Origin: Caldilineaceae bacterium | GTDB lineage: Bacteria; Chloroflexota; Anaerolineae; Caldilineales; Caldilineaceae | Direction of reading: 5' to 3' | DNA length: 38,140 nucleotides | Assembly: GCA_028819675.1 (NCBI GenBank) | Contig: JAPPKT010000338.1 | Coordinates: 1-38,140 of the forward strand | Shown here: positions 1-38,140 of the stretch, piece by piece | Position numbering within the stretch: the stretch's first letter is position 1 | Layout of the letters: each line of letters opens with the position of its first letter | Translations under genes and position numbers: made by a program | The notes under the pieces: generated by a model | What the model was told of the DNA's origin: nothing | Databases searched by the model: none | What the model saw: the letters and a program-made list of their open reading frames with translations, nothing else

Positions 1-1
1 G

Positions 2-190
2 GATCCGGCCCTGCGCGTCGATGCCAGCGGCTACTTCTACGGCGATGATCTGATGGGCGCAACCGGGGCGGGCAGGTGGATCAACTACGTTTTCCGTCAT
101 CCGGAAACAGGCGAGAACGCCCGCAAACTTACCTGGGTCGTGCGCCATGACGGATTGCTGTTCGCTTCCGGCTTCTATCCCAATGAGTAG
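2..190 (+). CDS. Cache-domain protein, C-terminal fragment
   Basis: The open frame enters from the left edge and ends at TAG 188-190, giving the last 62 residues of a protein. The fragment has the closing pattern of a Cache sensor domain: a GAGRWINYVF strand, a PETGENARK loop and a WVVRHDGLLFASGFY strand, like the GxGWVxYxxxNPxTG...KxxWVxxHDGLLxxSG ending of bacterial Cache proteins. Cache domains are extracytoplasmic small-molecule sensors. No signalling domain follows, so this protein ended in its sensor domain, as many exported Cache proteins do. The N-terminus is outside the window, so its full architecture cannot be judged. Confidence 0.6.
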   Translation, partial: DPALRVDASGYFYGDDLMGATGAGRWINYVFRHPETGENARKLTWVVRHDGLLFASGFYPNE

Positions 191-435
191 TTCCAACGGG
201 AAGGGGGTCACTACCAGGTACAGGACCGTAACGGCGCGGCTGTGGTGTTGGCCTCGTCCGACAGTTTTTCGACCTCGAGCGCGGCTATTTTCGAAGCAGC
301 GGAGGCCCGGCCGGCGTCGCTGATGCGTGGAATATGTTGTCTTGCCATCGCTTCCCCGCCCATGAGCCCGGCCGGATCCGGCTGCCGGTACGCTCTACGG
401 CAGCGAGTCAACCGGGTGGGGCGCAGGGCATCAGC

Positions 436-573
436 GCCCCTCAACTTACGGTCGTTGCCGGAGTAGAGGCGATCGAGCTTTCCTGGAAGGAGATCGGGAA
501 CGCCGCCCGGTATCAGCTGTGGCCCTGGACCGAAGAAACGGGCTGGTTCGAGAGGAAGAGAGCCTTCTTTTGA
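436..573 (+). pseudogene. FN3-like domain remnant
   Basis: A short open stretch encodes a fibronectin type III-like first half: a strand with AIELSWKEI followed by AARYQLWPWTEETGW. This matches the 'aveLsWxxvxgAxrYeLwxW....GW' beginning of FN3 repeats common in large secreted Chloroflexota proteins. The second half of the fold is absent, the frame closes soon after, and I see no start codon with a ribosome site. I read it as a decayed fragment of a larger exported protein. The family match is by eye and covers only about 40 residues. Confidence 0.35.
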
Positions 574-621
574 GATCAACCCTGACCTGTGGGACGGAGG
601 ACGGCTTGGAGGGCAAGGACC

Positions 622-897
622 ATGACTGAACGGACCGATGCGCTTCATATCGAGCTGGCCGGGAAGTTGCGGGTGATGTTGGATTTGACGCCGGCGCGCC
701 CAATGAGCGCTATCCATCACCTGTTCGGAATTTTGTACGCCGGCGAGATACGCGACATGAAGACCTATGAACTGGAGTATATTGCGGAGCTTGCGGGGCA
801 GACGGCCAGCATGGGGAAAGAGATCGGAAAGGGGCGCAATCTGGCGGCATACGTGGAGGTGAAGCCAGCGTTTCGCCAGTACCGCATCTGGCCATAA
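622..897 (+). CDS. Hypothetical protein, 91 aa
   Basis: An ATG preceded by a GGAGG-like site (GGAGGGCAAGGACC-ATG) opens a 91-residue frame. It is rich in helix-forming residues (IELAGKLRVMLDL, YELEYIAELAGQ) with no signal peptide or membrane segment. I recognise no family. It sits among decayed coding pieces (FN3 fragment before, out-of-frame coding-like stretches after), so it may be a remnant rather than a working gene. Codon use is plausible for the region but does not settle the matter. Confidence 0.3.
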   Translation: MTERTDALHIELAGKLRVMLDLTPARPMSAIHHLFGILYAGEIRDMKTYELEYIAELAGQTASMGKEIGKGRNLAAYVEVKPAFRQYRIWP

Positions 898-924
898 GCG
901 CGGCCAGGCGGCGCTGAGGCCGAG

Positions 925-1143
925 AATCTCCTGCAATCGCGGCAACGAGTCGAGATTACCAACGAAACTGTCATCGAAGCCTGGGATGGGAGCACATCGT
1001 CGAAACCCCCGATGATCTTCTGGTTGAGTTACTCACGGAGACGACTGAGCGCATTTGCGGGTTCAAGACCGACCCGGAGTTGGTCAAGCAGTTCTTGTCA
1101 CGGCGCGTTCATGCCTTAAACAGGGCCGGCGGCGAGGATGCTA
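925..1143 (+). pseudogene. Frameshifted coding remnant
   Basis: Two coding-like pieces in different frames join near base 988. The first reads VEITNETVIEAWDG. The second reads EHIVETPDDLLVELL... and runs on as TDPELVKQFLSRRVHAL. Both have ordinary soluble-protein composition, unlike the Arg/Pro-rich shadows typical of antisense frames here. No start codon with a ribosome site is visible. I do not recognise the family. A single-base indel would fuse the pieces, so a broken gene of about 70 residues or more is the simplest reading. Confidence 0.25.
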
Positions 1144-1192
1144 TGATCAGCGACAGAAGTGAACCTATCAGAAGTTTCCGCACAACCCGCCC

Positions 1193-1411
1193 CTATATCT
1201 TCGACCACTTGTCGAGTAGTCGGACCAGCGGGACAGTTATCCATCTCTGGATCAAAGGATTCAGAGTAGAAATAATGAGTTCGCCAAACAGAAAGGGCAA
1301 GGCAAGCAGCCACCACCATTCAAACTCAATAATGGTGTGTCTTTCCAGCAGGATTGCGAGCACGATTCCAGCAAGTACGGCGTAGAAAGTCCGTCTCTTC
1401 AGGGTTTTCAT
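1193..1411 (-). CDS. Small membrane protein, 72 aa
   Basis: The protein starts MKTLKRRTFYAVLAG and has two hydrophobic segments, roughly residues 9-24 and 29-47, split by a short charged stretch (LERHTIIEFEW). The C-terminal tail is amphipathic. A positively charged N-terminus suggests an N-in orientation. The ATG at 1411 follows a GGGAG ribosome site about 9 bases upstream. A longer frame starting at 1513 exists, but its extra 34 residues contain no plausible start. No family recognised. It is convergent with the coding remnants upstream and has no operon partner on its strand. Confidence 0.5.
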   Translation of the reverse strand: MKTLKRRTFYAVLAGIVLAILLERHTIIEFEWWWLLALPFLFGELIISTLNPLIQRWITVPLVRLLDKWSKI

Positions 1412-1542
1412 AATGCCGTCGCTCCCTTTCCAGCAGTTCGAGTCACACCGCCCACCGTTCTGCAAAGCAGCGACTGCGCGTGAGTGCAGGTAGATTTTTG
1501 CCCAAGCAACCAAGATTGCGTCACAAAGAGCCAGTCAGGCCG

Positions 1543-1620
1543 CTACAGTGAACCAACGACTGAAACAATGAGGCCCAAGAAAAACAACGCCGCCAACATG
1601 AATGCCGCCATCCTGTTCAT
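1543..1620 (-). CDS. Possible 25-aa membrane peptide
   Basis: A very short frame encodes MNRMAAFMLAALFFLGLIVS and five more residues: a two-charge N-terminus and one hydrophobic helix. The GGGAG site lies 6 bases before this ATG; another in-frame ATG lies two codons upstream. It resembles the small single-span peptides that bacteria use to modulate membrane complexes, but nothing here shows a partner. About 180 bases of featureless DNA separate it from the adaptor gene end at 1809. It could be chance, since any hydrophobic 25-mer would look alike. Confidence 0.3.
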   Translation of the reverse strand: MNRMAAFMLAALFFLGLIVSVVGSL

Positions 1621-1808
1621 AATCATCTCCCGAGAGTGATGGTGAACTAAACGATGTGGCTATCCCATCCTCCGCCTTTACCACCACGCTATTCCCCCTT
1701 CGTCCTTTCGGAGTCCGGCAGGGTGGTTGACCTGCTGGGCGCTTCGCTCCCCGTGTCCATTTTGGAGGGGGATTGAAACAGTTCCAGAAGGCAGATGCGG
1801 GCGGCGGT

Positions 1809-2861
1809 TTATTGTTCCACGAAGGTAGCGGTCGCGGTCGCGCCCACGACTTCGTCGCCGGCCTGCAGACCGGCGGAGCGGACAATGGTCCATTCTCCGT
1901 GAAGGCCCTCCGAGGTGACGGCAAGGGGGAAACGCTCCTGGCCGCGCACGACGGTGACAACGGTTTCGCCGCTCACCTCCTGAATGGCGGCGGTGGGGAC
2001 GAGCCAGCGGTCTTCAACCGATTCGCTGCGCAGGGCGGCTACAGCCGTCATGCCGGGCAGTACGGCGTCCAAGTCGTTATCGAGAAGCCGTATGGTGACC
2101 GGATAGCTGACGACGCCGCTTTGGGTCTTGTTGAAGGGATCGATCCGGCTAATCTCGCCGGCGAAGGTCTGGTCGGGAAAGGCGTCGATGACGACGTCTA
2201 CGGGACGGCCGCTCTCGATCCTGGGAATGTCGACTTCAGCCACTTGCACGGTCAGCTCGAGGCGGCCGGGGTCGGCAAGCGCGGCGACAACGGTACCGGA
2301 CGAGACTTTTGTCCCTGGGGCGGCATCGAGGGTCAGAACGACGCCGGTGATGGGGGCGACCATGTGGGCGGCGTCCAGGCCCTGGAGGGCTTTCTGCAGG
2401 TCCAGCTGCGCTTGCGCGACGCTCAGTTCCCCCAGCTTCACGTCTATTTCGTCGGCGGTTGTCAGCAGTCTCCCGAGCCTGAGCTGGGAGGAGGCGAGGT
2501 CGATGCGGGCCTGCTCCACTGCGCGCTGCAGGTCTTCCCGGTCCAGCGAAAGGAGAAGGTCGTCGACGTTGACGGTGTCGCCGACGTCGACCAATACCTC
2601 TTCGACGAAGCCATCGATGTGGGCGACCACCCGGCGTTCTTCGATGAGGTTTATGTTGCCGGCAGCCTTCAGCTGGCCGATCGAGGCGTCCGCCGGCCGG
2701 ATGCGGGTGGTCTCTGCGCCCGATTCCAGTAGTCCGGACGGATTTCCGGCCTGGGCCGTGTCCGAGGTTAGAAAGAGGCCAAAGAAGAAGACGACGGCAG
2801 AGGCCAGCGCGATGACCGCAATGGCTGCAATGGCAATGAGGAGGAGACGCTTGAGGTTCAT
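1809..2861 (-). CDS. MacA/HlyD-type membrane fusion protein
   Basis: This 350-residue protein begins with a membrane anchor (MNLKRLLLIAIAAIAVIALAS...) and then has the order of an RND/ABC efflux adaptor: a barrel-sandwich (lipoyl-like) half near residues 60-100 (VVAHIDGFVEEVLVDVGDTV), a helical hairpin with SSQLRLGRLL, the second lipoyl half (MVAPITGVVLTLDAAPGTKV) and a beta-barrel region (DVVIDAFPDQTFAGEISRI). It should link the permease to the exported substrate outside the membrane. ATG 2861 has an AGGAG site 7 bases upstream. It lies 39 bases after the permease gene, third in an ATPase-permease-adaptor cluster. Substrate unknown. With no outer-membrane TolC partner nearby, it may work as in Gram-positive MacAB-like exporters. 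Confidence 0.9.
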   Translation of the reverse strand: MNLKRLLLIAIAAIAVIALASAVVFFFGLFLTSDTAQAGNPSGLLESGAETTRIRPADASIGQLKAAGNINLIEERRVVAHIDGFVEEVLVDVGDTVNVDDLLLSLDREDLQRAVEQARIDLASSQLRLGRLLTTADEIDVKLGELSVAQAQLDLQKALQGLDAAHMVAPITGVVLTLDAAPGTKVSSGTVVAALADPGRLELTVQVAEVDIPRIESGRPVDVVIDAFPDQTFAGEISRIDPFNKTQSGVVSYPVTIRLLDNDLDAVLPGMTAVAALRSESVEDRWLVPTAAIQEVSGETVVTVVRGQERFPLAVTSEGLHGEWTIVRSAGLQAGDEVVGATATATFVEQ

Positions 2862-2900
2862 TGGGATGCTCCTGTCGATGGAGGCCGGACTGCCATGCCA

Positions 2901-4163
2901 TCACTCATGGCGCAGAGCCTCGATCGGGTCCAGCCGGGTGGCGCGTATGGCCGGGTAGAGACCGAAGAGAAGGCCGCAGGCGGCGCTGACGCTGACAGCG
3001 GCGGCCAGGGAGGCCGGCTCGATGAGGACGGCCAGCGGGAAGTCCGGGCTTGAGAAGTTTTTGGCGATTTCCGCCAGGCCGTAGCTGATGGCGATCCCGA
3101 TGAGGCCGCCAACGAGCGTCAGCATGAGCGCTTCGGCCAGGAACTGGAGAAGGATGTCGCGGCTGTGGGCGCCGACGGCTTTGCGCAGGCCGATCTCTCT
3201 TGTGCGCTCGGTCACGGAGACGAGCATGATGTTCATAATGCCGATGCCGCCGACGAGGAGGCTTATGGCGCCGATGCCGGCGAGGAAGGCGGTCAGGGTC
3301 GCGGCAACGGAGTTGGCGGTTTCGAGCAGCCAGGCCTGGCTCTCGACGGAGAAGTCGTTGGGCTCGTCTGCAGCGAGGGCGCGGCGCAGGCGCAGGGTCT
3401 GTTCGACCTGTCCGGCGGCGGCGTCGATGCGCTCGATGCTTACGGCGGAGACGTGGATCGAGGAGACGGTGTATTCGCCGCGATGGCGGTGGGGTGTGTA
3501 GGGGGAGCGCAGGCGGTCCTGCGCCACTGACAACGGGATGATTGCCCTGTCATCCATGTTGCCGAACCTGTCCCAGCCGCCTTTGGGGAGCACGCCGACG
3601 ACGGTATAGGGCTCGCGAGCGATGCGCAGGCTTTGCCCCACTGCACCGGCGCCGGCAAAGAGCTTCTGGGCCACAGCCGCGCCGATGACAATGGATTTCG
3701 TCCTTTGCGCAATTTCATCTTCGGTGAGAAAGCGTCCCTGGTCCAGTTCCAGATTGTGCATGGCTGCATAGGCGGAGGTCGTGCCGACCACCTGGCTGTA
3801 CCTGTTGTTGTCGCCGGCCACCAGATGGATATAGCGTCTGTAGAGAGGGACGGCCTGGCTGATGTCGGGGTGAAGGGAGCGGTCGGAAAGGGCGGCGACG
3901 TCGGCCATCGTAAGCGGCTGCCCGGATGTCCAGGTCTGGTCGGAGTACGAACCGGATTCGACGTTGAGAATGGTGAGGCCCTCGCTGGCGATCTGTTGCA
4001 TGATGTCGGCCGAAGCGCCGCGGCCGATGCCCAAGGTGGTCAGAACGGAGGCCACGCCGATGATGATGCCCAACATGGTGAGGATGGAGCGCAATTTGCG
4101 GGCGGCGATGTTTTCGGCGGCAAGCGGAAAGTACTTTAAAAGACTGCAAAAAGTTCGTTTCAC
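2901..4163 (-). CDS. MacB-type ABC transporter permease
   Basis: A 420-residue protein with the MacB/FtsX layout: N-terminal helix with the family signature LRSILTMLGIIIGVASV, a large extracytoplasmic MacB_PCD domain (about residues 50-270), then three C-terminal helices with GGIGIMNIMLVSVTERTREIGLRKAVGA and a closing LDPIEALRHE. It transmits ATP-driven motions across the membrane (mechanotransmission) rather than carrying substrate through a channel. The start is GTG at 4163, with AAGGAG 7 bases before it. The MacB ATPase is a separate protein here (4213-5013), as in LolCDE and Gram-positive systems. All expected regions are present. Confidence 0.92.
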   Translation of the reverse strand: MKRTFCSLLKYFPLAAENIAARKLRSILTMLGIIIGVASVLTTLGIGRGASADIMQQIASEGLTILNVESGSYSDQTWTSGQPLTMADVAALSDRSLHPDISQAVPLYRRYIHLVAGDNNRYSQVVGTTSAYAAMHNLELDQGRFLTEDEIAQRTKSIVIGAAVAQKLFAGAGAVGQSLRIAREPYTVVGVLPKGGWDRFGNMDDRAIIPLSVAQDRLRSPYTPHRHRGEYTVSSIHVSAVSIERIDAAAGQVEQTLRLRRALAADEPNDFSVESQAWLLETANSVAATLTAFLAGIGAISLLVGGIGIMNIMLVSVTERTREIGLRKAVGAHSRDILLQFLAEALMLTLVGGLIGIAISYGLAEIAKNFSSPDFPLAVLIEPASLAAAVSVSAACGLLFGLYPAIRATRLDPIEALRHE

Positions 4164-4212
4164 TCCAGAGCTCCTTCCACCCGGTTGACGGCAGCCATTC
4201 GGGCTGTGTGTT

Positions 4213-5013
4213 TCACGGCACGGGGGCCGGCCGGCGCTCGTCGGAGATGACGGCGCCGTCGCGCAGGGTGATGATACGCCGGGCCCTGGCCGCGATCTCG
4301 CGGTCGTGGGTGACGATCACGAGCGTCAGTCCTGCGAGATGCCGTTGCTCGAAGAGGGTCATCACCTCTTCACCGGTACGCGTGTCGATTGCGCCGGTTG
4401 GTTCGTCGGCGAGAAGGAGAGAGGGGCTGTTGACGAGGGCGCGGGCGATGGCCACTCTCTGGCGCTGTCCTCCTGACAGCTCTTCGGGTCTGTGACCGGC
4501 TCGACCGGCCAGGCCGACCTGCGCCAGGGCGTCGAGGGCGCGGCGGCGCGATTCCTTGCGGGAGAGGCCGGCATAGAAGAGCGGGAGTTCCGCCTGGCGT
4601 TGGGCGGTTGCACGCGCCAGGAGATTGAACTCCTGGAAGACGAAGCCGATCTCCCTGTTTCTCAGGGCGGTGCGCTGTCTGTCGGTCAGTGCGCCGGCGT
4701 CCTGCTTGCGGATGCAGTATGTGCCCTCGGTGGGCCGGTCGAGCAGGCCGAGGATATTGAGAAGGGTGCTCTTGCCGGAGCCGCTGGCGCCGACGACGGC
4801 TACGTACTCACCGCGGTCGATGGTCAGGGAGACGTTTTTCAGGGCGTGCAGGGCGGCGCCGCCGATGTGGTAGGTCCTGGTCAGGTTGCGGATTTCGATG
4901 GCGGCAGACCGCCCGTTGCCGATGGCGGCAGACCGCCCGTTGCCGATCAGGGGCGACGGGCCGGCCGGTTGTCCCGTTTCGGGAATCACCGGCGCAGCTG
5001 TCTCCTGGCTCAT
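4213..5013 (-). CDS. ABC transporter ATPase, MacB/LolD class
   Basis: A complete ABC ATPase of 266 residues: Walker A GASGSGKSTLLNILG, Q-loop FQEFNLL, signature LSGGQRQRVAIARAL, Walker B LLLADEPTGAID, and the H-loop in VIVTHDREIA. Sequence style is that of the MacB/LolD group, which pairs with the permease just downstream (50-base gap). ATG 5013 is preceded by AGGAGG at a 7-base spacing; an upstream in-frame start at 5040 would overlap the sulfatase stop and lacks a ribosome site. The N-terminal extension before the ABC fold contains a perfect 8-residue duplication (NGRSAAIG twice) from a tandem 24-bp DNA repeat, so this tail is probably unstructured and tolerant of insertion. Confidence 0.93.
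   Translation of the reverse strand: MSQETAAPVIPETGQPAGPSPLIGNGRSAAIGNGRSAAIEIRNLTRTYHIGGAALHALKNVSLTIDRGEYVAVVGASGSGKSTLLNILGLLDRPTEGTYCIRKQDAGALTDRQRTALRNREIGFVFQEFNLLARATAQRQAELPLFYAGLSRKESRRRALDALAQVGLAGRAGHRPEELSGGQRQRVAIARALVNSPSLLLADEPTGAIDTRTGEEVMTLFEQRHLAGLTLVIVTHDREIAARARRIITLRDGAVISDERRPAPVP
4897..4944. repeat. Tandem 24-bp repeat inside the ABC ATPase gene
   Basis: Two exact copies of a 24-bp unit (GATGGCGGCAGACCGCCCG plus TTGCC) lie head to tail at 4897-4920 and 4921-4944. The unit contains a GGCGG-caga-CCGCC hairpin. The first 19 bases recur at 9559-9577 in non-coding DNA, so this is a dispersed element and not just local slippage. It keeps the reading frame and adds 8 residues per copy. 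Confidence 0.85.
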
Positions 5014-5036
5014 TGGGATTCCTCCTATGGCTGAAG

Positions 5037-6536
5037 TCAAACCCGGCGCTCTGCATCGACTGTCAACCGGCGATTCACCAAGGCTGACGCTTGCATCAAA
5101 TTCGAATGCGTTTGGCGGTCGACAGAAGATTGCCGAACTACCGGGCCCGGCCCTGCGGCGGCGATACGCAGCGGCGGGGCGTGGGTGTTGGCGAGGCTGT
5201 GGTCCTCGGATTCAGCGGCGATGCACCACATGTGCCGGGTCATGGCCTGGATTCTGTCGGCATGGGCCGGGTCCTGCGCCCGGTTGTTCATCTCGAAGGG
5301 GTCTGCGGCGAGGTTGTAGAGCTCGTCGTAGTCGAAGCCGTTGTGGACGAATTTCCAGTCCCCGTCCCACAGGATGCGCTGGGTGAGAATGTAGCGGCCG
5401 CCGTAGTATTCGGCGTAGCCCTGCCGGCAGGCGGAGGCGCTATGGGGACCGGCCAGCAGGGGGGCAAAGGAGCTGCCGTCGATGTTTTCCAGCAGCGGCG
5501 CGCCGACCAGATCCAGGAGTGTCTGGCCGAGATCGTGCAGGCCGACGCGGGCGTCGCTCAGCGCTGCGGCGGCCACGCCGGGCCCGGCCATCAGGAGGGG
5601 GATGTTGTAAATCTCTTCAAAGGCGCCGATGTTCTTGCAGTAGAGCCCGTGCGCGCCGAGGAGTTCGCCGTGGTCCGACGTCATCACCACGATCGTGTTT
5701 TCGAGCTGTCCGGCGCGTTCCACCCGGTCCAGGAGGCGTCCGAACTGCCGGTCGATCTCGCTGATGGAGGCGTAGTAGCAGGCGGCGGCCTCGCGGTGTT
5801 CGCGGTCGGTCCAGCCGCGCCATACCTGCGCGGCCCGCTTGTAGAGATTGGGCTGGCCGCGCAGGTCGTGGCGGACGTTGGGCTGCAGCGGGATCGAGTC
5901 GACATCGTAGCGGGCGAAGGCGTCCTGGTGGCAGTAGAAGGGGTCGCGGGGTTCGGTGAAGCTGACGAAACAGCACCAGGGCGCGCTTGCGGCCAGGACC
6001 GCGTCCAGATAGGCGAGGGCGGCGCCGGTTGTTTTGCCCATTCCGCGCTGGCCGGCGGGCAGATCGCAGACGCCGTAGAAGCGGTTGGGCCGGTAGCCGG
6101 GCGGGCCGTCGAGGTGGCGTTCCAGCAAGAACCTGGCGGCGTCCCAGTCGGGGTTATCAAGGAGCGCGCCCTGCGCCTGCCAGCCGAAGCGGGCGAGGTT
6201 GTTGGAGCGTTCCACATGCCATTTGCCGAAGTAGCCGGTGTCGTAGCCGGCTGCGGTCAGCTGATCGGCCCAGTGGAGATAGGGCGTGCGCAGCCTGGCC
6301 TGGTCGGCTTCGACGGTATGCTCGACGAAGAGGACGCCGTGGTTGTGGGGCAGGAGGCCGGTCATCAGGCTGGCGCGGGCGGGCGAGCAGACGGCGTTAG
6401 GCGTGTAGGCGCGGCGGAAGCGCACGCCTCCGGCGGCCAGCCGGTCCAGATTGGGCGTCCGGCAGGGGTTGTCCGGTTCGAGGACGCGGCCCTGCATCTG
6501 GTCGGTCATGAGGAAGAGGATGTTGGGAGAGGACAT
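5037..6536 (-). CDS. Sulfatase (arylsulfatase family)
   Basis: This 499-residue protein starts SSPNILFLMTDQMQGR, the metal-binding N-terminus of type I sulfatases. It carries the C-x-P-x-R active-site motif CSPARASLMTG with Cys50, which is converted to formylglycine in this family. The second metal/substrate site is TSDHGELLGAHG, and a C-terminal subdomain follows. No signal peptide is visible, so it acts in the cytoplasm or is exported without one. It hydrolyses sulfate esters; the substrate is not evident. It ends 23 bases before the ABC ATPase start, so it may head the operon with the MacAB-like exporter. ATG at 6536. No formylglycine-generating enzyme gene is present in the window. Confidence 0.93.
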   Translation of the reverse strand: MSSPNILFLMTDQMQGRVLEPDNPCRTPNLDRLAAGGVRFRRAYTPNAVCSPARASLMTGLLPHNHGVLFVEHTVEADQARLRTPYLHWADQLTAAGYDTGYFGKWHVERSNNLARFGWQAQGALLDNPDWDAARFLLERHLDGPPGYRPNRFYGVCDLPAGQRGMGKTTGAALAYLDAVLAASAPWCCFVSFTEPRDPFYCHQDAFARYDVDSIPLQPNVRHDLRGQPNLYKRAAQVWRGWTDREHREAAACYYASISEIDRQFGRLLDRVERAGQLENTIVVMTSDHGELLGAHGLYCKNIGAFEEIYNIPLLMAGPGVAAAALSDARVGLHDLGQTLLDLVGAPLLENIDGSSFAPLLAGPHSASACRQGYAEYYGGRYILTQRILWDGDWKFVHNGFDYDELYNLAADPFEMNNRAQDPAHADRIQAMTRHMWCIAAESEDHSLANTHAPPLRIAAAGPGPVVRQSSVDRQTHSNLMQASALVNRRLTVDAERRV

Positions 6537-6562
6537 GGGAGTGACTCCATTTGGGCTTACCG

Positions 6563-6820
6563 TTAGCCGAAAATTCCCAGGAGATAGAAGGAGAGCGCGG
6601 TCAGGATGAAGAGCCCAATCTTTATCAAAAACAGTACCACGCTGATCATGATGTAGATGACGATGCAGTTCCAGATCCAGACAGGCAGCGGCAGCGGGTT
6701 CGTCTGGAAATCGGTGATCAGGCTCCGGAGCGTTTGCCGGTTGGGTTGCCGCGATGGCCGGTTGTCGTCGTTGTAGCCATCGTCATAGCCTGGAAGCAGG
6801 CCGAATAAGGATTCATTCAT
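6563..6820 (-). CDS. Small membrane protein, 85 aa
   Basis: The protein has a polar first half rich in Asp, Asn and Arg (LLPGYDDGYNDDNRPSR) and two closely packed hydrophobic segments at the end (WIWNCIVIYIMISVVLFL and IGLFILTALSFYLLGIF). This suggests a cytosolic domain with a C-terminal membrane hairpin. ATG 6820 with GGGAG upstream is preferred to a TTG at 6850 lacking a good ribosome site. It lies 26 bases upstream of the sulfatase start on the same strand and may be the first gene of that transcript. No family recognised. Confidence 0.5.
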   Translation of the reverse strand: MNESLFGLLPGYDDGYNDDNRPSRQPNRQTLRSLITDFQTNPLPLPVWIWNCIVIYIMISVVLFLIKIGLFILTALSFYLLGIFG

Positions 6821-7005
6821 TTTGGCTGTGTCTCCCTTGCGCTTTGTCAACGATACGGACCTGTGATTTCATCAGCCGCTGTGCGAATTGTGCAGGCAGG
6901 GTTTATATTTCGTGCAGTCGAATGCCTCGGTCGTGGCGTACAGTGTGCAGCGGGCGAAACATGAGGTGAAAGGGCGAATGCGACCTCCTCCTGTTGTTTG
7001 TCTCT

Positions 7006-7764
7006 TTACCGGAGCTTGTAGGTAATCTGGAGCTGCATCGCCAGCGTGAGCTCCCCGATGCTGAAGGGGCCGTGGGAGTCGGCCATGGCCATTTCGGAAA
7101 AGCTGTTGTTGAAGAAGCCGCCGCCGTGCCCGATGATTTCGCTGATTTCGGTCGCTTCATCAACGGTTGCGCCGATCAGGGCGGCGAGCTCCTCGGCTTT
7201 GGCGCGGGCGTCGGCAACAGCCATGGCACGGGCCTCAGACTCGACGGCAGACGGATTTTCCAGGCTGAATCTGACGCTGCCGATGTCGTTGGCTCCGGCT
7301 TCAATGGCAGCATCGAGAATGCCGCCGATGTTGTCCAGATCGTGAATGGTGACATAGGCGGTATTGCGGACACGGTACTGCACCTGGTCCTCCGGCAGCA
7401 GGCCCTCCGGCCCGTAGCGCTCGGCGGAAATGTCGAAGTGTCTGGTCTGGATGTCCTTTTCCTTGATGTCCTGGGCGAGCAGGGCGGCCTTAACCGCTTG
7501 CATTATGCCGCTGGCTTCAGAACTGGCTTCTCTCACGGTTGTGCGGAGAACGACGACGCCTATTCTGGCGGTGGCAACGTCCGGTTCGATGTTGACAACG
7601 CCTTCGCCGACAACGGTCACGGACCGTGCGGAAGCGGCCGTCGTTTCGCTTGCCAGGGCGGCGGGCGTCAAGCGGGGGGCAGTGACAAAGTACAGGAGCG
7701 TCAGGGCAGTTGCAGCGGTTGCAGCCAGGCAGATGGCTGTCCTGGTCCATTTTCTGCGTTGCAT
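7006..7764 (-). CDS. SIMPL-domain (DUF541) exported protein
   Basis: A 252-residue protein with an N-terminal membrane/signal segment (AICLAATAATALTLLYF) followed by a complete SIMPL/DUF541 domain: VTVVGEGVVNIEPDVA, IQTRHFDISAERYGPEG, YRVRNTAYVTIHDLDNIGGILDAAIEAGAN and the closing helix AVADARAKAEELAALIG. These periplasmic or surface proteins include E. coli YggE, linked to oxidative-stress resistance, but the molecular function is uncertain. ATG 7764 has AAGGAG 9 bases upstream. A degenerate paralogue lies at 8622-9209, with two small membrane protein genes between them on the same strand. Confidence 0.9.
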   Translation of the reverse strand: MQRRKWTRTAICLAATAATALTLLYFVTAPRLTPAALASETTAASARSVTVVGEGVVNIEPDVATARIGVVVLRTTVREASSEASGIMQAVKAALLAQDIKEKDIQTRHFDISAERYGPEGLLPEDQVQYRVRNTAYVTIHDLDNIGGILDAAIEAGANDIGSVRFSLENPSAVESEARAMAVADARAKAEELAALIGATVDEATEISEIIGHGGGFFNNSFSEMAMADSHGPFSIGELTLAMQLQITYKLR

Positions 7765-7948
7765 CCGGATGTTCTCCTTGTGTAAATATTTGCCCGACTG
7801 GCGTTACAGGACTACGGGAGAGGGTCAGATTCTCTGTACGCCTCTGGGCTACCGGCCGCCGGCGCCTGAAGCCCTCTTGCCGGCCGACCTTGTCCCTGTC
7901 CTTGTCGGACTAACTTAACAAGCGGTACAAACATCGGGGGCAGGTCAC

Positions 7949-8104
7949 TCACATACCCGCAAGAAAAGTCACGACATAACTCAGAAAGTTGAGCAGGCCC
8001 ATCACTGCAACGCCGAAGTAGTAGAAGAAAGCAAAGGTCGGCTCTACATACAGTTCCATAAGAATGGCGAAATCCTTCATGCCCTGCGTAAGTTCTGGCT
8101 CCAT
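7949..8104 (-). CDS. MELYVEP microprotein 1, 51 aa, single membrane segment
   Basis: A short gene of 51 residues: an acidic N-terminal half with MKDFAILMELYVEPT, an aromatic stretch AFFYYF, and a hydrophobic C-terminal helix (GVAVMGLLNFLSYVVTFLAG). The ATG follows GAGGGG at a 7-base spacing. It is real rather than chance because a clear paralogue of the same length and layout lies on the other strand at 10862-11026. The two share MKDFA, MELYVEPT, AF-YYF and IMGL/VMGL at equal spacing. I know of no described family for it. It follows the small membrane protein at 8303-8470 and precedes the SIMPL gene, so it may share their transcript. Confidence 0.75.
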   Translation of the reverse strand: MEPELTQGMKDFAILMELYVEPTFAFFYYFGVAVMGLLNFLSYVVTFLAGM

Positions 8105-8302
8105 CGTACGGCCCCTCTTTGTTCAGCCCTACAGGTTTTGACAAGAGCCTGGGCTGATTTTCACGTCCAGGCTCTCGCTCTTGTTAACCGCTACCCGGAG
8201 CCGTGATCAATCATGATGGCGATGCAGAAAAAGCGTCCCACGGTATCCTCTTCTGAAGTTGCTCAGAATGGGAGGGCGTTCGTTGAATAGGCGTCACCGG
8301 CA

Positions 8303-8470
8303 TCAACCGGCGGCCGGCGCTACAGCGCCAGCCACCGCCATCATGAATCCCAATACGGCCAGCACGGCCATCATGACGATCACGGCATGGCTGCGCCGCG
8401 TGGCGGCGCGCTCGGCAGACAGTTCAGATTCCAATTCGATACGCGTCATCGTCCTGAAGTCCCTGGCCAT
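8303..8470 (-). CDS. Small single-span membrane protein, 55 aa
   Basis: The protein begins MARDFRTMTRIELESELSAE, a charged amphipathic helix. A single hydrophobic segment follows (AVIVMMAVLAVLGFMMAVAGAVAP), likely N-in by its Arg content. ATG 8470 is preceded by GGGAGGAGAACGC, a strong ribosome site, so the longer frame beginning at 8584 is rejected: its first 38 codons are the decayed tail of the SIMPL paralogue upstream. It may be cotranscribed with the microprotein gene at 7949-8104, although about 200 bases with a 9-bp inverted repeat (8144-8152/8167-8175) separate them. Confidence 0.55.
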   Translation of the reverse strand: MARDFRTMTRIELESELSAERAATRRSHAVIVMMAVLAVLGFMMAVAGAVAPAAG

Positions 8471-8621
8471 GCGTTCTCCTCCCGGGTTCTTGTTCGATTG
8501 CCTTGAACTTGCCCTAAGAAGGTCACGAAGATCGTGACGGGGCGAGCCGCGGTCCGGGCCCGTGATGCCGCTGGTGTGCGGCACGCCGGCGACACTGAAC
8601 CCGGGCGGCTCCGCCAGTTCG

Positions 8622-9209
8622 TCAGTTTCGGGGCGAGACTACGCCAGCGTGCGTTTCGGGTTCAACCGCAGCCGGATCGGGCAGGCTGAAATCGACGCTG
8701 TAGATGTTGTTGGCGCCGGCAGAGATCGCGGCATCCAGCACGGCGTCGATGCTGTCCAGATCCCGAATCGTAATGAAGAGGGTGTTGCTGGCGTGGTAAC
8801 GCGTCTGATTCTCATTCAGCAGGCCGTCCGGGCCAAAGTTTTCGGCAAAGATGTTGAGGTGACTGATGCGGATGTCCGATTCGTCGACGTTCTGGGCGAC
8901 GAGCGCGGCCCAGACATCTTCCATTACGGCCTGGGAGGCTGAAGTGGCTTCCTTCACGGTTGGGCTCAGGATTTCCACGCCTATGGTCGCGGTTGCCACA
9001 TGCGGTTCGATGCTGACGGTTCCCTTGCCAGCGGCAGTCACGGCGTGCGCGCCTGCCGCGGCCGGGGAGTCTATACCGGTCGATGTCAGGAAGGCTGCGT
9101 CTGCCAGCACGGACGGCGTTCCGGGAAGCAGTACGAAGAGAGCGGTCAGGGTGAATGCCAGTATCATACCGAGGTCAACTGCCATTCTGATTGGATTGGT
9201 GTACGGCAT
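8622..9209 (-). CDS. SIMPL-domain paralogue, C-terminally truncated
   Basis: The 195-residue product aligns along its length with the SIMPL protein at 7006-7764: signal segment, VTAAGKGTVSIEPHVATATIGVEIL, IRISHLNIFAENFGPDGLLNEN, and FITIRDLDSIDAVLDAAISAGANN. It then stops in THAGVVSPRN where the paralogue continues with its last helix. Just past the stop, another frame reads DELAEPPGFSVAGVPHTS, which resembles the missing 'KAEELAxxxGxxxGxVxxIS' segment. A frameshift near 8630 therefore probably broke the gene. ATG 9209 has a strong AAGGAGG site at 6 bases. Whether the shortened product still folds is unclear. Confidence 0.7.
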   Translation of the reverse strand: MPYTNPIRMAVDLGMILAFTLTALFVLLPGTPSVLADAAFLTSTGIDSPAAAGAHAVTAAGKGTVSIEPHVATATIGVEILSPTVKEATSASQAVMEDVWAALVAQNVDESDIRISHLNIFAENFGPDGLLNENQTRYHASNTLFITIRDLDSIDAVLDAAISAGANNIYSVDFSLPDPAAVEPETHAGVVSPRN

Positions 9210-9318
9210 TGCATGCCTCCTTGTCTTAGCCGCGACTGCCGGATTGCGCCGGCCGCGAAAGGCACTATAAACTTGTGGAGAACAGCATATGCCCCTTCAA
9301 CGGGGTCTGGCCAGCGCA

Positions 9319-9362
9319 AATATACCGATTTCGGTAGGACGATGTACCGAAATCGGTATATT
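9319..9362. repeat. Perfect 18-bp inverted repeat with nested palindromes
   Basis: Arms AATATACCGATTTCGGTA (9319-9336) and its exact reverse complement (9345-9362) flank an 8-base loop. Each arm is itself a near-palindrome, TACCGA-TT-TCGGTA, so the site is two copies of one 14-bp dyad in opposite orientation. This geometry suits a pair of dimeric repressor sites or a short cruciform-forming element. It lies between the divergent SIMPL paralogue and MmyB-type regulator. Confidence 0.85.
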
Positions 9363-9369
9363 GTTCTCG

Positions 9370-9515
9370 CTTGAATGTAGTAAGACCAGACCAATTGATC
9401 CGCGAAGTCACGCGAAGGGGCGCGGAGAACTGCTTTTTTCCGCGAAGGGACGCGAAGAGACACGAAAAACACCTTTTGTCCGCGGAGAAACGCGGAGAGG
9501 CGCGGAGAACACCAG
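9370..9515 (+). repeat. Dispersed repeat copy A (CGCGAAG family)
   Basis: Begins CTTGAATGT, then ATTGATCCGCGAAG, and continues with degenerate CGCGAAG / CGCGGAG / CACGAAG heptamers to about 9515. The same start and order recur at 30879-30955 (copy B, also with CTTGAATGT) and 33780-33850 (copy C), all on the + strand. No open frame or transposase is associated. Confidence 0.75.
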
Positions 9516-9715
9516 AGGCGTATTGGATTTTCTTTGCGCAGCTGCGCCGCGCTTCGATGATGGCGGCAGACCGCCCGCTTTGCGAGCAGCCGCAATTTAC
9601 GCTCGGAAGTCGTTGTTCAAACAAAGATCAACGAGCCCGAAGAAGCAGTTTGACTGCCAATGTCTGCGGTCACGTGTCGCAATATCGTACAAAGTCCTGG
9701 ACGGAGACGGACTGC

Positions 9716-9744
9716 TCCAATACCGGCACAATGCCGATATTGGA
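9716..9744. promoter_or_regulatory. Inverted repeat ahead of MmyB-type regulator
   Basis: Arms TCCAATACCGGCA and TGCCGATATTGGA (13 bp, one mismatch) are separated by CAA. It sits about 80 bases before the regulator start and immediately upstream of a conserved promoter-like block, so it is a candidate operator, possibly autoregulatory. Confidence 0.5.
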
Positions 9745-9753
9745 ATAGGAAAA

Positions 9754-9789
9754 GGATGACACGTTGATCACATATGGACGTGGTAGACT
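9754..9789 (+). promoter_or_regulatory. Promoter-like block shared with 19645-19680
   Basis: The block GATGACACGTTGATCACATATGG ... TAGACT closely matches AATGATACGTTGAATACATATGG ... TATAAT at 19645-19680, with identical spacing between the CATATGG element and the -10-like hexamer. It lies about 35 bases before the ribosome site of the regulator. The -35 assignment is uncertain because TTGATC lies only 14 bases from the -10. Confidence 0.45.
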
Positions 9790-9823
9790 TCAGCCCATGG
9801 GGATCTAGCTTGGAGGGGAAAGC

Positions 9824-10702
9824 GTGGAGCACAAGGCTTTCGGCCAGATTGTGACTGCATTGCGCAAGGAGCAGATCGACTTTGCCAGCGGGCACAGTTG
9901 GAGCCAGCATCGACTGGCCGACGAAACCGGACTGACGGTGCGGATCGTGGGCAAGATCGAACGGGGCGAGCAGGCGCGGCTGGACAGGGAGATCCTGGAA
10001 GGACTGGCGCAGGCCTTTCAACTCACATCGTTTGAACGCCGCGAGTTCTTTGCCATGGCCAGCGAGGTGACGGACGCGGGGCTCGTGCGCGCGGCCCTGG
10101 GCAGTGAAGAGGTTTTCAGGCAGGTCTGGGCATTGCTGGACAGCGTTTGCGCGCCGGCCTTCCTCATGGACCCCTTTGCCGACATCGTCGGCGTCAACCG
10201 CGCCCTGCTTGATTTTCACGACTTGAACCTGGCCCAACTCAAAGCTGCCGGGGAAACTGCCGCCGGCGCAAACAACATCGCATTTCTCCTGGCTCCCGAC
10301 GGGCGCTTGCGGCAGATGTTGGGGCGCGGCTGGCGGCCGATCGCCCTCGCCAATGTACAGCAGTGGCGGGCCATGACACTGCGTTACCGGCACACTGAAC
10401 GCTTCCAGCAGCTTTTCAGCGCCCTGTCCGCTTATCCCGATTTTTACGGGCTGTGGGCGGACAGCCATGAGGACGGTTACGACGATTACAGCCGCCTGCG
10501 CAGCTATTCCTACCTGCACGGAGCGCACGGGCCGGTCAGGTACACTGTCTTTACCAACACCAGCCTCAGCGGCTATGGGGAGCTGTATCTCTCCACCTTT
10601 GTGCCCCAGGACCGCGTCACGACCGTTCTTTTCCAGGAGATGGCGGGTAGGAGCGGCCAGGCGCTGTCTCTCGCCCCGTGGCCGAATCCCAGCTTGGGCT
10701 AG
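9824..10702 (+). CDS. MmyB-like helix-turn-helix transcription regulator
   Basis: A 292-residue regulator. Residues about 5-70 form an XRE-type helix-turn-helix (SQHRLADETGLTVRIVGKIERG) followed by LEGLAQAFQLTSFERREFF. The rest is a MmyB-like PAS-type ligand-binding domain: PAFLMDPFADIVGVNRALL, NIAFLLAPDGR, and the C-terminal GELYLSTFVPQDRVTT. These regulators of actinobacteria and Chloroflexota are thought to bind fatty-acid-like ligands. Start is GTG 9824 with GGAGGGG 5 bases upstream; no ATG nearby is better placed. An inverted repeat and promoter block precede it. The short membrane microprotein gene at 10862 follows on the same strand 160 bases on. Confidence 0.85.
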   Translation: MEHKAFGQIVTALRKEQIDFASGHSWSQHRLADETGLTVRIVGKIERGEQARLDREILEGLAQAFQLTSFERREFFAMASEVTDAGLVRAALGSEEVFRQVWALLDSVCAPAFLMDPFADIVGVNRALLDFHDLNLAQLKAAGETAAGANNIAFLLAPDGRLRQMLGRGWRPIALANVQQWRAMTLRYRHTERFQQLFSALSAYPDFYGLWADSHEDGYDDYSRLRSYSYLHGAHGPVRYTVFTNTSLSGYGELYLSTFVPQDRVTTVLFQEMAGRSGQALSLAPWPNPSLG

Positions 10703-10719
10703 GGGTTAGGGGCTAGGGG
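10696..10719 (+). other. G-quadruplex motif across the regulator stop codon
   Basis: Four G runs with three-base loops, GGG-CTA-GGGG-TTA-GGGG-CTA-GGGG, begin inside the last codons of the regulator gene and include its TAG stop (10700-10702). The 7-bp GGGGYTA unit is telomere-like. It fits the standard G3+N1-7 quadruplex pattern on the coding strand and could form in mRNA. Confidence 0.6.
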
Positions 10720-10861
10720 CTAGGCGGTTGAACGCGGACAAAGGCGCCGGACGCGGGCATTGCGCTTGGCAACGCGAACGACTTCAGCAGCGATTTCTCT
10801 GTCCTGAAGATCGCTGCCCCGCAGGTCAGTCGACCGGCTTTGATGCAACCAGGAGTGTAAA

Positions 10862-11026
10862 ATGCCTGAAGTTACACAGGAGATGAAGGACTTTGCGAAT
10901 TTCATGGAGCTGTACGTTGAGCCGACGATGGCGTTCATCTACTATTTCGTCGCTGCAATCATGGGTCTGGCCAGCTTCGTGATTGACGTTGCGACGCTGC
11001 TTGTGGGACTGGCAGGCCTTGGCTAG
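10862..11026 (+). CDS. MELYVEP microprotein 2, 54 aa, single membrane segment
   Basis: A 54-residue protein with an acidic N-terminal part containing MKDFANFMELYVEPT, then AFIYYF, then a hydrophobic helix (AAIMGLASFVIDVATLLVGLAG). It is the paralogue of the 51-aa product at 7949-8104, with matching motifs at matching positions and only the helix end diverged. ATG 10862 is preceded by AGGAG at a 6-base spacing. It lies between the MmyB-type regulator and a ribbon-helix-helix gene on the same strand. A conserved soluble head on one helix suggests it binds a membrane partner. Function unknown. Confidence 0.75.
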   Translation: MPEVTQEMKDFANFMELYVEPTMAFIYYFVAAIMGLASFVIDVATLLVGLAGLG

Positions 11027-11108
11027 CGGAACAGCCAGGGCAGACAGACGAGCTGACGGCACTATTAGGGCCCGGCTAAGACGGGCGACTCCAATGGGAT
11101 GGTGACGC

Positions 11109-11306
11109 ATGAGCGTGAAGAGGATTATGACGATCGAACTGCCGGAGGATGTATACCGGCGTCTGTTGCGTTCGGCTGCACGCAACGGGTGGACGCCGGC
11201 AAAGGAGATCGAACACCTGGTCATGAGGCAGTTCGATCGCGATTATTCGCAGGCGGAGTTTGACAAACTGGTGCGGGAAGTAAGGCGCGGTCTCGAGAGA
11301 GACTAA
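11109..11306 (+). CDS. Ribbon-helix-helix (Arc/CopG-like) DNA-binding protein
   Basis: A 65-residue protein with the RHH layout: strand KRIMTIELPEDVYRRLL, helix SAARNGWTPAKEIEHLVMRQF, and a charged C-terminal helix (DKLVREVRRGLERD). This resembles FitA/VapB-type antitoxins and small repressors. The C-terminal helix could be a toxin-binding tail, but no PIN or RelE-like partner follows, so it may be an orphan antitoxin or a regulator of its neighbours. The ATG at 11109 lacks a strong ribosome site; a second ATG lies at codon 7 (MTIELPED). Confidence 0.6.
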   Translation: MSVKRIMTIELPEDVYRRLLRSAARNGWTPAKEIEHLVMRQFDRDYSQAEFDKLVREVRRGLERD

Positions 11307-11469
11307 CCGTCTGGCCAGGGCCAAACATCAGAAGCCGGCCAGCTTGCTGTGCGCGATGGGGCGTGTACTCAGGGATGTCACGTTTGCCCTGTGGAACGGC
11401 AGGCGGCCGGGATGGCTCATTCGTTCCCACGCTTTCTTACCCTGCCGGTCAGGCCCAGACTGTCGCTGG

Positions 11470-11733
11470 TCATGACCGGCCCTTTTCACTGCGTATTCTG
11501 TACATCGCCAGGTTGAAGCGGTCGTCGAACAGCTGCCGGCGCGTCCGGATCGACCGCAGATAGGGAAACTGCTGCCCGTCCCAGTACGGGTCATCCTTTT
11601 GCGGCGGCAGATCCAGCAGACGGATTATGCGCTGCTTCAGCACCTTGCGAGGGGCGCCCGGGTCTTCCTCCTGAAGCCTCCTGATCAGGCGCAAGAATGT
11701 GCGGTATGAACTGGGAATCCTCGGCTCTTCCAT
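11470..11733 (-). CDS. Hypothetical protein, 87 aa
   Basis: A basic, helical protein starting MEEPRIPSSYRTFLRLIRRL with the later segment VLKQRIIRLLDLPP and an aromatic loop (DPYWDGQQFPYLRSI). No membrane segment. I recognise no family. The ATG at 11733 follows AGGAG 8 bases upstream. The frame is open further upstream to 12024, with a second possible start at 11826 (MRILAREERR), but no good ribosome site. It follows the solute-binding protein gene on the same strand and may be read from the same transcript. Confidence 0.45.
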   Translation of the reverse strand: MEEPRIPSSYRTFLRLIRRLQEEDPGAPRKVLKQRIIRLLDLPPQKDDPYWDGQQFPYLRSIRTRRQLFDDRFNLAMYRIRSEKGRS

Positions 11734-11897
11734 CTTTCCGCTCCTGAACACGGATTGCTTCGTGTTATTTCCGTTCTGTTCCTCTTCCCAGGCCGCCCGC
11801 CGTTCCTCGCGGGCCAGGATGCGCATTCCGCATTCGATAGGACAGCCTTCCCCCGGGTACACGCGCTGCCGCGCACGGTGGGCTGGCGGGGTATCAA

Positions 11898-11914
11898 TTA
11901 CATTCTCTCTCCTG
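11898..11914 (-). other. Start-stop ATGTAA preceded by Shine-Dalgarno
   Basis: Just downstream of the solute-binding protein stop, the sequence reads AGGAGAGAGA-ATG-TAA on the minus strand: a well-spaced ribosome site leading to an immediate stop. It may be the decayed start of the frame that continues into 11470-11733, or a minimal ORF. The in-frame alternative at this position has no standard start codon. Confidence 0.4.
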
Positions 11915-11927
11915 ATTGTGTTGCGGG

Positions 11928-13190
11928 CTACTCCATACCGAAACCGGAGACCAGTACGAAAGCGCCGTCGGTGACCTGGTAGATCTGGACGCCGCCGGCG
12001 CCGCATTCGCCGATGCTGTCGCATTTGATCGTGCCGGTGAGGCCTGCGAATGCATCGACGGAGCGGATGGCGGCGATCAGTTCTTCGCGGTCGATGACTA
12101 GATTGCCGTTGTCGTCGACCGCGGCGACGGCCGCCAGGGCGGCGGCGATCAGCTTGACGGAGTCGTAGCTCTGGCTGTGGAAGGGGCCGAGCTCGTCGGG
12201 GCTGACGCCGTATTTCTCCAGATACTTGGCGTCGAATTCGGCGTTCATCTCTTCGGAGTCGGCGCCGGCAACGAAGGAGATGTAGGTGCCTTCGGCGGCG
12301 GCGCCGGCGGCTTGGAGATACTGCTGGGTGTAGGCGCCGTCAACGCTCATGAAGGCGGTGTCCTCGAGGCCGGGGGTTTCGGTCATCTGCTGGGCGATGA
12401 GGCCGGCCTCGGTGGAGTATCCAGCGAAGAAGACGGCCTGGGGTCCAGCGGCGCCGACTTTGGCGAGCATGGCACGGAAGTCTGTATCGCCCACCTGGAC
12501 GCCTTCGAAGCCGGTCAGTTCGGCTCCCAACCCCGTAATGTCATTCCGGAAGATTTCGGCCAGGCCCTTGCCGTAGTCGGAGTTGTCGTGGACGACGGCG
12601 ACGCTGGTGAGGCCCAGATCGCCGAATACAAAGTCGGCATCGACGGCGCCCTGGAGGGCATCGCTGAGAGCGACGCGGTTACAGACGTCGCAGCCGGCAG
12701 AGGTAATGTCGGGGTTGGTGGCGCTGGGGCTGACGAAGGGGATGCGCGCCTCCTGCAGGATCGGCATGAGGCCGAAGGTCTCGCCGGAGCAGGTGCCGCC
12801 GGTGACGGCGACGATGGTCGCGTCGGCGGCGAATTTGTTGCCGACGTTCGTTCCCTGCGTGCCGTCGCAGGCGCCGTCTTCGGCTACGAGCTCGAACATG
12901 AAGCCTTCGAGCCCGCCGGCCGCGTTGAGGTCATCGACGGCCAGTTCGGCGCCGTGGCGGATGTCGAGGCCGGGGTCGGGGACCGGCCCGGTCAGGGCGA
13001 AGGAGCCACCGATGCGGATCATTGCGCCCGCTTCGACGACGACCTTGCCGCTGATACCGGCAGGCGCCTCTTCCATCGCAGCCTCCGCGGGGGGCGCTTC
13101 TGCGGCCGGCGGCGGCGCGCCGATGGCGCATGCGGCCAGCATCAGGGCTGCGACGAGGAACAGACTTAGGACGGCAGATTGCTTGGGCAT
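11928..13190 (-). CDS. Branched-chain amino-acid-type ABC solute-binding lipoprotein
   Basis: A 420-residue type I periplasmic binding protein (LivJ/LivK class). It has a lipoprotein signal peptide (LFLVAALMLAAC, Cys lipidation), a Pro/Ala-rich linker, then IRIGGSFALTGPVPDPGLDIRHGAELAVDDLN, typical of the family. It continues with TGGTCSGETFGLMPILQEARIPFVSPSATNPDI, VVHDNSDYGKGLAEIFR and FAGYSTEAGLIAQQM. ATG 13190 has AAGGAGG 7 bases upstream; the 26-codon longer frame is unsupported. No permease or ATPase gene is nearby, so it is an orphan component or serves a transporter elsewhere. Confidence 0.92.
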   Translation of the reverse strand: MPKQSAVLSLFLVAALMLAACAIGAPPPAAEAPPAEAAMEEAPAGISGKVVVEAGAMIRIGGSFALTGPVPDPGLDIRHGAELAVDDLNAAGGLEGFMFELVAEDGACDGTQGTNVGNKFAADATIVAVTGGTCSGETFGLMPILQEARIPFVSPSATNPDITSAGCDVCNRVALSDALQGAVDADFVFGDLGLTSVAVVHDNSDYGKGLAEIFRNDITGLGAELTGFEGVQVGDTDFRAMLAKVGAAGPQAVFFAGYSTEAGLIAQQMTETPGLEDTAFMSVDGAYTQQYLQAAGAAAEGTYISFVAGADSEEMNAEFDAKYLEKYGVSPDELGPFHSQSYDSVKLIAAALAAVAAVDDNGNLVIDREELIAAIRSVDAFAGLTGTIKCDSIGECGAGGVQIYQVTDGAFVLVSGFGME

Positions 13191-13378
13191 TTGGACCTCC
13201 TTGGTCAAATCGCGTGCAGAACGAATGGTTTTTGATACTTTACAGGGGCTACCGGCCTCATTTGCCATCAGGAGGGTCTCGAAACGGGGAGACTCTCAGG
13301 GCCTTTCGGTCGCTACCGGGGGCCGGTTTCTTGGCTATTGCGGTCAGCGTTCCGGAGGGGAACGGGGCAATGCGCCCG

Positions 13379-13669
13379 TTATCGTTCATGGACCAGTACC
13401 AGCGTGCCCGGGTTGGCATCGGTGCTGTATATCCGGCCGTCACCGTCATCATGCATCGAGGGGGACGCCCAGCCGAAGAGCCACCTGGCATCTTCGTCGG
13501 TCATGTTTATGCAGCCGCGGCTCATGGGTGTGCCGAAGTTGCTATGCCAGTAGGCGCCACAGAAGGCGTAGTCCTTGTAAAAGTACTGTACATTCTTGAC
13601 ACCCTTCAGATGGACGTCCCAGAGAGGTTTAACCGGGTTGACACCCATGCCTGTATTCCCCGTTTCCAT
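13379..13669 (-). pseudogene. L,D-transpeptidase (YkuD) catalytic fragment
   Basis: The 96-residue frame ends with a complete YkuD active site: [17 protein letters not shown], where His, Ser-Arg-Gly-Cys and the catalytic Cys of the HxxxxGxxxSxGCI motif are all present. Such enzymes make 3-3 crosslinks in peptidoglycan or attach proteins to it. Usual YkuD proteins carry about 60 more catalytic-domain residues upstream plus a signal peptide and LysM or peptidoglycan-binding domains. Here all that is missing and stops close the upstream frames. It is best read as the 3' remnant of a larger gene. ATG 13669 has no good ribosome site. Confidence 0.6.
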
Positions 13670-14241
13670 ACAAGAGACGTGTCAATCGTTTTGCTTTAGA
13701 AGACAGGCTGGAAGCGCACATAAGGCTGGCGAGAGTTTTCCTGTTTGCGGCACCCATCTACCGGTTACCACGGAGTGGACACCCTCATGAAAAGCCGAGA
13801 CGCCCCCCGTTCAAACGAGTCGTCGACGCCAACTATGTGATTCAGTTTTTGGGGCCAAGCTCATTCCTTGTGGAATTCCCAGGAAAAATCGTATCAATTT
13901 TATGCCAGCATTCAAAATTGACGCCAAACCGCTCACAGTTCAGGGGGAATAGATAGCGGTCATCTTGGTCGACTCCGGATGGGGGGAGGCGGGGAGAGAT
14001 AGACAAGACCGGTTGGTCCGCGGAGGGTTGTCTGAACCGCAGTTTGTGGGATTTTAAAGATTAACAGTGATTTGAGGGTATCTTAGGCGACTGGGCAATG
14101 AGCCAGGGAGAACAAAGCGAGTGGTCCGAAGATGAGGGTCAGGGGAAAGAAGCCCCGTTTATTGCCCCTTGGGACCAGAAGCGAATCCAGCGAAGCAGGC
14201 TGGCAGGTAGGCATACGTGCAGGGAGAGACCGCCTGGTTGT
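13670..14241. other. Intergenic region, one partial repeat
   Basis: No supportable gene on either strand. It contains a partial copy of the GATTAACAGTGATTT repeat family at 14018-14077, preceded by a purine-rich stretch near 13981. The long + strand open frame that begins at 14098 is a shadow of the cytochrome operon. Confidence 0.6.
14018..14077 (+). repeat. Repeat family R, partial copy 1
   Basis: Contains CGCGGAGGGTTGTCTGAACC, then GTGGGATTTTAAAGATTAACAGTGATTTGAGGG. This is the core of the 113-116-bp unit seen at 16722-16870 and 19111-19385. All copies are in the same orientation. Confidence 0.75.
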
Positions 14242-15288
14242 TTAAGACTCGGGACCGGTCTTCCACCCGTTGCCGCTTTCAGGACCGGCCGGCGGCTGTT
14301 TTATTGTCTGCAAGAGTTCGGGGGCAAGCAAGGCGATCAGCCCCAGCATGCCCAGATTGGAAAAGAGAAGGGGCGCCAAAGGGGGCGCGCCGCGCAGGAA
14401 TCGTTCGAGCACGACGATATGCTCGAAGACGAGATCGGACCGAACATGCAGGAAGGACCCCAGCACACCTGTAGCGATCAGGAGAAGCATGGCAACGATG
14501 TAGGTAAACGAGTCGATACGCGAAGGTCTATCGATTGCAGCATATGCCACAGGCACGACGGTACCGAAAACGCCGATAGCAGCAGCATACCAGAGCCACG
14601 CGCCTTCAAAGCCGGTGCGAGCGTGGTCGAGGACGCTGCTGACGAGGGCAGACAGTGTACCCATTCCGACCGTGAAGATATAGGCCCGGGTCTTGCTGTA
14701 AGGAAGGTGGATGGCGCGCTCCTTATAGATCACAAGGCGGCCGCTTGCGGGCGGAGATTCATCCCAGGCGGCGCTGATGCCCAACAGGCCGGCCAGGGAG
14801 TAGGCCAGAGGACCCAAGACGGGCGGCGCCCATACGAGCAGATTCAAGGTCAGCCGCTCGCCTGCCGGCGCGGTGGGCAATACGGCGCGCGCCAGGTGAA
14901 AGTAGACGCCGAGGAAGCCGATCAAAGCGCTGCCGACCAGTGTTGCGGTCGCGATGACAGAGGCCGCAGTCCTGTGACGCGTGGCCAGCAGGCCTGCCAG
15001 AACCAGAAGGATGCCGCTGCTGAGGCCGTAATAGATTGGGAGCCATTCACCGGGACCGATTGTGCCGTCGGCGCCGTGGGCCAGATAGACTTCGAGCCCC
15101 AGGAAAAGCTCGTTGAGCGCGACCATCGCGAGCATCAGCTGGTCGCGAGTCTGCGGAAGCCGGTGGGGGGAGAAGAGTGTGCGGAGCAGCTGGTGCGCGC
15201 GGGCGGCGGAGCGGCGCGTGCCGCGCTCTGCAAAGGATGTATTTGCGGAAGAGGGCGCCGCGTTGCGGTCCGGCGGGTCTGCGGGCAT
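14242..15288 (-). CDS. Polytopic membrane protein paired with octaheme cytochrome
   Basis: A 348-residue protein with a polar N-terminal tail of about 50 residues. About eight hydrophobic segments follow, including LMLAMVALNELFLGLEVYLA, GLSSGILLVLAGLLA, ATLVGSALIGFLGVYFHL, LLVWAPPVLGPLAYSLAGLLGI, YAAAIGVFGTVVPVAYAAI, IVAMLLLIATGVLGSFLHV and LLFSNLGMLGLIALLA. Conserved-looking His residues lie at segment edges (YFHLARAV, SFLHVRSD), so heme or quinone ligation is possible but unproven. I recognise no named family. It begins 12 bases after the cytochrome stop on the same strand, so the two are almost surely cotranscribed and it may anchor or electronically couple the cytochrome. Confidence 0.75.
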   Translation of the reverse strand: MPADPPDRNAAPSSANTSFAERGTRRSAARAHQLLRTLFSPHRLPQTRDQLMLAMVALNELFLGLEVYLAHGADGTIGPGEWLPIYYGLSSGILLVLAGLLATRHRTAASVIATATLVGSALIGFLGVYFHLARAVLPTAPAGERLTLNLLVWAPPVLGPLAYSLAGLLGISAAWDESPPASGRLVIYKERAIHLPYSKTRAYIFTVGMGTLSALVSSVLDHARTGFEGAWLWYAAAIGVFGTVVPVAYAAIDRPSRIDSFTYIVAMLLLIATGVLGSFLHVRSDLVFEHIVVLERFLRGAPPLAPLLFSNLGMLGLIALLAPELLQTIKQPPAGPESGNGWKTGPES

Positions 15289-15300
15289 TTTGGCGATGCG

Positions 15301-16611
15301 CTATTCCGAGGGAGCGGAGTCAAGGCCGGCTTGATCGAGCTTTGCCTGCACGTCGACGCGCAACGTCGCCATGTCGCGCAGGATCTCGTAGGCGCCGTGC
15401 CATTGCACGTAGTCGGGGCCTTGCATCCAGACGCCGAATTTGGCGGTACGTCCCCAGTGGTGCCACAGGTCGAAGTGGGTGAAGTCGATGGGTTCGTCAA
15501 AGGGCGCCCCGGTCAGAAGGTCGTGCTCTTTGAGGGGGGCGATCAGCGCATTGCTTTCGCTGACCCAGGCGTTGACCTGCTCGGTGGCGGCGTCGGCGGC
15601 AGTGTAGAACTCGGCGATAAAGTTCTGGTTGTGACATTCGCGGCAGACGCCCTGCATACGCACTTTGTTGTCCTGCCAGGCAGGACGGCGGCTGCTGATC
15701 GGGGCGAAGAGGAACCAGGTCAGACGGTCGCCGACGTCGTGGGTCGTGCCGGCGCTGCCGAACCCGCTTATGTGGCAGGTGGCGCAGGTCGGCGCGGGGA
15801 AGTCGGCGGCGGTCAGGGTGCCCGGTTCGGCGTCCCAGTGCCATCTGTCGCCCCCGGTGGCGTAGGCGATTCCGTGGGGCGATTCCTGGTAGATCTCCCA
15901 TTGGGGGTGATCGGGGCCGATGTGGCAGTAGTTGCAGGTTTCGGGTTTACGCGCCTGTTCAAGGCTGAATTCATGGCGCAGGTGGCAACTGGAGCACTGG
16001 CCGACGGAGCCGTCGGCGGCCGGCTTGCCGATGTCATGGCAGCTTTCACAGGCGAAGCGGGTGATGGCTTCGCCCTCAAGTTCGTGGAGGGCGTTGCGGG
16101 CGCGGGTGGCTTCCGGATCGTTTCCGCCTTCGGGGATCGAGGCGTAGATCTGTTTTTGGGCAGCTGTCAGGAGATCCTCGCCGGCATAGGCCACGTACGC
16201 AGGGAGGCCGTGGCGGCTCTGGTTGAACTGTGCGACCTCCTGGACATGGCAGTTCTGGCAGATGGCGGTGGTCGGCTGGTTCAGCACGTACAGACCTGCG
16301 TGCGGCACGGAGCCGGGATAGCCTTCATCGACGACGTGACAGTCCTGGCAGGATACGCCGGCCGCGGCCATGGTGCTGCGGCCGTACTGTTCGACGATGC
16401 CGGGCGTCTGCTGCAGGTGGCAGGTTACGCAGTCGTCGTCACTGTTTGCCAGGACGTTTACGGCGGCCGGCTCTTCGACGGCGGCGGGCGCGGCGAAGCG
16501 GCCGATCGTCATGGTGACGAGCGCGAGGGCGAGCACGACGACCACGGCGCTCAGGCCGATGATCAGAACGCGTGCTGCGTGCATGGATGGAGGTTCAGGC
16601 GATTCAGCCAA
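15301..16611 (-). CDS. Octaheme cytochrome c, hydroxylamine oxidoreductase-like
   Basis: A 436-residue protein with one N-terminal membrane anchor (RVLIIGLSAVVVVLALALVTM) and eight CxxCH heme sites: CVTCH 61, CQDCH 88, CQNCH 118, CESCH 188, CSSCH 206, CNYCH 226, CATCH 276 and CRECH 323. The spacing, HPQWEIYQESPHGIAY, and the C-terminal GPDYVQWHGAYEI resemble the HAO/multiheme nitrogen- and sulfur-redox family; YVQWHG-type motifs carry the tyrosine that crosslinks to heme in true HAO, though I cannot assert that here. It is shorter than classical HAO (about 570). Likely start is TTG 16611 with AGGGA 7 bases upstream; ATG 16584 lacks a ribosome site. The membrane protein follows 12 bases on. 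Confidence 0.85.
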   Translation of the reverse strand: MAESPEPPSMHAARVLIIGLSAVVVVLALALVTMTIGRFAAPAAVEEPAAVNVLANSDDDCVTCHLQQTPGIVEQYGRSTMAAAGVSCQDCHVVDEGYPGSVPHAGLYVLNQPTTAICQNCHVQEVAQFNQSRHGLPAYVAYAGEDLLTAAQKQIYASIPEGGNDPEATRARNALHELEGEAITRFACESCHDIGKPAADGSVGQCSSCHLRHEFSLEQARKPETCNYCHIGPDHPQWEIYQESPHGIAYATGGDRWHWDAEPGTLTAADFPAPTCATCHISGFGSAGTTHDVGDRLTWFLFAPISSRRPAWQDNKVRMQGVCRECHNQNFIAEFYTAADAATEQVNAWVSESNALIAPLKEHDLLTGAPFDEPIDFTHFDLWHHWGRTAKFGVWMQGPDYVQWHGAYEILRDMATLRVDVQAKLDQAGLDSAPSE

Positions 16612-16721
16612 TTGTGCGTCCCTAGTGCGGTCCCGGTATGCGGACAGACGTTGGGGCTATTCATGCTGCAATACAATTGCTCCAGGCGCAACACACGTTT
16701 TTCGAGAGCAGGAACGCCGGC

Positions 16722-16870
16722 GCTGTCTGAACCATGATTTATGGGATTTAGAAGATTAACAGTGATTTAGGGCGGCGGCAGGGCAGGCGCATTTCAGATG
16801 TGATGTCGGAGTGCGCCGAGGGAGGACGCGGAGGGTTGTCTGAACCGCAGTTTTGTGGGATTAAAAAAGA
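16722..16870 (+). repeat. Repeat family R, copies 2 and 3
   Basis: Copy 2 starts CTGTCTGAACCATGATTTATG, then GATTAACAGTGATTTAGGG and GCAGGGCAGGCGCATTTCAG, and runs to copy 3 (GCGGAGGGTTGTCTGAACCG...GTGGGATTAAAAAAGAT), which stops abruptly at 16870. The period between equivalent points is 116 bp. It lies between the divergently placed ends of the cytochrome and betaine-binding genes. Confidence 0.8.
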
Positions 16871-16871
16871 T

Positions 16872-16922
16872 GGCAATAACCGGATTGGGACTCGACAGGT
16901 AAGCCCAGATCGGGTTATTGCC
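16872..16922. repeat. Long imperfect inverted repeat
   Basis: GGCAATAACC (16872-16881) pairs with GGTTATTGCC (16913-16922). The pairing continues inward through GAT and TGGG against CCCA and ATC with one-base offsets. It sits between the repeat copy and the terminator of the betaine-binding gene. Confidence 0.6.
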
Positions 16923-16943
16923 TAGGAAAAAGCTCAACTTACG

Positions 16944-16974
16944 AAAAAAAGGCGGCCCATCTTTCGTGGCCGCC
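16944..16974 (-). terminator. Rho-independent terminator
   Basis: On the minus strand GGCGGCC and GGCCGCC form a 7-bp GC stem around a 10-base loop, followed by seven T. It lies 46 bases after the stop of the glycine-betaine-type binding protein gene and should end that transcript. Confidence 0.85.
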
Positions 16975-17019
16975 CTGCCTGGTACAATTTTACAGTCGTG
17001 CTGCAAAAAGGCCTTTCTC

Positions 17020-18069
17020 TTACTCTGTAGGCCACCCATCCGGGATCTCATTCGCCGCAAGCGCTTCCTCAATGGCCGCTGCGGCGTCCTCGGTCACCCA
17101 TGTGCTCCAAATGTCCGACCTGCTGTTCAGCCACCAGAGAGCAGCGTCATGGCTGGAGGCGTCACTATTCTCTTCTTGCCAACGAGCGACCTCTTTGTAA
17201 ACTTCTATATTGAAGTCCCACGCCTCCAGCATCTTGATAACGTCGGGCGCCGCATCCACAAGGCCCGGATGGACGGCAATCAGAATATCCGCGTCTTCAT
17301 ATGCGCAAGCCTTGTTAGACTCCCAGCATTCGTCGCTATAGGCCGGCTCTTCTAAGCGGACCAGGTCCAGAATGAGAGCGGGATCATTCGTGCCCCATTG
17401 GTAGCCAATCCACGGCTCACCTTTCTCATAGGCGCCGTAAAGGTCGGCGTTCAGTGCCGCCCCGTCGCCCGGGTTCACGACATGTACATGGTCCTCCAGC
17501 TCATAGCCGATGACCTGTGCAGCATTTACCTCTTCGCACGCCCACCCTATGACGCAGGAAACCAGTCGCGCTTTGCCCCCGGTCTCGGCCGAAGCAAACA
17601 GCTCCTTGAACTGATCGTCCTTCAGGTCCTCCACACTGTCCAGCTCCGGATACTGCTCCTGTAGATACTTGGGAATGACAAATGCCGACTGCCAGTCCTT
17701 GCCCAGGCTCGCGCCAATCTCAACGACTTCCCCTTTGCCTAGAGCTTCATACCAGGCTTCATCCTGGTTCGGCAGCCAGATTTCCAGTGTCACGTGTGTG
17801 TCACCTTTACGCAGTCCCTGGAACAGGGGCAATGTGGCGCCCAAGACGACATCCGTGGAATAGCCGTAGCCCTTCTCTACAATGTACTGAGCAATTCGGT
17901 TCTGGAGCTCTGCACTGGGCCAGTTCAAGTCGCTGAATATAATCGTGTTAATCGTAGTAGCCGGCGCCGCCGCCTCTTCGCTTGGCGCGCTCTGCTGAGC
18001 CGGTGCCGCACAGGCCGCAGTGAGGGCGATGATGAGCAAGAGTATGAGAATACGATATTGTGCACGCAT
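17020..18069 (-). CDS. Glycine betaine/proline-type ABC solute-binding lipoprotein
   Basis: A 349-residue OpuAC/ProX-family binding protein. Signal peptide LILLLIIALTAAC gives a lipidated Cys. The mature part has INTIIFSDLNWPSAELQNRIAQYIVEKGYGYSTDVV, the family start, then ETGGKARLVSCVIGWACEEV, GEPWIGYQWGTNDPAL and a C-terminal VTEDAAAAIEEALAANEIPDGW. Tyr/Trp residues such as GYQWG are of the kind that form the quaternary-ammonium cage. ATG 18069 has AGGAG 9 bases upstream; the longer frame from 18123 lacks support. A strong terminator follows. No permease or ATPase is adjacent. A broken paralogue lies immediately upstream (18676-19109). Confidence 0.92.
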   Translation of the reverse strand: MRAQYRILILLLIIALTAACAAPAQQSAPSEEAAAPATTINTIIFSDLNWPSAELQNRIAQYIVEKGYGYSTDVVLGATLPLFQGLRKGDTHVTLEIWLPNQDEAWYEALGKGEVVEIGASLGKDWQSAFVIPKYLQEQYPELDSVEDLKDDQFKELFASAETGGKARLVSCVIGWACEEVNAAQVIGYELEDHVHVVNPGDGAALNADLYGAYEKGEPWIGYQWGTNDPALILDLVRLEEPAYSDECWESNKACAYEDADILIAVHPGLVDAAPDVIKMLEAWDFNIEVYKEVARWQEENSDASSHDAALWWLNSRSDIWSTWVTEDAAAAIEEALAANEIPDGWPTE

Positions 18070-18675
18070 GATTCTTTTCTCCTGTGGATTGGTCTCTTGA
18101 AGCCACCATCTGCGGACAAGCACTGAAAAAGGGGTAGAGTTGAGTGTGAACTATGAACTGCCTCGTCTCGCCCTAACTGCTTTGCTTACCCACAAACTGG
18201 CTAAGTATCGGTGCGCAGGTATCCCGCCCAATCGTCTGAGTTGCCAAACGGGGCCAACCTTCGGCCTGCAGTCTTCCTGAGGACTGTTTTAACGACGTCC
18301 GTATCAGTTGTAGTCCGCCAAGGCTGCCGCACGCCGTAAGGCAACTATAAGTTCAGGCCACCCAATTTCCCCCACGGATTCCGTGTAGGTGGTTGGCTGA
18401 CCTGAAAAATTACGGTTGGAGGTGGGAACTGTACTTCAATCCTTGCATTGTATCACTCTTTTTAAGTATTGGGTAATTGCATCATTTCTGCAATATCTGC
18501 CCTGAAATGTAAACGATGCAGGCAACTTCGGGATAAACTGCCCCAAGAGTCACTTCGGGCCGGAGATCAAGGTTTGAACGCACGGTTGCCGCCCCCGAGC
18601 CATAGCCCGGCGCCCTACACTCTGAGGAGCCGTTCCTCCTACGATTTGAAGCAAGAGGAGGATCGGGAAGAAAGT
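18070..18675. other. Intergenic region between betaine-binding gene and its pseudogene
   Basis: About 600 bases with no supported gene. It includes an interrupted stem near 18353-18405 (CACGGA-T-TCCGTG apex with CCACC/GGTGG below) and, at 18562-18640 on the minus strand, a degenerate tRNA-like string. The promoter of the downstream lipoprotein gene should lie within the first 200 bases, but I cannot fix it. Confidence 0.5.
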
Positions 18676-19109
18676 CTACTCTTCAGGCCAACCATCCGGG
18701 ATCTCGTTGGCCGCAAGTGCTGCCTCAATGGCCGACGCCGCCTCCTCTGTGACCTAGGTGCGCCAGGTTATCGGCATTGCCATTCAACCATCATAGCGCC
18801 GCATCATTTGCGCTTGTACCGTCGTTCTCTTCCAGCCAGGCCGCCACTTCGCGATACAAGCTGATGCGGAAGCCCCAAACCCGCAGCATCTCAACTACGC
18901 CCGGCGCGGCCTCGAGCAGGTCCGGATGGACCGCAATGACGATCGTAGCGTCTTCGTAAGCACAGGCCTTTGTCGCGGACCAGCACTCGTCGCTGTATGC
19001 CGGCTCCTTGAGACGGACCAAGTCCAGAAGCAGCGCCGGGTCATTGGTGCCCCACTGGTAGCCAAGCCAGGGTTCACCTTTCTCGTAAGCCCCGTAGAGG
19101 TCAGCGTTT
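18676..19109 (-). pseudogene. Decayed OpuAC-family binding protein, 3' half
   Basis: The minus-strand frame matches the C-terminal half of the intact protein at 17020-18069: YGAYEKGEPWLGYQWGTNDP, LKEPAYSDECW, ACAYEDATIVIAVHPDLLEAAP, and the same ending ALAANEIPDGWPEE. It carries two stops at conserved Trp positions (TGA 18791-18793 and TAG 18754-18756) and a one-base frameshift between them. The 5' half is absent: homology ends exactly where repeat family R begins at 19110. The gene was therefore cut at, or replaced by, the repeat array and then decayed. Confidence 0.85.
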
Positions 19110-19110
19110 A

Positions 19111-19385
19111 AAAGATTAACAGTGATTTAGGGTGGCAGCAGGGCAGGCGCATTTCAGATATGATGTCGGAGCGGGCAGAGGGGGAACGCGGAGGGTTGTC
19201 TGAACCGCAGTTTTGTGGGATTTAAGAGATTAACAGTGATTCAGGGTGGCGGCAGGGCAGGCGCATTTCAGATATGATGTCGGAGTGGCCGAGGGAGGAC
19301 GCGGAGGATTGTTTGAACCGCAGTTTTGTGGGATTTAGAAGATTAATAGTGATTTAGGGTGGCGGCAGGGTAGGCGCATCTTCGA
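19111..19385 (+). repeat. Repeat family R, tandem array of two and a half copies
   Basis: AGATTAACAG-type landmarks at 19113, 19227 and 19340 give periods of 114 and 113 bp. The unit includes GATTAACAGTGATTTAGGG, GCAGGGCAGGCGCATTTCAG, ATGATGTCGGAG, GACGCGGAGGGTTGTCTGAA and TTTTGTGGGATTT. Copies differ by a few substitutions. The array starts directly at the breakpoint of the pseudogene and fades out by 19385. Confidence 0.85.
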
Positions 19386-19522
19386 CTTCCGTCCGACACG
19401 TAGTTAATCAGTGGCTGGCGCCGTCTTACCAGTATTGTGCGTGACCCGGAATTTGCTGATCTTCACTGTTCCCTGCCCTGATCTTGGAGAACCGCAACAG
19501 ACTTAACGTCCAGAGTTTGAGA

Positions 19523-19547
19523 GCGCCGGATCAGTATGATCCGGCGC
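19523..19547. repeat. Perfect 10-bp hairpin
   Basis: GCGCCGGATC and GATCCGGCGC surround the loop AGTAT. There is no T-tract on either side, so it is a structure or protein site rather than a clear terminator. Confidence 0.7.
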
Positions 19548-19644
19548 GTGCGCGTTTGGGGGCCGGCGTGCTTAGTCTCCGTTCTGACAGGCTGGAGATG
19601 GTTTGCCGCAATATTGGTACGACATTGAGATAGAAAAACGGCAA

Positions 19645-19680
19645 AATGATACGTTGAATACATATGGGTACTGTATAATC
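19645..19680 (+). promoter_or_regulatory. Promoter-like block with TATAAT
   Basis: AATGATACGTTGAATACATATGGGTACTGTATAATC contains a perfect -10 hexamer at 19674-19679. It matches the block before the MmyB-type regulator (9754-9789) base for base over most of its length, including CATATGG. Upstream, GCCGCAATATTGG parallels GCCGATATTGG at the other site. It probably drives the DUF262 gene or is the remnant promoter of a lost regulator. Confidence 0.5.
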
Positions 19681-19973
19681 TAGTGTTGGGGAAGTATCAG
19701 AAAATTGGCTCACTGGGCGGGGTCTGTGTCCGGTAGTTGACAACCTCAAATCAAAACTGCATCTACGCTCGAAGGTATCTCTGAACGGTTGACGGCCTAG
19801 ATTGCGCGCGTCAAGCGGTTCGGGTGGTCTCGCGTCAGACGTCAGAAAAGGGCGGGAACATGGCTAGGGCGAGCGATGCACCCCATTGGCTGTACGGATG
19901 ACGGCAGCACAGCTCTTTCATGTGCGCCTCATTACCCGCCTCCATCTCCGGAGCAGTTCACGGGAGTTCAGGA

Positions 19974-22111
19974 ATGTCCGAAACAATTGAAGCCAGAGAA
20001 CTGCAGCTTGTCAGCATCTTCAGTGACAGCTACCGCTTCGAGATTCCCGATTACCAGCGCTCCTATGCCTGGACAACCGAACAGACAGGCGAGTTGCTGG
20101 ACGACCTGTTGTATGCCATGGAGCGTGCCGAGAATGTGAGTGACGCGTCGCCCTACTTCCTAGGCAGTATCGTAACAATCAAAGACGGCCTCCAGCCACA
20201 CGCACAGATCGTCGACGGACAGCAGCGCATCACAACGCTGACAATTCTCCTTTGCGTCCTGCGTGAACTCGCATCCACAAACAGCGACAAAAACGACACA
20301 CATAACTATATCTATGCGCCGGGCCGGGAATATGCGGGAATCCAGGGACACTATCGGCTCACTGTGACAAAAAGAAATCGAAATTTTTCCAGAATAATAT
20401 CCAGGAAATGGGAAAGCTGCGCGCGCTCTTTGCGCGTTCGCCTGCAAACCTGCCCGACAGCCAGCAAAGAATGTTGGAGAATGCCCACCATCTGTATGAA
20501 TCCCTGGCTAAACGTGACGAGAAGCTGCGCAAAATCCTTACACAGTTTCTCGCCCAGCGCTGCTATCTTGTCGTGGTCTCTGCATCGGACCAGAACTCTG
20601 CCTACCGTATCTTCTCCGTTCTGAACGATAGAGGGTTGGACCTGTCGACGACCGACATTCTGAAAGCGGATATAATCGGGGCACTGCCGAAAGACATCCG
20701 CTCGCAGCACACAGAAATATGGGAGAAAATCGAGGAAGACCTCGGCCGCGATCGCTTCAGTGATCTCTTCGCGCACATCCGCACGATCTCTGTGAAACGC
20801 AGGCAGCGTGGAACGTTACAGCAGGAATTTCAGGACCATGTACTAAAACAGGTGGACAGGGCGAACTTCATTGACCGGGTGCTTGAACCGTATGCCGAAG
20901 CATATACGACTGTGACCGGCGCATCATATGAAAGCACAGACGGCTGTGGGGAAGTTAACAAATACCTGCGCTTCCTGAATCAGCTCAATAACTTCGACTG
21001 GATTCCACCGGCGATGTCCTTCTACAGGCGCAACCAAGACCCCCAGACCTTTCTCAATTTCATTCGCGACCTGGAACGGCTGGCCTATGCAATGTTCATC
21101 TTAAGGGCGTACGTGAGCCAGCGTACGTCCAGATACGCTGAAATCCTGCGCGCCATCCATCACAGGAAGGACCTCTATGGCCCTTCGTCTCCTCTTCAGC
21201 TTTCGTCTAAACAAATATCGGACGTTATGCATGCGCTGGACGGTCCCATCTACGTTCGCTCGCGAGTTCCTAGGACCTTGCTTATGCGCCTTGATTCTCT
21301 GCTGGCGGACGAGGTCGCCAGGTATGAGCATGCAACGATTACGGTTGAGCACGTTCTCCCCCGAAACCCCGAACGGAATTCACAGTGGCTGAGAGACTTT
21401 CCTGACGATGAAGAACGAGCAGAGTGGACAAACAGACTTGCCAACCTGGTTCTCCTGTCACGTACAAAGAACATACGCGCGCTGAACTACGACTTCATCC
21501 GCAAGAAGAAAGAGTATTTCCAGAGAGGAGGCGTGGCAACCTTCGCCCTCACCACGCAAGTGCTGGCTGAAGACGAGTGGACGCCCGCAGTGCTGCGGAG
21601 GCGGCAGAGACAGTTGCTCAATGCTCTCAAGAAAGAGTGGCGGCTTGAAGTAGCGACTCCATCTCGACTTCCAAAGAGCCGCGAACGAGTGGTTCTCACA
21701 CCGTCGGAAAGTGACGAGAGGAGGGTGCCATCCGCCGGGCGGGCTGCTCGCGACAACGATGAGGCGCGCAGAAAGAGAAACCAAAGAACGTTGCGTGAGG
21801 GCTCTGTCTTCATGAAGACCAGACAGATGTGGGAACAAGGATTGTCTGTTGAGGAGATAGCCACAGAACATGGTGTGAAGAAGAAGAGAGTAGTCTATCA
21901 TTTGCAGCGCCTGATCGAGGCGGGAGTGGATGTTGATCTGAGACCGGGATTGCCTCCAGCGGAGAGGGTCGAGGAGATCGGAAGGGTCATTCGAGAGACG
22001 GGCGGCACCTCCTTGCGGCCGGCCACAAAATTGCTTGGCGGTAGGTATCCCGACTACGAAATCAAAATGGTATGGCTCTTCCTGCAGCAGCAGGGGGAAC
22101 TACCAGATTAG
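19974..22111 (+). CDS. DUF262-DUF1524 nuclease-like protein with C-terminal HTH, -1 frameshift
   Basis: Read through one -1 shift, this is a 712-residue protein. Residues about 1-130 form a DUF262/ParB-like NTPase domain: EIPDYQRSYAW and IVDGQQRITTL, the family nucleotide motif. DUF1524 with an HNH-type core follows (VEHVLPRNP, then RLANLVLLSRTKN). The C-terminal domain (MWEQGLSVEEIATEHGVKKKRVVYHLQRLIEAG) resembles the HTH_40 module found at RecQ ends. DUF262/DUF1524 proteins include GmrSD-type enzymes that cut modified phage DNA. ATG 19974 has GGGAG 7 bases upstream. The shift falls at AAATTTT 20381-20387. Both halves stay coding-like, so it is either programmed or a recent or technical one-base loss. 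Confidence 0.8.
20381..20387 (+). other. Slippery heptamer A-AAT-TTT at the frameshift
   Basis: The heptamer fits X-XXY-YYZ in the exact phase of the upstream frame (codons AAT 20382-20384 and TTT 20385-20387). A -1 slip moves reading from the frame of 19974 to the frame of the downstream domain and restores FFQNNIQEMGKL. A short GC hairpin (CGCGC ... GCGCG) lies about 30 bases downstream. Confidence 0.5.
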
Positions 22112-22258
22112 GTTATGGCGCGATGCCTGCCTTCCGTCGTTCTCTCGATGGAACCTTTCATGCCGGACCCAAGCAGGTACTGACATTCGTTCTCAAGCGC
22201 GAGCCGCCACGTGCGGTTTGTCGCCTAAATTTTTCAGCTTCACAGATAGGAGATTGAA

Positions 22259-22642
22259 ATGTATCAGCAGATTACTTTGATTGGCAACCTGGGCGCAGAT
22301 CCGGAAATGCGTGTTACGCAGAATGGGACGCCGGTGACTTCCTTAAGGGTGGCGACAAATCGCCGCTGGAGGGCCCAGGATGGGACGACGCAGGAGGAGA
22401 CTGTTTGGTTTCGTGTTTCGGTATGGGCACAGCAGGCTGAGGCGTGCAACCAGTATCTGTCGAAAGGGCAGCGTGTACTGGTCGTTGGCGAGATGAGAGA
22501 GCCGGGCGCGTGGACCGACCAGGAGGGGAACGCACGCGCTTCACTGGAGGTGCGGGCGCGGAATGTGGAGTTTCTCACCCCGCGTGGAGGGGGCCAGAGT
22601 CCGGCACCAGATCAAGGTGAGGAAGAGGAGATACCGTTTTAG
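22259..22642 (+). CDS. ssb: Single-stranded DNA-binding protein
   Basis: A 127-residue SSB: OB-fold start MYQQITLIGNLGADPEMRVT, VTSLRVATNRRW, VWFRVSVWAQQAEACNQYLSKGQRVLVVGEM and ASLEVRARNVEFL. The short Gly/Gln linker ends in the acidic tip EEEEIPF that recruits repair and replication partners. It is short for an SSB because its linker is brief. ATG 22259 follows AGGAG with 7-base spacing (ATAGGAGATTGAA-ATG). It is not next to rpsF/rpsR as chromosomal ssb usually is; it follows the DUF262 gene by 147 bases. It may therefore be an accessory SSB serving the neighbouring defence or mobile genes. Confidence 0.95.
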   Translation: MYQQITLIGNLGADPEMRVTQNGTPVTSLRVATNRRWRAQDGTTQEETVWFRVSVWAQQAEACNQYLSKGQRVLVVGEMREPGAWTDQEGNARASLEVRARNVEFLTPRGGGQSPAPDQGEEEEIPF

Positions 22643-22784
22643 CGTCCGGTGCGCTGGGAGCGCGGGAGGCGGACGGAAGACTCCGAGTGACGTGCGCCCC
22701 CACAACCTCTATCCTACGCTGGAGTTTCGCACACCGGTCACTATGCTTGGGACCGTTCGTCGTTGAGAATGTTGATGACAGGCG

Positions 22785-23051
22785 CTAAGTTACCGATCTC
22801 GAGGAAGCATGAATGCATTCGACAACCCACCGGTTAATCAGTTGCGCATGGGAGATGCCGTGCAACCGGGCAAGCGATCTGACAATCCGGGATTCGTCCG
22901 GGTCAAGACGAACGGTGACGGTGGTTTGACGGTCAAAGACAGGTTCGTCCACCTCCTCAAGTTCGGCATCGAAATCGGTTAGATCATGTGTGTCCCAGAA
23001 GTCGGCGAGCTCCTGGATCGAATCGGTTTGCAGGATTTTATTACCGTTCAT
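22785..23051 (-). CDS. CopG/BrnA-like antitoxin
   Basis: An 88-residue protein. The first half is acidic and helical (IQELADFWDTHDLTDFDAELEEV), typical of the toxin-binding part of CopG-type antitoxins. The second half is a ribbon-helix-helix: strand TTVTVRLDPDESRIVRSLA, then HGISHAQLINRWV. It starts within the last bases of the toxin gene: ATGA overlaps the toxin TGA by 4 bases, with GGAGG 6 bases upstream, so translation is coupled. The toxin-first order fits BrnT-BrnA systems. An in-frame GTG four codons earlier (23063) is less likely. Confidence 0.75.
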   Translation of the reverse strand: MNGNKILQTDSIQELADFWDTHDLTDFDAELEEVDEPVFDRQTTVTVRLDPDESRIVRSLARLHGISHAQLINRWVVECIHASSRSVT

Positions 23052-23332
23052 CGATTCCTCCACTGTCTATACCGCTGTCTTTCCCTGCCTGTCATCGCTC
23101 TGGCGGTGACAGGGAATCCTCTGCCATCAGGAAATTGAATTGCGACACAGAACAGGTAGCGGCCCGCATCTGTTTGTCCCAAAATATAGTAGACTGGATT
23201 TTCTCCTCGGGATTTTGCACGTTGAATCAGTGGACGACCGAAGCATACCTCCTCGACTTCATCTATTGTAATGCCGTGTCGCGCAATATGATCGATTCTG
23301 TCCTGGGGCCAAAGTAACTCGCCTATTCTCAT
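23048..23332 (-). CDS. BrnT-like toxin
   Basis: A 94-residue protein of the BrnT/RelE-like ribonuclease fold: WPQDRIDHIARHGITIDEVEEV (the N-terminal 'KHGI' helix), then RPLIQRAKSRGENPVYYILG, RYLFCVAIQF and a closing VTARAMTGRERQRYRQWRNR, matching the 'aRxatxxErrxY' end of BrnT. Such toxins cleave mRNA and are held by the antitoxin encoded just after. The start is uncertain: ATG 23332 suits family length, while GTG 23371 is in frame and would add 13 residues. Confidence 0.7.
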   Translation of the reverse strand: MRIGELLWPQDRIDHIARHGITIDEVEEVCFGRPLIQRAKSRGENPVYYILGQTDAGRYLFCVAIQFPDGRGFPVTARAMTGRERQRYRQWRNR

Positions 23333-23540
23333 GCCCAGTCCAATTTTTGCCCTTTCGTTGTTGCGCCCCACTATACCATATGCTTACGGTTGATGTCCCA
23401 TGGCTGGGATAGGGCAGCAGGGCAATTACATCCTCTTGGAAAGAGAATGGCAGGGATATTCCCTTCGATATTGGAGACGAACAGGTCGTGCCATGGTCAA
23501 GTGCAAAAGGGCAGTTCATTCAGCAAGCTGGAAACATGTC

Positions 23541-26500
23541 ATGAAGCCTTCTTTTCGTATGCTGGCTGCTGTGGCTGTTATATGTGTCTTGGCCGTTGTC
23601 TGGAGAACGCCTAGTGCGCTCGCGTCAACACCTGTTCCTACGCCTGGAGCCACGGACAGGGACGTGTTGGTGGCGCTCTACCATGCGACCGACGGCGACA
23701 ACTGGACGAACAACGATAGCTGGCTTTCGAACGCGCCGGTCGGCACCTGGTATGGCGTCACTGCGAATGAAAGCGGCAGGGTTATTGGACTCGGCCTCGC
23801 GTACAACAATCTGAGCGGGACAGTTCCACCGGAATTGGGCAAACTTACCGCACTGACGCACCTTCACCTCCGCTGGAATCAGTTGAGCGGGACGATTCCA
23901 CCGGAACTAGGCATCCTCACCGCACTGACGTACCTTGACCTCGGTTGGAATCAGTTGAGCGGGACAGTTCCACCGGAACTGGGCAACCTCGCTAATTTAG
24001 ATGCATTGTACCTCGCCGGCAACAGGCTGAGAGGATGCCTGCCTGCTGTATGGAAATTTGTCGTGGAAAACGACCTCGAACGGCTTGATCTGCCATACTG
24101 CGCCGCGGTCCCGTTGAAAGTTTCCGCTGCCGCCGTCAGGGACAGAGACGCCTTGGTCGCGCTTTATTGGGCTGCGGATGGCGAAAAATGGACCAATAAC
24201 GACAACTGGCTTTCCGACGCACCACTCGGCACCTGGTATGGTGTCACTGCGGATGAGAGCGGTCGCGTCATTGATCTCGACCTCAGGCACAACGATCTGA
24301 GGGGGACGATCCCACCGAAACTGGGCAACCTCACAGCACTGGCGAGCCTCAGCCTCAGCGGCAACGATCTGAGCGGGACAGTTCCCCCGGAACTAGGCAA
24401 TCTTACCGCACTGGCGGCCCTCAACCTCAGCGGCAACGACCTGAGCGGGACGATTCCACCGGAACTAGGTAATCTTACCGCACTAACGGAACTCAACCTC
24501 CGCTGGAACCAATTGAGCGGAACGCTCCCACCGGAACTGGGTAACCTCGCTAATCTGGATGCATTGTACATCGCCGGCAACGGGCTGAGAGGATGCCTGC
24601 CTGCTGTATGGAAATATGTCGTGGAAAACGACCTCTACTGGCTTGATCTGCCATTCTGCGCCGCGGCCTCATCAATACTTTCCGCTGCGGCCGTCAGAGA
24701 CAGAGACGTCTTGGTTGCGCTTTATTGGGCTGCGGGTGGCAATAGGTGGACCGCCAATGCCAACTGGCTTTCCACCGCGCCGATCGGCACCTGGTATGGT
24801 GTCACTACGGATGAGAGCGGCAGGGTCATTGAACTCGACCTTTGGTTCAACAATTTGGGGGGGACGATTCCACCAGAACTGGGTAACCTCACAGCACTGA
24901 CGGAACTCAGACTCAACGGCAACAATTTGAGGGGGACGATTCCACCAGAACTTGGCAACCTTACCGCACTGACGGTCCTCAACCTCAGCAAAAATCAACT
25001 GAGCGGGACAGTTCCACCGGAACTGGGGAACCTTACCGCATTGACGGCCCTCAGACTCAGCAGCAACGATCTGAGCGGGACAGTTCCATCGGAACTGAGC
25101 AACCTCACCGCACTGACGAACCTTGACCTCGGTTGGAATCAGTTGAGTGGGACGATTTCACCGGCACTGGGCAACCTCGCTAGTTTAGATGCATTGTACC
25201 TCGCCGGCAACAGGCTGAAAGGATGCCTGCCTGCTGTATGGAAATATGCCGACTACAACGATCTCGACCAACTTGGTCTGCCATATTGCGCTGAGGCCAC
25301 GTCGGCTCACTCCGCTGCCTCGGACAGAGATGTCTTGGTCGCGCTTTACTGGGCTACGGATGGCGACAACTGGAGGGACAGCGACAACTGGCTTTCCGAC
25401 GCGCCGCTCGGCACCTGGTATGGTGTCACCACGGATGAGAGCGGCAGGATTATTGAACTCGTCCTCTGGTTCAACGATCTGAGTGGGCCAATTCCACCAG
25501 CACTGGGCAACCTCACCGCACTGACGAGCCTCAGACTCAACGGCAACAATCTGAGCGGGCCGATTCCACCGGAACTGGGCAACCTTACCGCACTGACGGC
25601 CCTCAACCTCAGCGGCAACAATCTGAGCGGAACAGTTCCACCGGAACTGGGCAATCTCGGTAAACTGGATGCATTGTACCTCGCCGGCAACAGGTTGACA
25701 GGATGCCAGCTCGCTGTATGGAAATATGCCGACTACAACGATCTCGACCAGCTTGGTCTGCCATACTGCGCCGCGGCCATGCCGACTCACTCCACTGCCT
25801 CGGACAGAGATGTCTTGATCTCGCTTTATTGGACTACGGATGGCAATAAATGGACCAATAACGACAACTGGCTTTCCGACGCGCCGCTCGGCACCTGGCA
25901 TGGTGTCACTACGGATGAGAGCGGTCGCGTCATTGAACTCGACCTCTGGTACAACAATCTGAGCGGGACAGTTCCACCGGAGCTGGGCAACCTCACCGCA
26001 CTAACGGACCTCGGTCTCGGAGGGAACCAGCTGAGCGGGACAGTTCCTGCCGAGTTGAGTACCCTTACCGCACTGACGAGCCTCAGCCTCAGCAGCAACG
26101 CTTTGAGCGGGACAGTTCCACCAGAACTGGGTAACCTTGCCGCACTGACGAACCTTTACCTCGGCTGGAATCAATTGAGCGGGACAATTCCACCGGAACT
26201 AGCCAACCTCACCGCACTGACGGACCTCGGTCTCAGCGACAACAATCTGAGCGGGACAGTTCCACCAGAACTAGGCAACCTCACCGCACTGACGAACCTT
26301 TACCTCGGCTGGAATCAGTTGAGCGGGACGATTCCACCGGAACTAGCCAACCTCACCAATTTGGATAAATTATACATCTCCGGCAACCAACTGAGCGGAT
26401 GTCTGCCTGCTGTATGGAAATATGTCGTGGAAAACGACCTCCACCGGCTTGATCTGCCATACTGCGCCGCGGCCACGCCGGCTCACTCCGCTGCCACGGA

Positions 26501-29500
26501 CAGAGATGTCTTGGTCGCGCTTTATTGGGCTACGGATGGCGACAACTGGAGGGACAGCGACAACTGGCTGACCGAGGCGCCAATGGGTATGTGGCACGGC
26601 GTCACCACGGATGAAAGCGGGCGGGTCATTGAGCTTGACCTCTGGGCCAACAACCTGAGCGGCACGATTCCCCCCGAACTTGGCAACCTCACCAACTTGG
26701 GAAAGTTGATTCTCCCAAGCAACGAACTGAGCGGCTCAATTCCGCCTGAGTTAAGCAATCTCACCAACCTTGAATCGTTGCAACTCTGGAATAACCAGTT
26801 AAGCGGTCCAATACCTTCAGCATTGGGCAACCTCTCTAGCCTTACGTCGTTGTCCCTCGGGAGCAATCAGTTGGAAGGGATGATTCCGTCTGAGTTGAGC
26901 AGACTCAACAATCTGTCGGATCTGGATCTCGGGGGCAACCGGTTGAGCGGCCCAATACCCCCAGCGTTGGGTAATCTCACGAACCTTGAATCGTTATCTC
27001 TCGGGAGCAATCAGTTGGAAGGAACGATTCCATCTGAGTTGAGCAGACTCAACAGTCTGTCAAGCCTGGATCTCGGAGGCAACCGGTTGAGCGGGACGAT
27101 TCCGCCCGAACTGGGCAACCTTACCAATTTGTCAAGTCTGAGTCTCGGCGACAATCGGTTAATTGGGGCGATCCCATTCGAGTTGAGCAACCTCACGAAC
27201 CTGGAGTCGTTGTCGCTCGGGGGCAATCAGTTGGGCGGCACGATTCCGTCGGAGTTAAGCAGGCTCAGCAACTTAAAATCGCTGTCGCTTTCAGGAAATA
27301 GATTAAAAGGCTCAATTCCGTCAGAACTGGCAAAACTAACCAGCTTGAGCCGTCTTGCTCTTTCAGGGAATCTGTTGAACGGCTCAATTCCATTAGAACT
27401 GGGCAACCTCACCAGCCTCTGGGCGCTAGATCTCTCAGCGAACCGGTTAAGCGGCTCAATTCCGTCGGAACTATCAAGACTAACCAGCTTGAGATCGCTT
27501 ATTCTTTCAGAGAATCTGTTGAACGGCTCGATTCCGCCGGCACTGGGCAACCTCGCTAATTTGACGAGGCTGGACCTTGAAGACAACCATCTGATCGGGA
27601 CAGTGCCAACGCAGCTGGGCAACCTCACCAACTTGGAGGTGTGGTATCTAGCCGGCAACAGGCTGGAGGGTTGCGTGCCCGAGGGTTGGCAAGATGTCAG
27701 GGCGAATGACTTCAACGATCTCGGAGTAAGCTTCTGCAATGCGCCCCCGCCGCACACCGTTGCTAGCGACAGAGAGGCTCTTATCGCGCTCTACCGGTCT
27801 GCGAACGGCGACTACTGGTTCAATAACAGCAATTGGCTTTCCGACGCTCCCCTGAACACCTGGTACGGTGTCGCCACGAATGAAAACGGTCGGGTCATTG
27901 GCCTCAATCTCAGCGAAAATGGGTTGAGGGGTACGATTCCGACCGAACTGGGCAACCTCACCAACCTGGCAGGGTTGTACCTCGACTCGAATCAGTTATG
28001 CGGAACGGTCCCACCAGCGTTGGGCAAACTCTCGAATTTGACAGAGTTAATCCTCTTTTCAAATCAGTTGCAAGGAACAGTTCCGCCAGAGATGGGGAAT
28101 CTCACCAACTTAGAGATACTGTACCTCGACTCGAATCAGTTATCCGGTGCGATTCCTCCGGAGTTGAACAACCTCACCAGCTTGTCTGAGTGGGGCATCT
28201 CGGGGAATCAGCTAAGCGGATGCGTGCCCGCAGCATGGCGGAGTGAATGGGGATGGGGGAGTGATTTGGAGAAACTTGGTCTGTCGTACTGCGACGCGCC
28301 CTCATCGCCACATCTCGTTACCGACGACAGAGACGTCTTAATCGCGTTCTACCGGTCTGCGAACGGCGACAACTGGATCAATAACAGCAACTGGCTTTCC
28401 GACGCTCCCTTAAACACCTGGTACGGTATCACCACAGACGATAGCGGTCACGTAACTGAACTGGAACTTGGGCTCAATGGGTTGAGCGGAGCGATTCCGT
28501 CCGAACTCGGTACACTCGGCCATTTGGAAAGGTTGAGTCTGCACGGCAACGCGTTGCGTGGTGAGATCCCTTGGGAACTAAGCGCCCTTGTCAACCTGAC
28601 AAGCCTGAATCTCTCGGAAAACCAGTTAGACGGGACGATTCCGCGGGCGTTGGGCAACCTCACCAACTTGGAAGTGGGGTACCTTTCCGGAAACAGGCTG
28701 GATGGATGCCTGCCCGCGGTTTGGCTAGGTGTCGGGACAAATGACTTCGACGAACTCGGATTGGTCTTCTGTACCGCGCCTTTGCCGTCTCTTGCCACTG
28801 TCACTGACGAGGACGCACTCATTGCATTTTACCGAGCTACGGACGGCGACTACTGGACTGACAACAGCAATTGGCTTTCCGACGCCCCCTTGAACACTTG
28901 GTACGGTGTCACCACGGACGAAGACGGTCGGGTTATTCTCCTCGATCTCAGAGAAAATGGGTTGTGGGGTTCGCTTCCGTCCGAACTGGGCAACCTCACC
29001 AATCTTCAAGGACTCAATCTCTCCGATAATCAGTTGAATGGAACGATTCCGTCAGAATTAGGTTACCTCGCTAATCTAACATGGTTGGGCCTTGACTCGA
29101 ATCAGTTATGCGGCACGATCCCGTCAGAATTGGGTAACCTCACCAGTTTGACAGAGTTATACCTCGGTTCAAATCAGTTGCAAGGAACAGTTCCGACAGA
29201 GATGGGGAATCTCACCAACTTGGAGGTACTGTATCTCGACTCGAATCAGTTATCCGGCACGATTCCTACGGAGCTGAACAACCTCACCAACTTGTATGAG
29301 TGGAGCCTCTTGGGGAATCAGATGAGCGGGTGCGTGCCCGAAGCCTGGAGGGATGAAGGGTGGAGTGACTGGGAGAATGACTGGGAGATACTTGGTCTCC
29401 CATATTGCGCCGCGCCCTCGCCGCCACTTACCGTCGCCGCCCTATCCGCGTTCTACTGGTCTGCGAACGGCGACAGCTGGAGGGACAAAGACAACTGGCT

Positions 29501-30032
29501 TTCCGACGCACCCTTGAACACCTGGTACGGTGTCATCACGGACGAAAGTGGCCGGGTCACTGGACTGGAACTCCCTTATAACGGATTAAGCGGTACGATT
29601 GCATCCGAACTGGGTACGCTCGGCCATTTGGAAAGGCTGCTTTTGCACGGCAATGCGTTGCGCGGCGGGATCCCGCCGGAACTGGGCAATCTCTCCAGCC
29701 TGACAAGACTTTCTCTCTGGGATAATCAGCTGGATGGAACTATCCCTTCCGAGTTGGGCAACCTCGCCAACCTGGAATGGCTATACCTCGACTCGAATCA
29801 GTTGCGCGGCACAGTTCCTCCAGAGTTGGGCAATCTTACCAACTTGGCGGTGTTGTGGCTTGACTCAAATCAGCTGCACGGGACAGTTCCTCTGGAGTTG
29901 GGCAACCTCACCAACCTGCTTGGGTTGCGTCTATCGGGGAATCAGCTAAGCGGATGCGTGCCTGCGGCATGGCGGAATGTGGTGGAAAGTGATTTGGCGG
30001 AGATTGGTCTGCCATACTGCGCCGCGCCATAA
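23541..30032 (+). CDS. Giant secreted leucine-rich-repeat protein, ten modules
   Basis: A 2163-residue protein with signal peptide (MLAAVAVICVLAVVW...ALAS) and no visible C-terminal anchor. It consists of ten modules. Each begins with an LRR N-cap (DRDVLVALYWATDGDNWTNN, NWLSDAPLGTWYGVT, ESGRVIELDL), continues with 24-residue plant-type LRRs (LSGTIPPELGNLTALTxLxL), and ends in a C-cap with GCLPAVWKY...LPYC. By eye there are about 62 LRRs: 4, 5, 6, 4, 7, 15, 5, 4, 6, 6. Module starts are near 23654, 24141, 24699, 25323, 25803, 26499, 27768, 28325, 28805 and 29440. It probably binds proteins or glycans outside the cell. The start could also be ATG 23493; none has a strong ribosome site. Confidence 0.93.
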   Translation: MKPSFRMLAAVAVICVLAVVWRTPSALASTPVPTPGATDRDVLVALYHATDGDNWTNNDSWLSNAPVGTWYGVTANESGRVIGLGLAYNNLSGTVPPELGKLTALTHLHLRWNQLSGTIPPELGILTALTYLDLGWNQLSGTVPPELGNLANLDALYLAGNRLRGCLPAVWKFVVENDLERLDLPYCAAVPLKVSAAAVRDRDALVALYWAADGEKWTNNDNWLSDAPLGTWYGVTADESGRVIDLDLRHNDLRGTIPPKLGNLTALASLSLSGNDLSGTVPPELGNLTALAALNLSGNDLSGTIPPELGNLTALTELNLRWNQLSGTLPPELGNLANLDALYIAGNGLRGCLPAVWKYVVENDLYWLDLPFCAAASSILSAAAVRDRDVLVALYWAAGGNRWTANANWLSTAPIGTWYGVTTDESGRVIELDLWFNNLGGTIPPELGNLTALTELRLNGNNLRGTIPPELGNLTALTVLNLSKNQLSGTVPPELGNLTALTALRLSSNDLSGTVPSELSNLTALTNLDLGWNQLSGTISPALGNLASLDALYLAGNRLKGCLPAVWKYADYNDLDQLGLPYCAEATSAHSAASDRDVLVALYWATDGDNWRDSDNWLSDAPLGTWYGVTTDESGRIIELVLWFNDLSGPIPPALGNLTALTSLRLNGNNLSGPIPPELGNLTALTALNLSGNNLSGTVPPELGNLGKLDALYLAGNRLTGCQLAVWKYADYNDLDQLGLPYCAAAMPTHSTASDRDVLISLYWTTDGNKWTNNDNWLSDAPLGTWHGVTTDESGRVIELDLWYNNLSGTVPPELGNLTALTDLGLGGNQLSGTVPAELSTLTALTSLSLSSNALSGTVPPELGNLAALTNLYLGWNQLSGTIPPELANLTALTDLGLSDNNLSGTVPPELGNLTALTNLYLGWNQLSGTIPPELANLTNLDKLYISGNQLSGCLPAVWKYVVENDLHRLDLPYCAAATPAHSAATDRDVLVALYWATDGDNWRDSDNWLTEAPMGMWHGVTTDESGRVIELDLWANNLSGTIPPELGNLTNLGKLILPSNELSGSIPPELSNLTNLESLQLWNNQLSGPIPSALGNLSSLTSLSLGSNQLEGMIPSELSRLNNLSDLDLGGNRLSGPIPPALGNLTNLESLSLGSNQLEGTIPSELSRLNSLSSLDLGGNRLSGTIPPELGNLTNLSSLSLGDNRLIGAIPFELSNLTNLESLSLGGNQLGGTIPSELSRLSNLKSLSLSGNRLKGSIPSELAKLTSLSRLALSGNLLNGSIPLELGNLTSLWALDLSANRLSGSIPSELSRLTSLRSLILSENLLNGSIPPALGNLANLTRLDLEDNHLIGTVPTQLGNLTNLEVWYLAGNRLEGCVPEGWQDVRANDFNDLGVSFCNAPPPHTVASDREALIALYRSANGDYWFNNSNWLSDAPLNTWYGVATNENGRVIGLNLSENGLRGTIPTELGNLTNLAGLYLDSNQLCGTVPPALGKLSNLTELILFSNQLQGTVPPEMGNLTNLEILYLDSNQLSGAIPPELNNLTSLSEWGISGNQLSGCVPAAWRSEWGWGSDLEKLGLSYCDAPSSPHLVTDDRDVLIAFYRSANGDNWINNSNWLSDAPLNTWYGITTDDSGHVTELELGLNGLSGAIPSELGTLGHLERLSLHGNALRGEIPWELSALVNLTSLNLSENQLDGTIPRALGNLTNLEVGYLSGNRLDGCLPAVWLGVGTNDFDELGLVFCTAPLPSLATVTDEDALIAFYRATDGDYWTDNSNWLSDAPLNTWYGVTTDEDGRVILLDLRENGLWGSLPSELGNLTNLQGLNLSDNQLNGTIPSELGYLANLTWLGLDSNQLCGTIPSELGNLTSLTELYLGSNQLQGTVPTEMGNLTNLEVLYLDSNQLSGTIPTELNNLTNLYEWSLLGNQMSGCVPEAWRDEGWSDWENDWEILGLPYCAAPSPPLTVAALSAFYWSANGDSWRDKDNWLSDAPLNTWYGVITDESGRVTGLELPYNGLSGTIASELGTLGHLERLLLHGNALRGGIPPELGNLSSLTRLSLWDNQLDGTIPSELGNLANLEWLYLDSNQLRGTVPPELGNLTNLAVLWLDSNQLHGTVPLELGNLTNLLGLRLSGNQLSGCVPAAWRNVVESDLAEIGLPYCAAP

Positions 30033-30061
30033 CCACTTAGCGGAGGCGGGGAACAGAGGAT

Positions 30062-30799
30062 ATGGGACCTCGACCAGGACAAGAGATGGACACGAAGGGC
30101 AGGCCCCCAGACGCGCCGGCGGCAGCGGCGATACGGTATGCAGGACTGGGATTCCTGGTGGGATTTCTGCTGTGCGCGATCGTGGCGGGGGCTTTGATGT
30201 GGCAGCTGCAGCGGCCTACGCCGCCCCCGATCGTGCTGCACTCGCTGCCGACCCCGGACCCGACGGAAACGCCGGCGCCGACTGCCACGCCCGGTCCGCT
30301 TGTCGTCTTCGTGAGCGGCGGCGTGCACAGCCCGGGCATGTACGAAGTGCCGGCGGGCGCGCGCGTGGGTGACGCGCTGGCCAAGGCGGGCGGTCTGGTG
30401 GCGGATACGGACCCGGCTCTCGTCAACCAGGCGGAGCTTCTTTTCGACGGCGCGCAGGTTCATGTGCCTCTGCCGCAATCCCCGGGGGCAGAGGCCGCGT
30501 CGACAAGCGGGGCGCTCTCTACAGAAGCGCCCTCTACCCAAGCGCCCTCTACCGGCCTGTCGGGGCAATCGTCCGCGACGGCCGCGGGGGCGTCCTCCAG
30601 CGCGTCAAGCGGCGGGTTGATCAATGTCAACACGGCCTCCCTTGAACTGCTCGATACGCTTCCCGGCATCGGCCCGGCCAAAGCGGCAGCGATCATCGCG
30701 GAGCGGCCCTTTAATTCGGTCGAGGAGTTGGAGCGGGTGCCCGGTATTGGTCCCAAGACCCTGGCGAACATCGCGCCGCTGGTTAAGGTTCGCGATTAG
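30062..30799 (+). CDS. comEA: Competence protein ComEA
   Basis: A 245-residue DNA-uptake receptor. One membrane segment (YAGLGFLVGFLLCAIVAGALMW) is followed by a Pro/Thr linker, then a SLBB domain (VVFVSGGVHSPGMYEVPAGARVGDALAKAGG). A Ser/Thr/Ala-rich spacer comes next, and the C-terminal helix-hairpin-helix DNA-binding domain (INVNTASLELLDTLPGIGPAKAAAIIAER and VPGIGPKTLANI). It binds incoming double-stranded DNA and passes it to ComEC, encoded about 300 bases downstream on the same strand. ATG 30062 lies 29 bases after the LRR gene, so it may be cotranscribed with it. Confidence 0.95.
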   Translation: MGPRPGQEMDTKGRPPDAPAAAAIRYAGLGFLVGFLLCAIVAGALMWQLQRPTPPPIVLHSLPTPDPTETPAPTATPGPLVVFVSGGVHSPGMYEVPAGARVGDALAKAGGLVADTDPALVNQAELLFDGAQVHVPLPQSPGAEAASTSGALSTEAPSTQAPSTGLSGQSSATAAGASSSASSGGLINVNTASLELLDTLPGIGPAKAAAIIAERPFNSVEELERVPGIGPKTLANIAPLVKVRD

Positions 30800-30878
30800 G
30801 GTTCGTTGACATTTTGGGAAGGCCGCTCAAAATTCAGCAGAAGAGGAAAGCCAGTAGGCCTGACAAAGATTTTTCCGG

Positions 30879-30955
30879 CTTGAATGTTGCCCAAGACAAA
30901 ACCTATTGATCCGCGAAGTCACGCGAAGGGGCGCGAAGAACAGCTTTTTGTCCGT
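30879..30955 (+). repeat. Dispersed repeat copy B (CGCGAAG family)
   Basis: CTTGAATGTTGCCCAAGACAAAACC, then ATTGATCCGCGAAGTCACGC and GAACAGCTTTTTGTCCG. It matches copy A at 9370 closely from CTTGAATGT through the CGCGAAGTCACGCGAAGGGG core. It lies between comEA and comEC, in a 295-base gap with no gene. Confidence 0.75.
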
Positions 30956-31094
30956 CATCACCACGCTGGCGCTTTTTGGATCAGGACCAGGATAATCGAG
31001 ATTCCGGCCAGCCCGCTGTGCGCGTAAGCGTGAACCCTGCACCTTTTTCCTACCACCTCAATGCAATCGCGGCAATGGAACGGCGAGCAGCTGG

Positions 31095-33779
<2,685 letters not shown>

Positions 33780-33797
<18 letters not shown>

Positions 33798-33850
33798 TCC
33801 GCGAAGGGGCGCGAAGAGACACGAAGGAACAGCAAGAGCATCTTCTCTGT
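33780..33850 (+). repeat. Dispersed repeat copy C (CGCGAAG family)
   Basis: GAGACAAAACCGATTGATCC, then GCGAAGGGGCGCGAAGAGAC and ACGAAGGAACAGC. The ATTGATCCGCGAAG core matches copies A and B. It overlaps the comEC stop codon (GATTGA) and is followed by about 260 bases with no gene before the plasmid-like module. Confidence 0.7.
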
Positions 33851-34035
33851 CCTGTCAGGGTAGCTTTGTGCCCGTATTTTCATATTTGAACAGCTTTCGC
33901 CCAATGTCCACGAAACCTAACCTGGGAATGGTGCGTTGCCCAGCAGCACAATCTGTTCTTTGAACACAGGTTCAGAGGCCAGGCGTAGAGTCAATTCAGA
34001 AGCAATTACACATTATTTACACCTGCAAATCAGGA
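33851..34035. other. Gene-free junction between comEC and replication module
   Basis: No gene on either strand. It is AT-richer toward 34020. No tRNA gene or obvious attachment duplication was found by eye. The left edge of the putative integrated element should lie in or near this stretch. Confidence 0.4.
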
Positions 34036-34064
34036 TTGTACAGTTTATCGGTTCATGGTACTCT
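34036..34064 (+). promoter_or_regulatory. Probable promoter of the copG-like/rep operon
   Basis: TTGTAC (34036-34041) and TACTCT (34059-34064) are separated by exactly 17 bases, about 47 bases before the ribbon-helix-helix gene. A CCTG-caaat-CAGG dyad just upstream (34023-34035) could be an operator. Confidence 0.5.
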
Positions 34065-34110
34065 GAAGAGATACGGCAGGCTGTGCTGTTAGAAGAAGAG
34101 AGAGGGCGAT

Positions 34111-34311
34111 ATGCCGAGTCGAGACGAGAGGCGAGCGGCGCTGCGTAAACGTTCGTCAATTCAGGTGTACGTTACAGCGGAAGATAAGCGACGCATTGAG
34201 GATGCCGCGTTAGCACGAGGCCGCCGTGCCAGCGAATTTTTGCGGGAACTTGCCTTAGCCGAAGCGGAGCGCTTCGAGAAGCGGGTCCGCCGTGAGGGCG
34301 GGACAAGGTGA
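34111..34311 (+). CDS. CopG-like ribbon-helix-helix protein
   Basis: A 66-residue basic protein: strand SSIQVYVTAEDKRRIEDAALARG, then helix RRASEFLRELALAEAERF and a charged tail. This is the RHH fold of plasmid repressors and of MobC-like relaxosome proteins. ATG 34111 has GAGGG 4 bases upstream. Its place at the head of a replication operon, followed by a predicted antisense RNA, argues for a copy-number repressor. A mobilisation accessory role is the alternative, but no relaxase is in the window. Confidence 0.65.
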   Translation: MPSRDERRAALRKRSSIQVYVTAEDKRRIEDAALARGRRASEFLRELALAEAERFEKRVRREGGTR

Positions 34312-34320
34312 GCCGGGAAG

Positions 34321-34383
34321 AAAAAGCCCCGAACCGCGGGCCGGCGGTAACGGGGCAACGTCTCTCAGGGGTGCTGGAGACCT
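34321..34383 (-). ncRNA. Predicted antisense (ct) RNA controlling rep
   Basis: On the minus strand, an extended -10 promoter (TGGTATACT, 34391-34399) sits 7 bases before a likely start near 34383. The transcript would end at a strong terminator: GCCCCG-TT-ACCGC-CGGCCC-GCGGT-T-CGGGGC followed by TTTTT (34356 to 34321). This gives an RNA of about 63 nt, complementary to the mRNA leader between the copG-like gene and repA. Size, position and structure match the countertranscripts of pMV158-type and other plasmids, which block initiator synthesis. The terminator cannot serve a minus-strand protein gene, since none is present. Confidence 0.6.
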
Positions 34384-34390
34384 GCAGATG

Positions 34391-34399
34391 AGTATACCA
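34391..34399 (-). promoter_or_regulatory. Extended -10 promoter of the antisense RNA
   Basis: TGG-TATACT on the minus strand fits the TGnTATAAT extended -10 consensus; the -35 region (TGGGGA at 17 bases) is poor, as is common for extended -10 promoters. Confidence 0.55.
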
Positions 34400-34555
34400 C
34401 ACAAAGACAGAGTTCCCCATACACAGATACCGATAGCAACTCCCGGTGAACCGGCGGCAACGGTCGAATCGGGGCGGACCAGGGTTACGACGTGCTGATC
34501 AAACAGCTGGCAGCCGGCCACGATCCGGCGTCGGCGCCACTACAGGACTCAGAGC

Positions 34556-35872
34556 ATGAATGAGCGACGAAACGGACAACCGCAGATCGCAGCTGCGACA
34601 GAACAGATCCAACCCGATCCCATTGCAATAGCATACGATAAACTTCAGGCCTCGGTGGCAGCCGGCAAAGACGATCCCGACGCCAGGGCCATCCTGCAGG
34701 CCGCGCTGCCTCACAGCAACGACGCGCAGAGTCTGACCGGGCCGGACGTAGCTGAGGCACTGCGTTCAGAGAATGCAATAGAGCAGGAGCGGGCGAGGAC
34801 GAGCATCCGGGCGTTGATCGACCAGCAGATTACAATTCCAGAGGGAGCGCTGATCAGCAACTGGAAACCGGAAGATCTACGGATGTCGCGCCCGTTCATG
34901 CTCGAGGGCTGGCTGCCATCAGGGCGGCCTGCAATCCTCTTCGCTGACGGCGGTGTAGGCAAGACCTGGCTGGCGCTGGCACTCTGCGCGGGAATTGCCC
35001 GCCCACCCGCTACGGGCTCTCAAGGCTGGCTCCACAGCAAAGAAAAGGAGAAGGTGGGCATCCCGGTCATCGGTGAAGAGTTTCGGTCTGGCGCTCCGGT
35101 TCTGTTTGCAACCTACGAAGATGAAATGCCGGACGTGTTTTACCGCCTCTCGGCGATCCGCTTCGGCGGGACGGGTGGACAGCGCGACGCCTGGCGGAAC
35201 TGGGAACTGCCGACCGAGATGCCGGATCTGCAGGTGCTGGATATGGTTGGCCTGGGGCTGGGCCCGTGTTGGGGTACACCGGAGGGTGAACTGACCAACC
35301 GGCGCAACGAACTCCTGCCGGCAGGAGAGGCGGTGCGGAAGGTCGCCGAAGACCACCACGCCCGGTTGCTGGTAATCGACAGCCTGGCCGCGTGCTATGC
35401 CAGCAACGAAAACGGGCGCGGCTCCGTCCACGAGTTCCTGCGTTCCTGGGACGAGTGGGGGCGCGTGCAGAACTGCACAACCCTCTTTATCGCCCACACC
35501 AACAAGGCCGGCGAATTTTCAGGATCGACTGCTTGGCACAACGCGGTGCGCACCCGCTGGCATCTTGGGCATGAGAAGATAGGGATAAAGCCGAAATCCA
35601 ATCAGCCCGATACAAGGGAAAGCGTCCCCGTTCTGACCTGCGAAAAGGTCAACTATGGGGAGAAGCCGGAACACGGCATCTATCTGACCCGCGGCAACGG
35701 CGGACGCTGGGAAGTGATTGCGAGACCGGCGGCAGAAAATGCAGTGCAGGCCAGCGACCCGGACCCAGGGGCGGACGCAATCAGGCTCAATGGGAAAGGC
35801 CGGTCGAAAGGGAGCAATGCGGCCACAGACGTTCTTCGCGACGAAACCAAGCTGAAGAAGCTAGGAGGATGA
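34556..35872 (+). CDS. RepA-like hexameric helicase / AAA ATPase
   Basis: A 438-residue AAA_25/RepA-type ATPase. Walker A is ADGGVGKTWLALALCAGIA, and the Walker B-like strand is HARLLVIDSLAACYA. VLFATYEDEMPDVFYRL and the sensor-like TLFIAHTNKAGEFSGST complete the RecA-fold core, as in the RSF1010 RepA helicase and related plasmid and phage proteins. It probably unwinds the origin for the initiator. The N-terminal 100 residues are unassigned. ATG 34556 has AGGA 8 bases upstream. The next gene starts 4 bases after the stop, with its ribosome site AGGAGG inside this gene's end, so translation is coupled. Confidence 0.82.
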   Translation: MNERRNGQPQIAAATEQIQPDPIAIAYDKLQASVAAGKDDPDARAILQAALPHSNDAQSLTGPDVAEALRSENAIEQERARTSIRALIDQQITIPEGALISNWKPEDLRMSRPFMLEGWLPSGRPAILFADGGVGKTWLALALCAGIARPPATGSQGWLHSKEKEKVGIPVIGEEFRSGAPVLFATYEDEMPDVFYRLSAIRFGGTGGQRDAWRNWELPTEMPDLQVLDMVGLGLGPCWGTPEGELTNRRNELLPAGEAVRKVAEDHHARLLVIDSLAACYASNENGRGSVHEFLRSWDEWGRVQNCTTLFIAHTNKAGEFSGSTAWHNAVRTRWHLGHEKIGIKPKSNQPDTRESVPVLTCEKVNYGEKPEHGIYLTRGNGGRWEVIARPAAENAVQASDPDPGADAIRLNGKGRSKGSNAATDVLRDETKLKKLGG

Positions 35873-35876
35873 GTGC

Positions 35877-37454
35877 ATGAGATTTCACGACTGGTGGAAT
35901 GCGTATGTAGACGCGGCCGGGGGCAACAAATGCCAGCCGTCAGACATCGCCTGCGCCATTGCGGAGGCAAAGCCGTGGCTTAATGCCGGTCTGCATGAAT
36001 GCTGTGAGCGAGCCCTCGCGTTGCTCATTGCATTGAAAAAATCCGATGGCCCAGACACACTGCTCGACCTGCTGTTCGAGAACGAGATAGAGGACTGGGA
36101 TAAGGTGTTGCCGGTTCTGGAGGGCTATCGCTTTCTACTGATGACCGACAAAGGATCGGATCCCAACAGGCAGAGTTTCGAAGAGATCGGACCACAATTT
36201 GAAGAGATGCTTCTGGCCGGTTTTGAGAGTTATCACAAGATCTGGCACGGGATAGGAAAAGAGGCCGACCTGAAACATCCAGTCGCTGCGCTTATCGATT
36301 GCTATTTGTCTCACGTAGAGCCGGACACCCACGACACCGGTATATTTCCGGCGCCGCTCGCTGCTCACCGCCATATTGAGACAAAAGCGGAAATGGGTTT
36401 TCTCTTTGACGTAACCGAGTATGACCGCTCGCCGCAAACCGGTGAAATGCCAACAGACGATACACACTCCCATCTTCCCAGCCTTACGCCGCGGCCGGCC
36501 GGCGTCGTTCCGGCTCTGCCAATCGTGCTTTGGGATCGGGCTGTGGAGGCCAAGCCCGGCCGCGGCGCTCCCTATGGCCTGCGATTGTGGGTCGAGGCGA
36601 TTCTCTCCGTGCCGGTGAGCGAACGTTCGGGCACACGCACGATTGCGATCCCTTTCGGACAGATGGTCAAAGCAATGTTCAATCGCTATCGCCGTGACCA
36701 GTTCCCGGCTCTCAGCGCGGCCTTTCGAACCGTCCACAATATGGGCATTGCATGGGGTGAACGGGGGGCCGAGAGCGTCTGGGTTCCGGTCGTCGTTCGA
36801 AATCGACCGGAACGCTGGGATGCCTATGAGAGCGATGTGGTCTTTGAGGTGAATTTGCCGCCCGGAAGTGGTTCCGGCCCACTGGTTTACAAACCTTATT
36901 TGAGAGAGATCGGACGGCACAGTGCGCCGGGTTACAGGGCGACGTTGGGTTTGTGCTATCTCTGGGATCGCTACGGCGCGAACAAAGGTCGCTTTATCCA
37001 GGCGACGATCCCCCGCCTGGCGCGCAACGATCAAGGCGAACTGATAGACTCCGCTGGCGAGGTTCTGTTGACAAAGCAAAACCAACCGATCAGTCAGTAC
37101 ATGATCGGAAAGGGGGACAGCCGGCGTCTGCGGCCTGACGTCGTGGCGCTGGATGAGCAGGACAATCGCGTGTACAGCATCTCGCATGCAGCCAGGGATC
37201 GCAACCCGGCGGTGGAGCGCTATCCGGTACTCAGCGACGCTGACCTGGTCACTCTCTGCTATCCAGCAATCGACGAAACATCCCGCGATGGCAAGCGATT
37301 ATCTCGAAGCGCACGAAGCAACCGGCAAAGCAGGGCACGAGAGGTGATCGAAGGGATGGCGAACAAGGGCTACTGCACCATCGAAGAGGTGGACAATGGA
37401 GTGCGCATTATGCCCCCATCCGGTTGGGGCGCGAGCTATCGCGGTTCGCTGTGA
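35877..37454 (+). CDS. Putative plasmid replication initiator, 525 aa
   Basis: I do not recognise a Pfam family by eye. The protein is soluble. Residues 1-120 are helical and acidic (HDWWNAYVDAAGG, LLDLLFENEIEDWDKVLPVLEGY). The middle (about 215-400) is basic and aromatic with YGLRLWVEAILSVPVSERSG, IAIPFGQMVKAMFNRYRRDQFPALSAAF and YRATLGLCYLWDRYG, like the winged-helix regions of theta-plasmid initiators. The end is SNRQSRAREVIEGMANKGYC-TIEEV, a second helix-turn-helix-like unit. The role is inferred from position: coupled to repA, with iterons starting 3 bases after the stop. ATG 35877 has AGGAGG 8 bases upstream. Confidence 0.65.
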   Translation: MRFHDWWNAYVDAAGGNKCQPSDIACAIAEAKPWLNAGLHECCERALALLIALKKSDGPDTLLDLLFENEIEDWDKVLPVLEGYRFLLMTDKGSDPNRQSFEEIGPQFEEMLLAGFESYHKIWHGIGKEADLKHPVAALIDCYLSHVEPDTHDTGIFPAPLAAHRHIETKAEMGFLFDVTEYDRSPQTGEMPTDDTHSHLPSLTPRPAGVVPALPIVLWDRAVEAKPGRGAPYGLRLWVEAILSVPVSERSGTRTIAIPFGQMVKAMFNRYRRDQFPALSAAFRTVHNMGIAWGERGAESVWVPVVVRNRPERWDAYESDVVFEVNLPPGSGSGPLVYKPYLREIGRHSAPGYRATLGLCYLWDRYGANKGRFIQATIPRLARNDQGELIDSAGEVLLTKQNQPISQYMIGKGDSRRLRPDVVALDEQDNRVYSISHAARDRNPAVERYPVLSDADLVTLCYPAIDETSRDGKRLSRSARSNRQSRAREVIEGMANKGYCTIEEVDNGVRIMPPSGWGASYRGSL

Positions 37455-37456
37455 CG

Positions 37457-37538
37457 CGTCAAACAGGTGAACATTCGCGTCAAACAGGTGCATTTAGACG
37501 TCAAATAGGTGAACATTCGCGTCAAACAGGTGAACATT
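37457..37538 (+). repeat. Four iterons, 21-bp period (replication origin)
   Basis: CGTCAAACAGGTGAACATT begins at 37457, 37478, 37499 and 37520, a constant 21 bp, so all sites face the same side of the helix. Copies 1 and 4 are identical over the core; copy 2 reads GTGCATTTA and copy 3 has CAAATAGG. A fifth copy is at 37790. Such arrays bind the initiator in iteron plasmids. Confidence 0.85.
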
Positions 37539-37568
37539 TAGCTACTTGTCTCTCTGGTAGGGAAAGGG

Positions 37569-37595
37569 ACCCCATTAACCCCATATACCCCATAG
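37569..37595 (+). repeat. ACCCCAT direct repeats, 9-bp period
   Basis: ACCCCATTA, ACCCCATAT and ACCCCATAG lie head to tail at 37569, 37578 and 37587. The last is part of the left arm of the first origin hairpin. They may be melting or initiator sites. Confidence 0.7.
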
Positions 37596-37617
37596 TTCCA
37601 TAAGGACTATGGGGTAT
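37585..37617. repeat. Origin hairpin 1, perfect 12-bp arms
   Basis: ATACCCCATAGT and ACTATGGGGTAT flank TCCATAAGG. It lies 47 bases after the iterons and directly touches hairpin 2. Confidence 0.85.
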
Positions 37618-37650
37618 GTTATGGGGGTTGCGCTGAAGCGCCCCCATAAC
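37618..37650. repeat. Origin hairpin 2
   Basis: GTTATGGGG pairs with CCCCATAAC and encloses GCGCT-GA-AGCGC, with a three-base bulge on the left. With hairpin 1 it makes two adjacent strong stem-loops, as expected for single-strand initiation (ssi) or leading/lagging start sites in RSF1010-like origins. Confidence 0.8.
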
Positions 37651-37652
37651 AT

Positions 37653-37787
37653 GTGACAGAAAGACGACGACCGCGACGGGTCGAGAGAACCGTCTATTGC
37701 GAACGTCTGCGGCTCGGCTTCAAGCATGAGAATATCTATGTCAACCAGTTCGACACAGTGCGTAAGTTATGCACCGGTTCGCTGTGA
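37653..37787 (+). CDS. Short chimeric ORF inside the origin, 44 aa
   Basis: A GTG start opens MTERRRPRRVERTVYCERLR, and then LGFKHENIYVNQFDTV continues to a stop in TGSL. The first 38 residues look like the start of a basic DNA-binding or mobilisation protein. The last bases (GGTTCGCTGTGACGCGTCAAA) repeat the end of the initiator gene and first iteron exactly. The gene's true 3' part thus seems to have been replaced by a copy of the initiator end. No good ribosome site. Probably a remnant. Confidence 0.3.
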   Translation: MTERRRPRRVERTVYCERLRLGFKHENIYVNQFDTVRKLCTGSL

Positions 37788-37860
37788 CGCGTCAAACAGG
37801 TGAACTTTGGGCTGCTTTTCTCTCTAGTAGGGAAGGGGATCCCATATAGCCCATACCGCA
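37776..37860 (+). repeat. Second, partial copy of the origin with iteron 5
   Basis: From GGTTCGCTGTGACGCGTCAA (compare 37443) through iteron 5 (37790-37808) and TCTCTAGTAGGGAAGGGGAT (compare 37552-37571), this segment repeats the border of the main origin but with one iteron instead of four. It is a direct duplication about 330 bp apart. Confidence 0.7.
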
Positions 37861-37976
37861 CTGGTGGTGTGAGCGGTCAGCGCAGCCGGAGCCCCAATTT
37901 AGCCTGATTTTCCAAAGACAAAGCCTGATCGCTCCATTTCTTCCTTCGCAACCCAATCCAACATGTCTTGACGCCG

Positions 37977-38015
37977 GCAAAAACGACAATTTGTCGTTTT
38001 TGCGGGTGTTTTTTT
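37977..38015 (+). terminator. Perfect 13-bp hairpin with T-tract
   Basis: GCAAAAACGACAA and TTGTCGTTTTTGC are separated by a single T. GGGTG and seven T follow. It could end transcription running rightward from the rep operon, although the single-base loop means the apex must open. It also resembles a protein-bound palindrome. Confidence 0.5.
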
Positions 38016-38073
38016 GCCAATGGATGAAGCGCCGGGCGGGTCTCCTGCACAGGCTGCTTCAGGGGTGGCTGCG

Positions 38074-38107
38074 GCCATGCGGCCAGCCGTGTAGCCGGCC
38101 GCATGGC
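38074..38107. repeat. 11-bp inverted repeat
   Basis: GCCATGCGGCC (38074-38084) and GGCCGCATGGC (38097-38107) are exact reverse complements around a 12-base loop. Confidence 0.75.
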
Positions 38108-38140
38108 GGTTGAGATAGGTTAGCGGATCGGGGGCGCGTA

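Follow-up and report, generated by a model that had tools for sequence, protein, structure and literature searches.

A probable plasmid-type replication module, integrated and partly decayed, beside a second comEC copy in a Caldilineaceae bacterium

The window, by which we mean the whole stretch of 38,140 nucleotides analysed here (contig JAPPKT010000338.1 of a Caldilineaceae bacterium), very probably carries a replication module that belonged to a plasmid-like integrative element and is now integrated and partly decayed. The gene order, the protein families, the fold of the initiator model, the iterons, the hairpins and the loss of a primase gene were all established by the analysis. For the parts of the module, we infer iteron binding, DNA unwinding and priming. 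A previous sequence-only reading had proposed a plasmid-type replication module, and rightly so: a RepA-type helicase and an iteron origin are present, and the order that it gave (RHH gene, ATPase, 525-aa protein, iterons, hairpins) was borne out. It overlooked the remnants of a primase gene, an origin scar and the status of the neighbouring comEC as a second copy. We found no report of such a module in the open-licence PMC literature. The features are as follows:

31095..33797, plus strand: comEC, second divergent copy, left neighbour (DNA identity)
34016..34044, plus strand: promoter-like site upstream of the RHH gene (1 found, 1.7 expected, not above chance)
34111..34311, plus strand: RHH protein, putative operon repressor, 66 aa (ORF call and Pfam)
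34326..34356, no strand assigned: GC-rich hairpin flanked on the left by an A-run; read on the minus strand it resembles a terminator (34342-34325); possible leader or antisense-RNA terminator (terminator scan and folding)
34424..34459, plus strand: N-terminal piece of a wrecked primase gene (8 identities in 12 residues against residues 7-18 of the primase at locus L040)
34474..34563, plus strand: C-terminal piece of the wrecked primase gene, stop included, which overlaps the start codon of the ATPase (76% identity to residues 343-371 of the L040 primase, E 6e-11)
34556..35872, plus strand: RepA-type (AAA_25) hexameric-helicase-like ATPase, 438 aa (Pfam, PDB profile)
35877..37454, plus strand: replication initiator, 525 aa, of a family without Pfam entry, with a Pi/RepE-like fold and an extra N-terminal helical region (searches and predicted structure)
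37456..37539, plus strand: four iterons with a 21-bp period (repeat search)
37552..37559, no strand assigned: short box CTCTGGTA 3' of the iterons, recurring in one or the other orientation in 12 of 16 origins
37585..37617, no strand assigned: origin hairpin 1 (folding)
37616..37652, no strand assigned: origin hairpin 2 (folding)
37775..37855, plus strand: older-origin scar comprising the 3'-terminal bases of an initiator gene, a single iteron, the box and the beginning of the hairpin region (repeat comparison)

The RecA-fold ATPase had been taken for a RepA helicase, and it does match AAA_25 (E 1e-20). Its profile, built from 14 relatives including the window protein, links it to RSF1010 RepA (PDB 1g8y, E 2e-19; next entry E 0.0028), and the window ATPase alone reaches E 0.012 against RSF1010 RepA. 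A structure model of the ATPase computed from 3 sequences was poor (pLDDT 43.6) and was set aside.

The 525-aa gene starts 4 nt after the ATPase stop, in agreement with the proposed coupling. Its product matched nothing in Pfam or NCBIfam up to E 1, nor in PHROGs, and neither the window protein nor sets of 21 and 30 relatives matched RepC, Rep_3 or any other Pfam family. Comparison with the PDB, by sequence and by profile, gave noise only. By sequence, the family thus lies outside the known ones, as the sequence-only reading had sensed. The structure model (pLDDT 77, poorly modelled around residues 164-228) has two predicted winged-helix domains of the Pi/RepE type and an extra N-terminal region of about 150 residues; it gave no Foldseek match at E <= 0.001 in PDB or BFVD. 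The model fits iteron initiators and not a non-replication family. The 525-aa protein is a putative replication initiator with a predicted Pi/RepE-type fold.

A single-protein search with the initiator returned 20 homologues, 12 of them at 70–97% identity over 99–100% of the query (7,999 candidates scored). A profile from a divergent set found 369 proteins at E <= 0.001, and no Pfam domain was seen among the 120 matches listed of these. The family is sizeable. Searches of 72,556 plasmid and 50,697 phage records turned up no relative (one chance-level match, E 0.7), so no free plasmid form is known, and IMG/VR gave none either. Elements of this kind would therefore escape a plasmid screen that relies on known Rep genes. 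No end overlap indicating circularity was seen in the 6 contigs checked.

The initiator occurs in 8 of 100 related genomes, all from one genus (8 of its 17 genomes), and is absent from all 3 one-contig genomes of that genus. Across the phylum it was found in at least 2 and at least 3 of 400 genomes, depending on the profile, and across the class in at least 4 of 298; these are lower bounds, since 3–5 candidates were scored per genome. Named records with relatives are two Caldilineaceae MAGs and one SAR202 MAG. The proposal of an integrated element in a Chloroflexota-like genome agrees with this, the nearest genomes being one genus and the named loci Caldilineaceae. On the SAR202 contig, ParA, a tyrosine recombinase, a Toprim primase, AAA_25, the initiator, iterons (at least 10, mostly 43–44 bp apart) and a second tyrosine recombinase follow one another. 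Among 17 stretches surveyed for the module, an ATPase ORF is present in 16 and an initiator ORF in 16, with both in 15; one locus (L050) holds only initiator fragments. Of 18 loci, 8 have serine or tyrosine recombinase ORFs, or pieces of them, no more than 10 kb away.

The RHH gene at the head of the module was confirmed as an ORF, with Pfam matches to NikA-like (E 1.9e-5) and RHH_1 (E 0.02) proteins, both below gathering, and an RHH ORF precedes the module in 10 of 17 loci. Behind it, a promoter and terminator pair on the minus strand had been proposed. The terminator-like hairpin is there; a minus-strand promoter was not found, and the sole promoter-like site lies on the plus strand. Terminator-like sites in 33800-38140 number 6 against 4.0 in shuffles; neither these nor promoter-like sites exceed chance numbers. 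A hairpin occupies the gap between RHH gene and ATPase in 10 of the 12 loci examined (absent in L048 and L051), with a shared consensus stem of 5 pairs only; its A-run, the terminator-like trait, is poorly developed or lacking in the L042-L049 group. No Rfam match was found in the window. Of the gap as an antisense-RNA locus, then, the hairpin stands; the promoter is unsupported, and the gap also contains the wreck of the primase gene.

A small RHH gene in first place with a hairpin before the next gene would also be expected of a pMV158-like rolling-circle replicon controlled by CopG and antisense RNA. We consider this highly improbable: the initiator model has a Pi/RepE fold and fits theta-type initiators rather than a rolling-circle one, no rolling-circle (HUH) initiator match was obtained for the 525-aa protein in Pfam, NCBIfam or PHROGs, a RepA-type helicase is encoded, and the iterons lie 3' of the initiator gene.

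In 11 of 17 relatives, the gap between RHH gene and ATPase holds a full-length primase-like ORF, which shows weak matches to Toprim_3 and DUF7146 and whose profile matches DnaG (E 1.1e-5). The window retains two pieces in different frames. The N-terminal one is weak alone (E 0.5) and is backed by a longer remnant in the related genome G001, whose two pieces both exceed those of the window (E 1e-8, the backing piece, and 7e-8). Locus L046 keeps the primase C-terminus (E 9e-14). Separately, a Prim-Pol and PriCT_2 protein is encoded about 2 kb from the G001 module (L116:14045-15298), possibly a second plasmid-type replication gene.

Directly 3' of the initiator gene, the four iterons were found as described, with CGTCAAAYAGGTG repeated without mismatch at 37457, 37478, 37499 and 37520; a fifth exact copy lies at 37790. 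With up to 2 mismatches, the window has 9 copies against a shuffle mean of 1.2, and 0 of 100 shuffles reach 9. Related loci do carry iterons. When words repeated at 20–23 bp were sought by program in the 290 bases 3' of the initiator stop, 13 of 16 origins showed at least 2 such steps, against at most one step in shuffles (L041). The exceptions are L047, L037 and L053; by eye, L037 has many iteron copies at other spacings, L047 a second cluster further on and L053 one copy. The box CTCTGGTA/TACCAGAG, or a one-base variant, accounts for the 12 origins noted above. In 15 of 16 origins the best DnaA-box match has 2–4 mismatches and is equally common in shuffles, and the L044 origin holds a match with a single mismatch, equalled in 7 of 200 shuffles; the consensus used for both counts is that of E. 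coli, which may not be the host's.

Initiator identity and iteron similarity are correlated (r 0.84; 15 sets, the window and 14 loci). The value is 0.69–0.80 without near-duplicates, and 0 of 20,000 permutations reach it in any version. Iteron words were picked by eye, and L039, L043, L050 and L053 were left out as duplicate or incomplete. Most of the signal comes from L038/L048/L049/L051 and L037/L045/L046/L052, the window's own pairs being weak. At the level of sequence, this co-divergence shows inheritance as a unit, not binding. The matched initiator-iteron types form a natural test set for origin specificity.

The two big hairpins seen earlier are real folding features, each with a single-strand folding z of about -4.8 to -4.9. 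At least 2 stems of at least 9 pairs are predicted in 12 of 16 origins, with differing sequences, and the folding z of the origin region is -2.5 or lower in 14 of 16. It is quite possible, if somewhat short of an even chance, that the hairpins are transcription terminators or leader structures and not priming sites. They lie downstream of the operon, and their summed covariation is nil (0.02), despite two-sided change in some sequence at 10 of 23 pairs. However, no T-run follows them and the terminator scan called neither, and paired stems recur among origins of different sequence, though 4–16 of 60 shuffles per region (7–27%; 130-base regions with hand-chosen starts) also give two such stems. 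A second alignment, of four origins, was off register and was set aside.

The module had been placed directly after comEC. The adjacency is correct, and this comEC is a second, divergent copy: its DNA is 96, 93, 90 and 84% identical to the second copies in G001, G002, G011 and G007, versus 71–82% to the 17 vertical copies. A second copy is present in 4 of the 17 genomes of the genus and the vertical one in all 17. As to chromosome or large plasmid, we infer the window's position from the genes at 1-18,000, whose counterparts are scattered in the one-contig genomes. Several further observations concern this neighbourhood. A comEA-like gene and the second comEC copy together occupy 30062-33797. 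Beside comEA, a 2,210-aa leucine-rich-repeat ORF with many internal repeats spans 23400-30032, and contig G001:C90 has a shorter relative in the same place. Near-alike small membrane-protein-like ORFs lie at 7949-8104 and 10862-11026, with similar ones twice in G001:C90. The intergenic pieces upstream of the RHH gene (33762-33987) are dispersed repeats with many matches in genomes of the genus. Near the module on G001:C90 (26995-37836, L115), restriction-, TIR- and DUF262-like genes have, by eye from sequence starts, the look of a defence island.

Plasmid-type genes (the module, or an 88-aa gene and a ParA-like gene) adjoin 5 of 5 second comEC copies, the window included, and 0 of 17 vertical copies, for which the called stretches span about 0.9–1.4 kb in six cases. 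Such an association, together with the lost primase and the origin scars, is what one might expect of a relic that has taken on a new role, such as regulating the adjoining second comEA-comEC copy, or of dead DNA. We find this rather doubtful, as each initiator type still goes with its own iterons and the long ORFs are intact.

The scar at 37775-37855 is 84–97% identical to 37442-37475 and 37518-37585 of the window and 95% identical to the same scar in G001:C90. The two contigs are 97% identical over 30031-34459 and again at 34453-34529. Past 34529 they carry different ATPase-initiator-origin cassettes (ATPase 35% identical), and they agree again at 37775-38008 (95%), where the old scar with its one iteron lies. 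G001 has a further scar, of another type, ahead of the common one. The pattern would be explained if a circular relative came in by one crossover within the primase 3' end and the old genes were lost afterwards. Incoming relatives would in this way replace the helicase-initiator-origin part and leave old origin scars downstream. Such orphan copies were also considered as attachment sites, a reading that was rejected because decayed origins explain them better: the initiator-gene end that they carry varies in length (34 bp in the window and 91 bp in G001), and they include part of the hairpin region. Likewise, a palindrome at 37971-38009 was dropped as an integron attC and kept as a dispersed terminator-like repeat; the palindrome at 37971-38039 matches G001:C90 at more than 10 places, and G007:C89 and G006:C102 at several.

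An element that is still active, excising or replicating autonomously with the host primase, is unlikely. R6K-type plasmids do use the host primase. The ATPase and initiator ORFs, the iterons and the hairpins are intact, and homologues of exactly 525 aa (P0001-P0008, 77–97% identity) suggest conservation. However, the primase gene is destroyed, an older origin scar follows immediately downstream, no recombinase or relaxase lies near the module among the called genes of the window, and there is no above-chance DnaA box, unlike in DnaA-assisted iteron plasmids.

For the integrated, partly decayed module that we favour, the following working order is suggested. In intact relatives, the RHH protein would repress the operon. 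The initiator would bind the iterons beside its own 3' end through its Pi/RepE-like winged-helix domains and open the DNA, which the RepA-type ATPase would then unwind. A dedicated DnaG/Toprim-like primase would start synthesis, perhaps at the two iteron-adjacent hairpins, by analogy with IncQ, where RepB' primes at ssiA/ssiB. With its primase gene in scraps, the window module would borrow a primase or be replicated passively with its carrier. More broadly, there is an even chance that these loci represent a large unnamed replicon family of uncultured Chloroflexota, combining IncQ logic (own RepA helicase, primase and initiator, iterons with paired hairpins, independence of DnaA) with a Pi/RepE-fold initiator and a DnaG-type primase. 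Members of such a family would integrate, cross between the Caldilineaceae and SAR202 lineages, and exchange their helicase-initiator-origin cassettes at fixed addresses (the flank of a second comEA-comEC copy being one), with layered origin scars recording past invasions. If the module replicates, it would be a first replicon to try for vectors in uncultured Chloroflexota.

Among known systems, the pMV158 family likewise opens its operon with a small RHH repressor. The module differs in having theta-type or displacement-type parts, not a rolling-circle initiator, and, where pMV158-type plasmids have an antisense RNA between repressor and rep gene, the window shows a terminator-like hairpin, with no promoter found and no Rfam match. 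The IncU plasmid RA3, as far as the parts of its description consulted go, is alike in its repressor gene, initiator, possible antisense control and origin at the initiator 3' end; its RepA, however, is a repressor and not a helicase, a word absent from the main text (PMC9455977). SGI1 has a similar integrated layout, its rep gene being followed immediately by an origin of four iterons, but its Rep has a RepA_C domain and its oriV a putative DnaA box, and the sections consulted mention no helicase or primase of its own (PMC7433901).

With R6K Pi, F RepE and Rep_3-type initiators, the module shares the predicted fold of its initiator and the iterons beside the initiator gene. It differs in lacking a sequence match to the Rep_3 Pfam family, in the N-terminal extension, in encoding its own helicase (and in relatives also a primase) and in DnaA boxes not above chance in 15 of 16 origins, by the E. 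coli consensus, which may not be the host's.

The closest parallel in logic is IncQ (RSF1010, IncQ-3; repB-repA-repC, oriV), described in the portions consulted as having an iteron initiator, a RepA helicase, a primase and an origin with iterons of about 20 bp and two palindromes (PMC7557826, PMC6925257, PMC4434180). The module likewise has its own RSF1010-type RepA hexameric helicase (by profile), its own putative iteron-binding initiator, in relatives its own primase, and, in layout alone, iterons of about 20–22 bp with two palindromes. On the other hand, its initiator matches no RepC family in Pfam and takes the Pi/RepE fold in the model, the relatives' primase is DnaG/Toprim-like and not the archaeo-eukaryotic RepB' (the window has remnants alone), and the module is integrated, with no mobA fusion seen. 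The 15-bp IncQ box CTGCGCCTAGTGGAG has 2 matches in the window, each with 3 mismatches and far from the module, and 39 of 100 shuffles do equally well. With an initiator and a primase of other families and no IncQ box, the module is not a member of IncQ. The mixture of parts is IncQ-like in logic, with a Pi-fold initiator, which describes it better than a hybrid of pMV158 and RSF1010 would: the module would work like IncQ from outside IncQ. If it does replicate, the IncQ division of labour between helicase, primase and initiator would have arisen with unrelated initiator and primase parts.
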